From an uncultured Akkermansia sp. (GTDB lineage: Bacteria; Verrucomicrobiota; Verrucomicrobiia; Verrucomicrobiales; Akkermansiaceae): a stretch of 64,000 bases of DNA. The stretch is taken from assembly GCA_944390825.1 (NCBI GenBank), contig CALXRG010000015.1, positions 1 through 64,000 of the forward strand. Reading direction: 5' to 3'. The notes under the pieces are model-generated. The model saw nothing but the letters and a program-made list of their open reading frames with translations. It was not told the DNA's origin and ran no database searches. Positions within the stretch are counted from its first letter, which is position 1; each line of letters begins with the position of its first letter. The position numbers and the translations under genes were made by a program. Below, piece by piece: positions 1 through 64,000 of this stretch.

Positions 1-1431
1 GTCCGCCTGACCCTCACCCAACAAACCCACGAAGCCAGCGAACACGCACGCGTCCAAGCTGCCGCCATCCAAACCCAAGCCCAGGCACTCCTCGACAAAG
101 CCGGCACCGAGGCAGACCCCACCACCAAAGAAAACCTCACCAACGAAGCGGAAGCCCTCCAAGCCAAAGCCGCCGCCCTCACCGCGGTTGACCACCAAAT
201 GAGCGCCGCCGCCGACCGCCTCTACACCCCCGAACTCGCCCAAAAAATCAAAGCCGTCGAAGTCACCAACTCCATGCAGCAAAAAAGCACCATGGCCACC
301 TTCGCGGACCCCATCATCATCCTCTTCCTCGGCGGCTTCTTCCTGGCAGCAGCCGCCACCAAATACCGACTCGACATCAACCTCGCCAAAGTCCTGCTCA
401 AACCCTTCGGCAAAAACCCGAAATTCGTCCTGCTCGGGCTCATGTGCATCACCGCCCTCTTCTCCATGTTCATGAGCAACACCGCCACCGCCGCCATGAT
501 GCTCGCCATCCTGGCCCCCGTCCTGGCCATCTTCGCCCCTGAAGACCGCGGTCGCGCCGCCTTCGCCCTCTGCATCCCCATCGCCGCCAACATCGGCGGC
601 ATCGGCACCCCCATCGGCACCCCCCCCAACGCCATCGCCCTCAAAGCCCTCGGCGACATGGGCCTGAGCGTCACCTTCGGCAAATGGATGCTCTTCGGCG
701 TCCCCTTCGTCATCGTCATGATCATCATCGCATGGCTCCTGCTGCTCAAAATGTTCCCCATCGACCAAAAAGAAATTGAACTCAAAATGGGCGGCAAATT
801 CCTCAAAACCCCGAAAGCCATCATCGTCTACGTCACCTTCGCCGTCACCGTCCTCCTCTGGGTCATGGGCGACTACATCGGCCTGGACAGCAACACCATC
901 GCCATCGTCCCCATCGCCGTCTTCGCCGTCACCCAAGTCATCACCAAAGACGACCTGCGGCAAATGAGCTGGGAAACCCTCTGGCTCGTCGCCGGCGGCT
1001 TCGCCCTCGGCCTCGCCCTGCAAGACACCAACCTCGCCAGCACCCTCATCAACGCCATCCCCTTCGGCGAATGGAACTCCATCATGCTGCTCGTCGGCGC
1101 CAGCTTCATCTGCCTCTTCATGGCCACCTTCATGAGCCACACCGCCACCGCATCACTCCTCATGCCCATCATGGGAGCCGTCGCCGGCAGCATGATGGGA
1201 GCCGGCAGCATGGACAACGCCGGCGCCATCGGCCTGCTCTGCACCGTCGCCTTCGCCTCCTCACTCGGCATGGCCCTGCCCATCAGCACCCCGCCGAACG
1301 CCCTCGCCTACGCCACCGGCTTCGTCGAATCCCGCGGCATGGCCATCTCCGGCACCATCCTCTGCCTGGTAGGCGTCATCCTCTCCCTGCTGCTCATGAT
1401 CTTCCTCTGCAGCATCGGCTTCTTTGCCTAA
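1..1431 (+). CDS. SLC13/DASS-family anion (dicarboxylate/sulfate) transporter, 5' truncated by the window
   Basis: The frame is open from base 1, so the true start lies upstream; 476 residues are visible. They show the duplicated DASS signatures: SNTATAA (near nt 475-495) and its repeat SHTATAS (near 1135-1155), each followed by a TPPNA loop (near 615 and 1290). These motifs form the substrate and Na+ sites of sodium-coupled di/tricarboxylate or sulfate symporters. About ten hydrophobic segments follow nt 310. The first ~90 visible residues are odd: an Ala/Gln/Glu-rich, probably helical stretch lies just before the FADPIIILFLGGF segment, where most relatives have only a short loop. Substrate cannot be decided. 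The gene is followed by a GC-rich hairpin. Coding sequence is very C-rich, like the next three genes. Confidence 0.85.
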   Translation, partial: VRLTLTQQTHEASEHARVQAAAIQTQAQALLDKAGTEADPTTKENLTNEAEALQAKAAALTAVDHQMSAAADRLYTPELAQKIKAVEVTNSMQQKSTMATFADPIIILFLGGFFLAAAATKYRLDINLAKVLLKPFGKNPKFVLLGLMCITALFSMFMSNTATAAMMLAILAPVLAIFAPEDRGRAAFALCIPIAANIGGIGTPIGTPPNAIALKALGDMGLSVTFGKWMLFGVPFVIVMIIIAWLLLLKMFPIDQKEIELKMGGKFLKTPKAIIVYVTFAVTVLLWVMGDYIGLDSNTIAIVPIAVFAVTQVITKDDLRQMSWETLWLVAGGFALGLALQDTNLASTLINAIPFGEWNSIMLLVGASFICLFMATFMSHTATASLLMPIMGAVAGSMMGAGSMDNAGAIGLLCTVAFASSLGMALPISTPPNALAYATGFVESRGMAISGTILCLVGVILSLLLMIFLCSIGFFA

Positions 1432-1444
1432 ACCACAGCGCACA

Positions 1445-1470
1445 CCGCCCCGGGGAATCCCCCGGGGCGG
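1445..1470 (+). terminator. GC-rich hairpin after the transporter gene
   Basis: An 11-bp perfect stem (1445-1455 with 1460-1470) closes a 4-nt AATC loop 14 nt after the stop codon. There is no T-run, so it may be a 3'-end stabiliser or Rho-associated hairpin, not a classical intrinsic terminator. The rest of the gap to 1612 is C-rich with nothing recognisable. Confidence 0.5.
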
Positions 1471-1612
1471 CCACCCGGCACGCAACCGCACACCACCAGC
1501 CAACCACCTGCACCCTCCCCACCAGCCCACACCGGACGCACACCACTCCCCCACAACCGGACACACCACCAACCAACCCCAGCCACCACACCAGCCCCAC
1601 TCCACCCACCCC

Positions 1613-3046
1613 ATGGCACAACTCCCCGACAGCACCAACCAAGCACTGGAACGCCTCAACCGCATCTACTTTTGCGACACCGGCCACATCCACGAAGCCG
1701 CCGCCGGGGAATACATCGTCGCCCAAGGCGAAGAATGCCACCGCCTCTTCCTCATCCTGGAAGGCAGCGTCGTCGCCATGAGACGAGCCGAAACCTTTGA
1801 AGGCTGCGACCTGCCCGCCGAAACCAGCGCCCGCGCCCACGAAGTCTTCCGCGCCGGCCCCGGCAGCTACATCTGCGTCCAAGCCTTCTTCTCACGCACC
1901 TACCACAGCTCCAACGACATCATCGCCCTGGAAGACACCAAACTCGCCTACATCGACGACACCACTGAAGCCATCGACCCCGACACCCACGGCCCCTTCG
2001 AACACCAATTCCTCCCCGTCCTCATCCACGAACTCGCCGAACGCAACCGGCGCATGTTCGACCGCGCCGCCGAAAAAGAAGAAGCCATCCGCGTCATCCA
2101 ACGCCACGAAATGGCCGTCACCCTCGGACAACTCTCCGCCGGCATCGCCCACGAACTCAACAACGCCGTCGGCGTCATCACCCGGCGCACAGACTTCGTC
2201 GCAGACAACATCAGCACCTACCTCCAGGAATCCAGCAAAGAAAACTCCCACATCTTCCGCCTCGGCTACGACAGCGACACCTACATCGACCAAGCCACCC
2301 TGCGCAAACGCGCCCGCAAATACGAATACGAACTCAACATCCCGCAAGTCGCCGCCAAAATCCTCGCCCACATCGCGCCGGACAACGAAAGCTTCCGCAA
2401 ACTCGGCCCCGACATGGTCCGGCACATCAAACAAAACTACCGCTTCTGGGAACTCGGGCACGACCTGCACGACATGCAAATCGCCGCCCGGCACGCCACC
2501 GGCATCGTACGCGCCGTCAAACTCCTCGGCGGCGGCAACTCCACCCGGCAACCCGGCGTCGACGTCGTCCAATCCGTCCACGACGCCATGAACCTCCTCT
2601 CCAACAAACTCAAACACCTCACCATCCACACCGACCTGCAACCCGTCCCGGAAATCCACGCCGACATCAGCGAACTCGTCCAAATCTGGGCCAACATCCT
2701 GCAAAACGCCCACGACGCCATGACCCAAGCCGGCACCGAGCAACCCACCATCAACGTCAGCACCAACCTCATCCACGCCGACGGCCTCAAACTCCTGCCG
2801 GAAGACTACATCCGCGTCACCATCAGCAACAACGGCCCCGCCATCCCCGACGACATCCAGGAAAAAATCTTCCAACCCAACTTCACCACCAAGAAAAAAG
2901 GCCTCGACTTCGGCCTCGGCCTCGGCCTCTCCATCGTCCGGCGCCTCGTCGACAGCTACAACGGCACCATCGACCTGAGCAGCACCCCCGACCTCACCAC
3001 CTTCACCATCTACATCCCAACCACACAAATCCATGGAAACAATTAA
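1613..3046 (+). CDS. Sensor histidine kinase with N-terminal cyclic-nucleotide-binding-like domain
   Basis: The start is set at ATG 1613 because the upstream in-frame extension is low-complexity Pro/His/Thr sequence. The product is 477 aa with no membrane segment, so cytosolic. Residues ~15-120 resemble a cNMP-binding (Crp-like) fold (GEYIVAQGEECHRLFLILEG). An H-box follows with LSAGIAHELNN, phospho-acceptor His180. About 100 helical residues come next, then a HATPase domain with an N-box (NILQNAHDAM, ~361-370), a G1 box (ISNNGP, ~404-409) and GLGLGLSIV (~434-442). The kinase is therefore complete. Its last 14 bases overlap the next gene, a receiver-only protein, so the two are almost certainly a translationally coupled two-component pair. 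Ligand and output are unknown. Confidence 0.88.
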   Translation: MAQLPDSTNQALERLNRIYFCDTGHIHEAAAGEYIVAQGEECHRLFLILEGSVVAMRRAETFEGCDLPAETSARAHEVFRAGPGSYICVQAFFSRTYHSSNDIIALEDTKLAYIDDTTEAIDPDTHGPFEHQFLPVLIHELAERNRRMFDRAAEKEEAIRVIQRHEMAVTLGQLSAGIAHELNNAVGVITRRTDFVADNISTYLQESSKENSHIFRLGYDSDTYIDQATLRKRARKYEYELNIPQVAAKILAHIAPDNESFRKLGPDMVRHIKQNYRFWELGHDLHDMQIAARHATGIVRAVKLLGGGNSTRQPGVDVVQSVHDAMNLLSNKLKHLTIHTDLQPVPEIHADISELVQIWANILQNAHDAMTQAGTEQPTINVSTNLIHADGLKLLPEDYIRVTISNNGPAIPDDIQEKIFQPNFTTKKKGLDFGLGLGLSIVRRLVDSYNGTIDLSSTPDLTTFTIYIPTTQIHGNN

Positions 3047-3506
3047 CATCATCTGCGTCGACGACCAGCAAGAAGTCCTCGACTCCGTCCTGCGCGACCT
3101 GCGGCCCCTCACCCCCCTCGTCCGCATCGAAGAAGCCTCCTGCACCGCCGAATGCCTCGAACTCATCGAAAACCTCGATGAAAACGGCGAACACATCGCC
3201 GTCATCATCTCCGACCAAGTCATGCCCGGCGAAAAAGGCACCGACCTCCTGCGGCAAGTCACCGCCGACGGCCGCTTTGGCAAAACGCGCAAAATACTCC
3301 TCACCGGGCAAGCCACCCACGCCGACACCATCAACGCCATCAACGACGGCGGCATCGACAACTACGTCGAAAAACCCTGGGAACCCGACCACCTGCTCAA
3401 AATCGTCAAACGCCTCCTCACCCTCTACATCATGGACGCCGGCATCGACTACAAACCCTACATGAGCATCCTGGACAACGTCACACTCTTCAGCAAACTA
3501 CGCTAA
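3033..3506 (+). CDS. Single-domain response regulator (REC)
   Basis: A 157-residue receiver domain. The acidic pocket is Asp10/Asp11, the phospho-acceptor Asp61 (SDQVMPG), the switch Thr91 (LLTGQA) and the conserved Lys114 (VEKPW). There is no DNA-binding or enzymatic output domain, only a ~30-residue C-terminal extension, so it must act through protein contact. The start overlaps the kinase gene by 14 bp, which points to co-translation and cognate pairing. The EKPW motif resembles receivers of the RpfG/HD-GYP-type systems, but no effector is encoded next to it. Confidence 0.88.
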   Translation: METINIICVDDQQEVLDSVLRDLRPLTPLVRIEEASCTAECLELIENLDENGEHIAVIISDQVMPGEKGTDLLRQVTADGRFGKTRKILLTGQATHADTINAINDGGIDNYVEKPWEPDHLLKIVKRLLTLYIMDAGIDYKPYMSILDNVTLFSKLR

Positions 3507-3542
3507 AACACCCCAACCACCCCCCTTCTCCGCCGCACCCAA

Positions 3543-3566
3543 GCAGGGCCGGGCAACCGGCCCTGC
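3543..3566 (+). terminator. GNRA-capped hairpin after the response regulator gene
   Basis: A 10-bp perfect GC stem (3543-3552 with 3557-3566) closes a GCAA tetraloop, 36 nt after the stop codon. No T-run follows. It probably marks the 3' end of the kinase/regulator transcript. Confidence 0.55.
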
Positions 3567-3705
3567 CCGAGAGCGCGGCAAACCCCAACCCAAAGCCGGA
3601 AGCGGCCACCGCCGCAGCCCAACACCCGCACCGCGAGCCGAGCCAACAACGGCACACCCCCGCGCAAGGAAGCACCAGCAAGCACCGCCCCCGGCCCACA
3701 AAACC

Positions 3706-5058
3706 ATGAAAACAAAACAAATATACAACACCATCAGCACCCTTGGCCTGAGTGCAGCCAGCATACTCACCACAGCACTTGCAACCGAACCAGCCAACGC
3801 CGGCAGCCTCACCGCCATCCCCACCGCGACACCGCTCAGCGAAGCCACCGCCAGCAACAGCGACCTCGACTTCACCGACCACATCAAAAACGCCCTAAAA
3901 GTCTACAAAGCCGACAGCGACACCGAATTCATCCAAGAAATCCGGCTCAACTGGATCGAACAATACCAAATCGCCGTCGTCCAACCCAGCGGCCCCAACG
4001 GCACCCACCTCAAACCCGGCGCCGACCCCTTCAACCAAGAATTCCGGCGCTCCTGGGTAGGCGCCAACATCAAATTCAACACCGGCACCCTCCTCCACAC
4101 CTGGGTACGCCTCGGCGGCCTCCCCAGCCGCTACACCTACAGCGACGGGCACCGTCGCAGCAACTACACCTACGCCGGCCTCTTTGAACTCTACCTGGCC
4201 CAGGAAATCCCCGGCGTCAAAGGCCTCAGCGTCAAAGTCGGCAAAATCAAACCCCTCTTCACCATGGAATACTCCACACCGAGCTCCCAAATCAAATGCA
4301 TAGAGCGCTCCGTCGTCGGCAACTTCCACAACCTCGACTCCAACTGGGGCATCGACATCACCTACAAACCCGACAAAAACCTCACCGTCTACGCCCAACT
4401 CATGGCCAACGACCGCGCCGCCAACGCCAAAAGCCTGACCCACAGCGACGCCTACCGAGACGGCCGCGGCCTGAAAGGCGAGTTTGGCTGGGAAGACAAA
4501 TTCTTCGCCATCCTCGGCACCGAATACCGCTTCAACGTCACCGAAAGCGGCTACCAAAAAGTCGTCTTCCAATACGCCCACGACTTCAACAACATCTACG
4601 ACGGCCACCGCGACCCCGGCGCCAACTGCTACGGCCTTGCCGCCCGCGACGCCCTCTCCATCGGCTACGTCTACAACTGGGACAAACTCACCATCAGCGC
4701 CGAAATCGTCGGCAACTACAAAACCAGCGGCGGCTATGGCGAAAAGAACCTTGGCTTCGTCCTGCAACCCGTCTACGCCCTCACCCCGCACATCGAACTC
4801 GTCGGGCGCTACACCCTCATGGGAGGCGACGGCGCCTGCCGCCTGGCAGCCGACCGCTACATCTGCACCCAAACCAACGCCCCCGCATGGGTCGATCGCA
4901 TCAACGCCTTCTACCTGGGAGCCAACTACTACTTCAGCGAGCACAACCCGGACGCCCTCAAACTCATGTTTGGCGCCGAGTACCTCATGACCCGCGCCGG
5001 CTCCTCCAACGGCTACTGCGGCTGGGAGTTCACCTCCGCCATCCGCTGGAGCTTCTAA
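3706..5058 (+). CDS. Outer-membrane porin-like beta-barrel protein
   Basis: 450 aa. It starts with a Sec-type signal peptide (MKTKQIYNT..., hydrophobic core, ANA-G cleavage near residue 32). The body has alternating short amphipathic strands rich in Tyr, Trp, Gly and Asn, and ends in an aromatic C-terminus (IRWSF) as BAM-targeted barrels do. Length and strand pattern resemble phosphate-selective-porin-like or alginate-porin-like proteins, but no specific substrate motif is visible. Four Cys residues in the mature part are unusual for a porin. The gene is preceded by a 200-nt C-rich gap and followed by a strong terminator. It shares the C-rich, A-ending codon style of the upstream genes. No Shine-Dalgarno sequence is obvious. 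Confidence 0.75.
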   Translation: MKTKQIYNTISTLGLSAASILTTALATEPANAGSLTAIPTATPLSEATASNSDLDFTDHIKNALKVYKADSDTEFIQEIRLNWIEQYQIAVVQPSGPNGTHLKPGADPFNQEFRRSWVGANIKFNTGTLLHTWVRLGGLPSRYTYSDGHRRSNYTYAGLFELYLAQEIPGVKGLSVKVGKIKPLFTMEYSTPSSQIKCIERSVVGNFHNLDSNWGIDITYKPDKNLTVYAQLMANDRAANAKSLTHSDAYRDGRGLKGEFGWEDKFFAILGTEYRFNVTESGYQKVVFQYAHDFNNIYDGHRDPGANCYGLAARDALSIGYVYNWDKLTISAEIVGNYKTSGGYGEKNLGFVLQPVYALTPHIELVGRYTLMGGDGACRLAADRYICTQTNAPAWVDRINAFYLGANYYFSEHNPDALKLMFGAEYLMTRAGSSNGYCGWEFTSAIRWSF

Positions 5059-5090
5059 CGCGCCTCAGCAGCCACCTTCCAACCATCCAC

Positions 5091-5118
5091 TGCGGCGGCA
5101 CGTTTTCGTGCCGCCGCA
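5091..5118 (+). terminator. Rho-independent terminator of the porin gene
   Basis: A 12-bp perfect stem (5091-5102 with 5107-5118) with a TTTT loop, followed by CCCTTTTCT, 32 nt after the porin stop codon. Confidence 0.85.
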
Positions 5119-5128
5119 CCCTTTTCTA

Positions 5129-5317
5129 TCAAAACCAGCAACAGAAAACACTCCCCCGCCTACCCTCCATAAGCACCTCCGCCACCCGGCTAGCACCCCG
5201 GGGCATGGGCTGCTGCATAAGCTGAGCAATGACTCCCTGAAGGCGGAACATGCCGAAGCGCATGTCGATGGGTTCTTTGAGCAGGTAGGCGATGGTGTTT
5301 TGAGGCAATGTAAACAT
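5129..5317 (-). pseudogene. Probable IS66-family TnpB (Orf2) remnant
   Basis: A 62-residue minus-strand frame opens with FTLPQNTIAYLL and continues KEPIDMR, later EGRRG. This follows the order of IS66 Orf2 proteins (LP...T, then P-x-DMR-x-G, then GRRG before a WW segment). The family is about 110-120 aa; here the C-terminal half is missing and no tnpA or tnpC lies nearby. It sits exactly where the C-rich core genes give way to the AT-richer polysaccharide locus. The similarity is short and was recognised by eye, so it may be coincidental. Confidence 0.45.
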
Positions 5318-5397
5318 AGGCCTCTATTTTCGCACGCCTGCCTACAATGGTTTTGGTTGAGAGCTTACGTAAATACGAACTTTCTCGTAACGCCATC

Positions 5398-6921
5398 CTA
5401 GCTTCCCCCAAACACTCGTTTCAGAGGATCCAAAAACATAGCTCTCTCCCCTTGATTCAGGTAGCACACAAATAGTACTACCGCACACAACGTACCATAT
5501 ACCCCAGCAGCCACGAAGAAGTCTCCCCAGTTCTCAACGGCCCAAATCTGCGCCCATCCCCAGCCGGCAAGCAACAAGAAGGCCGCAGGCAAGATAGCAG
5601 GTCCATACGTTTCCCTAAAGAAGCGGGGAATGTTCAACCCGGCACGGCGGTGATAGTAGAAATTAAGCCATAATCCCTGACCTGCAAGCAATGATATTGC
5701 AGTCCCCATGAACATTCCGGGCGGGCCATATAGGCCAGTCAATAAATATCCCAATGCAACACAGAGCAAAGCAGAATACAGAAGTATGATTGCTCTTCCT
5801 TTGTGCATACTCATTGCTTGCAAAATGCTGATCGCTGCATTTTGAGTCAATGGTATGATAAACGGAACGGTGACAACAATGGCTCCCAGCCAAACATCCC
5901 ACACTCCTTTACCCATAGTTGTACCAACCCATAAAGTTAAAAACTGAGTTCCGAATGCAAACAGTTCAAGAAGCATCACTACAGCCAACGCTAACTGGAG
6001 ACGTCCTGCTTTAATCATCCAATTTGTTAGCTCCTCCCGATCTGAACCAACGGCAACCATCTGCATTAGTTTAGGCGATACTACTCCCGTGATAGCCATA
6101 GATGCAGTTGTAAAGTAACTTGCCAAAGAAAGTGCCATAGAGTACAAAGGTACCGCCGCCACCCCGCATAAACGAGCAACTATTAGAGTTCCAGATCGCC
6201 AATATAACAGATCTATCAACTGACTAAGCAATACCCAGAACGAAAACTGAAACATCTCTCGGTACAACTTCCAGTTAGGCCTTCCAAACCGAAGTTTCAC
6301 TCCTAATACCCCAATTGTGTAAACTAATCCGGCGATCAAGCCCGCAACCCCCATCACCACTCCCAACACAGACAAACCAATAGCCTTATAGCCACACACC
6401 AGCAACAGCACGGTAAGACCGGCACTCAAGAGGGAAGAACTCAAACTTATCACACCCGGAATAATATATTTGAGATAACACCCAGGTACACATGCCAAAG
6501 GACGCAGGGGAAATGCCACGATCATATTACCCAAGGTCAGCAAATACAGAATCTGTAACGTAGAATGCTGCTCAGGCGTCAGATCCGGGAAAAAAGCCCC
6601 CAAATAAAAAAAGCAAACCACTCCCACAATCAAAGTGAGCAGTGCCAGCACAGAAAACAATAAGGTTGCCTGCCCCAAAAATTCTTTCTGCTCTTTCTCC
6701 TCATGACGCGCTCGAAACGCAGTCACATACTTTCGCACGGCCGTCCCCAGCCCCATATCGGAGAGGGCAAGCCAAGAAATCACTGACCCACTCAGCATAA
6801 AAAGCCCATATTCCTCCATACCCAACTTTTCAATAACGAAGGGTGTGAGGAAGAACGACGTCGACAGCGATATGAGAATCGACGCATAATTAATGATAAC
6901 ACCTGCCTTTAACTCACTCAT
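5398..6921 (-). CDS. Wzx-type polysaccharide flippase (oligosaccharide flippase family)
   Basis: 507 aa, almost wholly hydrophobic with about 12-14 membrane helices. The N-terminus has the typical layout NYASILISLSTSFFLTPFVI, followed by GMEEYGLF and a DMGLG loop, as in the MVF/polysaccharide-transport superfamily. It should flip undecaprenyl-linked repeat units across the inner membrane. It is the last gene of the locus; its start overlaps the stop of the upstream Fe-S protein gene by 4 nt (ATGA). Together with the EpsG-like polymerase (19327-20475) and Wza/Wzc homologues it makes a Wzx/Wzy-type pathway. Confidence 0.88.
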   Translation of the reverse strand: MSELKAGVIINYASILISLSTSFFLTPFVIEKLGMEEYGLFMLSGSVISWLALSDMGLGTAVRKYVTAFRARHEEKEQKEFLGQATLLFSVLALLTLIVGVVCFFYLGAFFPDLTPEQHSTLQILYLLTLGNMIVAFPLRPLACVPGCYLKYIIPGVISLSSSLLSAGLTVLLLVCGYKAIGLSVLGVVMGVAGLIAGLVYTIGVLGVKLRFGRPNWKLYREMFQFSFWVLLSQLIDLLYWRSGTLIVARLCGVAAVPLYSMALSLASYFTTASMAITGVVSPKLMQMVAVGSDREELTNWMIKAGRLQLALAVVMLLELFAFGTQFLTLWVGTTMGKGVWDVWLGAIVVTVPFIIPLTQNAAISILQAMSMHKGRAIILLYSALLCVALGYLLTGLYGPPGMFMGTAISLLAGQGLWLNFYYHRRAGLNIPRFFRETYGPAILPAAFLLLAGWGWAQIWAVENWGDFFVAAGVYGTLCAVVLFVCYLNQGERAMFLDPLKRVFGGS

Positions 6922-8144
6922 AAAATTCCTCCCGCACGCCGATTTAATTTTTGCAATAGTTTACACGCTTTCAAGAACAGTTTTCCCATCAAACTCGTGC
7001 GCGACACGGCCCACGGACCGATCAACACAGTACCAACATACCTGTCCCTGAGCTCCGGCAGATTCAACTTAGCCATACTGGACATTAAAGCTGACCGGTT
7101 GGGATGAATCCTCCCCTTTCCCTTATCATGCAAAAGATCCTGCCCAGCATACACCTCGGAAAAAGGGACCTCTCTACACTCAACGGCGGAGCGAACGGCT
7201 TTGAGCGCAGCATCTCCCGCTGGAGTATTGACCAGCAGGGCACCAATCCCCTCACGCAAGGGCCAATCAGGGTGGTAGTTCTGCACCCCCCAGAAATCAC
7301 CCAGCGTCAGGTCTCCCTGCCGAGGCACCCCCGCATAACGGCAACAGTAGCAGCAGCGATTCAGTGCTACATCTGATAGGAACAATCTCATGAACACATT
7401 CTCGCCATAAAACTCCGAGTACTTGTACCCATCCACAAAATGCGCCGTCAGATTGTAACGAAGCCAATGCTCATCCTTATCACGAAACGACACATGGCTC
7501 AACTCCCTGCCTGCCCTTAACTCCGTCTCTTGGATATACTTTTGCCAAAGCACGCGACTCGGCACTCCATGGCACACGATATCCACCGTCAGTAAGTTCT
7601 CGTAGGACTTGACAAGGAATGAACGCAAGGCATTCACCTGACAAGGCGTACCTACGAAAAGAACACGGCGCCCCTTGCGCAACTCCTCCCGCACCGATCG
7701 AAAAGCCCCCTGCGGGTCAGCCATGATGTACTTAGACCCACGCATGGGAAGCACTTCCTCCATCGTCTCTGCCTTTGTGAAGATCGCCGTCTCCTTATCC
7801 TTCCACACCACGCCAAACACGCAGCCCCCCTGAGAAATCGTCCACTCAGCCAAAGCTGTAAAAACACCACCGCTTGAACTCGCCCTATGTACCTCGAGCC
7901 CCCGATTCCATGCCCCATAGGTGGGCACCGCATGCCTCGGCTTATCGTCACGAGCAGGAGCAGGCTGGAGCGCCGGACACTTCTTCACGCAAACGCCACA
8001 GCTGATACAGGCATCCTCATCCACCTGTGGAATCAGGAACCCCTCCTCGTTCCAAACCATGGTAATGGCATCATGACCGCAAACATTGGCACACAAAGAA
8101 CACCCTGTGCAATCTAAAGGCACCACGATATGTCTATTATTCAT
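6918..8144 (-). CDS. Coenzyme F420 hydrogenase/dehydrogenase beta-subunit-like protein with two [4Fe-4S] clusters
   Basis: 408 aa from ATG 8144, chosen because GAGG lies 5 nt upstream; a GTG at 8198 would overlap the previous gene. Residues 12-22 (CTGCSLCANVC) and 46-56 (CISCGVCVKKC) form a bacterial-type 2x[4Fe-4S] ferredoxin domain. The remainder matches the FrhB/FpoF-like fold, with GTPCQVNAL near residue 165 and a Cys-rich CCYCC segment near 263. Such proteins are often encoded beside polysaccharide pyruvyltransferases in surface-glycan loci, as here (9175-10302). The substrate in these loci is not established; a redox step on a sugar or its substituent is an inference. Confidence 0.8.
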   Translation of the reverse strand: MNNRHIVVPLDCTGCSLCANVCGHDAITMVWNEEGFLIPQVDEDACISCGVCVKKCPALQPAPARDDKPRHAVPTYGAWNRGLEVHRASSSGGVFTALAEWTISQGGCVFGVVWKDKETAIFTKAETMEEVLPMRGSKYIMADPQGAFRSVREELRKGRRVLFVGTPCQVNALRSFLVKSYENLLTVDIVCHGVPSRVLWQKYIQETELRAGRELSHVSFRDKDEHWLRYNLTAHFVDGYKYSEFYGENVFMRLFLSDVALNRCCYCCRYAGVPRQGDLTLGDFWGVQNYHPDWPLREGIGALLVNTPAGDAALKAVRSAVECREVPFSEVYAGQDLLHDKGKGRIHPNRSALMSSMAKLNLPELRDRYVGTVLIGPWAVSRTSLMGKLFLKACKLLQKLNRRAGGIL

Positions 8145-8175
8145 AATCCTCACTTTAACGAGACTTATAAGGCAC

Positions 8176-9096
8176 TTAAAGATCCGATAAATCTTCACAA
8201 ATCTGACTCAGATACAACTCCTCATCCTTCTCACTGAGGCACCCCTCCACTTCAGCTCCGATCTTTCCCCCTAGGAATGTTTCGTTGCAAAACTTACCAG
8301 CTATGGCCACTTTCTCCGTGGAATTTCTCAAGCTCCATTCGTACTGCAAATCCACATGGCCCAAGTCTATCGCTTGGTATCCCAAGATAGTCAAATCCAA
8401 AGCCAACACCGTAGCCGTTGGTCCTGCTGCAAGAATAAATAAATGAGATTTATTGTAGAGACAAGCAGAAGCAACGATTTCATCGTACCTTCGAAACGCA
8501 TTTTTAGCAGGAACAAGAATCCGTTTGACTGACGCGGCAGAGACAAAAAGATCATTTCCTACCCCCAGTCTACTATACGCTCCCTCTACAACTATCAAGT
8601 CCCGATCTTTCCACAGACCTTTCAACATAGAAACTAAAGGCCCAACATGTTCCTTATTTTGAAAAGCAAGGTAAAATCTTGAAATAAAGGCATTACCATA
8701 AACAATATCCCAGTCTATCATACCGTACCACTGGCGCCGGTGTAGACACATTTCGTTCGACCAGAACTCTCTAACTCTCTTCGTGTATTTCGTTAACGAT
8801 CCAAACACATCAGGGAGGCATACAAGAAGCAGGTTACTCCTTATGCAAGCTGCTAGCTTATCTGCCAGTCGCGGATCATATTCTTGGAAATTAAGATTTC
8901 CGCCCAGCATAAGAGCCATTTCGCCATCCCCAAAACGTGCCACTGAAACTCGTTTTTTCTGAATCAGTTCGACTGTTTCCAAAAGCCCCAAAATGCACGG
9001 TTTTTTTAAAACACAAGCGTATAGAGCATCCGAAAACTTGTGATGCATTGCGATGGCACGCCTAATTCCACGACAAAGAATATTAAACGCCTTCAT
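8176..9096 (-). CDS. GT-D-type glycosyltransferase (DUF1792 / SP_1767 family)
   Basis: 306 aa with the family hallmark SVARFGDGEM at residues ~51-60 (metal- and nucleotide-binding D-x-E), AAGPTATVLALDL near 227 and GHVDLQYEW near 248. DUF1792 is the founding GT-D fold, described as the third glycosyltransferase in assembly of serine-rich-repeat protein glycans. In this locus it more likely adds a hexose to the polysaccharide repeat unit. The start has a purine-rich AAGAAG ribosome site. A 78-nt AT-rich gap separates it from the pyruvyltransferase gene upstream. Confidence 0.78.
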   Translation of the reverse strand: MKAFNILCRGIRRAIAMHHKFSDALYACVLKKPCILGLLETVELIQKKRVSVARFGDGEMALMLGGNLNFQEYDPRLADKLAACIRSNLLLVCLPDVFGSLTKYTKRVREFWSNEMCLHRRQWYGMIDWDIVYGNAFISRFYLAFQNKEHVGPLVSMLKGLWKDRDLIVVEGAYSRLGVGNDLFVSAASVKRILVPAKNAFRRYDEIVASACLYNKSHLFILAAGPTATVLALDLTILGYQAIDLGHVDLQYEWSLRNSTEKVAIAGKFCNETFLGGKIGAEVEGCLSEKDEELYLSQICEDLSDL

Positions 9097-9174
9097 AACA
9101 TTTCTTCTTTTTTGTCCTTAAATTCGCATTGTATTCAACTGATTTGGCTGTAGCGCACAAATTTACTAACAGGT

Positions 9175-10302
9175 TCATATCGTATGACTAGCTCTTAAAA
9201 AAGAAATTCCTCTTTGCCGCTCACTCTCATGAATCGCATTTACTCTCTCCCAGTCAATCGGTGAGGCTAGTACACGAAGTATATCATCGGGCTCACAGCT
9301 CAGCACAAGCCGATCCTCCAACCCAAAAGTCTTGAGTAAGGTATCAAAACGGGCCATACCTCTGCGTTCATTTCCCAAGCAGACAAAAGGCTTATTGTAA
9401 ATGATGGAGAATACGCAGCCGTGGAAGGAATCCGTCACAACCGACTCGCAGTCACGCAGATAGCGCAGCCACTGCGCGACTGTGCAGTAAAATCGATCGC
9501 AACGCTTACGGGCTGAGGACTTCGGCAGCAGACGTTGATGGTACAGCCCCGAGCTCCTCTCTAAAGAGTCCAGCAATCGAGATACCTCGGCCGAATCATC
9601 CAACACGTAAGAGGCAAAGTAGGAAGTCTTCGGCACCCGCGTCTTCTCCGAGTTAATCACGCGCTCATAATCCTCCAGAGTTGCCAGCAGCGTAGGATCC
9701 GGCATCTGCACCGCATCCACTCCGAAAACCTCTTTGCAGATGCGTACTCCTGAGAATTCTCGAACTGAAACTGCCTTAAAATCTCTGAGAAGATTCGTAC
9801 ACCGGCGCCCAGTTTCCTGATCAGATTCCCACTGATCGAGTCCAAAAGAAGCCGCATAGGAGAAAGAAGATTGTCTTTGTTTTTTGCTGGCGAAATCGAG
9901 AAAGAAGAAGCTCTGTTTCCTGAAGATGTCTGCATAGGTCTTCCTCCACACTTGATCGCTGCCTACGATATAAGAGTTAATGTTTTGTTGCTCCGCTGAT
10001 TCGTGGATGACAATATCTTTAAACCATTTGTTCTGAAAAGAACGTGCCTGCTCCCATAGGGCTATCTCCATGGCTCCGACCTTGTTCTCTCCAGGGAAAA
10101 GTCTCAGCAGAAGTCGTTCGACTGCATAGCGGGATGCGAGATACAGCCGTCGCCACCATGGTCGAGAATCCTGAGGTTTCCACGTCAGCAGCGAAGCTTT
10201 GACATGTGGCATCCTGTTGCAGACAGAGTATAAGGCAAGAGCTTGGAGCATGCCTCCAAAATTGCCCCACAAAGGCAAGGTGACTATTCCTACATGTTTC
10301 AT
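9175..10302 (-). CDS. Polysaccharide pyruvyltransferase family protein
   Basis: 375 aa of the CsaB/PssK/WcaK-type family. Visible marks are the N-terminal VGIVTLPLWGNFGGMLQALAL, GSDQVWR (~113-119), and the C-terminal VTDSFHGCVFSIIYNKPF with the conserved D-S-F-H-G (~292). The enzyme would transfer pyruvate from PEP as a ketal to a sugar, giving the polymer negative charge. It is separated by 3 nt from the GT2 gene upstream and lies in the same operon as the F420-type Fe-S protein. Sugar acceptor unknown. Confidence 0.85.
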   Translation of the reverse strand: MKHVGIVTLPLWGNFGGMLQALALYSVCNRMPHVKASLLTWKPQDSRPWWRRLYLASRYAVERLLLRLFPGENKVGAMEIALWEQARSFQNKWFKDIVIHESAEQQNINSYIVGSDQVWRKTYADIFRKQSFFFLDFASKKQRQSSFSYAASFGLDQWESDQETGRRCTNLLRDFKAVSVREFSGVRICKEVFGVDAVQMPDPTLLATLEDYERVINSEKTRVPKTSYFASYVLDDSAEVSRLLDSLERSSGLYHQRLLPKSSARKRCDRFYCTVAQWLRYLRDCESVVTDSFHGCVFSIIYNKPFVCLGNERRGMARFDTLLKTFGLEDRLVLSCEPDDILRVLASPIDWERVNAIHESERQRGISFLRASHTI

Positions 10303-10305
10303 AGC

Positions 10306-11277
10306 TTAGTGCTGACAGCGCAGGATGGAAAGGAGATTCAGGAGCATATACTGTAGGGCGATGGGTACCCTCTGGATGAATGTGATAAAGAGCCTCTCTT
10401 TCAGGCTCTGCGCGCAGTATTTGTTCAGGCGGAGAGTCTTGGACTCTCTGATTCGTGAGACAAGTTCGGCGTATTGATCGCGGCGATATTTCAAGAAAAA
10501 ACAGCTGGCAATCACCCCCTTTAGAACGTTAATTCCCCCCGACTTGGGGTAGGGGGACACGAGCCCTCGGCTCTCATAGAGCGAGTGAAGATGGCGCAAG
10601 CTCTCCTCCAGATAATCCATGATAAGGGACGGATCATGGACTTTATGCGATGCCGAGTTTGCATTATCGCGTCGATAAATATATTTTCTCGCGCTGCATG
10701 TCCTGATGCCAGAGCACATATTGAGATAAACATAGTAGAAAATCGAGTCCTCTCCGTAGGGGAGCCCGACAGGGAATCGAATATCATGATTCTTGATAAT
10801 GCTCGTGCGGAATAGTTTACACATAGGCCCGCAGAAGTTCAAGATCTCATGGGTAAGAAATCCGCGACCACTCAAGGGAGGTGAGTCCGAAAAAGAACGC
10901 GAGACCTTAATCCTTTTTGCATCTAGGTCCAGCATACCCTGTATCACCAAGTCAACCCCTCCTTGGTTATCCGACTCAAAAGCAGCAAGGAAATGTTTTA
11001 GCACTAAATCATCAGCATCTATAAAACAGATCCACTCTCCTCGGGCGGCTTCAATACCGGCATTTCGCGCTCTGCTGACCCCTCCGTTTTCTTGGTGAAT
11101 GACTGTCACCCGCCTGTCTTGTTCTGCAAAACTATCACAAATTTCTCCACTGCGATCAGGGCTGCCATCATCAACTAAGATGAGCTCATAATCCCTGTAG
11201 CTTTGTCTGAGAATGCTGCGGATGCAGTCGTATAAATACGGTTCTGCCTTGTATACGGGAACAACAACACTAATCAT
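10306..11277 (-). CDS. GT2-family glycosyltransferase
   Basis: 323 aa. GT-A fold: ISVVVPVYKAEPYL at the N-terminus, LVDDGSPD (~35-42), NGGVSRARNAG (~63-73) and the metal-binding FIDADD (~84-89). The C-terminal third is less conserved and determines acceptor. Start overlaps the preceding GT4 gene by 4 nt (ATGA), so translation is coupled. Donor sugar not predictable. Confidence 0.88.
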   Translation of the reverse strand: MISVVVPVYKAEPYLYDCIRSILRQSYRDYELILVDDGSPDRSGEICDSFAEQDRRVTVIHQENGGVSRARNAGIEAARGEWICFIDADDLVLKHFLAAFESDNQGGVDLVIQGMLDLDAKRIKVSRSFSDSPPLSGRGFLTHEILNFCGPMCKLFRTSIIKNHDIRFPVGLPYGEDSIFYYVYLNMCSGIRTCSARKYIYRRDNANSASHKVHDPSLIMDYLEESLRHLHSLYESRGLVSPYPKSGGINVLKGVIASCFFLKYRRDQYAELVSRIRESKTLRLNKYCAQSLKERLFITFIQRVPIALQYMLLNLLSILRCQH

Positions 11278-12407
11278 GACTCGCCTGCAATACTGTGGTA
11301 AAAATGAAGCATGTCATTCCAGACATCTGTGCGATTGTAGAATCGTTGGACTCTTGATTGTGCACATGCGCCGAGGCGCTTACGGAGATCCGCATCGCCG
11401 TAAAGCTCTCTCATCCATTGAAGAAGTTCCGCTTCCTGTCCTGAGGTGTAAAGCTCACCCGTTTGGTGGTTAAGAACGATTTCGTTGCATCCCCTGATGT
11501 TTGTCGCAATAGAAGGTAATCCCATTGCTCCTGCTTCGAGAAGAGAGCAGTTGCATCCTTCCCGGTGGGATGGCAATACAAAGATATCCGCCATCTCGAG
11601 CCAGTCCGGCACGTTGTCTTGCCCGCCTACGGCATGGATGTGAGGGTGGTTCTGAATAAGAGTTTTGGTCTGTTCGGCTATGGGATCCAGAGATTCTTCC
11701 TCCTTGCCCACGAGTACCAAATCTACTTTTGCCCCCTCCTCAAGAAGTCTCGTAAAAGCCGGTACCAACTCGTCGATTCCCTTGTCATGGACAATCCGGC
11801 CGACGTAAATGAAAACAACTGAATCGTCGTGCAGGTTAAGTTGTTCACGCATCATTGCTCTTTTCCTGGAAGGCTTGAATTTCTCTAAGTCGATCCCGTT
11901 GATATTTCCATGCCAAAAGACTTCAATGGGCTTGCGGGTTACATGTTGTTCCTCCACATATTCTTTAGTTCCAAAGCCATCCGCATTGAGATGCGTTGCA
12001 AACAAGCAGGTTAGAGCATTTGTCATTCGCACGATACCGCGCACAATGGGATTTGGGAGCTTCAGCTCCCCGTTGAACATGGCGATGCGGACCGGCACCC
12101 GTGCCATCCATGCCGCAACGGTACCTAGCAGTCCGGCCTTGGGCGTCATCGTATGAACAATATCGGGTTTTTCGCGTCGTAGCAATTGGTAGAGACGCCA
12201 AAGCGAGACGAGATCTTTCAGCGGTGCGATACGCCGTTCGATGGGAACGGCATGCGTCTTGAGCCCCTGGGCATGAAATTGCTCATGCTCTACACCTGGG
12301 GAACATACAGCACTGACTTCGTACTTGCCAGCCAGAAACAGCATTCTTTCTCTCAAAAAACTCTGCACAGAAGCAGGAACGGCTACAATGTAGATTAGCT
12401 TTTTCAT
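11274..12407 (-). CDS. GT4-family glycosyltransferase
   Basis: 377 aa with two Rossmann-like domains (GT-B fold). The N-terminal domain starts KKLIYIVAVPASVQSFL; VHTMTPKAGLLG (~84-95) is typical of the CapM/EpsD/PglA-like subgroup. The C-terminal domain has FIYVGRIVHDKG (~199-210) and the EX7E-type region SHREGCNCSLLEAGAMGLP (~276-294). Retaining transfer onto the lipid-linked oligosaccharide is expected. It sits 1 nt after the stop codon of the GT2 gene at 12409. Confidence 0.87.
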   Translation of the reverse strand: MKKLIYIVAVPASVQSFLRERMLFLAGKYEVSAVCSPGVEHEQFHAQGLKTHAVPIERRIAPLKDLVSLWRLYQLLRREKPDIVHTMTPKAGLLGTVAAWMARVPVRIAMFNGELKLPNPIVRGIVRMTNALTCLFATHLNADGFGTKEYVEEQHVTRKPIEVFWHGNINGIDLEKFKPSRKRAMMREQLNLHDDSVVFIYVGRIVHDKGIDELVPAFTRLLEEGAKVDLVLVGKEEESLDPIAEQTKTLIQNHPHIHAVGGQDNVPDWLEMADIFVLPSHREGCNCSLLEAGAMGLPSIATNIRGCNEIVLNHQTGELYTSGQEAELLQWMRELYGDADLRKRLGACAQSRVQRFYNRTDVWNDMLHFYHSIAGES

Positions 12408-12408
12408 T

Positions 12409-13302
12409 TTAAGAATGTCGCGTTTTGAGTCTAATCATGAGGTTCAGCATAATGCCGAAGGGAATAGCTAAAATTGTAAGTGCCTTTTTTGGAGAATCCT
12501 TGATAAATGACCACTTTTTCATAAAAATGCTATTCGACACGTAATGAATACACTCGACGAATTTTCGTCTGCGTGTCAAGGAAAAAATCATGGAGCTCCT
12601 TCTCGCAATATCCCATCCCTTAAGGTTTTTTACGTACTGGCGGTACATATTGAGAGACGAGCCGTCAGGCAAATATTCAACCAGGTAAATGACACGATTG
12701 TACAACAACCATGGCCACTTGGCATCAATAAATTGATTTTTATAAGCCATGCTACCGTATTTCTCGTCCTCGAATTCCGGATATTCGGGGGCAGCTTTTG
12801 CAACTTCTGTCCGAAAAATGATTTTTTTGTCACCTCTCACTCCCTGCGTCTCGCGTAACCAGTTTTCGTGTGCAATAGGCACTCCCGAGGGAAATTCGCT
12901 ACCAATGATACCGCCTCCTATAAATCCATCCAGTGCGATAAAACCAGCTACATGCTCTTGCTCTTTTCGGTGAGAATCCCAAAAATTTAATATACACTCT
13001 ATACAATCGTCAGTCAGCATATCGTCAGAGTCCATACACATGCAAAGTTCCGTTGTGATATTACGAAATGCTGTATTATGAGCGGTGTGCATTCCACCGT
13101 TTTCTTTATAGATGTAGCGTATAGGGATCTTCCTTTCCGATTGCCATGACTCAACGAATTCTCTCGTATTGTCTGTTGAACCGTCGTCGACGACTAGCCA
13201 CTCGAAATCTTTGTTACTCTGGCGCAGAAGTGAGCCATAAGCTCGCCCTAAGCAGTATGCGCGATTAAATGTAGGTGTAAAGACGGTTATTCTGTGCTTC
13301 AT
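12409..13302 (-). CDS. GT2-family glycosyltransferase
   Basis: 297 aa. ITVFTPTFNRAYCLGRAY, LVVDDGSTDNT (~36-46), ENGGMHTAHN (~67-76) and MCMDSDDML (~88-96) mark a GT-A enzyme. KYGSMAYKN in the middle and a basic C-terminus (MIRLKTRHS) complete it. The sequence is AT-richer than the core genes. A 7-nt gap separates it from the upstream GT32 gene. Confidence 0.87.
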   Translation of the reverse strand: MKHRITVFTPTFNRAYCLGRAYGSLLRQSNKDFEWLVVDDGSTDNTREFVESWQSERKIPIRYIYKENGGMHTAHNTAFRNITTELCMCMDSDDMLTDDCIECILNFWDSHRKEQEHVAGFIALDGFIGGGIIGSEFPSGVPIAHENWLRETQGVRGDKKIIFRTEVAKAAPEYPEFEDEKYGSMAYKNQFIDAKWPWLLYNRVIYLVEYLPDGSSLNMYRQYVKNLKGWDIARRSSMIFSLTRRRKFVECIHYVSNSIFMKKWSFIKDSPKKALTILAIPFGIMLNLMIRLKTRHS

Positions 13303-13309
13303 GTTAATG

Positions 13310-14041
13310 CTATCGTGAGGATTTACCTGAGAGGTTTCTGAGTCTCTTTAGTATAGCCAATGGAATCAGGGACTGCATTTTGAGGCGCCATCTTACCCAT
13401 TTTGGCAACCACGTGCAATCGAAATGGTGGATGCTGCGCGTATTATCTGTCACATAGATGGGGGCCCCAATCATGGCTTGTGGGCAAAAATACTCCGCAG
13501 GGTAAATCGTCACATCCTTGCATTGGGTAAGCTGTCCATCCAGTGTTGTCCCCAATTGTTCTATAATATCACTCGTTATAGTGCAAACAGTCCCTTGCTC
13601 ATCCGGGGCAAAATGTTCGAAAGCCAGATACTTTTTCAACACTTCACCCCAAACCTCATTTTCAGCATCACAAGCACAACCCAAGCCCGGATTGACATAC
13701 AACCGGCTTTGCCGTTCCTGAGTGCGGGCCTCCATTCCTAAAAAGCTGCCGAGCTCCAATATATCATCCATCGGGCGTATCACCTCAACATCCGTATCAA
13801 AATAGACGCCCCCCTCCTGGTGCAATATCCAGAAGCGTGCGAAATCACTCACAAAGGCATATTTCTTCGCCGCATAAGCCTCAGCCGTGTACGGCACCAT
13901 CCGGACATCAAAGTTGCTCTCGTTCCACTCCTTGATCTCGTAATCGGGAAAGAACTTGCGCCACGAATCGATACATTTGAGGGCCGACTTGGGTAAAGGC
14001 TTTCCTCCAAACCAACAGTAGTGGATAATTTTAGGGATCAT
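13310..14041 (-). CDS. GT32-family glycosyltransferase (OCH1/capsule-type, DXD motif)
   Basis: 243 aa. IPKIIHYCWFGGKPLP at the start, the AFVSDFARF segment (~62-70) and the catalytic DTDVE (~82-86) following GGVYF define the glycosyltransferase-sugar-binding DXD family. Bacterial members transfer Gal, Man or similar in capsule synthesis. Its start overlaps the acyltransferase stop by 4 nt. Confidence 0.88.
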   Translation of the reverse strand: MIPKIIHYCWFGGKPLPKSALKCIDSWRKFFPDYEIKEWNESNFDVRMVPYTAEAYAAKKYAFVSDFARFWILHQEGGVYFDTDVEVIRPMDDILELGSFLGMEARTQERQSRLYVNPGLGCACDAENEVWGEVLKKYLAFEHFAPDEQGTVCTITSDIIEQLGTTLDGQLTQCKDVTIYPAEYFCPQAMIGAPIYVTDNTRSIHHFDCTWLPKWVRWRLKMQSLIPLAILKRLRNLSGKSSR

Positions 14042-15096
14042 ATAATGTAACGGCTTCCAGGGATGAATGAAACAAGTTTAATAAGAGCCCATGAGATGGC
14101 AAATGTCAAGACGGCAACGCACGGGATTTGAACAGCGTATGAAGCATGGGGATACAAGCTTGACCAAAGAGGCCAAATACCATCCCGCATGACAAAAATG
14201 TGGACGAGATATATACCAAATGTCCGAGAAGCAAGAGCTTTGACGAAGGCGTGAAACTTAGTCAATCTCGATGATTGAACCACATCTGAGTTCTTAGTAT
14301 GAAAGAGGCTTTCAAATTTCTGACAAAGCAAAAAGTACCCCACTGCCATCAGCGCGACATTAAAAACGAGATTTCCATAGACGGTCCCATTTTCGACAGG
14401 GGGAAAACGGAAAAGCAAAACGCTGGCCGGTATTCCGACAATGATCGAAACGACCAGCACATAGTATTTTCTCCCTACCCTTCTCAATGAAAGAGGATAC
14501 CGGTGTAAATACGAGCCTAGCACCATATAGCCTAAGAAGCCTCCAAATGGCGAGAGCATCCTATAGTAACTGCCATCCACGTTGCACCGTCCTCCCAACC
14601 AAGGATCGATGTAGGGCATCATTAGAGTAATACCCCACAGGATGAGGAAGTACTCCATATTCTTTTTCTCCTGGAAGGCCGGACTCAGGAGTGGAGCCAA
14701 CAAATACAGCCCCATCAGAGCGTAGAGAAACCAGTAGACGCCATTGATCCTATCAAATGGCATAATCATCAAATCCTGCAGAATACCTTCCCAGGATATT
14801 TTCCCCTGCACACGCCATATCAAAAGTGAAACCAAGGTCCAAAACAACACAGGAACGGCTATCCTGACAACTTTATGCCGTATATACGCGCTTAATGGCT
14901 TGTTGACAGGAAACAATAAAGCCCCGCTTAACATAAAAAACAAAGCATTACACGGACTTGCTGCATAATTATATATGCTGAGCCATACATTTCCCTCCCC
15001 ATCAGAAGTCGGCAACGGAGCGTGAAATACACACACGAGCATACATGCCAATATGCGCACATAATCAAGATAAGGAATATGACCTGTTTGTTTCAT
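14038..15096 (-). CDS. Acyltransferase-3 family membrane O-acetyltransferase
   Basis: 352 aa with about ten membrane helices. The N-terminus YLDYVRILACMLVCVFHAPLP carries the conserved His of the family, and FFMLSGALLFP follows in helix 2. Family members (OafA, WecH, ExoZ) move acetyl or similar groups from cytosolic donors to surface sugars. Four-nt overlaps on both sides place it firmly in the operon. It predicts O-acyl decoration of the polymer. Confidence 0.87.
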   Translation of the reverse strand: MKQTGHIPYLDYVRILACMLVCVFHAPLPTSDGEGNVWLSIYNYAASPCNALFFMLSGALLFPVNKPLSAYIRHKVVRIAVPVLFWTLVSLLIWRVQGKISWEGILQDLMIMPFDRINGVYWFLYALMGLYLLAPLLSPAFQEKKNMEYFLILWGITLMMPYIDPWLGGRCNVDGSYYRMLSPFGGFLGYMVLGSYLHRYPLSLRRVGRKYYVLVVSIIVGIPASVLLFRFPPVENGTVYGNLVFNVALMAVGYFLLCQKFESLFHTKNSDVVQSSRLTKFHAFVKALASRTFGIYLVHIFVMRDGIWPLWSSLYPHASYAVQIPCVAVLTFAISWALIKLVSFIPGSRYII

Positions 15097-16106
15097 TTAT
15101 GTTTTAGAATGAAGGTTAACCGACAAAGAATAAACTCCAAACGAGGGTAGCGAAGAAAAACAGCTTCCATAAATCTCCTCATGACAGGAAGAGAACTTTG
15201 CATCACCCTCAATACGGATCCTTTACATTTATCTGTTTTGACGGACTCCCACCTTACAGGCTTCCCCTTGCACACAGACTCCCCAAACACAGAATTATAC
15301 AAGACACGCCGGATGGAAAGCCAGACTGACATATCGTTTCTTTCCAGATGCCTTAACACATCCATGACAGAGCGGTAAGCCAGTATTGTATGCCAAACTG
15401 GATCCCGACGGGATAATGAATGGGGTGTCACCCGATAAGCATAATAAGCCCCGGACACACGTCGTACTGCAGGGAAAAAAGACATATACCATGCCAGCCA
15501 CACGTTATCTTCCCTATAACTCAGATTTTCATCAAATAAAATCCTCTTACTCTGCACCAACTCCCTCTCGATGAGAAAGCCCCAGACATAGCCATGATTG
15601 AATTCACGGATCATCTTATAGGTCGGATATGCTCTCTGCTCCTGAGACACAGAATAAGAGACATTATCCAGCTCCTCGTTTGTCTTGAAGCGGATAACGG
15701 GCAATACTGGTACACACTCAGATCTATAGTTTTCTAACAAAATTTCCAAGGAGTTTTCTGACAATACATCGTCGGAGTCAAGGAAAAAAAGGTATTGACC
15801 TCTTGCTGCTTGAATACCCACATTTCTTGAATGGGAAACGCCTCGATTTGCGGTTTTAGTCAACAGAAGGTAATCCATGGAGGAAGACTCCAGCAAACGC
15901 GTCGCCAGCTCTACTGTACCATCTGTGCTGGCATCATCGATGAGAACGATCTCCACATCACGGAGGCTCTGCGCAAACACCGAGCGCAAACAATCCTCAA
16001 GATAAGCCTCGCCGTTATACACTGGAATAATCACAGAAACAGCAGGACTCTCCAACCTACTCCGTTGAGCGTACTTAACACCCATATCAGAACGCTTCTC
16101 ATTCAT
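15093..16106 (-). CDS. GT2-family glycosyltransferase
   Basis: 337 aa from ATG 16106 (MNEKRSDMG...), preferred over an upstream start because AGGAG lies 9 nt before it and the longer start would run into the preceding gene. GT-A motifs: VSVIIPVYNGEAYL (~24-37), VLIDDAST (~56-63), NRGVSHSRN (~87-95) and FFLDSDDVL (~106-114). The gene ends with a 4-nt overlap onto the acyltransferase gene. Confidence 0.87.
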   Translation of the reverse strand: MNEKRSDMGVKYAQRSRLESPAVSVIIPVYNGEAYLEDCLRSVFAQSLRDVEIVLIDDASTDGTVELATRLLESSSMDYLLLTKTANRGVSHSRNVGIQAARGQYLFFLDSDDVLSENSLEILLENYRSECVPVLPVIRFKTNEELDNVSYSVSQEQRAYPTYKMIREFNHGYVWGFLIERELVQSKRILFDENLSYREDNVWLAWYMSFFPAVRRVSGAYYAYRVTPHSLSRRDPVWHTILAYRSVMDVLRHLERNDMSVWLSIRRVLYNSVFGESVCKGKPVRWESVKTDKCKGSVLRVMQSSLPVMRRFMEAVFLRYPRLEFILCRLTFILKHK

Positions 16107-16110
16107 AATA

Positions 16111-17163
16111 CTAGACTCCTGTGTGATTTGTGCATGAGCACTCCCGTACAAGCTGCTTCTCCAAAATCAACTGCTTTTCCCTGTATTCGACACTCGCCAA
16201 GTAGGAAAAACCGTCCCGATATCCCCTGATGCATGCTGCTATGCACCCCCAGTGCGAAGGCCGCCAGCCATAGAAAGCAAGATGCAAGCCTACATTAAAC
16301 GACATCTTCCAAAGCATACCCAAAGCACTCAAATAACGTCTGAGGGGAGCTCCATGCAAGCGAGAGTACTGGAAACGGTGCCAGAAGATAACGAGATTAC
16401 GACATGAATCGTGCTTAATCGTGACGTGCTTGGAGACCTTCTCGACCAAGGTACTAACCGAGCTTGCGGCATGAAGATGATGGTACGGATATTCATGCGC
16501 GTAGACGCAAATCATTCCCATCAGATATGCTTTATAGAAAAAAACCTGATCTTCAGGATAAGCATAGCGGACATTCTCTTCCAGCCACATTTCCTGCTCG
16601 TAATCCAGCCTCTGAGCCGCCTTGCAACTCATGAAGCTGCACCCTCCTGATCCTGTTTGAGTATAGTAGACCTTCCCCTTTATCAACGGCTCCTGCCTAA
16701 TGGTGCCCCCCAAAGAAGAAATTCTAAGCGCGTAAGGCGATCGCTTTTTGCTGACATATGCTCCCGATCCCAAAAAAGAAATGATCCTACTCACGATTCC
16801 TGGTTCTCCCGTCACCGCATCATCATCAATTACAGGGCACACCACATCAGCATTTGCAGTGTTCATAAGTCCCCAGAGTTTCTCGACAAAATCCGGAGGG
16901 AACTCCACATCATCATCCACAATCAGGAGGTAATCTCCCTTGGCGGCATTGATGCCATCCACACGCTGGCGCACCATGCCTTTCGGCCCGCGAATGAAAA
17001 TCTCCGTACCCAACCTCTCCTTAGGCAGCTCATACTCAGGCGGGATGACGACGATAAACTCCATGGGCTGGATGGTCTGGGCTTTGATCGAATCCAGCAA
17101 AGCCTGATATTTCTCGCCACCGTAGCCCAGCGTACGCAATACTACAGAATAATTCAATGTCAT
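16111..17163 (-). CDS. GT2-like glycosyltransferase
   Basis: 350 aa from ATG 17163, which overlaps the upstream stop as ATGA; an in-frame start 60 nt further up would lie inside the previous gene. GT-A features: YSVVLRTLGYGGEKYQALLD, MVRQRVDGINAAKGDYLL (~62-79) and VDDDVEFPPDF (~81-91, metal site). The motifs diverge from ordinary GT2 enzymes, and PEDQVFFYKAYLMG (~222-235) marks the acceptor half. Specificity unknown. Confidence 0.82.
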   Translation of the reverse strand: MTLNYSVVLRTLGYGGEKYQALLDSIKAQTIQPMEFIVVIPPEYELPKERLGTEIFIRGPKGMVRQRVDGINAAKGDYLLIVDDDVEFPPDFVEKLWGLMNTANADVVCPVIDDDAVTGEPGIVSRIISFLGSGAYVSKKRSPYALRISSLGGTIRQEPLIKGKVYYTQTGSGGCSFMSCKAAQRLDYEQEMWLEENVRYAYPEDQVFFYKAYLMGMICVYAHEYPYHHLHAASSVSTLVEKVSKHVTIKHDSCRNLVIFWHRFQYSRLHGAPLRRYLSALGMLWKMSFNVGLHLAFYGWRPSHWGCIAACIRGYRDGFSYLASVEYREKQLILEKQLVRECSCTNHTGV

Positions 17164-18350
17164 GAGAACAGATGATAAAGGTTTGGAAGATATGGTTTGC
17201 AGCTGTAATCCCGCCTGCTGCACGTTTCCGCCAGTTGTTGCAGACGTGCAGGACGGCTCAAGAGTTGATGCAACGCAGAAGCCACTTCAGATGGCTCGTG
17301 GGAGGGCAGGATCACTCCGTCCACTCCATCCTCCAGCTGTCCCGCAGCTGTTGGATAAGGGGTGATGGCCACGGGCTTCCCCAATGCCTGAGCTTCCAGC
17401 ACAGCCACACACTTACCCTCATAACGGCTGGGTTGCACATAGAGATCACAAGCCTTCATGTAGGGATACGGATTATCCCGCTTACCCAGGATGTGGAAAG
17501 ACTCCTTCATCCCGTACTCACTGATTGCTTTTCGTATCAAGGGCTCATCTCCTCCGTAGCCGATGATATACCAATGAACATCCTGTCGCAGCTTGCGTAA
17601 TTCCGCCATAATGGAGACAGCTCCATCAAAGTTTTTAGCATGGCAGAAGCGTCCGACAGAGAGAAGTTTGAGAACTCCCTTCATTTCTCCCGAAATATCC
17701 TGCTCGTTCGCCTGCCTTTCCAGCAAACTGCGAGTGACGCCATTTTCGACCATGGTCAGCCGATCCGCTAGGGAGGGAAAGACCTTGGCGAAGCCCGAAT
17801 GCACGGCGGGTGAAATGGAGATGATACGGTCAAAAAGGGCCCATCCAGCGACGTCTCGCTGGGCGTTCCGAGTTAGGTAGGCATAATCCGTATGGATCCA
17901 GGCAATGTATTGTCTGGCTTTTACATGCCGACGTTCGATGCGGTGGTTGGCCAGATAGGAAATACAAGCATCATACGTGGTACGTGGGTTGATGGACGGA
18001 AGGATGGGTGCTGCCCAGCGGTCGATCTCGTCATAGATATTACCTCCATCTCGGCTCACTCGGGCGGCGCAGGCTGCCGCAATCTTGGTCGCGGCGATAA
18101 GGGGGTGCGCGCAGATGATCTCCTTGATGCCGGAGTTCAGTGCGCGATAAGCCGGAATCTCAGGCAAAAGTTTCACTTCTTTGGGGAGATATTCCATTAA
18201 CTCTCCCTCGTGTTTGTAGAGAAAGAGATCGACATCGTAACGCTCGTAGTCGAAGGATTCGAGCATGGAAAGTAGGGCTCTTTCCGCCCCACCTAAGAAC
18301 ATGCTACACTGTGTGATGAGGATACGCTTTTTCATCATAGAATTAGTCAA
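17160..18350 (-). CDS. GT4-family glycosyltransferase
   Basis: 396 aa. N-terminal ILITQCSMFLGGAERAL is the classic GGAE loop of GT4 enzymes; the C-terminal half has LLSVGRFCHAKNFDGA (~229-244) and QPSRYEGKCVAVLEAQALGKP (~316 on). TTG 18350 is used because AGGA sits ~6 nt upstream and the codon overlaps the previous stop. ATG codons at 18338 and 18335 are alternatives without a ribosome site. GT-B, retaining. Confidence 0.85.
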   Translation of the reverse strand: MTNSMMKKRILITQCSMFLGGAERALLSMLESFDYERYDVDLFLYKHEGELMEYLPKEVKLLPEIPAYRALNSGIKEIICAHPLIAATKIAAACAARVSRDGGNIYDEIDRWAAPILPSINPRTTYDACISYLANHRIERRHVKARQYIAWIHTDYAYLTRNAQRDVAGWALFDRIISISPAVHSGFAKVFPSLADRLTMVENGVTRSLLERQANEQDISGEMKGVLKLLSVGRFCHAKNFDGAVSIMAELRKLRQDVHWYIIGYGGDEPLIRKAISEYGMKESFHILGKRDNPYPYMKACDLYVQPSRYEGKCVAVLEAQALGKPVAITPYPTAAGQLEDGVDGVILPSHEPSEVASALHQLLSRPARLQQLAETCSRRDYSCKPYLPNLYHLFS

Positions 18351-19321
18351 ACGATTTCCTGATGATGTTTCCTCATGATGGCACGTTCGTCCCTAGACGA
18401 GCCAATATACAAAAGCTTATTCAGTATCAAAACAAGCAGATCAATAGTTTTTAGCATGCTGAAGATGATCGCATGACGTGCAAAGCCTAGCAGACGCCTC
18501 TGCCTTGCCAGGTTTATGTTCCATTGTTTGATCGGCATTTTAGAGATCCTAAGCTGCCATCTCTGGGTTGTGCGATATCGATAGTAGAGCTGTTGCGCCT
18601 CGGAAGCAGAGCCTATGCGATGCTGCTTAAGCCAGTAGTTTGGCAGAGCAAAATACAACCTCGACAAGTTGTCTTCATCTGAATCTGCCGTAACTGAGCC
18701 TGCGTGTTGGCGGTATAATACGTCTTGAGTCTCTGTAAAAGCTATCAGGGGATGATGTATGGCGTACTTTGACCACGCTGCCCAATCCTCTGCATTTTTC
18801 ATGTTTTCCGGGAAAAGGGGGAGGAGAGCCTTCGCGTTATCTGCTTTGAGAATGGAGGTAGAAGAGTGCACGTAGAGTGAGGGTGTGGCGAAATAGGGCT
18901 GCTCTTCTATGGGGGTGGGTGCGGCAGTGAGAGATAAGCACTCAGTGTCTGCTCCCATGACGTATCTGCTGGAATACCACGCTATATCCTCGTGTTGGGA
19001 AAGGTAAAGATGTGCTCGTGTCAGGTGATCGGAATCCCAGACATCGTCTGAATCTAAAAAGGCAATGTATTTCCCTCGAGCTTCCCTGATTCCGATGTTG
19101 CGTGCGCATGATACCCCGGAGTTAGGAATTGACACGATACGCATTCTCTTGTCTTGGAGTATGCTTATCCTCTCCATGGAGTGATCCGTCGAACCATCGT
19201 TGACAACGATTAGTTCCCAGTCGCTATTCTTCTGTCGAAGAACCGAGGTGATCGTTTCTTCAATATGCTGCTCCGCATTGTAGACGGGGATGACGATGCT
19301 GAAAAAGGGTGACGGCTCCAT
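18347..19321 (-). CDS. GT2-family glycosyltransferase
   Basis: 324 aa from ATG 19321 (MEPSPFFSIVIPVYNAE), 5 nt after the EpsG-like gene; the frame is open further up but that part lies inside the polymerase gene. IVVNDGSTD (~37-45), SGVSCARNIG (~66-75) and AFLDSDDVW (~85-93) are the GT-A motifs. The C-terminus is basic with a hydrophobic patch, fitting membrane association. Confidence 0.87.
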   Translation of the reverse strand: MEPSPFFSIVIPVYNAEQHIEETITSVLRQKNSDWELIVVNDGSTDHSMERISILQDKRMRIVSIPNSGVSCARNIGIREARGKYIAFLDSDDVWDSDHLTRAHLYLSQHEDIAWYSSRYVMGADTECLSLTAAPTPIEEQPYFATPSLYVHSSTSILKADNAKALLPLFPENMKNAEDWAAWSKYAIHHPLIAFTETQDVLYRQHAGSVTADSDEDNLSRLYFALPNYWLKQHRIGSASEAQQLYYRYRTTQRWQLRISKMPIKQWNINLARQRRLLGFARHAIIFSMLKTIDLLVLILNKLLYIGSSRDERAIMRKHHQEIV

Positions 19322-19326
19322 CGATT

Positions 19327-20475
19327 TTAAGCAACTAAGGGCAGGATAAAGCTTGAAAAGAACGTATATGCGTAGCAAATCAGGAGGAAGCCCGCGAGTT
19401 TTTGACTCTGATCCTTCCATACCCTGACTTTGAGCCAAGGATATATCAAGACGATGGGCATGATAAACCAGGAAAGCTGGGCGAAGCGGTTGCTGAAGGA
19501 AGCATACATCATCAGGATCCAGAAGGCGTTGCTGGTAACGTAAATATTAAAAAGCCAGAGATAGGTTTTATCCCGATACCCTCGCCGAATGAAGAAATAC
19601 CAGCCTGTGATAATGGGGAGAGAGGAGTACAGTAAAAAATCGGCTCGAAAGCCCGTATAATAGCCGCCTGAGTTCAGGTCACGAACTCCATAGTGAGAAA
19701 GACGAGGGTCGTCAAAAAAGCCGCTGGAGGCGATGGCGGTGCTGAGGCTTCCTCCCCCTACAGCAGCGGCCAAAATGCAGAGAACCCAGCCGACAATGTA
19801 GAGCTTGGGATTGGTGATCTTCCATGCCAAAATGGATGAACCAATCAGCAAATACATGGACTTGTGCACGCCCACTGCTAGGAAACACAGCAATGCTGCC
19901 ACCCAAAGTTTATCCCGATAGCTCAATGCCAGAATCAACATGGAGGCAGCCATGCCGTTGCGAACGCCATTCACTCCGTAGGAGAAAAAGCTGAAGGCGG
20001 CGCAGATCATCAGGAAGGGTAGAAACCAATGCGCATCAAATGTCCGTTTGCAGAAAAGAGCGGCACAGCCGACGTAGGAAAGGGCGGCTATAAGGAAGGC
20101 CAGGTGCTCGTCTGCGTAGAAGGCGGAAAATGACTCGATGCAGCCGTAGAACCACTCCCCCCCCCAGTCAATCGAAGAAAGCCAGCTGGGCGGATTCAGG
20201 GCTTTCAGAGCTAGGATGCTACCTTTGTAATTGAAGGTGTCGCAAAAGTCCGGATATTCTCTGAAAGAGGTGGTGGGCCGCAGACCGATGTAGAGGATGA
20301 GGAAGACGACGAGCAAAGCGCCGATGAATCGGGTAGCGCGGGAGGCGTTCCACTGGTAGATAGAACCCTTGTATCCCTGTACAACCGCCGTCATCACGAG
20401 GAGGAAGATAATCCCGTTAAACAGGGGAACATACAGCCATCCCGGGATGCAGGTGAATGACGGCAGTGAGAGCAT
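19327..20475 (-). CDS. EpsG-family polysaccharide polymerase (Wzy role)
   Basis: 382 aa with about ten membrane helices. The signatures are GLRPTTSFREYPD (~62-74), SYGVNGVRNGMAASML (~163-178) and AVGVHKSMYLLI (~197-208), whose Arg and His residues are conserved in EpsG/Wzy-type polymerases. It should link repeat units in the periplasm. It lies directly upstream of the run of glycosyltransferase genes and 18 nt after the pglE homologue. Composition shifts to AT-richer sequence from here to 5398. Confidence 0.83.
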   Translation of the reverse strand: MLSLPSFTCIPGWLYVPLFNGIIFLLVMTAVVQGYKGSIYQWNASRATRFIGALLVVFLILYIGLRPTTSFREYPDFCDTFNYKGSILALKALNPPSWLSSIDWGGEWFYGCIESFSAFYADEHLAFLIAALSYVGCAALFCKRTFDAHWFLPFLMICAAFSFFSYGVNGVRNGMAASMLILALSYRDKLWVAALLCFLAVGVHKSMYLLIGSSILAWKITNPKLYIVGWVLCILAAAVGGGSLSTAIASSGFFDDPRLSHYGVRDLNSGGYYTGFRADFLLYSSLPIITGWYFFIRRGYRDKTYLWLFNIYVTSNAFWILMMYASFSNRFAQLSWFIMPIVLIYPWLKVRVWKDQSQKLAGFLLICYAYTFFSSFILPLVA

Positions 20476-20493
20476 AGGATTTGAGCGGATGGG

Positions 20494-21627
20494 TTAGCGC
20501 TTGCAGATGAGATCAACGATGCGCTCCAGATCGGCATCAGAGACACAGGGCCCGCTGGGCAGGCAGAGGCCTTGAGCGAAGCGGGCTTCGGCGACGCCGT
20601 TACTGTAAAAGGGGTAGGAAGCACAGGTTGGCTGCAGGTGCATGGGTTTCCAGAGGGGGCGGCTTTCGATGTTCGCTTCCTGCAGTTTGGCGGCGAGTTC
20701 GTTGCGATCACAGCCGTAGGCGACGGGATCAATGAGGATAGTGCTCAGCCAGAAGTTGGAATCGAAATCCGGCCCGGGGTTTTGCTGAACGGTGATACCA
20801 GGAACGTCAGCGAGCTGCTCGGTGTAGATGCTCTGGACGCGACGGCGATGCGCCATGAACTCATGGATGCCGGTCAGCTGCCCGCGGCCGATGCCCGCGC
20901 AGACGTTGCTGAGACGGTAGTTATAGCCAACCTTGGTATGCCAGTATTCGTTGTACGGGTTGGGATCACGCGCCTGTGTCGCGTAGAACTTGACCCTGGC
21001 GGCTGCCTCTGCACTGGGGCAGATAAGAGCACCACCGCCGGACGTGGTGATCATTTTGTTACCGTTGAAGGAGAGGGCGCCATAGGTGCCGAAGGTGCCG
21101 CAACGTTTTCCTTTGTAGTCAGAGCCAATGGCTTCGCAAGCATCCTCAAGCACGGGAATGTCGTACTTGTTGGCGACAGCCATCAGTTCGTCGATGTGGG
21201 CTGGCATGCCGTAAAGATAAACGGGAATGATGGCCTTGGGTTTGCGTCCCGTCTTGGCAATACGGTCCACGATGGCTTCTTCCAGCAGCTCGGGATCCAT
21301 GTTCCAGCAGTCGGGGGAGCTGTCGACGAGCACGGGGGTAGCGCCGAGGTAGGTGACGGGGTTGACGGAGGCGGCGAAGGTGAAGCTTTGGCAGATGACT
21401 TCGTCGCCGGGTCCGACTCCCAGCATGACGAGACCAAGGTGGATGGCAGCCGTGCCGGCACTGAGGGCGACGACGTGCTCGGCACCCATAAACTCACCCA
21501 GCTCGCGCTCAAAGGCATCGACATTCGGCCCCAACGGTACCACCCAATTGGTATCGAATGCTTCCTGGACGTATTTCTGTTCGTTGCCGGTCATCTTGGC
21601 CAGTGACAGCCATATGCGATTGTTCAT
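20494..21627 (-). CDS. pglE: PglE-like UDP-4-keto-sugar aminotransferase (DegT/DnrJ/EryC1/StrS)
   Basis: 377 aa, PLP-dependent. Matching features are NWVVPLGPNVDAFE (~27-40), ALSAGTAAIHL (~54-64), EDACEAIGS (Asp162 contacts the PLP ring nitrogen) and SFNGNKMITTSGGG, with Lys191 forming the Schiff base. The NGNKxITTSGGG block and NYRLSN near 245 are those of Campylobacter PglE, which aminates UDP-4-keto-6-deoxy-GlcNAc from glutamate. Its position next to pglD, pglC and pglF homologues supports the same pathway. Confidence 0.87.
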   Translation of the reverse strand: MNNRIWLSLAKMTGNEQKYVQEAFDTNWVVPLGPNVDAFERELGEFMGAEHVVALSAGTAAIHLGLVMLGVGPGDEVICQSFTFAASVNPVTYLGATPVLVDSSPDCWNMDPELLEEAIVDRIAKTGRKPKAIIPVYLYGMPAHIDELMAVANKYDIPVLEDACEAIGSDYKGKRCGTFGTYGALSFNGNKMITTSGGGALICPSAEAAARVKFYATQARDPNPYNEYWHTKVGYNYRLSNVCAGIGRGQLTGIHEFMAHRRRVQSIYTEQLADVPGITVQQNPGPDFDSNFWLSTILIDPVAYGCDRNELAAKLQEANIESRPLWKPMHLQPTCASYPFYSNGVAEARFAQGLCLPSGPCVSDADLERIVDLICKR

Positions 21628-21633
21628 CTCTTC

Positions 21634-22233
21634 TTACCGAGTTAATTGTTTAATAATCTTTGCGCGATTCCCCACGACAAGGACTCCGTCCGGCACATTG
21701 TGTGTAACGACGGATCCCGCACCTACGACGCTGTTCTTGCCTATCGAAATACCTTGGATGATGGTCGCGCCTGCTCCCACCCAAGTACCCTCGCCCACCT
21801 GGACATTACCACACAACGTCGCATGAGGGGAAATGTGGACAAAGTCCCCAATGACGCATTCGTGATCTACCGAGGCGCCGGTGTTGATGATGCAGTGCTT
21901 TCCTATTTGTGCACATGTTTGGATGATGGCTCCCTGCATCACGACACTCCCCTCTCCTACAGTCGCTCGGGGTGAAACAACAGCGCTGGGATGAACTGCT
22001 GTGATGAAGTGGCGGGCATACGTTTGCAACTTGGATGCCACGGTTCTGCGGGCTTGATTGCTTCCAATGCTGATGAGGTAATCGGCTCCTCTTATCGGCT
22101 CATGAATGACGTGAACGCCCAGCAAATCGTTCAAATGTGGATTATCGTCGACGAGACCTTCCAGATGCAAATGGCAGGCAGACAAGATATCCATGATCAC
22201 TTTGGCATGGCCACTGGCTCCGTAGAGATACAT
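21634..22233 (-). CDS. pglD: PglD-like UDP-amino-sugar N-acetyltransferase
   Basis: 199 aa. An N-terminal Rossmann-like part (YLYGASGHAKVIMDIL) is followed by left-handed beta-helix hexapeptide repeats. The conserved VDHECVIGDFVHISP holds His124, equivalent to the catalytic base of PglD. The enzyme would acetylate the C4 amino group using acetyl-CoA to give UDP-N,N'-diacetylbacillosamine. The gene is 6 nt before pglE and 2 nt after pglC. Confidence 0.87.
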   Translation of the reverse strand: MYLYGASGHAKVIMDILSACHLHLEGLVDDNPHLNDLLGVHVIHEPIRGADYLISIGSNQARRTVASKLQTYARHFITAVHPSAVVSPRATVGEGSVVMQGAIIQTCAQIGKHCIINTGASVDHECVIGDFVHISPHATLCGNVQVGEGTWVGAGATIIQGISIGKNSVVGAGSVVTHNVPDGVLVVGNRAKIIKQLTR

Positions 22234-22235
22234 AT

Positions 22236-22841
22236 TCAGTTATTTCCGTTAAAGACTTCCATGGTTGCCTGCCCCTGTTGGCTGATATCTTTGCGGCGCA
22301 GGATGTTGTAAATGGTCATCCAGACGATTTTACAATCAAGAAGGAAGGAGAGGTTGTCGACGTACCAGACGTCCAGCTCGAATTTGCGCGCCCAGCTGAT
22401 GGCGTTGCGTCCGTTGACTTGGGCCCAGCCGGAGATGCCGGGGGTGACGAGATGGCGCCGACGCTGGGTTTCGTTATAGAGGGGGAGGTATTGGACGAGG
22501 AGGGGGCGCGGGCCGATGAAGCTCATGTCGCCTTTGAGGACGTTGATGAGCTGGGGAAGTTCGTCGATCGAGGTGGAGCGTACGAATTTGCCGATGGGGG
22601 TGAGGCGCTCGGCGTCCGGAAGGAGGTTGCCGTCCGAATCTTTGCGGTCGTTCATGGTTTTGAATTTGATGACCTGAAAGATTTTTTCATGCTTGCCGGG
22701 TCTCGGCTGGGTGAAGAAGATGCTTCCCCGATTGGCGATGGCCAGTAGGAGCATGGTTCCCAGGATGATGGGCGAGAGCAGCAGGAGCAGGAATAACGCT
22801 GCTACCCGATCGCACAGGGGTTTGATGAATCGGCGGTACAT
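22236..22841 (-). CDS. pglC: PglC-like monotopic phosphoglycosyl transferase (priming enzyme)
   Basis: 201 aa from ATG 22841. It has one N-terminal re-entrant hydrophobic helix (residues ~13-37), IKFKTMNDR (~58-66), the catalytic Asp93-Glu94 pair in [20 protein letters not shown] (~104-115) and [13 protein letters not shown]. It is nearly collinear with Campylobacter PglC, including the FNGNN C-terminus. It transfers the phospho-sugar (expected diNAc-bacillosamine-1-P) to undecaprenyl phosphate at the inner membrane. WbaP-like enzymes have a long N-terminal membrane domain that is absent here. Confidence 0.9.
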
Positions 22842-22905
22842 GCGCAAGGATGTAGGATGTATGGGGGAGAAAGAAGGTGCGGGGGTTGGAGGTGTTTTTA
22901 GTATA

Positions 22906-24918
22906 TCAGGTTGTTGCGGGGTTGTCGAGCGTTTCGAAGGGGGAGTTTTTGCTTTTGAACTCGGGGACGAGCTGTTTGAGGGCGCTCACGGCGTCGCGCT
23001 CGTGCTGGGCCCGGGCGGCGGTGATGATGAGGTCGGTTTGCTGGCGAATGGTGTCGATCGGGTTCGCGGTGGCTCGGGCGATGCGGATTTTGTGGTGGGT
23101 GGTTTCGGTGGTGCTTTCGCGGTCGGAGAGGACTTCTTCAAAGAGTTTTTCGCCGGGGCGCAGGCCGGTGTAGCGGATGGCGATGTCGATGTCGGGCCGA
23201 AGGCCGGCGAGGGTGATCATGCGCCGGGCGAGGCGTTCGATTTTGACGGGTTCGCCCATGTCGAAGACGTAGATTTCGCCGCCTTGGCTCATGGTGCCGG
23301 CTTGCAGGACGAGCCGGCAGGCTTCCGGGATGGTCATGAAGTAGCGGATGATGTCCGGGTGGGTGACGGTGACGGGGCCGCCTTTGGCGATTTGTTCGCG
23401 GAAGCGGGGGACGACGCTGCCGTTGCTGCCGAGGACGTTGCCGAAGCGGGTGGTGGTGTAGCGGGTGGTGGCGCCGGTGGTTGCGGGTTGTTGGGTGTTG
23501 CTGTTTTGCGGGGCTGCGGCCGCGGGGTCGCTGCTGCCGGGGTGCAGGGCGGTGTTGAGGGCTTGGACGTACATTTCGGCGGCGCGTTTGGTCGCTCCCA
23601 TGACGTTGGTGGGGTTGACGGCTTTGTCGGTGGAGATCATGACGAATTGCCCGACGTGGTGTTCGCGGGCGAGTTCGGCGATGTTGATGGTGCCGGCGAT
23701 GTTGGTGATGATGCCTTCGCAGGGGTTTTCTTCGACGAGTGGGACGTGTTTGTAGGCGGCGGCGTGGAAGATGATATGCGGGTGGTGGGTGGCGATGATG
23801 GCACTGCAGCGTTGGCGGTTGCGGATGTCCGCCATGATGGGGATGATGGGGGTTTGCGGGTGTTTGGCTTCGATTTCGAGCCGGATGAGGTGCAGTGGGG
23901 TTTCGGCGCTGTCGAGTAGGATGAGTTTTTGCGGGGCAAAGCCGCAGAGTTGCCGCACGAGTTCGCTGCCGATGGAGCCCGCCGCTCCGGTGACCATGAT
24001 GACTTTGCCGTTGATTTGCCGGGCGATGCGCTGGGTGTCGATGGTGATTTCGGGCCGTTCAAGGAGGTCTTCGATTTGGACGCGGGCGATGGGGGCGGGG
24101 GTGCTGCCGTCGGTGAGTTTGGGGGCGACGAGGAGTTTGATGCTGGTGCCGCACCAGGCGACGAGGCGGTCTTTTTCGGCCCGAAGGAGGCCGGGGGAGG
24201 TGAAGATGATGGCTTCGGGGATGCGCGCTTCGATGTCGGTTTTGAGTTCGTCGATGTTGTCGCTGGCGTAGATGCGGTATTCTCCTACGGTGAGGTGGCC
24301 GGCTTCTTTGCTGAGGTCGATGAAGGCGGTGGGTAGGTATGTGCCGTGGTAGGCGGTGTTGATGTATTCGGCGTAGGCGGGGAGTTCTTCGAGGTTGCCG
24401 CAGAGGAAGCATTTGGTGGAGCGACGGTCGGCTGGGCGGGTGTCGAGCCGCAGGATGGTGTAGTAGGCGCTGATCATGGCGACACGAAGGCCGATGATGA
24501 GGCCGCTTGCGATGAGGAAGTAGAGGATGCTCAGGCAGAGGGTGTCGCTGATGCTTTCGGTCATGCCGAAGGTGTACCAGCCGATGCTGATGATGAGGGC
24601 GTTGAGGATGAGGGCGCAGACGATGCGCGGGAGGTTGCGGATGTTGGAGTGCCGGATGATGACTTTGTAGAAGCGGAAGATGCTGAAGATGACGGCGCTG
24701 ATGATGGCGGTGCTCAGGGTGAAGGTGAGCAGGTAGGGCAGGCTGGCGGGGCAGCCTTCGATGTAGTGAAAGAGGAGGCAGGCGCTGGCGGCGGCGATGA
24801 TGGAGCAGAGGAGGTCAAGGCTGAGGATGACTCCGCGGTGGATGTATTGCAGGCCTTGTAGCCGGTCAGCCGCTCGGCGAGCCAGGCGATGGAAGGCGGT
24901 GTACATGCGTTTTTTCAT
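22906..24918 (-). CDS. pglF: PglF/WbpM/CapD-family UDP-HexNAc 4,6-dehydratase, membrane-bound
   Basis: 670 aa. Four N-terminal membrane helices (~28-150) precede a Rossmann-like FlaA1 N-domain and the SDR domain with [11 protein letters not shown] (~309-318), [12 protein letters not shown] (~385-396) and [16 protein letters not shown]. The catalytic set is Asp431-Lys432, with Met440 replacing Tyr and Lys444, as in PglF and WbpM. It makes UDP-4-keto-6-deoxy-GlcNAc, the substrate of PglE. Residues ~458-485 form an Ala/Thr/Gln/Asn-rich insert before [10 protein letters not shown] that other members lack. Coding sequence is strongly C-rich, unlike the downstream glycosyltransferase genes. Confidence 0.9.
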
Positions 24919-25004
24919 GGTTTTATGGCAGGTAGTTGAAAATATTTGTTTTTTAATATTTGTTGTTTTGTTGTGTATGAAGGGGTGGGGCAGTGTGGTG
25001 GCGG

Positions 25005-25688
25005 TTAGGGGTTGAGGTGGAGGCGACGGGCCATGCCGGGGCTGTGGACGTCGGTGCCCCAGAGGGTGTAGAGGCCCAGGGCCCGGAGTTCGTTGGCGCG
25101 TTGTTGGATGGGTTTGCCGTAGAGGCCGGTGAGCGATCCGATGTTGCCTTGGAGTTGGATGCCTTGGGCGACGATGCTCCGGAGGTCGTCGGTGTCGAGG
25201 AGGCGGATGTAGCGTTCGGGGTGGGCGAGGACGGGGGTGTAGCCGAGGTCGCGGACGCTGAGTAGGGCGTCCATCCAGCCGTCGGGCAGGAGGTATTGGG
25301 GCAGTTCGATGAGGACGCGTTCGCCGGGGAGTCTGAGGGGGGCGCCTTCTGCGCGTATGGCAGTGGCAAAGCCTTCGTCGATCATGTATTCGGCGGCGAG
25401 GTGGAGGTGGAAGGTGCCGGGGCCGAGGTGCTGGTCGATTGTTTGCCGGAAGGTGTCAAAGCGTTGCCGGAGTGAGGCGGGGGTGTTGCCGGGGTAGCGC
25501 AGCATGATGTGCGGGGTGCAGCAGGCGCCGCTGAGGCCGCTTTGGATGAGGTGCCGGATGATGGTCAGGCTGGTTTCTGCGTCCGGGGATCCGTCGTCGA
25601 CTCCTGGCAGGATGTGGCTGTGCATGTCCACTCCGTCGGGGAGGAGTTGCTTGCTGTGGGCCTTGGTTCTGAGGAGGAAATCGAACAT
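25005..25688 (-). CDS. CpsB/YwqE-type PHP-domain tyrosine-protein phosphatase
   Basis: 227 aa. DMHSHILPGVDDG (His23, His25, Asp31/32) opens the metal-dependent PHP phosphatase domain; AEYMIDEGF (~111), LAHPERY (~160) and WGTDVHS (~214) supply the remaining ligands. This family dephosphorylates the tyrosine cluster of Wzc/CpsD-type kinases. The substrate kinase is encoded 27 nt upstream on the same strand. It takes the place of the low-molecular-weight phosphatase Wzb of enteric loci. Confidence 0.9.
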   Translation of the reverse strand: MFDFLLRTKAHSKQLLPDGVDMHSHILPGVDDGSPDAETSLTIIRHLIQSGLSGACCTPHIMLRYPGNTPASLRQRFDTFRQTIDQHLGPGTFHLHLAAEYMIDEGFATAIRAEGAPLRLPGERVLIELPQYLLPDGWMDALLSVRDLGYTPVLAHPERYIRLLDTDDLRSIVAQGIQLQGNIGSLTGLYGKPIQQRANELRALGLYTLWGTDVHSPGMARRLHLNP

Positions 25689-25715
25689 GTCAGATGCTGC
25701 CGGATGCTGCTTGGG

Positions 25716-28121
25716 CTATTGTTGCTGTTCGGCCAGGGCTTGTTTTTGTTCTTTGATGCCGTAGCCATAGCCGTACCCGTAGCCGTAGCCGTAGTAGCTG
25801 TAGCTGCTGGCTTTGAAGTCGACGCCGTTGAGGATGAAGGCGAGGTTGGGCAGGTTGCGGTTGGCGGCGGTATGGCAGATTTGGGCGATGTAGCGTTTGT
25901 CGATTTGCCCGGCGCGGATGATGTAGAGGCAGGCGTCGGCGCTGTCTGCGATGATGCTGGCGTCGGCGAGGATGGGCAGCGGTGGGGTGTCGATGAGGAC
26001 GATGTCGTAGCAGTGGCGCAGGCCTTCGATGAGTTCGCTGAAGCTGGCTTGGCTGAGCAGGGTGACGGGGTTGGCGACGGTGGGGCCGGCGTAGAGGATG
26101 TCGATGCCTTGCAGGGGGGTGTCGGGCAGATGGTGGATGATGGCCATGGGGTCGTCTTCCTGGTTGAGCAGGAGGGTGGAGAGTCCTTTGCGCCCTTTGC
26201 CGCCCAGGCGCCGGGAGAGGGAGAATTTGCGCAGGTCGGCGTCGACGAGCAGGATGCGCCGCCCGGTTTTGGCAAAGGCGAGGGCGAGGTTGGCGATGCA
26301 GGTGGTTTTGCCTTCGCCGGACATGGTGGAGGTGAGCATGTAGATGCTGCCGCCGGCTGGGTTGCGGGGGATGAGGGTGTCTGCGTTATGCCGCAGGATG
26401 TGGAAGCATTCGGTGGCGATGGCGTGGGTGTCCCGGATGAAGAGGTCGGGGGCGTTGCGTTCTTTGCGGGTGAGTTGGGGGAGTTCGCCGATGACGGGTT
26501 GCTTTGTGATGCCGGTGAGGTCATGCTTGGTGTTGACTTTGTTGTTGAGCATGCCGATGCCGATGATGGCAAAGAGGCAGAGGGCTCCACCGCCTGCGAT
26601 GCCGCCGATGAGGAATACGGGGGTGTTGGGTGAGATGGGGGCATCCGACCCGTAGGCGGCTTCGAGGACCCGGGCGCTGGGTTCGGCGATGGCGAGGCTG
26701 AGGGCGTTTTCCTGTTCTTTGGTGAGGAGCATGAGGTAGAGTTCTTCTTTGACTTTATGCTCCCGCATGAGGGGGGTGAGTTCCTGGGCGTGGGTGGCGG
26801 TGGCGCTGAGGCGTTGGGTGAGTTGGCGCTTTTTGTCTTCGAGGGCTTGTTTTTGCAGTTCGAGGTTTTTCTGGTAGGCGGCCAGTGAGCGGTTGCCGGC
26901 TTTGAGGGTTTCCTGCATTTTTTCTTTCAGGGCAATGACGGTGGGGTTGCGGCTGCCGGCGCTTTTGGTGAGGCTGCTGTATTGCAGGTAGGCTTCGTTA
27001 TAGGCTTCGATGTTGCCTGAGATGGAGGTATCGGCGATGCCGGTGTCGACGGCGATGAGGCCGTTCATGGTGGCGGCTGTCCGGAAGTCTTTGGCGAGTT
27101 TTTCGCCGAGTTCGATTTTGGTTTCCAGTTCGAAGAGTTGCTGCTCGACGGCTTGGCTCGCGCTGAAGTCGGCGCTGAGGGTGGCGTCGGCGCCTTGGAC
27201 GATTTGGTCTGCGGCCCGTTTGTCGGCCATTTTCTGGTCGACGTCGCTCAGTTCTGCGCCGATGGCGGCGAGGCGCTCGCGGATGAATTGTTCGGTTTTG
27301 CGGGCGGATTCGCTGCGCGCGGCCCGGGATTGGATGTTATAGGCTTCGATGAGAGCGTTGAGGATGTCTTCTGCTTTGGCGGGGTTGTTTGCTGTCAGTT
27401 TGAGGACGAGGACGCTGGCATCTCTTTCTTCGCTGCGGGTGATGGTCAGGTTGGCCAGGAGGGTGCGTGTGGTGCTGATGGTTGATTGCCGGTTGACGAT
27501 GATGGGGGTGCCTATCCAGGCCTGGTTCATGTGGGTGCTCGGATGGACGGTGAGTGTGGCAAAGGGCAGTTCGATGGTTTGCCCGAATTGGCCGGTGACA
27601 ACCACAGGTTCACCTTGCCCGTTCGGGTAGCTGATGCTCAGTTCGGTATCGGATACCGGGGTGACCTCGAGGCGGCAGGAGCGGTTATCGTTTATTTTTT
27701 CAAAGACAACGCGGATGGGGGTGTCCTGGTAGATTTCCTCCTCGCGGAAGCCGCGTTTGACCCAATAGCTGGTCTGCAGTTCTTTGCCTTCGACTACCTG
27801 CTGCATCAGGGCCGTGGTTTTGAGGATGAGGCTTTCGTTGGAAAGATTGGCGGCTCCCTGGTCGGCTCCGAGTTCGGAGAGGATGCGCTCGGAGGAGCTG
27901 TCCCCTTGGGATTTGGAGTCTCGCATCATGACGCTCGCTGTTTTCTGGTAGACGTACCTTTGGGAACCTGCGATGTAATAGGCGATGGCTCCTCCGGCGG
28001 CAGCGGCCAGAAGCACAAAAAACCAGAAGCGGCGCAGGGCTGTCAGCACACTGTCGAGGGAGAAGGCGCTGTCCTCTTCTTGATTGCCCGGGTTATTGAT
28101 TGATGCGTCAAGGGGTTCCAT
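25716..28121 (-). CDS. Wzc-type polysaccharide co-polymerase / tyrosine autokinase
   Basis: 801 aa. A Wzz chain-length domain with two membrane helices (~33-52 and ~500-520) encloses a long periplasmic coiled-coil part. The cytosolic BY-kinase has Walker A (STMSGEGKTT, ~596-605), Walker A' (LLVDADLRK, ~620-628) and Walker B (IVLIDTPP, ~703-710). The C-terminus carries eight Tyr within residues 773-788 as a YG-alternating tract, the likely autophosphorylation cluster, followed by a Gln/Glu-rich tail. It should control polymer length and couple to Wza. The CpsB-like phosphatase follows immediately. Confidence 0.92.
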   Translation of the reverse strand: MEPLDASINNPGNQEEDSAFSLDSVLTALRRFWFFVLLAAAAGGAIAYYIAGSQRYVYQKTASVMMRDSKSQGDSSSERILSELGADQGAANLSNESLILKTTALMQQVVEGKELQTSYWVKRGFREEEIYQDTPIRVVFEKINDNRSCRLEVTPVSDTELSISYPNGQGEPVVVTGQFGQTIELPFATLTVHPSTHMNQAWIGTPIIVNRQSTISTTRTLLANLTITRSEERDASVLVLKLTANNPAKAEDILNALIEAYNIQSRAARSESARKTEQFIRERLAAIGAELSDVDQKMADKRAADQIVQGADATLSADFSASQAVEQQLFELETKIELGEKLAKDFRTAATMNGLIAVDTGIADTSISGNIEAYNEAYLQYSSLTKSAGSRNPTVIALKEKMQETLKAGNRSLAAYQKNLELQKQALEDKKRQLTQRLSATATHAQELTPLMREHKVKEELYLMLLTKEQENALSLAIAEPSARVLEAAYGSDAPISPNTPVFLIGGIAGGGALCLFAIIGIGMLNNKVNTKHDLTGITKQPVIGELPQLTRKERNAPDLFIRDTHAIATECFHILRHNADTLIPRNPAGGSIYMLTSTMSGEGKTTCIANLALAFAKTGRRILLVDADLRKFSLSRRLGGKGRKGLSTLLLNQEDDPMAIIHHLPDTPLQGIDILYAGPTVANPVTLLSQASFSELIEGLRHCYDIVLIDTPPLPILADASIIADSADACLYIIRAGQIDKRYIAQICHTAANRNLPNLAFILNGVDFKASSYSYYGYGYGYGYGYGIKEQKQALAEQQQ
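25758..25805 (-). repeat. Tyr-Gly alternating tract at the Wzc C-terminus
   Basis: Sixteen codons encode S-Y-S-Y-Y-G followed by five Y-G pairs. In DNA it is a near-perfect 6-bp repeat (TAC/TAT GGC), liable to slippage in whole codons that would change the number of phosphorylatable tyrosines without shifting frame. Confidence 0.85.
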
Positions 28122-28176
28122 GGCGACTGTATGATGGGGGAATCGGGGCGGGTATTGGGGTTACAGGGAGGAGGGA

Positions 28177-28205
28177 TTCCCCTGCTGCGGAAAGCAGCAG
28201 GGGAA
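28177..28205 (-). promoter_or_regulatory. Intercistronic hairpin between wza and wzc homologues
   Basis: A perfect 12-bp stem (28177-28188 with 28194-28205) and 5-nt loop lies 12 nt after the wza-like stop and 55 nt before the wzc-like start. On the coding (minus) strand no T-run follows, so processing or partial attenuation of the polycistronic mRNA is more likely than full termination. Confidence 0.6.
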
Positions 28206-28216
28206 AAAGTCAATGC

Positions 28217-29002
28217 TTACACGCAAAGAGCCACAATGGCTACGAGCAGGCCAAGGCCGGAAGCGGTCCAGCCCACAAGCTGCATGCCTTCACTGCGGGT
28301 GTTGATTGTTTTCTTGTTTGCCGGAACGATGATAACGTCGTTCTGCTGAAGGTAATAATACGGGGTTTCGAAGAGTCGGGTGCTGCGAAGATCGAGCTTG
28401 ACGAACTCAAGTTTGCCGCCCTTTTCGCGGACGAGGGTGATGTCGCGGTTGCCATTGATGGTGAGATCGCCTGCCTTGGAGATGGCTTCCAACACGGTCA
28501 CGCGCTCGCCATCGGCTGTGTAGGTGCCAGGGCTTGCAACTTCGCCGAGGACGGAGAACTTGAAGTTCAGGATGCGCACATTGACCGCTGCGTCTTTGAT
28601 GTAGTCATCGCTGCGAAGGCGGTTGGCGATTTCCTGGCCGAGTGCGGCACAGGTCTTGCCGGCGGCGTGGATGGTGCCGATGACGGGAAGAACAATATTG
28701 CCGTCAGATCCAACCAGGTAGCCTTTTTGCTGGCGTGAGCTGCTGGTGCCGGAGTCGCCCATTTCGGTGACGGCGAATGGGGCGACCAGGTCGGGTTGTT
28801 TGCTGCTGACGGTGACGGAAAGCTCGTCGTTTTTCTGGATGACTGCCTGGAAGTTTTGCAGTTTCTGTCCGCTCTGTCCGTATGTGGCATCCTGGAAGTA
28901 GTCAACTTCAGCTCTTTGCACACAGGAATCAAGCGTTAATAGCGCCACAGAGGCGATGGCCGCGAGGGTTGTCCGGCGGAGTATGTTTGTTGTTTTGTTC
29001 AT
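28217..29002 (-). CDS. Wza-like polysaccharide export lipoprotein
   Basis: 261 aa. The lipobox LTLDSC gives acylated Cys27. Poly-export domain: FQAVIQKNDELSVTVSS (~49-65), then a SLBB domain from ~150 (NFKFSVLGEVASPGTY). A hydrophobic C-terminal helix (~241-260) is present, as in Bacteroidota-type Wza proteins. It forms the outer-membrane/periplasmic channel for the polymer and is the first gene of the locus. No Shine-Dalgarno sequence precedes ATG 29002. Confidence 0.9.
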   Translation of the reverse strand: MNKTTNILRRTTLAAIASVALLTLDSCVQRAEVDYFQDATYGQSGQKLQNFQAVIQKNDELSVTVSSKQPDLVAPFAVTEMGDSGTSSSRQQKGYLVGSDGNIVLPVIGTIHAAGKTCAALGQEIANRLRSDDYIKDAAVNVRILNFKFSVLGEVASPGTYTADGERVTVLEAISKAGDLTINGNRDITLVREKGGKLEFVKLDLRSTRLFETPYYYLQQNDVIIVPANKKTINTRSEGMQLVGWTASGLGLLVAIVALCV

Positions 29003-29601
29003 GGTTGTATGGGGGAGAGTGGATGAAAGAGAGGGAATGAAAACGGTGTAGGGCGACGGAGGGTAGCTGTTTTGATGGATGTTCGCATGTTAGGCGAGAG
29101 ATAAGCGTGCAGCTCCCCCTCCTCCGAACTCTTTGGGGAGGTTGTCTGAGAGGAGGTTGGTTTTCTTTAGGGCTTCCTTGCTGGTACAACCGCTGCTCCG
29201 GAAATGTGGGTAAACAGGTGGACGGGGGTATCCATGCCGCATGTCCGTGGCAGAAATACGGTACGCCGTACCGGGCTTCTCAACCGTGCCTTTTCCGGAG
29301 GGCAGCAGCGCCAGCTTCCCCGCTGAAGGAATAATCCAAGCCGCGTTTTGCTTTCGGCGGAAGAGAACGACTCGATCACTGGGGTGTTGCTTCTGGAATC
29401 CTCCCCACGTGAGATGTGCACACTTTACGGCGGTGGTACTGTTTCCCTGAACTGCGGGCAGGTTCCCACTGCTCTTCGCCTCAAGTCGGCTCAGAGATAC
29501 AGCAGGGACTGTCAAATTTTTTTTCCATTTTTTAATTCAAAAACTATCAACAAGTAAAACAGTCGACTGGTGTGTTTGTTCGCAGGGTTATCCGTCGGGC
29601 A

Positions 29602-29630
29602 ATACTATGCCAATTCCTAACTACTGTCAA
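29602..29630 (-). promoter_or_regulatory. Candidate promoter of the polysaccharide operon
   Basis: TTGACA (29630-29625), 17-nt spacer, TAGTAT (29607-29602). Five of six -10 bases fit consensus. The start would be near 29595, giving a leader of about 590 nt to the wza-like gene. Confidence 0.55.
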
Positions 29631-30073
29631 GAGCAAAAATAACCGACATCTGTGTGTATATGTTAGAATTTCGAGTGGTTTTGATTGATAATCATCCACT
29701 CGCAGTGCTCTCTTTTGTCTCGTCATGCACTGTAATTTTTGCGTTTATTTCACGCTGAAGGTACCGCTCCGTAAAGTAGCTTTTCTGATTTCCTGGGGGC
29801 AAGCGCATGGGAAGATTTTTTTACAGATTGAAATCCAATGGGTGTCAGTCGGGTCAAAGGTAAGGATGGCGATTGCGGATTGAGTCACGAGATGTTCGCG
29901 GAAGAGATAGTAAGCCTCTGTCGGAGGGTGAGAAACATTCAAACGATCTTCTCATTTAGCCGTGGGACCCATGAGCCAGGTTGTCCGCTCGACTTTCCCC
30001 CGTGTTCCGCCGGAATTTCAAGCGCATTCTCACCTCTTGGTTTCCGGAAGTCGGGGAAAGGCGGAATTCGTCA

Positions 30074-30102
30074 TTGCAGGCTGTGCTGCGAAGGAGTATA
30101 CT
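30074..30102 (+). promoter_or_regulatory. Promoter of the aminopeptidase P gene
   Basis: TTGCAG (30074-30079), 17-nt spacer, TATACT (30097-30102). Transcription would begin near 30109, ~16 nt before ATG 30125. Confidence 0.65.
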
Positions 30103-30124
30103 GACCCCGGAAAACGACACGACT

Positions 30125-31429
30125 ATGACTCATACTTTGCGTTACGAACCGATAAGTTCAGATTTTTATGTACGGACCCGCAATCGTCTGGCCTCCAGAC
30201 TGCCCGCCGGGAGCTTGGTCATTGTGCACGCAAACGACGTTTACCCGACGAATGCCGACGGCACCTTGGCGCACCACCAGAATGCCAACCTTTTCTACCT
30301 GACCGGTATTGATCAGGAGGAGACGGTTCTTCTGATGCGCATTCTGGAAGAAGGCCGGCATGAGGACACTCTGCTGCTGCGTGAGACGAATGAACGCATC
30401 GCGATCTGGGAGGGAGCCCGCCTCTCAAAGGAAAGCGCCACCAAAATCAGCGGCATCAGCGATGTGCGATGGACGTCGGAGTATAATGGGCTGCTGGCTT
30501 CCTGGGTACCGCAAGCCAGGGAAGTGTGGCTGGAGCGGGATAACCACCCGCGCCGCCTGACATACGTGCAAACACGCAACGAGCGCATGGCAGCGGCACT
30601 GAAAGCCAGCTACCCGGACGCCTGCCTCAAGAGCCTGTACGAGACCCTCTCGGAGATGCGCTTGGTGAAAGAGCCCGAGGAGATTGCCCAAATTCGTGAG
30701 GCCTGCCGAATCACAGGTGAAGGTTTTGTCAAGGTCCTGCGTCAGATCACACCCGGCATGGGTGAGTGGGAGATGGAGGCACTGCTGAGTGCCGAGTACT
30801 TGCGCCGCCGTTCCCGCAAGTTCTCCTTCCTTCCCATTATTGCCAGCGGCAAGGATACTTGTGTGCTGCACTATATTTCCAACCACAAGGTTTGTGGTGA
30901 GGGTGATCTGGTTCTTTTTGACATTGGAGCGGAGTATGGTGGCTACGCTGGTGATATGACCCGCACGATTCCTGCCGGCGGCACTTACAGCCCGCGCCAG
31001 AGGGCGGTCTATGAAGCTTGTCTGGCGGTGCACCGCTACGCGCGCAGCATCATGCGCCCTGGGCTTGACCGCCTGGAGTATGAGCGGCGCGTGCGTGTGT
31101 TCATGGCTCAGCAGCTGCTCGGACTCGGACTTATTACGCAGGCGGATATTGATGTCAAGCCGGAGGATCCTCCTGCCGTGCGGCGTTATTACATGCACAG
31201 CACCTCCCACTCCCTGGGGTTGGATGTACACGACGTCAGTCCGGTCAATCCCGTTTTTGCGCTCAATCAGGTCTGGACGATTGAGCCGGGTATTTATATT
31301 GCCGAAGAAGGCATCGGCGTACGCATTGAGACGGATGTGCTCATCCTTGAGGATGGGACCGAGGATCTCATCCCGAACGCTCCGCTGGATATTGCCGACG
31401 TGGAGGCAACCATGGCCGGTAAGGCATAA
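30125..31429 (+). CDS. pepP: Xaa-Pro aminopeptidase (aminopeptidase P, M24B)
   Basis: 434 aa from ATG 30125; upstream in-frame sequence lies before the promoter. An AMP_N-type N-terminal domain (~1-130; NLFYLTGIDQEETVLL) precedes the pita-bread fold. The dinuclear metal ligands are visible: FDIGAEYGGYAGDMTRT (two Asp, ~260-271), HSTSHSLGLDVHD (His, ~357), WTIEPGIYI (Glu, ~382) and GVRIETDVL (Glu, ~397). It removes N-terminal residues preceding proline and is probably cytosolic, since no signal peptide is seen. A strong terminator follows. Confidence 0.92.
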   Translation: MTHTLRYEPISSDFYVRTRNRLASRLPAGSLVIVHANDVYPTNADGTLAHHQNANLFYLTGIDQEETVLLMRILEEGRHEDTLLLRETNERIAIWEGARLSKESATKISGISDVRWTSEYNGLLASWVPQAREVWLERDNHPRRLTYVQTRNERMAAALKASYPDACLKSLYETLSEMRLVKEPEEIAQIREACRITGEGFVKVLRQITPGMGEWEMEALLSAEYLRRRSRKFSFLPIIASGKDTCVLHYISNHKVCGEGDLVLFDIGAEYGGYAGDMTRTIPAGGTYSPRQRAVYEACLAVHRYARSIMRPGLDRLEYERRVRVFMAQQLLGLGLITQADIDVKPEDPPAVRRYYMHSTSHSLGLDVHDVSPVNPVFALNQVWTIEPGIYIAEEGIGVRIETDVLILEDGTEDLIPNAPLDIADVEATMAGKA

Positions 31430-31487
31430 TCGCGCACTGAGCGCTTATTCCCGGTCCCAAGACCGGTCCCGGTCCCGTGATGTTGCG

Positions 31488-31521
31488 CACCCGGGCTGTT
31501 CCATTCAGCCCGGGTGTTTTT
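31488..31521 (+). terminator. Rho-independent terminator after pepP
   Basis: A 10-bp perfect stem (31488-31497 with 31507-31516), 9-nt loop and five T (31517-31521). It also rules out sulfatase starts before 31522. Confidence 0.9.
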
Positions 31522-31568
31522 ATTGTTCGATGGACATCATGTTATGACGGGGCAGGCCCAGTTTAGCC

Positions 31569-31597
31569 TTGCCGCGGGGGGGGCTCCATGCTATAAG
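31569..31597 (+). promoter_or_regulatory. Promoter of the sulfatase gene, abutting the start codon
   Basis: TTGCCG (31569-31574), 17-nt spacer ending TGC, TATAAG (31592-31597). The -10 ends 6 nt before ATG 31604 and 12 nt before ATG 31610. Confidence 0.6.
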
Positions 31598-31609
31598 GTA
31601 AGGATGCGC

Positions 31610-33268
31610 ATGAAACCGATTGCTCTCATCACGGCGGCATTCGCTCTGCTGGGGCTCGATGCAGCGATGGCTGCCTCGACCGACCCGGCGAAGCCGAATA
31701 TCATTTTCTTTCTGGTAGACGACATGGGGTGGCAGGACACCTCCGTTCCTTTCTGGAGGGATGAGGACGGTTCTCCGAAGCCGACTTTCCTCAACAAACG
31801 CTACCGCACGCCCAATATGGAAAAGCTCGCAGAAAAAGGCGTGACGTTCACCAATGCTTATGCATCGGCCATCTGCTCGCCGACGCGCTGCAGCCTGATG
31901 AGCGGCATGAATGCGGCCCGCCATCGTGTGACGAACTGGACCCTGGAGCTGGACAAGAGTACTGACGCTGCCCATCCGCAGATTTCCCCGCCGGAATGGG
32001 CTGTTAACGGCATCCAACCGGACAAGGTAAAACCCCGGGGCACCACGAAACTTCCGTTGACGGAAGAACGGGCCAAGTATGCGATGACCAAACCCTATAC
32101 CACCTGCACGCCCCTGCCTGCTCTGCTCAAGCAGCAAGGCTATACGACCATTCACTGCGGTAAAGCCCACTGGGGGACGCGTGGCACACCCGGCGCCAAC
32201 CCCAAGAACTTCGGCTTTGACTACAACATTGCCGGCACGGAAATCGGGGGACCCGGCAGCTACCTGGGTTCCCAGAAATACGGCAAAGGCCCGTTCCATG
32301 TCTGCGGGTTGGATGAGAACAACTACTACCAGGACGACGTGTTCCTGACGGAAGCGATCACACGTGAGGCTCTCTCCCGTCTTACCAAACTCAACGACGA
32401 TCCGAAGGAGAAAGGCAAGCCCTTTTACCTCTACATGTCGCAGTACGCCATCCACGCTCCCTTCAACCCCGACAAGCGTTTTGTGGATAACTACACCAAC
32501 CCGAACGACGGGAAACCGTGGAATAACACTGAGCGCAACTACTGCGGGCTGATTGAGGGTATGGACAAGAGCCTGGGTGACCTCATGCAGTGGCTGGAGG
32601 AAAACAAACTGGCAGACAACACGGTTATCCTGTTCATGGGGGATAACGGCGGTCTCGCGCTCAGAAGCAGCGGCAGACTGGGCGATACAGTCGCGAACTA
32701 TCCGCTCAAGTGCGGCAAGGGTTCCACCTATGAAGGAGGTATCCGCGAACCCATGATCGCTTACTGGCCGGGCGTCACCCAGGCGGGCACAGTCAATCGC
32801 ACTCCCATTTTAGCCGAGGACTTCTTCAGCTCGATTCTGGACATTGCCGGTACTCGCAAACCGAAGACGACCCAGGTTGTGGACGGAGTTTCGTTTGTGC
32901 CGGCTTTGCGCGGGCAGGCGATGCCGATGGACCGTCCTCTTCTGTTCCATCTTCCCAACGTATGGGGAGAGGGCAACGGCCAGGGGCAGGGTTACGGCCC
33001 GCAGAGTGCGCTTATCGTCGGTGACTGGAAGCTCATCTACCGCCATGCGCCGCAGACCTTTGAGCTCTACAACCTCAAGGAGGACATCAGCGAGGAGCAC
33101 GACCTCTCCGCCAGCGAGCCGCAAAAGCTCAAGGAGATGATCAGCGAGATGTCTCGCCAGATGAAGCTGACTAAGGCTCAGATGCCCACCTATAAGGCAG
33201 GCAATACCTTGGGTGCCAAGGCCGGTTCTGAAGTTCCCCTGCCCGATCAGGTGAAGCTGCGGAAGTAA
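31610..33268 (+). CDS. Exported type I (formylglycine) sulfatase
   Basis: 552 aa from ATG 31610, which gives a clean Sec signal peptide (MKPIALITAAFALLGLDAAMA) and has AAGGA upstream; ATG 31604 adds only two residues. The alkaline-phosphatase-superfamily core starts PNIIFFLVDDMGWQD (metal Asp38/Asp39). The sulfatase signature CSPTR places the formylglycine precursor at Cys89. GKAHWGT (~186) and FMGDNGG (~345) give further ligands. It would remove sulfate esters from glycans or similar substrates in the periplasm. No maturase gene is nearby. Confidence 0.92.
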   Translation: MKPIALITAAFALLGLDAAMAASTDPAKPNIIFFLVDDMGWQDTSVPFWRDEDGSPKPTFLNKRYRTPNMEKLAEKGVTFTNAYASAICSPTRCSLMSGMNAARHRVTNWTLELDKSTDAAHPQISPPEWAVNGIQPDKVKPRGTTKLPLTEERAKYAMTKPYTTCTPLPALLKQQGYTTIHCGKAHWGTRGTPGANPKNFGFDYNIAGTEIGGPGSYLGSQKYGKGPFHVCGLDENNYYQDDVFLTEAITREALSRLTKLNDDPKEKGKPFYLYMSQYAIHAPFNPDKRFVDNYTNPNDGKPWNNTERNYCGLIEGMDKSLGDLMQWLEENKLADNTVILFMGDNGGLALRSSGRLGDTVANYPLKCGKGSTYEGGIREPMIAYWPGVTQAGTVNRTPILAEDFFSSILDIAGTRKPKTTQVVDGVSFVPALRGQAMPMDRPLLFHLPNVWGEGNGQGQGYGPQSALIVGDWKLIYRHAPQTFELYNLKEDISEEHDLSASEPQKLKEMISEMSRQMKLTKAQMPTYKAGNTLGAKAGSEVPLPDQVKLRK

Positions 33269-33292
33269 GTCCGGTATCACCCAACCAAAATG

Positions 33293-33326
33293 AATGCCCC
33301 GCAGAGTCTTGCCGCTGCGGGGCATT
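33293..33326 (+). terminator. Rho-independent terminator after the sulfatase gene
   Basis: A perfect 12-bp stem (33293-33304 with 33315-33326) and 10-nt loop, 24 nt after the stop, followed by TTGCAT. The remaining gap to hisD (to 33557) has only a 14-bp GC palindrome at 33525-33538, just beyond the hisD stop on the minus strand. Confidence 0.8.
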
Positions 33327-33557
33327 TGCATGGTACGGGAGGCCGCTCCCCCGCCTGTACCGTCTTGTGGGACAGCCTTGTAACTGCCCGCCCCCTGCAG
33401 GCCATACCGCAGGCGAGCGTTATGCGCGCTGCTGCCATACTTCAGTCAGTTCCCACCCAGAACCGGGAACAAAACGGAGGGTGAAGGAAGCGCGTCGGGC
33501 AGCCCGGGTGAGTATGACCGGGGTGTGGGGCGCCCCACCATGAGCACGGTTGCAGAC

Positions 33558-34853
33558 TTAATCGACCGTGCGCAGACGCAGTGACTCCCCGTGAGCATCC
33601 AATCCTTCGACGCGGGAGAACACCTGCACGTACGGCAGGGACGCAATGGCAGCCTCCCGGCTCATGCGTACAATGCTCGTGCGCCGCTGGAACTGATCTG
33701 CGCGGATGCCCGAGAAGGATTTGCCGGAGCCTCCCGTTGGCAGGGTATGGCTGGGACCAGCCAGGAAATCACCGCAGGCGACCGTCGAGTAGGTACCGGC
33801 GTAAACCGCGCCGGCCGTCCGAATCCGCGAGAGAATCTCATCTTCCCGCTCAGGTTTCACGACGAGCACCAAATGCTCCGGAGCAAAACCGTTGACGATG
33901 TCAGCTCCGTATTCCAGGCTCTTCACGAGGAAACAACTGGCGCGGTCGCGCAGCACCTCGGCAAGGTATTGGGAGCGGCTCAGTTTGGCTGCCTGGCGGG
34001 TAATCTCAGCTTCCACCTGCGCGAGGAGCGTCTCACTGGTCGTCACAAAAGCGATCTCACTGTCACCGCCATGCTCAGCCTGAGCCAACAAATCCGCCGC
34101 CACGAAAGCAGGGTTGGCCGTCTCATCCGCCAACACCATCACCTCGCTCGGTCCCGGCAGCAAATCAATCGCCACTGCCCCCACGAGCTGGCGCTTAGCC
34201 TCCACCACAAAGCGGTTTCCCGGGCCGAAGATCTTCTGTACCGGGGCGATCGACTCCGTTCCCAGTGCCAGCGCAGCGATACCCTGCGCCCCGCCGATAC
34301 GGTATATCTCTGTAGCTCCAGCCGCCTGCAATGCGACCAGCACGGCGGGATTCACCTTCCCATCGGGGCCGCACGGAGTCATTGCCACAATCTCGGGCAC
34401 GCCCACAGCCTTGGCGAAACCGCCCGTCATCAACGCCGTCGACACCAAGGGAGCTTTGCCTCCAGGCACGTAAATTCCCACGCGATCATAAGGCACGAAA
34501 CGCTCACCTACTTCGCAGCCCTGGGCATTTGTGCCGTGCCAATCACGGCGCATGCTGCACTGAGAGAAATACTCGATATTTGCCAGTGATGCGGCAATAG
34601 CCTCCTTAACGTCGGCAGGCACCACGGCCTGAGCCTCAGCAAGCTCTTCATCGCGGACACGGAGTTCAGCAGGGGTCAACTCCACGTGGTCAAACTGATG
34701 GGCATACTCACACAAAGCCATATCACCACCTGTCTTGACCCGCTCAACAATAGCACTTACAGCCTCCCTCACCTGTACCCCGGGGATTGCGCGGCGATTC
34801 ATCCCCGCCACCGCCTCCTCAAAGCCGACCTCGCTTTCACGATAGGTTTTCAT
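33558..34853 (-). CDS. hisD: Histidinol dehydrogenase
   Basis: 431 aa, the usual length. Diagnostic blocks are RVGIYVPGGKAPLVSTALM, IGGAQGIAALA (~198-208), FGPGNRFVVEAKR (~221-233), NGFAPEHL (~323-330; catalytic Glu and His) and GPSHTLPTGG (~364-373). It oxidises histidinol to histidine in two NAD-dependent steps and binds Zn. ATG 34853 is chosen because the alternative ATG at 34865 is inside the -10 box. It stands alone with no other his gene next to it. Confidence 0.95.
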   Translation of the reverse strand: MKTYRESEVGFEEAVAGMNRRAIPGVQVREAVSAIVERVKTGGDMALCEYAHQFDHVELTPAELRVRDEELAEAQAVVPADVKEAIAASLANIEYFSQCSMRRDWHGTNAQGCEVGERFVPYDRVGIYVPGGKAPLVSTALMTGGFAKAVGVPEIVAMTPCGPDGKVNPAVLVALQAAGATEIYRIGGAQGIAALALGTESIAPVQKIFGPGNRFVVEAKRQLVGAVAIDLLPGPSEVMVLADETANPAFVAADLLAQAEHGGDSEIAFVTTSETLLAQVEAEITRQAAKLSRSQYLAEVLRDRASCFLVKSLEYGADIVNGFAPEHLVLVVKPEREDEILSRIRTAGAVYAGTYSTVACGDFLAGPSHTLPTGGSGKSFSGIRADQFQRRTSIVRMSREAAIASLPYVQVFSRVEGLDAHGESLRLRTVD

Positions 34854-34863
34854 ATCTGGACGC

Positions 34864-34892
34864 ATTATACCAGCTCACAGATAACATGTCAA
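34864..34892 (-). promoter_or_regulatory. Perfect-consensus sigma-70-type promoter of hisD
   Basis: TTGACA (34892-34887), 17-nt spacer, TATAAT (34869-34864): a full consensus match. Only 10 nt separate the -10 from ATG 34853, so the mRNA would have a leader of 0-5 nt and no Shine-Dalgarno sequence. The adjoining gap to 35152 otherwise holds only the opposite promoter at 35087. Confidence 0.85.
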
Positions 34893-35086
34893 CGAATGCC
34901 TCATTTAATATAGCGTCCGGAGCCTGTTTCTGCACCATTTTACATGAACCTGTATCATTGATACTAAACAGCAAAACCGCTTTATCCCACCATCCTTCTT
35001 CGGATTTTAATCATATGATTAGGAAACACTGTCATACTCATTTCAGCATGTTAGCGCAAAAATACTATCTTTATGTCAGATTGGGC

Positions 35087-35115
35087 TTGCTAAGACGTCA
35101 CGTTTAGCGTATTAT
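35087..35115 (+). promoter_or_regulatory. Promoter of the AP2-like gene
   Basis: TTGCTA (35087-35092), 17-nt spacer, TATTAT (35110-35115), leaving a ~30-nt leader before 35153. Confidence 0.6.
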
Positions 35116-35152
35116 CCTTTGGTCAATCCGACCAAACGTTCCGTTAAATACC

Positions 35153-35416
35153 ATGAGAGAAAACATGAAAAATCTGACGCGTTACACACGCGAAAAAACA
35201 TCCTTCCAAGGTTGGCGTGTATGCATTAGCCGTCAGGGGCTGATGTTCACCAAGTATTTCGCCGATCACGCCTTTGGCGGCGAGGAGGGAGCACTGGAAG
35301 CTGCTCGTTCTCTGCGAGATGAAATTCTTGACAAACTCAAGACAGCCAGTGCCAAAGAGGTACTTCCTGAGTACCAGGAGCGTTTCGCCAAGCCCAAAAA
35401 AGGCGACGCCAAATAA
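35153..35416 (+). CDS. Small AP2/ERF-like DNA-binding-domain protein
   Basis: 87 aa, basic. Residues ~18-58 (FQGWRVCISRQGLMFTKYF, then GGEEGALEAARSLRDEIL) follow the AP2 plan of a three-stranded sheet plus helix ending in an EAA-x-AR-type helix. Bacterial AP2 domains occur in integrases, homing endonucleases and stand-alone small proteins. Here there is no other domain and no mobile-element gene nearby. The Lys-rich tail (AKPKKGDAK) fits nucleic-acid binding. ATG 35165 (after GAGAG) is an alternative start. It has its own promoter and terminator, so it is a real monocistronic gene. Function unknown. Confidence 0.65.
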   Translation: MRENMKNLTRYTREKTSFQGWRVCISRQGLMFTKYFADHAFGGEEGALEAARSLRDEILDKLKTASAKEVLPEYQERFAKPKKGDAK

Positions 35417-35439
35417 CCCATTACCATAAAAATCTCACC

Positions 35440-35474
35440 GGCGCTGCTTCTGATTTTTTTCCGGGAGCAGCGCC
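35440..35474 (+). terminator. Terminator after the AP2-like gene
   Basis: A 9-bp perfect stem (35440-35448 with 35466-35474), followed by ACTTTTATG, 23 nt after the stop. The gap from here to 35640 shows nothing else. Confidence 0.7.
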
Positions 35475-35640
35475 ACTTTTATGTCCCGGTTGTTCATATC
35501 GCGACAGCCTGCTCACTGATTAACAACTATCCGCTCCCGCCGAGGAAAGTAAAGCAATAGAAAGAGAATGTCGTAACGCGACACCACGGACAGGAAAACC
35601 GGCCCGACACTCTCCCGCTGGCATGCGAAGCGCACTCCCC

Positions 35641-36111
35641 TCACAAATCCGAAAAATCCAGCTTGCGGGACACAAAAGGCTGCTGCTCATTGGAGCGGGC
35701 CTCCCAATACAGCAACAGCATTCCACCCAGCAACAGCATGCGGATGGCAATATCCAGCGCGTAATTATCCAATGCATGCTCACTACCCATGCAATTGCAC
35801 GTCAAATCAAGCCCGCGAACCCACGCCTGGACATACAGCAGCACAAACACCGTCGTCATCACCACCCCCCACAAAGCAGCTCCCCGATACTGATAACGCA
35901 GCACCAGGCACCCCCCCACAACCAACTCCATTGCCACACCCAGGCACGCAATCGGCATGGAGAAAAACTCCGGCAGCAGGCGGCTCGCAGTCATAAACTG
36001 CGCCGTCGTCGCCAAATCCGCCACTTTCATCAGCCCAGTATAAAGGAAGAACGCACCAAGGCCCACCCTAAGCAGCATCAGCAACGTCGTGGTAACCCTG
36101 GTCTTCTTCAT
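35641..36111 (-). CDS. MauE/DoxX-family redox-associated membrane protein
   Basis: 156 aa from ATG 36111, fixed by the promoter directly upstream. Four membrane helices; the first contains FFLYTGLMKVADL, the DoxX/MauE signature, and a conserved Cys pair TCNCMGS follows helix 3 near residue ~108. MauE-like proteins with such CxC pairs are thought to support disulfide or electron transfer to periplasmic partners. No partner is encoded beside it. Confidence 0.72.
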   Translation of the reverse strand: MKKTRVTTTLLMLLRVGLGAFFLYTGLMKVADLATTAQFMTASRLLPEFFSMPIACLGVAMELVVGGCLVLRYQYRGAALWGVVMTTVFVLLYVQAWVRGLDLTCNCMGSEHALDNYALDIAIRMLLLGGMLLLYWEARSNEQQPFVSRKLDFSDL

Positions 36112-36118
36112 GGGCCCC

Positions 36119-36147
36119 ATCATATCGCATCCAGCGCGCGCGGGCAA
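36119..36147 (-). promoter_or_regulatory. Promoter abutting the MauE/DoxX gene start
   Basis: TTGCCC (36147-36142), 17-nt spacer, TATGAT (36124-36119), 7 nt before ATG 36111. ATG triplets at 36123 and 36120 lie inside the -10 and are excluded as starts. Confidence 0.6.
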
Positions 36148-36255
36148 GTCCTTTCCCCGTTCTACCCCCCGGCAAGAATAACAAACAAAGACAAACACCC
36201 CGCCGTCCCGACCGGCCATGAGCACCCGCAAGCACACTCCGATCCACAAGAAAGC

Positions 36256-36281
36256 CGCCGCCGGGTTAGTACCCGACGGCG
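36256..36281 (-). terminator. Hairpin downstream of the AGCS symporter gene
   Basis: An 11-bp stem with one mismatch (36256-36266 with 36271-36281) and a 4-nt loop. On the minus strand it is followed by CTTTCTTG, a weak T-tract, ~130 nt after the symporter stop. The remaining sequence of 36148-36408 shows no gene or known RNA. Confidence 0.4.
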
Positions 36282-36408
36282 ACTCCAACTTACTACCTAT
36301 GAAACTCGATCCTCCCTTCTCTAGGGCCCGTGGCGCTCTCTCCTTCACCACGTACCGGAAGAACCGATGCAGTAGTGACAACCAACCCTCCCACCGCGTT
36401 CAAAAAAT

Positions 36409-37833
36409 CTATGATTTTTGTGGATTTTTTTTGAGTTTTTCCACATCCGGCTCTGAAGCTTGGGGGACTGGCGCGGGATCCGCTTCATCTAACCGCTTCT
36501 CCCACAAATAATAACGCGTATACAGCACCAGGGTGCCACTCAACGCCACCAGACAAAACAAATTCGGCAGCGCCATCAGTCCATTAGCCACATCAGCGAA
36601 ATCCCACACTATAGCACTCTTCGGCGTCACGCAACCAACGTAAACAGCCACGACCCAAAGAACCCGGTAAGGAGTAATCAGCCGAGTACCACCGAGATAC
36701 TGCAGCGACCGCTCGCCAAAATACGACCACCCCAGCAGCGTCGAAATCACAAACGTCGCCAAACTGATCGTCAACAACGTCGAACCGATGAACCCCACAC
36801 TGCGGAACGCATGATACGTCAGCACCTCCCCCTGCGCAGAATCCACCTCCGGGTGAGCCATCACCGCCACCGTCAGCGTCAACCCCGTCAGCGTACAAAT
36901 AACGACCGTATCCCAGAAAGGCCCGGTCGACGCCACCAGCGCCTGCTGCACCGGGTTGGGAGTGCGGACAGGAGCCGAAATAATAGGTGAAGACCCCATA
37001 CCGGCCTCATTGGAAAACAACCCGCGCTTGCAACCGGTCTGCATCGCCAGCATCAGCGTCGAACCGATGAAACCGCCACCGGCAGCCTCTCCGGTAAACG
37101 CGCGCGAACAAATCATCTCAACAGCCGGCCAGATAAACTCATAATTCGCCACCAGGAGGACCAAGCACCCCGCCATGTAAACGAGCGCCATCGTCGGCAC
37201 ACATGCCGAACAAACACGGGCAATTCCCTTGAGACCGCCGAGCACCACCAGCGCCACCAGCACCGCCAGGCCAAGCCCCGTCACCCAACTGGGAATACCA
37301 AGTGCAGACTCATGCAGCACACGCGCCACCGCGTTACTCTGCGTAATATTGCCGATACCGAACGCCGCAATCGACGTCAGCACCGCAAAGGTCACCGCCA
37401 GCCATCTGCACTTGAGCCCCCGCTCGATGGCATACATCGGTCCGCCCACGATATGCCCCTTCTCATCCTGCACACGGTAACGGATCGCCAGCAGACTTTC
37501 AGCATAGCGGGTCGACATCCCGAGCAAACCCGTCAGCATGCACCAGAACACCGCCCCGGGGCCGCCCGTCGTCACCGCCACCGCAACACCGATAATATTG
37601 CCCGTTCCCACATTGGCCGCCAGCGAAATCATCAGCGACGAAAAATGCGAGATATGGCCATCCTGTCCCTTACCCCTCGCAAAATAATACCGCAAAGCCG
37701 TAAAAAAATGCCGCTGCGGAAACTTCAGAATAAACGTCAGGTAGAGGTGAGTACCCAGCAGGCAGAACAGCAGGATGTAACCCCACAGAAAATTACTGGC
37801 GGCACTGAGCCCCTGAGAAATCGCGTCCAACAT
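36409..37833 (-). CDS. Alanine/glycine:cation (Na+) symporter, AGCS family
   Basis: 474 aa from ATG 37833, set by the promoter. About eleven membrane helices. Family marks are SLAANVGTGNIIGVAVA (~68-84), GGPGAVFW and the strongly conserved GLFSNEAGMGSSPI (~270-283). It imports alanine or glycine with Na+. The C-terminus is Lys-rich and cytosolic. Divergent from the RmlD-like gene across a 173-bp gap holding both promoters. Confidence 0.92.
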   Translation of the reverse strand: MLDAISQGLSAASNFLWGYILLFCLLGTHLYLTFILKFPQRHFFTALRYYFARGKGQDGHISHFSSLMISLAANVGTGNIIGVAVAVTTGGPGAVFWCMLTGLLGMSTRYAESLLAIRYRVQDEKGHIVGGPMYAIERGLKCRWLAVTFAVLTSIAAFGIGNITQSNAVARVLHESALGIPSWVTGLGLAVLVALVVLGGLKGIARVCSACVPTMALVYMAGCLVLLVANYEFIWPAVEMICSRAFTGEAAGGGFIGSTLMLAMQTGCKRGLFSNEAGMGSSPIISAPVRTPNPVQQALVASTGPFWDTVVICTLTGLTLTVAVMAHPEVDSAQGEVLTYHAFRSVGFIGSTLLTISLATFVISTLLGWSYFGERSLQYLGGTRLITPYRVLWVVAVYVGCVTPKSAIVWDFADVANGLMALPNLFCLVALSGTLVLYTRYYLWEKRLDEADPAPVPQASEPDVEKLKKNPQKS

Positions 37834-37842
37834 AGCGAGCCA

Positions 37843-37871
37843 AGCATACACGCCGCCAAGGCCGTAGTCAA
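37843..37871 (-). promoter_or_regulatory. Promoter abutting the AGCS gene start
   Basis: TTGACT (37871-37866), 17-nt spacer, TATGCT (37848-37843), 9 nt before ATG 37833. Confidence 0.65.
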
Positions 37872-37972
37872 GTTTTTCAGGACCCTCCGGCCGGAGAGCA
37901 GCAGTTCCCCTCCACGGCCCGGCACAGCAGCAGCGCACCAGAGGTTCCCCACAGTTGACCCGCAGGTTTTTC

Positions 37973-38000
37973 TTGCCGCGGCGGCGATTTAGTGTAAACT
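37973..38000 (+). promoter_or_regulatory. Promoter abutting the RmlD-like gene start
   Basis: TTGCCG (37973-37978), 16-nt spacer, TAAACT (37995-38000), 6 nt before ATG 38007. Confidence 0.6.
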
Positions 38001-38006
38001 GGGGCC

Positions 38007-38915
38007 ATGAACCTCCTGGTATTCGGTGGCACCGGCCGCACAGGGCAGGTAGTAACCCAAAGCGCACGCACCGCCGGCCACACCATCCTGGCACCCACGC
38101 ATGCGGACTGTAACCTTCGGGACACGGACCGCGTCTCGGACCTCGTGCTGGCCAGCGGGGCCGAAACCGTCATCAACTGCGCCGCTGTCAGCAGTCTGGA
38201 AACCTGCCTGGATGACCCGCTCAGCGCCCACCTCATCAACGCCGTCGCCCCGGCCGCCATGGCCCTGGCCTGCCGCCACACCGGAGCACGCTTCATCCAC
38301 CTCTCCACCGACTACGTCCTCGACGGCCGTCGTCCCGGCAAAAAAAGCGAAAGCTCCAAATGCAAACCCGCCAACATTTACGGCGAAAGCAAACGCGAAG
38401 GTGAGCTCCAAGTCCTCGAAGCCCTGCCGGGTGCCCTCATCGCGCGGGTTTCCTGGATCTGCGGCAACCCCCGCAAACCCTCCTTCGTCGAAAGCACTCT
38501 GGCCAAAGCCCTGGCGGGTCAGCCCGTCGCTGCCATTGCAGACAAGGATTCCATGCCGACTGATGCGGCCGACATCGCCCGCATCCTGCTGCACCTGGGC
38601 AGCGATCCGGAGGGGCGCTCCCTCAGCGGCATCGTCCAGCTCTGCAGCACCGGGGAGCCCCAGAGCTGGCACAGCTGTGCTCTCATCGCCCTGCGCCACG
38701 CTGTTGAGCTGGGTGCCCTGCCCTCACTGCCTGCACTGGCTGAGCAGAAGCTGGCCCAGGCCACTTTTTTCCGCGACGCCCGCCCGGCTCACACCGCCAT
38801 GGAATACTCTCCCCGCCTGGCTGCACTGGGGCTCACCATGCCGGATGCCGTCACCTGCCTGCGCCGCGTCACGGAGCGCTACCTCGCCGCCAAGTGCTGC
38901 CAGTCTGCCCAGTAG
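38007..38915 (+). CDS. RmlD-like NAD(P)-dependent sugar-nucleotide reductase (extended SDR)
   Basis: 302 aa. Rossmann start NLLVFGGTGRTGQVV, INCAAVSSLETC (~56-67), STDYVLDG (~100-107) and the catalytic Tyr125/Lys129 in IYGESK are the hallmarks of dTDP-4-dehydrorhamnose reductases. It lacks rmlA, rmlB and rmlC neighbours, so the exact substrate is open; it could also be a MAT2B-like or other SDR. A near-perfect ~21-nt duplication spans the stop codon (38895-38935). Confidence 0.75.
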   Translation: MNLLVFGGTGRTGQVVTQSARTAGHTILAPTHADCNLRDTDRVSDLVLASGAETVINCAAVSSLETCLDDPLSAHLINAVAPAAMALACRHTGARFIHLSTDYVLDGRRPGKKSESSKCKPANIYGESKREGELQVLEALPGALIARVSWICGNPRKPSFVESTLAKALAGQPVAAIADKDSMPTDAADIARILLHLGSDPEGRSLSGIVQLCSTGEPQSWHSCALIALRHAVELGALPSLPALAEQKLAQATFFRDARPAHTAMEYSPRLAALGLTMPDAVTCLRRVTERYLAAKCCQSAQ

Positions 38916-38971
38916 TGCTGCCAATCTGCCCGCCTCAGCCCCAAAAACAGCCACATTCAGCATCTTCCCCA

Positions 38972-39009
38972 CTTCGGCGAAGAGCTGAAGCTTCGGCGAA
39001 CAGCTGAAG
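38972..39009. repeat. Two tandem 19-bp repeats
   Basis: Copies 38972-38990 and 38991-39009 (CTTCGGCGAAGAGCTGAAG) differ at one base. They lie between converging genes; each copy contains a short dyad and could help terminate either transcript. Confidence 0.7.
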
Positions 39010-39037
39010 CATCACCGGCAAAGAAAGCAGCCAAGCA

Positions 39038-40486
39038 TTACAGCGGCGTTGCACACAAGCGGGCCACAAGGAAGTTCAACAGGTAGAATGCGGGGATGGC
39101 AGCGCACATCAGCCCGAAAGCCAAACTGCCCTCGCGCACGGAAAAGCCACGCAGTCCATAGGCGTAAAGCCCGCAGGAAGCCGCTGCCATGAGCGCCGAC
39201 CCTACCCACGCCATGATGCTGCAGATTCCCAACTCGAGGCGGGAAACTGACGGGCACGGAATCCCGGACAGCTGATCGAGCCCACCTGCCCTCAGTGACT
39301 CGCCGATGGCGATGTACAGGACAGCATACTCAACTGCAAGCAAGATTGCCGCCAACACGACGCACACCACAATCACATGGCGCGGCTTGAAAAAGCGCAT
39401 CAGGTAGCTTGCTGCCAGGCAGCCAAGCGTAGCCGACACCACCGGAATCATCAGCGGGAACCACCGCACGACTGAAGCCGGCTCCGGTGTCTGGGAAGCG
39501 CACTCTCCGGAAGCACCCGTTGCCACACCAAAGAGGCACCACACCGGCATCAGACACAGCAGCGCACCGCACACCCAGAAGCGCCAGCTCATCGCGATGA
39601 CCAGAATGCTGCGCGCGTAGCACACCAGGAAGAGCAGCAGCACAGCCACGGCCGCCCAGCGTCGGCTGTCGCTCATCACCATATCCTCAATCGGCATGCA
39701 GAAAGCCACCAGCACGCCCACGATAAGCAACAGCACCGCGACAGGCCGCGTTGTGGACGGGCCGCCGGAGGAAACCGACGGCCTCACATCCTCCACATCC
39801 GTCAGATCATCCGCATCCGGCAGCGTCTCCCGGCCGGCTTTGACCAGCAGACGTACGAACACCGGCAACGCGACGACCATCGCGACGTAGGGTCGCCAGG
39901 CCAGTGCTTCCTCGGCATATGCCTCCAGAGCGACCATCACCAACCGCTCCACAGCCAGCAGCGCGACGGCCAGCAGAAGGGCGAGGCCGAGGCCGAAGGT
40001 GAGGCGCCGCAGTGCGGTTGATGCGGGGCCGGCTTTGAGCATGCCGGGCACGGCAAAAACAGGCACCAGCATACAGGCGGAGGCGAGGGTCAGAGCGTTG
40101 GCTGACAGCCTGTGACCATATAACGGCAGAGCCAGCAGCAGAGCCACGACCGCCAGCCCGACCACCGAACTCAAGCGCGCCGAGCCATCGCGGACGATCA
40201 CGACGGCTCCGCAGTAGAGCAGCAGTGCCATCATGGCCGCGTCTGCCACCTCCGGCGTCAGCGTAAACGTCAGCAGTGCCTGCGCCGCCTCTCCGGAGGT
40301 CCATACCAGGTATGGCATCACCAGCTGCTGCACCTCGGCGGCAAACGGGGTCATCAGGAACGGCGCGGGCCCGGTTTGAATGACCGCATAGAGCGTCAGT
40401 CCCAGCAGGCCGGCCAGCAGCAGAAAAAACGAACGGAAGCGGCGCGGCAGCACCGGTGTAAGATCACGGTCAACGGGTGTACTCAT
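39038..40486 (-). CDS. Polytopic membrane protein of unknown function (paralogue A)
   Basis: 482 aa with about 11-12 hydrophobic helices and a short cytosolic loop near residues 215-245 (DADDLTDVEDVRP). No family is recognised. It is a clear paralogue of the next minus-strand gene: both begin with TPVLPRRFR-x-FF, share LRRLTFG-x-GLAL (~164-175), the AGVLVAFC/VGVLVAFC helix and LLLFLVCYA/LLLYLVCYA. Same order and length point to tandem duplication. Its own promoter lies 9 nt before the start, so the copies are separately transcribed. A transporter or sensor role is possible but not shown. Confidence 0.7.
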   Translation of the reverse strand: MSTPVDRDLTPVLPRRFRSFFLLLAGLLGLTLYAVIQTGPAPFLMTPFAAEVQQLVMPYLVWTSGEAAQALLTFTLTPEVADAAMMALLLYCGAVVIVRDGSARLSSVVGLAVVALLLALPLYGHRLSANALTLASACMLVPVFAVPGMLKAGPASTALRRLTFGLGLALLLAVALLAVERLVMVALEAYAEEALAWRPYVAMVVALPVFVRLLVKAGRETLPDADDLTDVEDVRPSVSSGGPSTTRPVAVLLLIVGVLVAFCMPIEDMVMSDSRRWAAVAVLLLFLVCYARSILVIAMSWRFWVCGALLCLMPVWCLFGVATGASGECASQTPEPASVVRWFPLMIPVVSATLGCLAASYLMRFFKPRHVIVVCVVLAAILLAVEYAVLYIAIGESLRAGGLDQLSGIPCPSVSRLELGICSIMAWVGSALMAAASCGLYAYGLRGFSVREGSLAFGLMCAAIPAFYLLNFLVARLCATPL

Positions 40487-40495
40487 GGCATCTTC

Positions 40496-40523
40496 AGCCT
40501 AGCACATGGGGCCATGAAGTCAA
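40496..40523 (-). promoter_or_regulatory. Promoter abutting paralogue A
   Basis: TTGACT (40523-40518), 16-nt spacer ending TGC, TAGGCT (40501-40496), 9 nt before ATG 40486. Confidence 0.6.
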
Positions 40524-40605
40524 GCGGTAAGTTGGACAGGGCACCCATGCAGGGACTCACGGGAATACACTCCGTCTCTCAGCCTGGCGCAGCATTCCTC
40601 CGGCA

Positions 40606-40705
40606 GCATTCCGGCTTCCTCATGCTGCATTCCTGCTCCCGCGTGCCACACTCCGGTTTCCTCATGCGGCACACGTGCTCCTGCGTGCGGCACACCGGCT
40701 CCGGG
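40606..40705. repeat. Degenerate ~42-bp tandem repeat, about 2.4 copies
   Basis: Units 40606-40647 and 40648-40690 share TTCCTCATGC and GTGCTCC/TGCGTG-type blocks, and a partial third unit follows. It lies between the two membrane-protein paralogues and runs up to the end of paralogue B. A minus-strand frame across it gives Cys-rich repeats but lacks gene signals. Confidence 0.55.
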
Positions 40706-42094
40706 CTATGGGAGACTTTCCAGCAACGAATACACCAGCCAGTCCGGCAACAGGAGCGACGCATACAAAAGCACCAGCACCACCCCACCGAGGCGCGCGG
40801 AAAAACGCCGCAGCACCCACGCCATCAGCCCGCAGTACGCTACAGCGACAACCGCCCCGAGCACCCCGTATTCAGCCAGCTGCATTCCCTCATACACGCC
40901 TTGCGGCAGCCCTGTCCCGCCGTAGGCATTGACAGCACCAGCGCCCAACAGCAGCAGCGTCACGACCAGCATCACCCCCATACATACCAGGGCGACGCGC
41001 CACGGCCGCAGGGCGCGCATCAGCACGCTGCCCAGCAGGCATCCCACCAGCACACTCAGCACCTCAAAGGCCATCCACCCGTCCGGCCCACTGCCTGCCA
41101 ACAGCCCCGTACTGTGGAACATTCTCATCGACGGCAGGAGCACCACGGCCAGCCAAAAGGGCCAGCTCCGCACAACAGCCCACACGCTCGGCGCATAGCA
41201 GACCAGGTACAGCAGGAGCAGCAGCACGGCCGCCCAGTCGCGTATCTCCCGCACCACCGGATCCAGGTCGCGCCAGCAGAACGCCACCAGCACACCCGCC
41301 GTGAGCAGCATCAGCGAGGAAAGCCGGTTCTGTCTCTGCGGTTGACGCTGCCCGGCCTCCTGAGGTTCTCCGTTTTCCTTGTTCTGCGTACCGGGGCGTG
41401 CCGCCTCCCCATCTTCCGGGGAAGGAACTTCCGGTGAGGGAGCTTCCGGGGAAGTCCCCTCTCCCGGCACCATCACCACGCCTGGAGCGGCGAGTTCCGA
41501 CAAGTCAGGCAGAGGGCGGCGGCGCAGATGAAGCACGAGCCGCATCCATACCGGGAAAGCCGCCACAATCGGCACGTAAGCCCGCCAGTCCGGCCCGCCG
41601 ATCCGGCAAAGGTGCAGCACCTCCCGCAGTCCCCATGTCACCAGCTGCAGAGCGAGCATCAGCGCCAGTGCCAATCCCACGCCGAAGGTCAGCCTCCGCA
41701 GCATGGTCTCTACAGGTCCGGTCTGCACCATTGCGGGAAGCACCAAACACAGCGTGATCATGAACACCGACAGGGCTGCCGCCGGCACCCCAAGCCTGGC
41801 GGCGTAGAGCGGTGCTGTCAGCTCCAGTGCCGCAGCTGCCAGGCTCACCTTGGCGCAAAGGCCGGCCGTACCGTCATGCACCAGTGCCATGGCGGCACCA
41901 AAGAGCAGCAGCGCCATCAGCGCCAGCTCCATGGCCGAGAGTCCCATTCCTCCGGCGCGCGGGATGAGGGCCATCTGGGCCTGTGTCACCGCGAAAAGCT
42001 GTAAGCCAAGCAGACCGGTCAGGAAGAAGAAAAACGGGCGGAAGCGGCGCGGCAGCACCGGCGTCATAGCACCATCTGCGGAAGCATTTGTCAT
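40706..42094 (-). CDS. Polytopic membrane protein of unknown function (paralogue B)
   Basis: 462 aa with 10-12 hydrophobic helices. The N-terminus MTPVLPRRFRPFFFFLTGLLGLQLFA matches paralogue A almost residue for residue, and LRRLTFGVGLAL and LLLYLVCYAPS recur. The central cytosolic loop (~205-260) is longer and rich in Pro, Glu, Ser and Gln with short EAPSPE/EVPSPE repeats. Function unknown; conservation is in the membrane core, whereas the loop has drifted. A promoter ends 6 nt from the start. Confidence 0.7.
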   Translation of the reverse strand: MTNASADGAMTPVLPRRFRPFFFFLTGLLGLQLFAVTQAQMALIPRAGGMGLSAMELALMALLLFGAAMALVHDGTAGLCAKVSLAAAALELTAPLYAARLGVPAAALSVFMITLCLVLPAMVQTGPVETMLRRLTFGVGLALALMLALQLVTWGLREVLHLCRIGGPDWRAYVPIVAAFPVWMRLVLHLRRRPLPDLSELAAPGVVMVPGEGTSPEAPSPEVPSPEDGEAARPGTQNKENGEPQEAGQRQPQRQNRLSSLMLLTAGVLVAFCWRDLDPVVREIRDWAAVLLLLLYLVCYAPSVWAVVRSWPFWLAVVLLPSMRMFHSTGLLAGSGPDGWMAFEVLSVLVGCLLGSVLMRALRPWRVALVCMGVMLVVTLLLLGAGAVNAYGGTGLPQGVYEGMQLAEYGVLGAVVAVAYCGLMAWVLRRFSARLGGVVLVLLYASLLLPDWLVYSLLESLP

Positions 42095-42100
42095 GATCCC

Positions 42101-42128
42101 AGTTTAGCAAAGGGAGCCTGCAAGTCAA
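42101..42128 (-). promoter_or_regulatory. Promoter abutting paralogue B
   Basis: TTGACT (42128-42123), 16-nt spacer ending TGC, TAAACT (42106-42101), 6 nt before ATG 42094. The layout matches that of paralogue A. Confidence 0.65.
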
Positions 42129-42208
42129 GGCAGAACGCACTGCGCCTCCAACCCTTCCGTCCCGACGTCCGCGGGTGCAACGGCCCTTGGTCTTTCTCGG
42201 TATTTTGC

Positions 42209-42237
42209 TTGCTTTTCCGGAACATTGACCTTATAAT
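42209..42237 (+). promoter_or_regulatory. Promoter abutting the M23 peptidase gene
   Basis: TTGCTT (42209-42214), 17-nt spacer, TATAAT (42232-42237), 8 nt before ATG 42246. Confidence 0.65.
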
Positions 42238-42245
42238 GCGCGCGT

Positions 42246-43133
42246 ATGGCGCGGAAGCTTCGCATCAGCACGGGCCGCTGGGTCTTCATCGGTCTCTTGG
42301 CAGTCGGCCTGTTGGGACTGACCTATCTGGGCATCAGGACGCGTCTTTCCGAGGGGAAGACGCAGGGTGAAGCTGTGTCAGCGGCGAGCGCCTCCCCGGC
42401 CGCGGGGCAGCAGATCTATGACGCAGATGTACCGCTGGGAGTCATGCCGGAGCATCTGCTGGGCGGGTTGATTCTGCTGAGTGCCGAACAACTGGCCAAT
42501 ATACCCTATGTTGACGGCTTCCAATGGCCCTGTGGCACGCCCGAAGGCGCCATGATATATGATGCTCAGCCCTTTGGCTCCCCGAATGAGCTCCGCAGCG
42601 GCAACCACACTGGGGCCGACCTCAACGGTATCGGCGGCGGCAACAGCGATCTGGGCGTCCCCGTACGGGCCGCAGCCCGGGGTCTGATCATCTACAGCGG
42701 CGTGCCCTCCGAAAACTGGGGCAACGTCATCATTCTCGCTCACCGCCTGCCGGGCACCAACCGCATCATCCAGACCCTCTACGCCCACCTCGACGAGCGT
42801 GACCGCAACGCCGTCGTCGGGCAAACCGTCGCCCGCGGCGACACTCTGGGCACCATTGGCACCGCCGGTGGCAAGTATCTCGCCCACCTGCATTTCGAAG
42901 CTATTGAATCCCGCTGCACGGAAGCCGGCATGCCCGGCTATGCCAAACGCGGCACCATGAACCGCCTCGACCCCACCGCTCTGCTGAGAGAGCACCCGGC
43001 ACCCGCCTTCCCGGACGCCTACGCTGAAATCCGCCGCATCCGCATCCGCGAAGCAGCCAACGCCAACCTGACCCCAGCCCGCATGGGGAGCGACGGCACG
43101 ATTCTCATCCATCCCGCACAGCACCTGAACTGA
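42246..43133 (+). CDS. M23-family (LytM-type) peptidoglycan endopeptidase, membrane-anchored
   Basis: 295 aa. A single N-terminal membrane anchor (~12-30) is followed by a linker and the M23 domain. Zn ligands and catalytic His are all present: His121 and Asp125 (HTGADLNG), His181 (YAHLDE) and His214/His216 (HLHFE), so the enzyme should be active, unlike degenerate EnvC/NlpD types. It would cut peptide cross-links in the periplasm. An 88-nt gap leads to the OmpA-like gene. Confidence 0.88.
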   Translation: MARKLRISTGRWVFIGLLAVGLLGLTYLGIRTRLSEGKTQGEAVSAASASPAAGQQIYDADVPLGVMPEHLLGGLILLSAEQLANIPYVDGFQWPCGTPEGAMIYDAQPFGSPNELRSGNHTGADLNGIGGGNSDLGVPVRAAARGLIIYSGVPSENWGNVIILAHRLPGTNRIIQTLYAHLDERDRNAVVGQTVARGDTLGTIGTAGGKYLAHLHFEAIESRCTEAGMPGYAKRGTMNRLDPTALLREHPAPAFPDAYAEIRRIRIREAANANLTPARMGSDGTILIHPAQHLN

Positions 43134-43183
43134 CCTCACCCCCGAACACCTCACTGACACACCTGTATCACCTGCACTTCCCC

Positions 43184-43221
43184 ATCAGCTTTTCCCCAAC
43201 ACCAACCAGCTTTTCCCCAAC
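43184..43221 (+). repeat. Direct repeat just before the OmpA-like gene
   Basis: CAGCTTTTCCCCAACA occurs at about 43186-43201 and 43207-43222, the second copy reaching the ATG. No Shine-Dalgarno sequence is present in this pyrimidine-rich leader. Confidence 0.6.
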
Positions 43222-44607
43222 ATGAACCGCAAAATCATCATCTTCCTCCTCGCCCTCTTTGCCACCATCAGCGTCGGCCTCTACGTCATGCTCCACCTCG
43301 CCGAGAAAAAGAAAGCGGCAGCAGAACAGGCCGACACCGCCCCGCAAGAGCAAACCACACCGGCAGACACGGCACAAACGCCCCAGCCTGCCCCGGCACC
43401 TGAGCCCGCCCCGGCACCAGCCCCCGTTGCGCCTGAGCCCCAGCCGGCCGACCCCACCCCGGCTCCAGATACGGCCGCTACAGACCAATCCCAGACCGGC
43501 GACGCCGTCATCATTCCCCTGCCGACCGACAAAGCCCGCAGCCCGGAACACGCCGCAGCACTGCAGCTCGCCGAGGCCATCCGCCACCCGGAGCGCGACA
43601 AGGCGCTCGATCAGCTGGTGAAGGAAGGCCGTCTCTCCGCTGAAACCGCCGAGCAGATCAAGAAATGGGCGGCCGAGAACGAGTGCGGCGACGTCGAGGA
43701 AGTCGCCTCCATCCGCCGCACCGACGGCTCAAAAGTCACCCGCTACCGCCTGCGCTCCAAGAACGGCAAGGAAGACCTGCTCGTCGATATCGTCACCGGC
43801 AAGGACGGCTCTCTGCTCATCGAACGCGTCATTCCCGCCCCCATCAATAAAACCATTCTGGTTGCAGGCAGCGACCCGATGCAGGTGACCGAAAGCTTTG
43901 TGGACGCCACGCGCCAGGGGCAGATGGCCACGGCACTCGGCATGGTCACCGGTCATGAAGTCTCCTACGCCACTGTCGCCGGTCTCTGCATGATCTTTGA
44001 GGAAAACAACTACAAACTCCGCGACCACCTGCCGATCCGCGGCACCTTCCAGAATGACCAGTTTGCCGGCTATCTCGTCTACGTCGTCAACGAAACCACT
44101 CCCAAACCCGCCAACATCGGCGTCGAACTGGCCAACACCCCGGACGGCTGGCGCGTCAAAGCCGTCTCCCTCGATGCCCTGCTGAGCGAATATGAAAACA
44201 CGGCAGATGCGGAAGGCGGCCGCTACTTCCCGATCGTCAAAAACCCGAAAGGCGGCGACTCGCTGGCCCTCTTCTTCGCTTTTGACGAATACACGCTCAC
44301 ACCGCGCTCCATGCGCCAGCTTCAGATTGTCGCCGAGCTGCTCAAGCAAAGTCAGGGCACACTCAACATCTCCGGCCACACCGATGACGTCGGTTCGGAA
44401 GCCTACAACCTGAAACTCTCCGAGCAACGCGCCGCTGCCGTCAAGGATGCGCTGGTCTCCTTTGGCGTCTGCGCCGAGCAAATCACCACCGAGGGCTTGG
44501 GCAAAAAGCAGCCGCGCCGCATGTACCGCGCCGAGGACAGCGCCGAAGAAATCGACTACATCCGCGGTGAAAACCGCCGCGCCGAGATCTACCTCGACTT
44601 CGAGTGA
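43222..44607 (+). CDS. OmpA-C-domain cell-envelope protein with N-terminal anchor and Pro/Ala linker
   Basis: 461 aa. The N-terminal hydrophobic segment (~4-25) acts as anchor or signal; a Pro/Ala/Gln-rich spacer (~40-95) crosses the envelope. A middle domain (~110-330) is not recognised. The C-terminal OmpA peptidoglycan-binding domain has FAFDEYTL, ISGHTDDVGSEAYN (~390-403), LSEQRAAAVKDAL and GENRRAEI (~450-457). It should tether membrane to peptidoglycan. Its TGA overlaps the helicase ATG (TGATG), suggesting coupling with the next gene. Confidence 0.85.
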   Translation: MNRKIIIFLLALFATISVGLYVMLHLAEKKKAAAEQADTAPQEQTTPADTAQTPQPAPAPEPAPAPAPVAPEPQPADPTPAPDTAATDQSQTGDAVIIPLPTDKARSPEHAAALQLAEAIRHPERDKALDQLVKEGRLSAETAEQIKKWAAENECGDVEEVASIRRTDGSKVTRYRLRSKNGKEDLLVDIVTGKDGSLLIERVIPAPINKTILVAGSDPMQVTESFVDATRQGQMATALGMVTGHEVSYATVAGLCMIFEENNYKLRDHLPIRGTFQNDQFAGYLVYVVNETTPKPANIGVELANTPDGWRVKAVSLDALLSEYENTADAEGGRYFPIVKNPKGGDSLALFFAFDEYTLTPRSMRQLQIVAELLKQSQGTLNISGHTDDVGSEAYNLKLSEQRAAAVKDALVSFGVCAEQITTEGLGKKQPRRMYRAEDSAEEIDYIRGENRRAEIYLDFE

Positions 44608-46598
44608 TGAAATACCCACTGGGTCTGCGCCCCGCGGCGCGTGACTTCGCTGCTGAGCTCAACCCCGAGCAATATGCAGCGGTGACAACAGATGAACGCC
44701 ATGCCCTAGTGATTGCGGGGGCTGGCAGCGGCAAGACGCGTACCCTGACCTACCGTGTTGCCTGGCTGCTGGAGCAGGGCGTGGCCCCCTGGCGTATTCT
44801 GCTGCTGACCTTCACCAACAAAGCCGCCCGGGAGATGCTCCAGCGCGTCGAGCAGCTCACCGGCCGGGCCTCCACCGAGCTTTGGGGCGGCACCTTCCAC
44901 GCCGTTGCCAACCGCCTGTTGCGGCGCCACGCCGCCCGGCTCGGCTATGAACCGGGCTTCACCATCATGGATGCAGATGACCAGAAAGCGCTCATGCGCA
45001 CCCTGGTCCGGCAGCACGCCCCCAAAGATTCCAAAGACCGCCGCTTCCCGAAAGCGGAGGTGCTCGTCGGCCTGCACAGCCTCGCCGCCAACACCGCCCG
45101 GGACTGGCAGGACGTTCTGCTCAGTGACTACCCCCACCTGGAGCGTTTCCAGGACGCGATTGGTCACATCTTTGAACAATACGCCGAGCGCAAGCAGCAA
45201 AGCAACAGCATGGACTTCGACGATCTGCTGCTCAACCTCCTGCGGCTGCTGCGCGAGCATGAGGACATACGCGCGGAACTCAGCGGGCGCTTCCTGCACG
45301 TCCTTGTCGACGAATATCAGGACACCAACGCCCCGCAGGATGCCATCATCAGCCTGCTGGCCGGCGGGCCGGAATCCAGTCTCATGGTCGTCGGTGATGA
45401 CGCGCAGAGCATCTACTCCTGGCGCGGTGCGAACGTGCAGCACATCCTGGACTTCGGCAAGCGCTATCCGGATGCCGCCATCTTCAAAATCGAAACCAAC
45501 TACCGCAGCGTCCCCGCCATTCTGGACGTCTCCAACGCCGCCATCGCCGCCAACACCGGCCAATACGCCAAAGAACTGCGGGCCGCCCGCTCCGGCACCA
45601 AACTGCTGCCCGTCGTCCTGCCCGCGCCCGACAACCGCACCGAGGCCCTCTTTGTCGCGCGCCGGATCGACGAACTCATGGCCGGCGGCATCGCCGGGCA
45701 CGACATTGCCGTGCTCTACCGCGCCCACTTCCACAGCCTCGACGTGCAGCTTGAACTCACGCGCAACCACATTCCCTTCCGCATCACCAGCGGTCTGCGC
45801 TTCTTCGAGCAAGCCCACGTCAAAGACGTCGTTGCCTTCCTGCGCCTGCTCACCAACCCGCGAGACGAGGTCGCCTTCCGGCGCATCGTCAGCACCTTCC
45901 CAGGCGTCGGCGAAGTCTCTGCCGCCAAGCTCTGGGCAGCCTGGCTCAACTCGCTTGACACCTGGCGGCAGCAGCACCCGGATCTTCCGATGCAGCAGAC
46001 ACCGCACACGGAGGTATTCGCCGGCATGAAAGTCGCGCCCAAAATCCGTCCGCACTGGGATGCCTTCCTCACCCTGATGGACACCCTGCACCCGGTCGGG
46101 CACGAGCCCACCCCGACCGAGCTCGTCGCGACCGTTGTCTCGTACCTGACCCCGTACCTGCGCAGCACCTACGAAAACTACGACGAACGGGAAGAAGACC
46201 TTGCTCAACTCGCCCGCACCGTCACCACCTCCGGCGAGCTGGATGAGTTTCTCGCCCAGGTGGCTCTGCTCAGCGAAGTGGACAAAGACGTGCCGGATGA
46301 CGACGACTGCGTGACACTGAGCACCATCCACCAGGCAAAAGGGCTGGAATGGAAAGTCGTCTTTGTCATCTTCCTGGGTGAAGGGCTCTTCCCCCACTAC
46401 CGCGTCATCGAAAGCGGCGACGTCGCGGGCATGGAAGAAGAAACGCGGCTTTTCTACGTTGCGGTCACGCGCGCGGAAGACCAGCTTTACCTCAGCTATC
46501 CGCGCTACAACGGACGCGGCTACGACCGCCAGATGTGTCCCCCCTCGCGCTTTCTGACCAGTCTGCCTGCCGATCTGATCGACATCTGGGAAGTCTGA
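44607..46598 (+). CDS. UvrD/Rep-family ATP-dependent DNA helicase (PcrA-like)
   Basis: 663 aa from ATG 44607 (TGATG junction). Superfamily I motifs in order: Q-motif LNPEQYAAV, motif I AGAGSGKT (~37-44), Ia LLTFTNKAAREM, II VDEYQDTN (~232-239), III GDDAQSIYSWRGA (~262-274), IV NYRS, V TIHQAKGLEWKVVF (~571-584) and VI LFYVAVTRAEDQLYL (~613-627). It unwinds DNA 3'->5' in repair or replication restart. It lacks the long C-terminal tail of UvrD. Pairing with an OmpA-like gene looks like chance linkage, not function. Confidence 0.93.
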   Translation: MKYPLGLRPAARDFAAELNPEQYAAVTTDERHALVIAGAGSGKTRTLTYRVAWLLEQGVAPWRILLLTFTNKAAREMLQRVEQLTGRASTELWGGTFHAVANRLLRRHAARLGYEPGFTIMDADDQKALMRTLVRQHAPKDSKDRRFPKAEVLVGLHSLAANTARDWQDVLLSDYPHLERFQDAIGHIFEQYAERKQQSNSMDFDDLLLNLLRLLREHEDIRAELSGRFLHVLVDEYQDTNAPQDAIISLLAGGPESSLMVVGDDAQSIYSWRGANVQHILDFGKRYPDAAIFKIETNYRSVPAILDVSNAAIAANTGQYAKELRAARSGTKLLPVVLPAPDNRTEALFVARRIDELMAGGIAGHDIAVLYRAHFHSLDVQLELTRNHIPFRITSGLRFFEQAHVKDVVAFLRLLTNPRDEVAFRRIVSTFPGVGEVSAAKLWAAWLNSLDTWRQQHPDLPMQQTPHTEVFAGMKVAPKIRPHWDAFLTLMDTLHPVGHEPTPTELVATVVSYLTPYLRSTYENYDEREEDLAQLARTVTTSGELDEFLAQVALLSEVDKDVPDDDDCVTLSTIHQAKGLEWKVVFVIFLGEGLFPHYRVIESGDVAGMEEETRLFYVAVTRAEDQLYLSYPRYNGRGYDRQMCPPSRFLTSLPADLIDIWEV

Positions 46599-46644
46599 CC
46601 CTCACCGTAAACCGCTCCGGCAAACAAGCGGGCACCTCCCCGCC

Positions 46645-46678
46645 CGGCCCTCAAAGCCTCCACACGGCCCTCAAAGCC
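46645..46678. repeat. Short tandem repeat between converging genes
   Basis: CGGCCCTCAAAGCC occurs at 46645-46658 and 46665-46678 (20-bp period) in the 81-nt gap between the helicase and phosphatase stop codons. Confidence 0.6.
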
Positions 46679-46679
46679 C

Positions 46680-47198
46680 TCAGCTGTCCGCCAAGCGCCC
46701 CCTCAGCTCCTGCACCAGCCGGGGCATACTGCGCTCCAGCAGCGCGACGACCGCATCGAACCCCGCCGCCCCACCGTAATAGGGATCCGGCACCTCCCGC
46801 TCGCTCTCACCGTCAGCAAACCACGTGGACATCGGCAGCACGCGGCGCCCCTCCTCTGCGGAGCGGGCCTGAGCGAGCAAATCCTCACGGTTACTCTCAT
46901 CCTGCGGGATAATCAGATCGAACTCCCGGAAATCCGAACGGCGGAACACCCGCGCGCGGTGGCCGCCGTAGCGGTATCCCGCACGCTCCAGCGCTGCGAG
47001 CATCCGGGCATCCGGCTTCTGACCGACGTGGTACGCCGCCGTCCCGCAGGAATCCACCTCCACCGCAGCAGCCAGCCCCGCACGCTCCAGCGCCGCGCGG
47101 CACACGATCTCCGCCGCCGGCGAGCGGCAGATATTACCCAGGCACACAAAAAGCACCCGCAAGCGGCGACCCGCCGACTGCCCCTTCTCCTTATCCAT
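46680..47198 (-). CDS. Low-molecular-weight protein-tyrosine phosphatase
   Basis: 172 aa from ATG 47198, preceded by AGAG; longer in-frame starts at 47210 and 47231 are possible. The P-loop CLGNICRS has nucleophile Cys19 and Arg25 (C-X5-R) near the N-terminus, as the family requires. VPDPYYGG supplies the general-acid Asp near residue 137. The usual MDxxN loop is replaced by IPQDESNRED. It is unlinked to the Wzc locus, where a PHP phosphatase is present, so its target is uncertain. Confidence 0.88.
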   Translation of the reverse strand: MDKEKGQSAGRRLRVLFVCLGNICRSPAAEIVCRAALERAGLAAAVEVDSCGTAAYHVGQKPDARMLAALERAGYRYGGHRARVFRRSDFREFDLIIPQDESNREDLLAQARSAEEGRRVLPMSTWFADGESEREVPDPYYGGAAGFDAVVALLERSMPRLVQELRGRLADS

Positions 47199-47288
47199 GC
47201 TACTCTGCATCTTCTCTTGATCAGTTCTCATCTTCAAAAAACAAACGAAAAAACAGCAATTCCAACCCATCCGGGCCGGCACTGCCCC

Positions 47289-47317
47289 TTGACGCCCGGC
47301 GGCGCATCTGCTATAAC
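47289..47317 (+). promoter_or_regulatory. Promoter of queE
   Basis: TTGACG (47289-47294), 17-nt spacer ending TGC, TATAAC (47312-47317). The ATG at 47347 lies 29 nt further, so a short leader exists. Confidence 0.65.
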
Positions 47318-47346
47318 CCCGGCGTACAACCAGATACTAGCACAGC

Positions 47347-48024
47347 ATGCTCACACTTGCACGCCTTCATTCCGAACCGGAACTCTTTTTCTCCCTCCAG
47401 GGCGAAGGCCCGCGCCTCGGCGTCCCGGCCGTCTTCGTACGCCTGGCCGGCTGCAACCTGCGCTGCACCTGGTGCGACACCCGGTACTCCTGGGCCCCGG
47501 GCATCCCCCTCCCGGAAACCGACGTCGCCCGGCGCATCCGGGAACTCCTGCCGCAAACAGGAACCGCCGGCCTCGTCATCACCGGCGGCGAACCCCTGCT
47601 CCAGCAGCAAGCCATCGCCACCCTGCTGGATCTGCTCCCCTCCGAACTCTACATCGAAATCGAAACCAACGGCACCATTGCCCCCGACAGCGCACTCATC
47701 CGGCGCATCAACCAGTGGAACATCTCCCCCAAACTCCCCCACGCCGGCAACCACGGCAAACAGCCCCTGCCCCCCGGCCCCCTCGCCACCTTCGCCGCCC
47801 TGCCCAACGCCTGGTTCAAATTCGTCGTGCAAGACCCCTCCGACTGGGACACCATCGCCGCACTGGGGCTTCCGCAGCAGCGCCTCATCCTCATGCCCTG
47901 CGCCACCACCCGCGAAACCCTGGAACAGCAGGCACCCCGCATCGCCGCCCTCTGCATCACCCACGGCGTCCGCTACGGCCACCGCCTCCACGTCGCCCTA
48001 TGGAGCGATGCCAAGGGAGTGTGA
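47347..48024 (+). CDS. queE: 7-carboxy-7-deazaguanine synthase (radical SAM, queuosine pathway)
   Basis: 225 aa. FFSLQGEGPRLGVPAVFVRL is the family N-terminus; CNLRCTWC (Cys36, Cys40, Cys43) binds the radical-SAM [4Fe-4S] cluster, and ITGGEPLLQ (~78-86) binds SAM. It converts CPH4 to CDG in preQ0 synthesis. No other que gene is in view. Its last 22 bp before the stop are repeated downstream of the next gene (see the direct repeat), so the present 3' end may have been rebuilt by an insertion. Confidence 0.93.
   Translation: MLTLARLHSEPELFFSLQGEGPRLGVPAVFVRLAGCNLRCTWCDTRYSWAPGIPLPETDVARRIRELLPQTGTAGLVITGGEPLLQQQAIATLLDLLPSELYIEIETNGTIAPDSALIRRINQWNISPKLPHAGNHGKQPLPPGPLATFAALPNAWFKFVVQDPSDWDTIAALGLPQQRLILMPCATTRETLEQQAPRIAALCITHGVRYGHRLHVALWSDAKGV
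48001..48022 (+). repeat. 22-bp direct repeat, copy 1 (queE 3' end)
   Basis: Identical to 49594-49615. It encodes the last residues of QueE. Four further bases upstream match with one intervening mismatch. Confidence 0.85.
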
Positions 48025-48098
48025 GATTTTCATAACACCCCATCATCACAAAGCAGCCTGTCCTTGACTTTCGCTGGAGCTCATCTCAAATCCAGCAA

Positions 48099-49535
48099 AT
48101 GATCAGAGACAAATGCGAAGAGGATTTGTCCGCTAAGCTCATTCCACACACTAGCTGGGAATGTGTGGATTCTGCCAGCTGGACATCCTACCGAAAGCGC
48201 CTGAACAGCTACACTCCTGATCATCCGTGGAACGCACTTGGCGACAAAGAGCTACTGGAGAAGTTGGGAGGATACACGCGCGAGACGTCTGACAGCCAGG
48301 AGGGACTCACCTTGGCAGGACTACTCATGTTTGGTACGGATGACGCGATCCGCAAATTTTTCCGCACGCACCAATTAAATTATTATGAATACGATGGCCG
48401 GGAGGAAACTGATCCCGATCGGCGCTGGATTGATCGCATTTATCCGGACGGCACGTGGTCCGGCAACCTGTATCAATTCTTTTTCCGCATACTCCCGCGA
48501 CTCACTGAATCCATTAAAAAGCCCTTTCGCTTAAATCACGACCTGACCGCGCAGGGAGAAACTACCGCACATAAAGCCATACGCGAGGCGCTTGCAAATA
48601 CCATCGTCCACGCCGATTACCGGGGAGAAGGCGGGCTGATCATAAAAAAGTATCCGGACCGCCTGGTTCTTACCAACCCGGGAACACTGCTGCTTTCTAA
48701 AGAAAGGATTTTCCGGGGCGGAATAAGCAAATGCAGAAATATCAGTTTACAGACGATGTTTCAACGCATCGGAATTGTGGAAAAAGCGGGATCAGGGATC
48801 GATGTTATCCTGCGGGGATGGATGGAACAATGCCTCATGCCACCGGAAGTACTTGAAACAACGGATCCTCCTCAAGTAACGTGGACTCTCCCGTTCATTG
48901 GTATCATCCCACAATCCAGTGCAGAGAAGCTGGAACAACTCATAGGGAGCGAGCAATATCAGACGTTAACCCTGGCCGAACGCATGATTCTATTGATTGC
49001 TTTCGAAAAAAACGCAATCAGCCATGCGGACATCCACGAACTCCTTCCCATGCTGCATCCCTCCGATCTGACCAAAATCCTTCAGGTTCTGGTCGACCGC
49101 GGTTACCTTCTTTCGGAAGGTCGCACAAGAGCAAAAAAATACAAACTGGCCTCTCCCACAAACACCCGTAACAACTCCCAAATGTCGCAGCTTTCCGGCG
49201 AAATGTCGCAGCTTTCCAGTGAAATGTCGCAGCTTTCCAGTGAAATGTCGCAGCTTTCCAGTGAAATGTCGCAGCTTCCCGAGAGTGCCTGCCTAGTACG
49301 CAAAAAGCTCAAATGCAAGCAAGAAGAACTCGAAAAAGCCATTCTTGATCTATGCCGGAACACGTGGACAGACAGTTACCAATTGGCCAAATTCCTGGAA
49401 AGGGAAAAACGAACTCTGCAACGCATCTTAAAAACGATGGTTCTACACGGACTCCTCGATGCCCGTTTTCCTCAACACCCCAGTCATCCTCAACAAGCGT
49501 ACCGCACCCGACAAACGTTGACTGAGCATTCCTAA
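48099..49535 (+). CDS. COG2865-type ATP-binding putative regulator lacking its N-terminal AlbA_2/Schlafen domain
   Basis: 478 aa. The N-terminal part aligns with the middle of the family (LLEKLGGYTR... LTLAGLLMFG, ~50-80). It is followed by the HATPase_c_4 region, with HKAIREALANTIVHADY (~158-174) and VEKAGSGIDVILRGW (~227-241). Normal relatives begin with ~120 residues of AlbA_2 domain, but here the frame closes at a TAA (48033) before any such sequence. Residues 362-395 are five SEMSQLS heptads. C-terminal helices resemble winged-helix modules. Composition is AT-richer than its neighbours, and 22-bp repeats flank it. Probably a transferred, truncated gene; activity doubtful. Confidence 0.75.
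   Translation: MIRDKCEEDLSAKLIPHTSWECVDSASWTSYRKRLNSYTPDHPWNALGDKELLEKLGGYTRETSDSQEGLTLAGLLMFGTDDAIRKFFRTHQLNYYEYDGREETDPDRRWIDRIYPDGTWSGNLYQFFFRILPRLTESIKKPFRLNHDLTAQGETTAHKAIREALANTIVHADYRGEGGLIIKKYPDRLVLTNPGTLLLSKERIFRGGISKCRNISLQTMFQRIGIVEKAGSGIDVILRGWMEQCLMPPEVLETTDPPQVTWTLPFIGIIPQSSAEKLEQLIGSEQYQTLTLAERMILLIAFEKNAISHADIHELLPMLHPSDLTKILQVLVDRGYLLSEGRTRAKKYKLASPTNTRNNSQMSQLSGEMSQLSSEMSQLSSEMSQLSSEMSQLPESACLVRKKLKCKQEELEKAILDLCRNTWTDSYQLAKFLEREKRTLQRILKTMVLHGLLDARFPQHPSHPQQAYRTRQTLTEHS
49182..49283 (+). repeat. 21-bp in-frame tandem repeat, about 4.9 copies
   Basis: Units start at 49182, 49203, 49224, 49245 and 49266 (ATGTCGCAGCTTTCC plus AGTGAA or variant). The middle units are identical. 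Each encodes MSQLSSE, a heptad, so copy changes keep frame and alter a linker or coiled-coil. Confidence 0.9.
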
Positions 49536-49593
49536 GGTACCAGGGTTCCGAAGGGCTCCCGATTGGCAGCAGGCTATGAATTTAAGCTCCCTC

Positions 49594-49615
49594 TGGAGCG
49601 ATGCCAAGGGAGTGT
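49594..49615 (+). repeat. 22-bp direct repeat, copy 2
   Basis: Identical to the queE 3' end at 48001-48022, lying 58 nt after the regulator stop and bounding a 1.57-kb segment. The rest of the gap 49536-49778 shows no gene. Confidence 0.85.
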
Positions 49616-49778
49616 AAGCTCACCCCGAGCCCCGAAACAAATAAAACAGGACGCCAACGGCCCATAACCCTTCATCAACGACCCCTTGCCCCCTATCCCG
49701 CACAATCACACGAAGCTTTGAATTCCACAGCGGAGAAGTCCATCGCAAAGAAAAGTGAAGGAACTGTAAAAATTGGAC

Positions 49779-49807
49779 TTGTCGAGCTGAGAAGAATATG
49801 CTATAGG
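49779..49807 (+). promoter_or_regulatory. Promoter abutting the outer-membrane barrel gene
   Basis: TTGTCG (49779-49784), 17-nt spacer ending TGC, TATAGG (49802-49807), 9 nt before ATG 49817. GGAAGAG in the same stretch could alternatively act as a ribosome site if transcription starts further upstream. Confidence 0.5.
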
Positions 49808-49816
49808 AAGAGACGT

Positions 49817-50449
49817 ATGAAGAAACTCCTCTCTACCTCCATTTTGTTGGCTGCCCTTGCCGGCACCGCCTCCGCTGCTCCCTACGTTCTGCCCAGCAAT
49901 CAGACAGGAGCCCTCACGGCCAACGACGTCCAGCCGGTGTACTCCATCGACTTCCAGGCCGCTTTTGCGGACGACAGCGATGACCCCGACATGTACGGCC
50001 CCCGCATCTCCTTCAACCTGTACAACGACCTCGAGGGTGACTTCCTCCACCAGTTCAGCCTGAACGTAGCAGCCCTCTGGGGCTCCGAGTCCGATTCCTT
50101 CACGGAGTTCGACGGCGTCTACCTGTACACCTACGACTACGACATTGATGCCTTCATGCTGCCCATCACCCTGGGCTACGATCTGAACATCCGCTGCGTC
50201 GACAAGCTGTTCTTCTACGTAGGAGGCAAAGCAGGCATCGCCATGTGCAAAGTTGAAGTTCCCGGCTACGATGACACCGACTGGGGCTTCACCTGGTCTG
50301 TCGGTGCAGGCTTCAAGTACTACTTCAGCGATCAGGTCTATGCCCGACTCGGCTATGAGTTCTCCCGCACCTACCTTGACTTCGACGGCATCGGCAGTGC
50401 CAACATCGGTCAGCACTCCCTGATCGTCGGCGTCGGGTGCCGCTTCTAA
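49817..50449 (+). CDS. Small outer-membrane beta-barrel protein
   Basis: 210 aa from ATG 49817. A Sec signal peptide (MKKLLSTSILLAALAGTASA, cut before APYV) is followed by an eight-stranded-type barrel with Gly/Tyr-rich strands (FYVGGKAGIAMCKV, FTWSVGAGFKYYF) and a terminal GVGCRF. The plan resembles OmpA-N/OmpW/OMP_b-brl proteins. Function unknown. A strong terminator follows. Confidence 0.8.
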   Translation: MKKLLSTSILLAALAGTASAAPYVLPSNQTGALTANDVQPVYSIDFQAAFADDSDDPDMYGPRISFNLYNDLEGDFLHQFSLNVAALWGSESDSFTEFDGVYLYTYDYDIDAFMLPITLGYDLNIRCVDKLFFYVGGKAGIAMCKVEVPGYDDTDWGFTWSVGAGFKYYFSDQVYARLGYEFSRTYLDFDGIGSANIGQHSLIVGVGCRF

Positions 50450-50474
50450 TCCCGCGCACACCATTCTGACCCGG

Positions 50475-50508
50475 ACGCCCTGCGGCAGACCGCCGCAGGG
50501 CGTTTTTT
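50475..50508 (+). terminator. Rho-independent terminator after the barrel gene
   Basis: An 11-bp perfect stem (50475-50485 with 50493-50503), 7-nt loop and a T6 run (50503-50508). Confidence 0.92.
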
Positions 50509-50563
50509 CGCAAAAAACAGAAAAACGCAACAGACCATCGGTCAAAGGCGCACAATTTTTCAC

Positions 50564-50591
50564 TTGAAAACCGGCAGCAAAAGAGTATACT
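50564..50591 (+). promoter_or_regulatory. Promoter of acnA
   Basis: TTGAAA (50564-50569), 16-nt spacer, TATACT (50586-50591), giving a ~50-nt leader to ATG 50649. No Shine-Dalgarno sequence is obvious in it. Confidence 0.55.
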
Positions 50592-50648
50592 TGCCGCGTC
50601 ATACACTGACATTATACCCGCACGACACACACCTGCACGATCACAGCT

Positions 50649-53369
<2,721 letters not shown>

Positions 53370-53438
53370 CATACCGGCAAGACAGGGGCAAGCGTCCAGG
53401 GCCCGCCGGACTCCTTCGCCCCGTGATCCCACCCTCCT

Positions 53439-53468
53439 GCGGCCCCGGTGCAACGCAACCGGGGCCGC
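53439..53468 (+). terminator. Hairpin after acnA
   Basis: A 10-bp perfect GC stem (53439-53448 with 53459-53468) with a 10-nt loop and no T-run, lying 26 nt before the next start codon. It may terminate acnA or affect initiation of the flavin reductase gene. Confidence 0.55.
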
Positions 53469-53494
53469 CCATCTCTTCAACCGCAACACACATC

Positions 53495-54004
53495 ATGAAA
53501 ACCATACCATTTACCGAACTCCAAGCCAATCCGGCCCAACTCATCGGGCACCAGTGGATGCTCATCACCGCCGGCACCCCGGACAAATTCAACACCATGA
53601 CCGCCAGCTGGGGCGGACTTGGCTTCCTCTGGAACCGCCCCGTTGCCTTCGTCTTCGTACGCCCCAACCGCTACACCCGCCCCTTGATTGACGCACAGGC
53701 GTCCTTCACCCTCTCCTTCATGCCGGAGAAATACCGCAACGACCTCGTCTTCTGCGGGCGGCACAGCGGGCGTGACACCGACAAAATGGCCGCCACCAGC
53801 CTGCAACCCCTCACCACCCCCGGCGGTCTCATCGCCATGCAGGACGCCGACATCGTGCTGGAATGCCGCAAAATGATGGTCACCACCATGCAGCAGGAAG
53901 ACTTTCTGGACTGGAGTGAAGTCTCTCCCCGCTTCTATGCCGAGGACAATCCCCTGCACCGTGTCTACATCTGCGAAATCACTGCTGCCCATGTGCGGGA
54001 GTAA
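53495..54004 (+). CDS. Flavin reductase family protein (FMN-binding split barrel)
   Basis: 169 aa from ATG 53495; upstream in-frame sequence overlaps the hairpin. The split-barrel features are QWMLITAGTPDKFNTMTASWGG (start ~20), where most members read NxMTxSW, FVFVRPNRYTRPLID (~51-65) and FTLSFMPEKYRNDLVFCGRHSG (start ~69). Such proteins bind FMN and often reduce flavin with NAD(P)H or act as small oxidoreductases. Substrate unknown. No promoter adjoining the start was found, so read-through from acnA is possible. Confidence 0.82.
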   Translation: MKTIPFTELQANPAQLIGHQWMLITAGTPDKFNTMTASWGGLGFLWNRPVAFVFVRPNRYTRPLIDAQASFTLSFMPEKYRNDLVFCGRHSGRDTDKMAATSLQPLTTPGGLIAMQDADIVLECRKMMVTTMQQEDFLDWSEVSPRFYAEDNPLHRVYICEITAAHVRE

Positions 54005-54054
54005 GGACATCAAAATTAAATTAGCCTAACATCATCAAAAAGGCTCTAAAAAGC

Positions 54055-54082
54055 TTGCCATAGCCCACGCCTGTGCTATGAT
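54055..54082 (+). promoter_or_regulatory. Promoter abutting the rubrerythrin gene
   Basis: TTGCCA (54055-54060), 16-nt spacer ending TGC, TATGAT (54077-54082), 10 nt before ATG 54093. GAGG at 54085-54088 may be lost from the mRNA if transcription starts near 54089. Confidence 0.65.
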
Positions 54083-54092
54083 ACGAGGCGTT

Positions 54093-54638
54093 ATGAGCAC
54101 AACCATAGACAACCTCCTGACCGCCCTGAAAGGCGAAAGCAAAGCCTGCGCCACTTACGCTGCGTATGCCAGCAAAGCCCTGCAGGACGGCTATCCTCAG
54201 ATCTCCAAGCTGTTCGAAGCCACCTCGAAAGCTGAGCGCATCCACGCTGGCAACCACGCCCGCGCGCTCGTGAAAATGGGAGCGGAAGTACCGACCTACG
54301 AGTTCACCGTCCAGGTAGGTACCACACTGGAAAACCTCAAGAGCGCCCTCGCCGGAGAGAACTACGAAGTCGAGGAAATGTACCCGCCCATGATCGCCAC
54401 AGCTGAAGCCGAGGGTGCCACCCAGGCCCTCAGCGGCTTCAAGTGGGCACACGAAGTGGAGAAAACCCATGCTCGCCTCTACACCGAAGCCATCCGGCAG
54501 CTGGAAAGCGGCGAAAAGCTTACCATTTCGTCCAAGTACTGGGTCTGCCCGCTGTGCGGTGAAACCTTCGACTCCATCGAAGGCGTAGCGAAATGCCACG
54601 TGTGCAACGTCCCTGCAGAGCGCTTCATCGAAATCTGA
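54093..54638 (+). CDS. Rubrerythrin
   Basis: 181 aa from ATG 54093; an ATG at 54078 lies inside the -10 box and is rejected. An N-terminal ferritin-like four-helix bundle provides the diiron ligands (KGESKACATYAAYA, SKAERIHAGNHA, AGENYEVEEMYP, HEVEKTHA). A C-terminal rubredoxin-like knuckle pair (CPLCG and CHVC, ~149-173) holds a Fe(Cys)4 site. It reduces hydrogen peroxide in anaerobes and microaerophiles, which fits a gut or anoxic host. Confidence 0.95.
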   Translation: MSTTIDNLLTALKGESKACATYAAYASKALQDGYPQISKLFEATSKAERIHAGNHARALVKMGAEVPTYEFTVQVGTTLENLKSALAGENYEVEEMYPPMIATAEAEGATQALSGFKWAHEVEKTHARLYTEAIRQLESGEKLTISSKYWVCPLCGETFDSIEGVAKCHVCNVPAERFIEI

Positions 54639-54784
54639 AGAGCGCCAAAATCCAAGAGGCTTTAATGCCCATCTGACGGCAGTCTCTCGCCGCGCCAGCC
54701 CGGCACTTCACCCCCAGAACGATTTTTCCCCCTGTGGAGTGAGCGTGTTCCGGGTGTTGGCGGCGGCAGGGACTACTGCGACAC

Positions 54785-54811
54785 AAAACCTCTGTTCGGC
54801 ATCTGCAGAGG
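54785..54811 (-). terminator. Weak terminator after tilS
   Basis: On the minus strand, CCTCTG pairs with CAGAGG (54806-54811 with 54789-54794), followed by TTTT (54788-54785), 15 nt beyond the tilS stop. Confidence 0.45.
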
Positions 54812-54825
54812 AGCAGGCCGAGGAG

Positions 54826-55794
54826 CTATGCTTGGTCGCCGCCCCCGGTTTTTTTCTCACTGATCTCCAGCCGACGGTGACTCCGCCGTGCCACACGGCC
54901 ACCCGGTAACACCAGGCAATGCTGACGGGCATCAGGTGGTAGTATTGCATCGACTGCCCGTACCATCTCCTCACTCAGGTCGTTCACTCCGCACTCCCGC
55001 AGATAGCGGCGGATGACCGCCTTCCGCAAAGCCTCACTTTTTCCCTCGAGGTACGGAAGGAAAAGCCTGCCCTGTGGATCCTTGTACGGTTGCTCTGCCA
55101 GCAGCTCGTCAAGGGCCTCCAGTGCCTCGGCCTGCAACCGGGCACTGCGGCAAATAACCGGCGTCACATCACGCCCCAGTGCCTCATTGAGGGCGGGCAG
55201 CACCACGTGGCGCAGCTTGTTGCGGGCGGCATCGGTTTCCGCGTTGGTTGCATCCTCCCGCCAAGGGATACGCTGTTCCTCCAGCCAACGGGTCAGCGCA
55301 TCGCGCCGGCAATGCAGCAGCGGCCGCACCCAAGTCACCCCCTGTGCCACAAAAGTCTCCTGCATGGCGCGCCAGCCGGCGGCCCCCCGAGCCAGTCGGA
55401 ACAGAGCCGTCTCGGCCTGATCATCGGCGTGGTGGGCCAGCGCAATAACCCCCACACCGTGCTTTCGCGCACAGTCCACCAGAGCCTCGCGGCGAACCTG
55501 CCGGGCGACAGTCTCCAGAGAGCCGCGCTGGGAGGCGGCCAAAGCCGGCACATCCACGCGGCAAAGCTCGTCGGGCACGCCCAAACGCTCACACAGGCTC
55601 TGGCAAAAGGCAGCATCCCCGTCCGCCTCAACCCCGCGAATCCCATGGTGCACGTGGCAGGCCCTCACGGGAACCCCCTGCTGCACCAGCAAGTACAGCA
55701 GTGCAACCGAATCCCGTCCGCCGCTCAGCCCCAGCACAACTCCCTGTCGGAGCAGCGGCAGGCACGCAGGGCTCAAAGCGGGGGGAGAGGTCAT
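54826..55794 (-). CDS. tilS: tRNA(Ile)-lysidine synthase
   Basis: 322 aa. The PP-loop LGLSGGRDSVALLYLL (~21-36; Ser-Gly-Gly-x-Asp-Ser) binds ATP, and ACHVHHGIRG (~45-54), ALAHHADDQAET (~117-128) and RNKLRHVVLP (~191-200) are TilS blocks. It changes C34 of the CAU-anticodon isoleucine tRNA to lysidine. The C-terminal domains are short relative to E. coli TilS (432 aa), as in many other phyla. It lies 21 nt after the prepilin-like gene and probably shares its transcript. Confidence 0.92.
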   Translation of the reverse strand: MTSPPALSPACLPLLRQGVVLGLSGGRDSVALLYLLVQQGVPVRACHVHHGIRGVEADGDAAFCQSLCERLGVPDELCRVDVPALAASQRGSLETVARQVRREALVDCARKHGVGVIALAHHADDQAETALFRLARGAAGWRAMQETFVAQGVTWVRPLLHCRRDALTRWLEEQRIPWREDATNAETDAARNKLRHVVLPALNEALGRDVTPVICRSARLQAEALEALDELLAEQPYKDPQGRLFLPYLEGKSEALRKAVIRRYLRECGVNDLSEEMVRAVDAILPPDARQHCLVLPGGRVARRSHRRLEISEKKTGGGDQA

Positions 55795-55815
55795 GCAGCA
55801 GCTGAAGCCGGCAGC

Positions 55816-56601
55816 TTATTTGCTGTCCTTTTTCTTGCCTTTATTTTTGCCTTTTTTAGCCTTTTTACCGGCATCTGCGGCATCAGGCATCGCGGGGGCT
55901 ATCTTCCGGTAAACTTCTGCGGTATCCGTCGCATCGGGATCCACCTCGATACCTTTGACGCTCATGTCGGCATACAGCACCACGATCGTATTGGCATGGC
56001 GGTCAGCCGCCGGCCAAACCATCTTGAGGAAGCTATCATAATCCGTCACGCTTTTACCGCTCTCCGGGAACCCATCCGACAGCCAGGGCATTTTGGCCAG
56101 GTCCCGCCGGCCTGCGGTGCGGATACAGGAGTTCGGGTTCTCCGGATCCTGGCTGGCATCCGTCCAAGAAACATAGGACACACTGTCACAGGTTGCTTCC
56201 ATGCGGTCGCCATCAACCTTCGCCCGCCCGTCAGCCGGGCAGTGAAAAATGGAGGAAATCTTCATATTGCCGCCGGGTTCCTTCGGATAGACGAAATTAT
56301 TGGTATCCTCCTGCGCCAGAGCGACCCACCAGCCGTCCGTCTCATTCACCTCCTCCGTGTCCTCATCATCCGCCATACCACTGGTAGGCAGCATACTGCG
56401 GTGTACCAGCTCATCACTGTAACTCTTGGCGAGCACCGCGAGCTGGCCCATCTGCTCCTTGCAGGCTGTAACGTCGGATGTTCCCCGGGCACTAAACAGC
56501 ACGGGAACCGCTATAGCGCCCATCGCTACCAGGATGACTACCACCACGATGAGTTCAATCAGCGTAAAGCCGGCACGCCGGCGAATAGAACGAAGCTTCA
56601 T
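55816..56601 (-). CDS. Prepilin-like protein with N-terminal methylation motif and H-X9-D motif
   Basis: 261 aa from ATG 56601, fixed by the promoter. RRRAGFTLIELIVVVVILVAMG is a type IV prepilin N-terminus with PilD cleavage at Gly11/Phe12 and Glu at +5. The globular part has WWVALAQEDTNNFVYP and HANTIVVLYADM, close to the H-X9-DG motif of the large prepilin-like families of Verrucomicrobiota and Planctomycetota. The tail is Lys-rich (KKAKKGKNKGKKKDSK). It is an isolated gene with no pilus machinery around. Role unknown; pseudopilin or exported surface protein. Confidence 0.85.
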   Translation of the reverse strand: MKLRSIRRRAGFTLIELIVVVVILVAMGAIAVPVLFSARGTSDVTACKEQMGQLAVLAKSYSDELVHRSMLPTSGMADDEDTEEVNETDGWWVALAQEDTNNFVYPKEPGGNMKISSIFHCPADGRAKVDGDRMEATCDSVSYVSWTDASQDPENPNSCIRTAGRRDLAKMPWLSDGFPESGKSVTDYDSFLKMVWPAADRHANTIVVLYADMSVKGIEVDPDATDTAEVYRKIAPAMPDAADAGKKAKKGKNKGKKKDSK

Positions 56602-56609
56602 ACCCTGAT

Positions 56610-56637
56610 ACTGTAGCATATGTCACACCGGCTTCAA
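56610..56637 (-). promoter_or_regulatory. Promoter abutting the prepilin-like gene
   Basis: TTGAAG (56637-56632), 16-nt spacer ending TGC, TACAGT (56615-56610), 8 nt before ATG 56601. Confidence 0.6.
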
Positions 56638-56834
56638 GCAAAAACTGACAAAGCTTTCGTCTTTCAGGTTTCGAGCAGCCTCTCTGAAACTGTTATTTGT
56701 TCCAGCGGAGTCTCTGCGTCTTTCTACTCCTGCGTTTAGACCAGGCATCAACCTTTACCGATGCCGGCAGCACTGTGTGGCAAGCCGCATAGACGCTCCA
56801 CCTCCGAAACAGACCCGGGGAACGCGTTTTGGGG

Positions 56835-56862
56835 TTGCATCGTCGTGTGTTTCAGATAAAAT
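56835..56862 (+). promoter_or_regulatory. Promoter abutting the coiled-coil protein gene
   Basis: TTGCAT (56835-56840), 16-nt spacer, TAAAAT (56857-56862), 6 nt before ATG 56869. Confidence 0.6.
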
Positions 56863-56868
56863 GTCAAC

Positions 56869-57588
56869 ATGATGGACAGGATTAATCTACGCAAGCCCCT
56901 GCTGCTCTGCGCGACCGTCTCCGCAGTGTGCAGCATCGTGATATGTCTGGCGGTCTCAGCCGTCAACACGGGGAAACTCAGCGAGCAGCAGGCCAAACTG
57001 GAGATGCTCAGCCAAGAACTTGGCACTCTGAGAGCCTCCCTGTCCCCCCAGCCAGCACAGGCACAGCTTGCCGGGCTCGACAAGCTCGAGCAGGAGGTTG
57101 CCCGCCTGAGTACCCGGCACGAACAGCTGAGCACCCAATGCGATGCCCTGAAAACACTTTCTGAAGCTCCGCTGCAAACAATAGCAGCGATACAGCACAC
57201 GCTGGACGACTTGAGAGCGCAGAACGCACAACTCATGGCAGACAGCCAAACCTCGCGGCAAAGTGCCGCACTGCCCCTGCGACGACTCGACGAACTGAGC
57301 GCCAAAATCGAACAGCTGCAAATGGACGTCGCCTACCTTTATGCAGAAAGCAACGCCTCGCGTCAGCACCTGATCGCCCTGCAAAACATGCTCCTGCAGC
57401 ACAGCAGTGAGGCGCACCGCGCGGACAATTCTTCATCCGGCTCGGATCACATCAACTGGGGCGACAAGGGAGATCTCCTCAAAGCGGGGTATAAGCTTCT
57501 GCGCGGCAAAGCGGGCGACATCGTCGACGGTGTCCAGGACTTCGTTGATCAGCAGCGGGCGGATTCCCTGACCTTCCCCGCCCAATAA
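56869..57588 (+). CDS. Membrane-anchored coiled-coil protein of unknown function
   Basis: 239 aa. One N-terminal membrane helix (~10-31, LLLCATVSAVCSIVICLAVSA) is followed by a long predicted coiled-coil (~38-185) rich in Leu, Gln, Glu and Ala heptads (KLEMLSQELGTLRASL, LDELSAKIEQLQMDVAYLYA). A short globular tail (DKGDLLKAGYKLLRGKAGD) ends it. No family recognised. The topology suggests a periplasmic spacer or scaffold. ATG 56872 is an equal start candidate. The 18-bp palindrome downstream probably ends its transcript. Confidence 0.7.
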   Translation: MMDRINLRKPLLLCATVSAVCSIVICLAVSAVNTGKLSEQQAKLEMLSQELGTLRASLSPQPAQAQLAGLDKLEQEVARLSTRHEQLSTQCDALKTLSEAPLQTIAAIQHTLDDLRAQNAQLMADSQTSRQSAALPLRRLDELSAKIEQLQMDVAYLYAESNASRQHLIALQNMLLQHSSEAHRADNSSSGSDHINWGDKGDLLKAGYKLLRGKAGDIVDGVQDFVDQQRADSLTFPAQ

Positions 57589-57771
57589 CCGGAGACCTAC
57601 CGAAGACCTTCCGGCGTCCTTCCGGTCCCCTCCCCGGTGTCCCCGGCGGGGGACGTCCGCCACCGGTCCGGTATCATGCCTGGCACCATGGCCTGCATTT
57701 CCCCCACTCCATGGCCTGTCTTTCCCCCTAAAGCGGCGCAACGGCTGACACCTCATACCGCGGGGCCCATA

Positions 57772-57815
57772 TACAATGAGGGGTGCAGGCTCTTCAACCT
57801 GCACCCCTCATTGTA
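57772..57815. terminator. 18-bp perfect inverted repeat, probable bidirectional terminator
   Basis: 57772-57789 pairs with 57798-57815 around an 8-nt loop. It lies between the convergent coiled-coil gene and tRNA-Ser, 9 nt beyond the tRNA 3' end. No long T-run follows on either strand. The stretch 57589-57771 shows nothing else. Confidence 0.7.
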
Positions 57816-57823
57816 GTTTCTCA

Positions 57824-57911
57824 CGGAGAGAGTGGGATTCGAACCCACGGTGATATCTCTACCACGCTCGATTTCGAGTCGAGTGCCTTAGACCAACTCA
57901 GCCATCTCTCC
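57824..57911 (-). tRNA. tRNA-Ser (anticodon CGA)
   Basis: 88 nt including discriminator G. The acceptor stem is GGAGAGA/TCTCTCC and the D-arm begins TGGCTGAGTTGG. The anticodon arm is CTCGA-CTCGAAA-TCGAG with anticodon CGA. The long variable arm (class II) and GGTTCGAATCC T-arm are typical of serine tRNA. CCA is not encoded. It reads UCG codons. Confidence 0.95.
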
Positions 57912-57940
57912 CTCCCGGACAAAGCGCGTCGGTGCCCCAC

Positions 57941-57969
57941 ATTCTGCCCACAGCATGGCCCATTGTCAA
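57941..57969 (-). promoter_or_regulatory. Promoter of tRNA-Ser
   Basis: TTGACA (57969-57964), 17-nt spacer, CAGAAT (57946-57941), about 23 nt before the mature 5' end. Confidence 0.5.
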
Positions 57970-58074
57970 GCCATTTCTGCACATAGGCCCTTCTGCCGCA
58001 CATTTTCTTCCGGTCAGACGCCACGGGAGCAGCGCAAAAAACGCAACAATTCCCTCCCAGGGTAGAATTTTCGC

Positions 58075-58103
58075 TTGCCAAGTTCATCAGTTTTATTTAT
58101 TAT
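58075..58103 (+). promoter_or_regulatory. Promoter abutting the GTG start of the 349-aa protein gene
   Basis: TTGCCA (58075-58080), 17-nt AT-rich spacer, TATTAT (58098-58103), 6 nt before GTG 58110. Confidence 0.6.
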
Positions 58104-58109
58104 ACGCCC

Positions 58110-59159
58110 GTGGCAAACTCACTAACAAGAGCGATAATACTACCCTTACTTGCGTCCGCCTCCCTTCTGAATGCTGCTGAGCTGACGGATTTCAAGCTGA
58201 ACATGAACCGTGAAACGGCAGACTCCGCGATGTCCAAAGACTACAAATACAGCGTACTCAAGGATTCCACCGTACGCCGGACCTGGGAGCTCAAGAACCG
58301 CAATGTCAGCATGGATTTCAGGGCGGATGAGGATAAACTGATCTGCATCACCCTGGAGTACACGAAGCCGGCGCCGGTCAAAGTTTGCGTCAAGGATGCA
58401 GAGAAGATCGTGGGTGAGGAATTGCGCAAATGGCGCAACGTGAACGACGAAACCTGCGAGAAGCTTGGCATGAAACGGGCCATGGGCTGTCAGACAGCCA
58501 GCGGCTATTACGTCTTCCGGGAGAAAGACAGTGATGACAAATGCATGCGCATGGTGTTTTATGTTGATAAGCCCCAGTCTGACCGCTCGAAGCTGGAGGT
58601 CTTCGATGGGCTGAAGTCCACTGCTCTCGGCACGTCCGGCACGACTGACCTCACTTTCCTAATGGAGGACGAGTATGCTCGCAAAGCCGGGCTCGGAGCC
58701 AAACTCAACGAACCCACCCCCACTGTCGAAGCGTCGTCTGCCTTGGGCGACACTTCTCTCACCCTCAACCAGCAGCGTACAACTCAGAAGAGCCAGGGGA
58801 GTGCCCAAACGGCCCTTGGCAATAACCCCGCGCTGGCAGCACAACAAAACAAAGCAAAGGCCGCTGCCGCAACGCCCAAGCCAGCACAACCGGCTCCAAG
58901 CCCGGCAGCAGCACCCCAGCCGGTCGAGCAGGATGCGTTTGTGAGCGCCACAGATCCCCTCTTCAGCGCCATTGGCATGGGTGGCGTAGGCTCCGGGGGC
59001 CGCATTGCTGTCCTGGTCATAGCGGCGTTACTCATCATCGTGCTTCCGCTGGTTCTCATTGCTCAATCCGGCAAGCAGAACAAAGCCAAAGTCAAGCCTG
59101 TGGTATTCCCCGCAGGAGGCAAGGCCATCCGCCCGCTCAACAGCAAAAAACGCCGGTAA
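58110..59159 (+). CDS. Secreted/membrane protein of unknown function with C-terminal anchor
   Basis: 349 aa with a GTG start. Signal peptide MANSLTRAIILPLLASASLLNA cleaved before AEL. Residues ~25-190 form a soluble domain with KWRNVNDETCEKLGMKRAMGC and four or five Cys. A Gln/Ala/Pro-rich linker (~205-275) follows. A membrane helix (~300-320, AVLVIAALLIIVLPLVLIA) and a basic tail (RPLNSKKRR) close it. Topology predicts a periplasmic domain tethered by its C-terminus. No family recognised. Confidence 0.7.
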   Translation: MANSLTRAIILPLLASASLLNAAELTDFKLNMNRETADSAMSKDYKYSVLKDSTVRRTWELKNRNVSMDFRADEDKLICITLEYTKPAPVKVCVKDAEKIVGEELRKWRNVNDETCEKLGMKRAMGCQTASGYYVFREKDSDDKCMRMVFYVDKPQSDRSKLEVFDGLKSTALGTSGTTDLTFLMEDEYARKAGLGAKLNEPTPTVEASSALGDTSLTLNQQRTTQKSQGSAQTALGNNPALAAQQNKAKAAAATPKPAQPAPSPAAAPQPVEQDAFVSATDPLFSAIGMGGVGSGGRIAVLVIAALLIIVLPLVLIAQSGKQNKAKVKPVVFPAGGKAIRPLNSKKRR

Positions 59160-59182
59160 ATCAACGGCATACTGCCATTCTC

Positions 59183-59216
59183 ACAAGCCGCTCAAGCCAC
59201 CTGCTGAGCGGCTTGT
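59183..59216 (+). terminator. Rho-independent terminator after the 349-aa protein gene
   Basis: A 12-bp perfect stem (59183-59194 with 59205-59216), 10-nt loop, then TTCTGTTG, 23 nt after the stop. Confidence 0.8.
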
Positions 59217-59298
59217 TTCTGTTGCGGCAGGGGCCTCAGCATCAGGCAATGGCCACCCGCCAAACCGGTCTGCTCCCAGCGGAATCCACCCCCAGCGC

Positions 59299-59361
59299 CA
59301 CTCTCCACTCTCCACTCTCCACTCTCCACTCTCCACTCTCCACTCTCCACTCTCCACTCTC
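59299..59361. repeat. Heptanucleotide satellite, nine perfect copies of CACTCTC
   Basis: 63 bp of exact 7-bp repeats, all pyrimidine on the plus strand except one A per unit. A 7-bp unit can slip and shift frame, but no convincing gene contains it. It lies beyond the 3' end of the lipoprotein gene at 59507. Confidence 0.95.
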
Positions 59362-59506
59362 AGCTCTTCTCTCTCCGCGTCCTCACGACCTCACGCCCCC
59401 GCACACCTCTCCCCTTCTCTTCAGGCCAAAATCAGCGACAAAAAGGCCGGGTGCTCTCCCTCAGGAAGAAATCACCCGGCCGAAGACTCACGAAAGCCGT
59501 TCCGAT

Positions 59507-59974
59507 TTAATTCGGGACAAAGCAGTATGAACCGGCGTTGTAATACAGCGTCCCCGTCATCCCGGGAACCAGCGGGCCGAACTCCCGGAAGATCGGTTGA
59601 GTGAAGACAATTTCCTTACCCTTCGTCTTAACCGTCACCTTTTCCGCCTTGCAGGTGGTCATCGAATTGCCGGCGGCATTGCCAGCCAGCATGCCCAACG
59701 CACCAAAGCCCACCGTCGACACAACACGGCCGCTGCCACCGCCAAGCATCTGGCCGGCACCTGCGCCTATCGCAGCGCCCAAAATTGATCCATAGATGGA
59801 CGTCCGGTCGTTGGAATTAATCGTCGTCGGCAAGGTAGACACAACCGTTGCATCCATCTGCTTTGCCCCCGAACCGATCATTTTGGGAGCGACCTTGTCG
59901 AAAGAGATGTAGCTATTGCACGAGCCCAGCGTCAGGCTCAGCACCGTCATTGCGAGTAATGCTTTTAGTTTCAT
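59507..59974 (-). CDS. Glycine-zipper outer-membrane lipoprotein
   Basis: 155 aa. The signal peptide ends in lipobox LTLGSC (Cys19). GSILGAAIGAGAGQMLGGGSG (~64-84) and GALGMLAGNAAGNSM (~91-105) form two glycine-zipper hairpins like those of SlyB/Pcp/17-kDa-antigen proteins. The C-terminal part (VTVKTKGKEIVFTQP) resembles the small beta-domain of that family. Likely an outer-membrane structural lipoprotein. Confidence 0.82.
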   Translation of the reverse strand: MKLKALLAMTVLSLTLGSCNSYISFDKVAPKMIGSGAKQMDATVVSTLPTTINSNDRTSIYGSILGAAIGAGAGQMLGGGSGRVVSTVGFGALGMLAGNAAGNSMTTCKAEKVTVKTKGKEIVFTQPIFREFGPLVPGMTGTLYYNAGSYCFVPN

Positions 59975-60055
59975 CTGCTCTAATCATGATTGTTGTCCTA
60001 TCACTGGCGTATTGTTCGGAACGCGCGAGCCGCCGACCACCAGCCTTACGATGGC

Positions 60056-60084
60056 AGGATAGCAGCTTGTTAGACAACTGTCAA
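60056..60084 (-). promoter_or_regulatory. Promoter of the lipoprotein gene
   Basis: TTGACA (60084-60079), 17-nt spacer ending TGC, TATCCT (60061-60056). The implied leader to ATG 59974 is ~75 nt and ends in AGAGCAG. Confidence 0.65.
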
Positions 60085-60192
60085 GATCAAACTACGTCTT
60101 TCTTACAAATAGAGGAAGTCAAATAATCACATTGAGAAACAAACGGACCGCCCCCACCCGCGGCGCCAGCAGGAAAAATGGCCTTGCCCCAC

Positions 60193-61992
60193 TCATTCCA
60201 GCCGCAGATGCCGCACGCGGGGCTGCACTTGCAGGGCCTTGGGACTGGCGGGGCACACATGTTCGCAGGCCCCGCAGCCGTTGCATCGCTCGGGGGTGAA
60301 TTTCAGCACGTTGACCGGGCGGATATCAATCCCGTGATGGCGCGTACAAGCCTCGGCGCAGTAACCGCAGCCGACACAGGTTTCGTAATTGATTACTGCC
60401 AGGCGCCGGCCGGTATCCTCCCGCACGGCAAAACTGATCGAGCCTGTCGGGCAGGCATTGTAGCAGCGCTTAGCTTTGCAGCCCACGCACTGATTAGGCA
60501 GCACCACAGGATGCCGGGCCTCCACTGCCTCGATAGCCCCTGTCGGGCAGACCTCGGCACACCGGGCGCATTCCGCGTGCTCTGTCCACAGACGGCAATG
60601 CCCCTGGAGGTAACGGACCAGGGCAATTTGCGTGTGTTTCTTCTCTGAGAGGCTCAGCGGCGTAAGTGCGCCGGTGGGGCATACCTGGGAACACCTGTTG
60701 CACGAGGGATCACAGTAACCCGCCGTGTAATCCAGATAAGGCTTCATCAGCCCGCGCCATCCCAGCACAGTATACGATGGCCGCAGCACGTGGGTCGGAC
60801 AAGCAGAGATGCACAAACCACAGCCCGTACACGTATCCAGCAACTGCTCCAGACTCCCCGCCCCGGGCGGAATCGCAGCAGGCCCCACATTCGTGCCGGC
60901 CGTGGCCACGTCCGCACTTGGTTCCGGCTGCACTTCCGGCAGCAAAGCACTCGCGAGCCCAGCCACCCCCCAGCCCAGGAAAGCACGCCGCCCCGTATCC
61001 ACTGCGGCACCCCCGGCAGAAGCCTTCACCACCTCCCCGGCAGAGGCCTCCACCACCTCCGCAGCAGGCGGCTGTGCCACAGTCCGGGCCGGGTTTCCAC
61101 CCTCATGCGCCCCCGCAACCGGTGATTCGGCCACCGCGGCAGCATCCTCGCGCCTTCCGCCCGGGAACCCGCGCCAGCGCAAACTCACAGCCCCCCGGTC
61201 GCAAACCGAGAGGCAATTGTAGCAGCCCACACAGCGCGACGTATCCACACGCCGTGTCCTCAGATCAATCGCGTGAGCCTTACACTCGCGCAAGCAACTG
61301 CTGCAGCGCCCGCAACGCCCGGGATCGATCTGAGGCGTCAGCGGCGCGAAACGCGCAATTCCACCCAGCACCGCCCCCACCGGGCAGAGCGTATTGCAAT
61401 ACAAGCGGCCGCGCAGCAGCGCCATCACCAGCGGCAGAGTCACCCCCGCCAGCAGTAGCACCAGCAGCCAGGGCGTATAACGCAACCACTCCGCCGGCTG
61501 ACAGTCCACACCCGCCACCCCGGCTGCCCAAGCCACTGCGGGGTTCACCACACCTGCCATCAGACGGGCCGAGATGGAGTACGGATCGAGCCAGGTCAGC
61601 AGCAGCGACCCCAGCACGGGCACACTGCCGAACACCAGCACGGCCACCACCGCCCGGATTACCGGGTGATTCGGTGTGTAGCGCACCCCCTTGCCCCGGC
61701 GAGCCTGCGGCCGGGGGTGGCGCAAGCGATGGAGCACATCCTGCATCATCCCCAGCGGGCACAACCAGGAACAATACACCCGCCCGAGCAGCAGCGTCAG
61801 CACCAGCAGCGACGCAAGCGCCACCCAGCCCCAGGTACTTCCCTGCACGGCCGACAGCAGCGCCGGTACGAACTGCACCCGCTCCACGCCGAACAGCCAG
61901 CCTTCCTTCGGCACCGCCTGCAAAAAACTCACCGCAAACACCACCAGCACCACCACCGCCACCAGGCGGCGAATCCAAACCAACGCTTTCAT
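60193..61992 (-). CDS. NapH-NapG-like fused polyferredoxin (membrane electron-transfer protein)
   Basis: 599 aa. N-terminal NapH/NosR-like membrane part (to ~235; about five helices) with CSWLCPLG (~74) and CNTLCPVG (~199). Two ferredoxin motifs follow (CGRCSSCLREC, CVGCYNCLSVC, ~226-265). After an Ala/Glu-rich linker (~275-325) comes GRRAFLGWGVAGLASALLP (~332-350), like a Tat signal, then a NapG-like domain with about six Cys-rich cluster motifs ending CNGCGACEHVC. Several [4Fe-4S] clusters could pass electrons between quinol and periplasmic partners. AGGA precedes the start. No nap or nos reductase is adjacent. Confidence 0.82.
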   Translation of the reverse strand: MKALVWIRRLVAVVVLVVFAVSFLQAVPKEGWLFGVERVQFVPALLSAVQGSTWGWVALASLLVLTLLLGRVYCSWLCPLGMMQDVLHRLRHPRPQARRGKGVRYTPNHPVIRAVVAVLVFGSVPVLGSLLLTWLDPYSISARLMAGVVNPAVAWAAGVAGVDCQPAEWLRYTPWLLVLLLAGVTLPLVMALLRGRLYCNTLCPVGAVLGGIARFAPLTPQIDPGRCGRCSSCLRECKAHAIDLRTRRVDTSRCVGCYNCLSVCDRGAVSLRWRGFPGGRREDAAAVAESPVAGAHEGGNPARTVAQPPAAEVVEASAGEVVKASAGGAAVDTGRRAFLGWGVAGLASALLPEVQPEPSADVATAGTNVGPAAIPPGAGSLEQLLDTCTGCGLCISACPTHVLRPSYTVLGWRGLMKPYLDYTAGYCDPSCNRCSQVCPTGALTPLSLSEKKHTQIALVRYLQGHCRLWTEHAECARCAEVCPTGAIEAVEARHPVVLPNQCVGCKAKRCYNACPTGSISFAVREDTGRRLAVINYETCVGCGYCAEACTRHHGIDIRPVNVLKFTPERCNGCGACEHVCPASPKALQVQPRVRHLRLE

Positions 61993-62158
61993 CTCTTCGT
62001 TCCTGTTTGTTTGTCATTCATCCGCGCGGGAGCCGCCCTTTTTTCTCCCCCCTCAGCCGGGCATCGACTCTGCCCCGCATGAAACCGTGACAACAGCCAT
62101 CCATCCGGACCTCCTCGCCACATCCACCGTCTCCGCGCTCCGACCTTCATTCATCTGC

Positions 62159-63913
62159 TCACCGCCACTCCAGCAGCAAAGCCTCGCCGGCCGGCACCGT
62201 CACCGGCAAGCCCTCCGTATCCAACTGCTCATCGGACACCGTCAGAGCAGGCGACTCCGGCTTCAGCAAATCGACAAAACTGTACATCCCGGGCTTCTTC
62301 CCAGCCCACTCCTGGGCGTTGCGGGGGATGTGCACACAGGTGTTCATCGCCTGCTTCGGCGAGAAATTGCACACCACCAGCACCGTCGCGCGAGCCTTGC
62401 GGGAATGACGCAGGAACGCATACATGCGGTGTCCTGATGTTGTTTCCCCGGCCTCGCGGCCGAATCCCTCCGTAGCCTGATTGGCCCAGTTCAGGCCGTA
62501 GAACGATCCCTTGGAAAGCGCCGGGTGCTGCAGCAGCGGAATCAGTCGCGCCGTAAACTGGCGCAAGCCATTCTCATACACCGTCATCTCGCCGCCGTCA
62601 TACAACCCGCCGTTTGTCCAGTGCTGAAGGCGGGGCAGGCACGTATAATCAAAAATACTGGTGCGGCCATTGTCGACCCCATAGCCACCGGGACCCTCAG
62701 CGGCCTCGCCCACCTCCTGGCCGTTGTACAGCAGCACGGGTGAAGCCGTGGCCGTGTACTGCGCCACCATCAGGGCGCGCACCACCTTGCGCCCGACACC
62801 ACCCCAGAACTGCTTTGCAGCCACACGCGGTTCATCGTGATTCTCAATGTAACGGACACCGCCTGTGAATCGGGGCAGATCCGGCTTGTTGAACGTCTCG
62901 AGGTCATTCGCCCACGCACCGGACTCATACAAAGCCCGCAACTCCTCGTAAGCCGAACTGTCATACACGCCGTCGAACCCCGCGGCCAGCAACTCCGGGT
63001 GCACATCACCCTCAGTCAGCTTCATGTGGTCGTTGTACCCCTCAGCCAGGAAATACACACGACTGTCACGCATACGGGCCTTCGCGATCGCCCAGCGCCA
63101 GAACGGCATCGGCACCATGTGTGCCATATCGCAGCGGAACCCGCCCACCCCCAGCCGCTGCCAGTAGCGCAGCACCTGGTCCATCAGCCACCATGTGTGG
63201 GGCACCGACCGCCCGGAAGCCATGATACCCGGCAGCGCATTGACGAAACCAGCTCCGTGGCGGTAATCCATCCCGTAATTGAGCTTGACCGTCTCATACC
63301 AGTCATAGGTACTGGGAGCCCAGGTGGCGGCATTGTTGCCCGTGACCCGGCCCCGGCCGCGCTCCGGCTCATACTCACCATCCGGCAGCATCAGCGCCCG
63401 GTCACTGTTCTGCGGCTCCAGGTAATAGAACGTATTGTCAAATGCAAAAAACACGTTCCGGTCATCATCCCAGCCGAAGTCCAACTCCGGGCGTACTGTC
63501 GAGTGATAACAGCGTGATACGTGGTTCGGGATGAAATCCATCATCGGCACCATGCCCCAGCGGCGGCAGCGCTGCACCAGCTCGAGAAACTCCTCCAGCC
63601 GGCTCTCAGGCTTGACAGCCAGGTCGGGGTCGACATCGAAATAATCGGTCACGGCGTAAGGACTGCCGGCGAGGCCCTTCACCGCGCAAGCGGGATCGGC
63701 GGGCAAATCCGGGTAAGAACTCTGTGTCGCATGCCGGAGGACGCCAGTCAGCCACAAATGGGTCACCCCCAGGCGGGCGATAGACTCCAGCGCCGCATTG
63801 GTAATAGCGGCAAACGTCCCGCACCCATTCTGCTCTTTCGAACCCCAGGGCACTCCACCTTGCTTGAAATTGGAAAAATGGCGGACAAAAAGCTGGTAGA
63901 CGACAGGTCTCAT
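62159..63913 (-). CDS. GH13-family alpha-amylase-type glycoside hydrolase
   Basis: 584 aa from ATG 63913, set by the promoter. No signal peptide, so cytosolic. GH13 regions in order: MDFIPNHVS (~125-133, region I), GGFRCDMAHM with nucleophile Asp (~251, region II), FLAEGY with acid/base Glu (~283, region III) and IENHDEPR with transition-state Asp (~350, region IV). The C-terminal beta-domain ends VPAGEALLLEWR. It acts on alpha-glucans or small alpha-glucosides; which activity (amylase, glucosidase or glucan-maturing type) is undetermined. A 166-nt gap without signals separates it from the polyferredoxin gene. Confidence 0.9.
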   Translation of the reverse strand: MRPVVYQLFVRHFSNFKQGGVPWGSKEQNGCGTFAAITNAALESIARLGVTHLWLTGVLRHATQSSYPDLPADPACAVKGLAGSPYAVTDYFDVDPDLAVKPESRLEEFLELVQRCRRWGMVPMMDFIPNHVSRCYHSTVRPELDFGWDDDRNVFFAFDNTFYYLEPQNSDRALMLPDGEYEPERGRGRVTGNNAATWAPSTYDWYETVKLNYGMDYRHGAGFVNALPGIMASGRSVPHTWWLMDQVLRYWQRLGVGGFRCDMAHMVPMPFWRWAIAKARMRDSRVYFLAEGYNDHMKLTEGDVHPELLAAGFDGVYDSSAYEELRALYESGAWANDLETFNKPDLPRFTGGVRYIENHDEPRVAAKQFWGGVGRKVVRALMVAQYTATASPVLLYNGQEVGEAAEGPGGYGVDNGRTSIFDYTCLPRLQHWTNGGLYDGGEMTVYENGLRQFTARLIPLLQHPALSKGSFYGLNWANQATEGFGREAGETTSGHRMYAFLRHSRKARATVLVVCNFSPKQAMNTCVHIPRNAQEWAGKKPGMYSFVDLLKPESPALTVSDEQLDTEGLPVTVPAGEALLLEWR

Positions 63914-63923
63914 GATGTCCACC

Positions 63924-63952
63924 ATCCTACCACACACATCCTCCCCCATCAA
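63924..63952 (-). promoter_or_regulatory. Promoter abutting the GH13 gene start
   Basis: TTGATG (63952-63947), 17-nt spacer, TAGGAT (63929-63924), 10 nt before ATG 63913. Upstream in-frame starts would lie before or inside the promoter. Confidence 0.55.
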
Positions 63953-64000
63953 GCACAAAGCTCCGGGCTCAAACCTTTCGGGTCATCAAATACCAAAGGA

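Follow-up and report, generated by a model that had tools for sequence, protein, structure and literature searches.

The 3'-end of queE in an uncultured Akkermansia sp. carries a derived insertion, and the account of it that we favour, and hold to be rather probable, is that of a CIME-like remnant flanked by att sites, in which the 3'-end of queE served as attB and from which the integrase module and the 5'-end of the cargo gene have been lost. All positions given below refer to the window, that is the whole stretch of 64 kb that was analysed, which is part of contig C15 of a host genome of 2.32 Mb in 47 contigs. The features around the insertion are the following:

47347-48024, + strand: queE (7-carboxy-7-deazaguanine synthase), the target gene, intact (Radical_SAM/Fer4_12, orthologues in congeners)
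47996-48025, + strand: left copy of the queE tail, attL-like, with the exact 22-bp core at 48001-48022
48026-48065, no strand: foreign DNA from the left repeat to the start of detectable gene homology, with an in-frame stop at 48033
48099-49535, + strand: 5'-truncated SLFN_AlbA_2/HATPase_c_4 gene, HATPase_c_4 and the C-terminal region kept, AlbA_2 missing
49180-49284, + strand: tandem repeats of 21 bps in the linker part of the truncated gene, encoding MSQLSSE heptads
49536-49588, no strand: foreign DNA from the end of the gene to the right repeat
49589-49618, + strand: right copy of the queE tail, attR-like, with the exact 22-bp core at 49594-49615 and an imperfect dyad
49619-49816, no strand: native DNA downstream of queE, which aligns with the DNA between queE and omp in G003
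49817-50449, + strand: outer-membrane beta-barrel gene (omp), directly after queE in insert-free congeners (OMP_b-brl, synteny)

The empty site and the duplicated 3'-end of queE

The best NCBIfam matches of the queE product were QueE models, though the scores were below their cut-offs. Among the congeners compared the nearest relative was G003, whose aconitase is 89.8% identical, and there queE is separated by 304 bps from the barrel gene, aconitase comes next, the tail is present once and the insert is absent. The flanking order of the window (queE-omp-aconitase) agrees with it, and in ten further congeners queE is also found directly before the barrel gene. Because of this empty site and of the order in these ten congeners, the segment 48026-49588 is a derived insertion into the queE tail. 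Furthermore, what follows the stop codon of queE in G003 aligns with the DNA beyond the second copy of the tail in the window, at 79% across some 43 positions including the tail, and the region of the first copy had no match in G003. The downstream sequence of G003 thus continues copy 2 and not copy 1, which means that copy 2 runs into the native DNA. A first-pass annotation of this DNA had placed an insertion at the 3'-end of queE and expected an empty site in relatives, with one copy of the repeat and queE followed by the barrel gene. Both were confirmed in G003, and the alternative it had allowed for, that all relatives share the segment, does not hold for G003 and the ten other congeners.

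Regarding the repeat itself, that annotation was right that 22 bps at the end of queE (TGGAGCGATGCCAAGGGAGTGT, 48001-48022) recur exactly at 49594-49615; the full repeat is actually 30 nt long and identical at 28 of its 30 positions (47996-48025 against 49589-49618), with a start-to-start spacing of 1593 bps and the consensus CCCT[A/C]TGGAGCGATGCCAAGGGAGTGT[G/A]AG. The 3'-end of queE reads CCCTATGGAGCGATGCCAAGGGAGTGTGAG, where the final two bases lie past the stop codon, and the block of the second copy (49589-49618) is CCCTCTGGAGCGATGCCAAGGGAGTGTAAG. Both mismatches are silent in the frame of queE (CTA/CTC, Leu; TGA/TAA, stop), and copy 2 in this frame would likewise encode ...LWSDAKGV-stop. 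The similarity of the two copies ends abruptly on both sides of the 30-nt block, and copy 2 is preceded by sequence that does not belong to queE.

When up to 3 mismatches were permitted, the 22-mer occurred at just these two sites in a search of the whole host genome and was absent from 75 Akkermansia congeners, and the exact 22-mer was not found in the viral or genome contigs searched; it is not a dispersed repeat, a possibility that had been left open before. The search for the same repeat around other insertions, suggested at the same time, found none in the host genome or in the viral or genome contigs. In 40 congener loci the longest exact match of the queE tail to the DNA downstream was 8-12 nt, against 22 in the window, and for this reason the tail repeat is not due to chance. 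A role of the queE tail as an integration hotspot throughout the genus was rejected, since no tail repeat was found within 4-12 kb downstream of queE in these 40 loci and no integrase lay next to queE there.

The core contains an imperfect dyad, GCTCCCTCTGG-AGCGATG-CCAAGGGAGTG, with a spacer of 7 bps. Among 3000 shuffles this dyad was equalled 6 times for copy 2 and, again among 3000, 69 times for copy 1; the test was post hoc and deserves little weight. The single-strand DNA folds of the insert ends were little better than those of shuffled sequences, with weak z-scores.

Two other resemblances were discarded. Apart from the queE-tail pair, the 64 kb contain a single exact direct repeat of at least 20 nt (40434/42039), which has nearly the same spacing as that pair, 1605 bps, and lies inside tandem paralogous membrane-protein genes, so that it does not mark an insertion; these are two membrane-protein-like genes on the - strand (39038-42094) which have in common an exact repeat of 23 bps. 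The near-matches of the right end in three congeners (G052, G053 and G057) fall inside an apparent ABC-permease gene, where the resemblance to LWSDA is by chance.

The insert and its truncated gene

The insert has about 1.6 kb and a GC content of 0.50, and the GC3 of its gene is 0.55, compared with 0.81-0.84 in queE, uvrD, the barrel gene and aconitase. It has no other match anywhere in the host genome, and the part from 48026 to 48065 has neither a counterpart at the empty site of G003 nor a convincing match in congeners. On these sequence features we consider the insert DNA to be foreign. The window has an AT-rich block elsewhere too (5398-20475, gene GC 0.43-0.52), with genes that resemble those of glycosyltransferases and polysaccharide biosynthesis, as judged from their first residues only.

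The only substantial gene of the insert is a truncated HATPase_c_4 gene. It had been described as an AT-richer regulator gene, and the composition stands, but the name has to be corrected since the truncation of the 5'-end had been missed. The product has 478 aa from the first ATG, whereas its Akkermansia relatives with an N-terminal SLFN_AlbA_2 domain have about 594-663 aa. It aligns at 50% identity with a full-length Akkermansia homologue (G068) starting from residue 155 of the latter, whose AlbA_2 domain ends at residue 158; the first 154 residues, and with them the whole AlbA_2 domain, have therefore been lost from the window gene. The homology to full-length relatives begins around 48066, some 40 bps past the left repeat. 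As HATPase_c_4 (PF13749) is present and AlbA_2 (PF04326) is absent, the gene does not encode a SLFN_AlbA_2/HATPase_c_4 protein as such and has to be seen as a truncated derivative. The lost half was not relocated in the host genome, where the sole AlbA_2 belongs to a separate 496-aa gene in another contig (C44). There is no ATG, GTG or TTG in frame upstream of the ATG at 48099, and a well-placed ribosome site was not seen. Together with the loss at the 5'-end and the stop at 48033, this makes the cargo gene probably a pseudogene, though the 478 codons that are left form an open frame.

Relatives of the cargo protein, at roughly 29-39% identity, occur on plasmids and satellite phages, and the gene was not found on any viral contig searched. 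Those relatives with listed surroundings stand alone between ordinary genes, often near short tandem repeats and contig ends, and none of the homologue loci read, including those of full-length homologues, bears an integrase. Short direct-repeat arrays such as TAAGCTCCTGATG and GGAACTCCGCGGTAAGG follow or flank six homologues (L120, L121, L122, L123, L124 and L056), several of them near a contig end. C-terminal fragments of the family without the N-terminal part were also observed (L052-L056, in G060, G063, G065, G071 and G072). In the linker of the HATPase_c_4 family, short peptide repeats are found in roughly one position, but their units are unrelated between species (MSQLSSE, NVGS, APKGDFM, LNAGSSV; window 49180-49284 and L042, L043, L045, L047), a pattern that suggests that tandem DNA repeats expanded independently more than once.

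Origin of the insert

A gene end that is rebuilt beyond foreign DNA is the textbook outcome of integration by a tyrosine recombinase at the 3'-end of a gene. The anatomy described here, with a 30-bp core, a rebuilt gene end and an imperfect dyad, is compatible with site-specific integration, which the first-pass annotation had recognised in the look of the locus; this part of its suggestion stands, and we infer that a recombinase, of the tyrosine type, made the junctions. In the mechanism we propose, an element would have integrated site-specifically at the 3'-end of queE (attB), after which queE would read into the copy of the tail borne by the element (attL) and the original tail would be pushed downstream (attR), leaving queE intact. 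If the attP was modelled on another allele of queE, two mismatches silent in queE would be expected, and the sequence before copy 2 that is unrelated to queE is what an arm of attP would give. A subsequent internal deletion, beginning no more than about 40 bps from attL, would have taken away the integration module together with the initial ~154 codons of the cargo gene, and its product would be the present att-flanked stub of 1.6 kb with a probable pseudogene.

Elements of this kind generally recombine between repeats of 8-60 bps and often target the 3'-ends of housekeeping genes without disrupting them, their integration module is usually at one end, and they decay to CIMEs in which only the att sites are kept (PMC5704250; PMC4701971). 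Because of this position of the module, a deletion at the left end could also behead the neighbouring cargo gene. The truncated cargo gene points to a decayed element. Both the former presence of an integrase on the left side and the succession of events are inferred.

No recombinase gene or fragment was found in the insert, nor in the rest of the 64-kb window. Among 40 relatives read, none had an integrase adjoining queE, the nearest being 2.5 and 9 kb off among ordinary genes, and searches of the 75 congeners and of viral and genome collections yielded no intact element at queE. Resolvase-family serine recombinases were not found in the host genome; it has about a dozen genes of the Phage_integrase family. 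The latter are on contigs C1, C9, C12, C14, C16 and others (L133-L140), several of them being paralogues of ~355 aa, and in the majority of six contexts that were read, the ~355-aa recombinase was alone among ordinary genes. One gene of this family (L134:9773-10837) adjoins an ORF that is very long and autotransporter-like. The literature mentions several genes of the xerD type in A. muciniphila (PMC9241678).

The chief rival, which we consider unlikely, is that a linear foreign fragment was captured illegitimately where the queE tail had suffered a staggered break, so that the fill-in of overhangs of ~30 nt left a long target-site duplication whose mismatches arose later. A random fragment end would cut a gene near the junction just as is seen here, and actually the truncation fits this explanation and a decayed element equally; the lack of a recombinase in the insert, a repeat unique to this insertion and the abrupt loss of similarity around the 30-nt block also agree with it. 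Nevertheless, 30 nt is unusually long for a target duplication, two later mutations would be needed, both happening to be silent in queE, and the dyad of the core would be a coincidence. Much less credit is given to a minimal non-autonomous element, a circle of ~1.6 kb with a single cargo gene that would target the 3'-end of queE and be moved in trans, for example by one of the host's solitary tyrosine recombinases. Such recombinases do exist in the genome and the stub ends exactly at the repeats, but this element would have left no second copy, given the uniqueness of both the 22-mer pair and the insert, and its cargo would be a truncated gene.

An artefact, in which a common word of 22 bps joined unrelated contigs of the metagenome assembly, seems equally improbable to us. 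The assembly is in 47 contigs, misjoins occur at short repeats and the gene is cut near the junction; however, two independent misjoins at one word would be required, and the flanking gene order is that of G003. The tandem duplication of the queE region that had been offered earlier as an option is excluded, because, although a direct repeat brackets the segment, the copies share 30 bps only, and what separates them is a foreign gene whose composition differs and which is absent from the empty site in G003. Two more candidates were discarded, namely an insertion sequence or DDE transposon, since there is no transposase-like ORF and no terminal inverted repeat pair and the duplication is of 30 nt, and an element integrated through Xer/dif (IMEX), since the core agrees at 8 of 28 positions with a dif sequence of the E. 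coli type, from which that of Akkermansia may differ.

Comparison with known systems

If it is an att-flanked remnant, the event is of a known kind at a site for which no report was found, and it leaves the general understanding unchanged; a literature search found no report joining queE, attB and integrase with the terms used. The gene queE joins the candidate 3'-end integration sites, and its 3'-end marks a place in Akkermansia where intact elements might be sought.

Compared with the SLFN_AlbA_2/HATPase_c_4 proteins (PF04326 and PF13749), the window gene resembles its full-length homologue in the part that was kept, HATPase_c_4 included, and differs in the missing 5' part with AlbA_2. Regarding the elements, those with tyrosine integrases (IMEs and ICEs) have been described at the 3'-ends of housekeeping genes, such as SGI1 at trmE, ATE-1 at guaA and streptococcal elements at rpsI, rpmG and lysS (PMC5704250, PMC4701971). 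The queE insert matches them in its position, in a repeat within the range of 8-60 bps and in the intact gene, and differs from them in its target, queE, and in having no integrase, relaxase or replication gene. Finally, CIMEs are decayed remnants of ICEs or IMEs that have attL and attR without integration or transfer genes (PMC5704250). The queE insert has just 1.6 kb, its att repeats are putative, and neither a parent element nor transfer functions were seen. Integration and transfer genes are indeed lacking, yet this is equally true of DNA that never had them. Like CIMEs, it has att-like repeats at its ends, a rebuilt target end, no recombinase and decayed cargo, and relatives have the empty attB (G003) or queE directly before omp (the ten further congeners). 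It would be a clean and small case showing how an integrative element may shrink by decay to a stub between att sites, its target gene staying intact.
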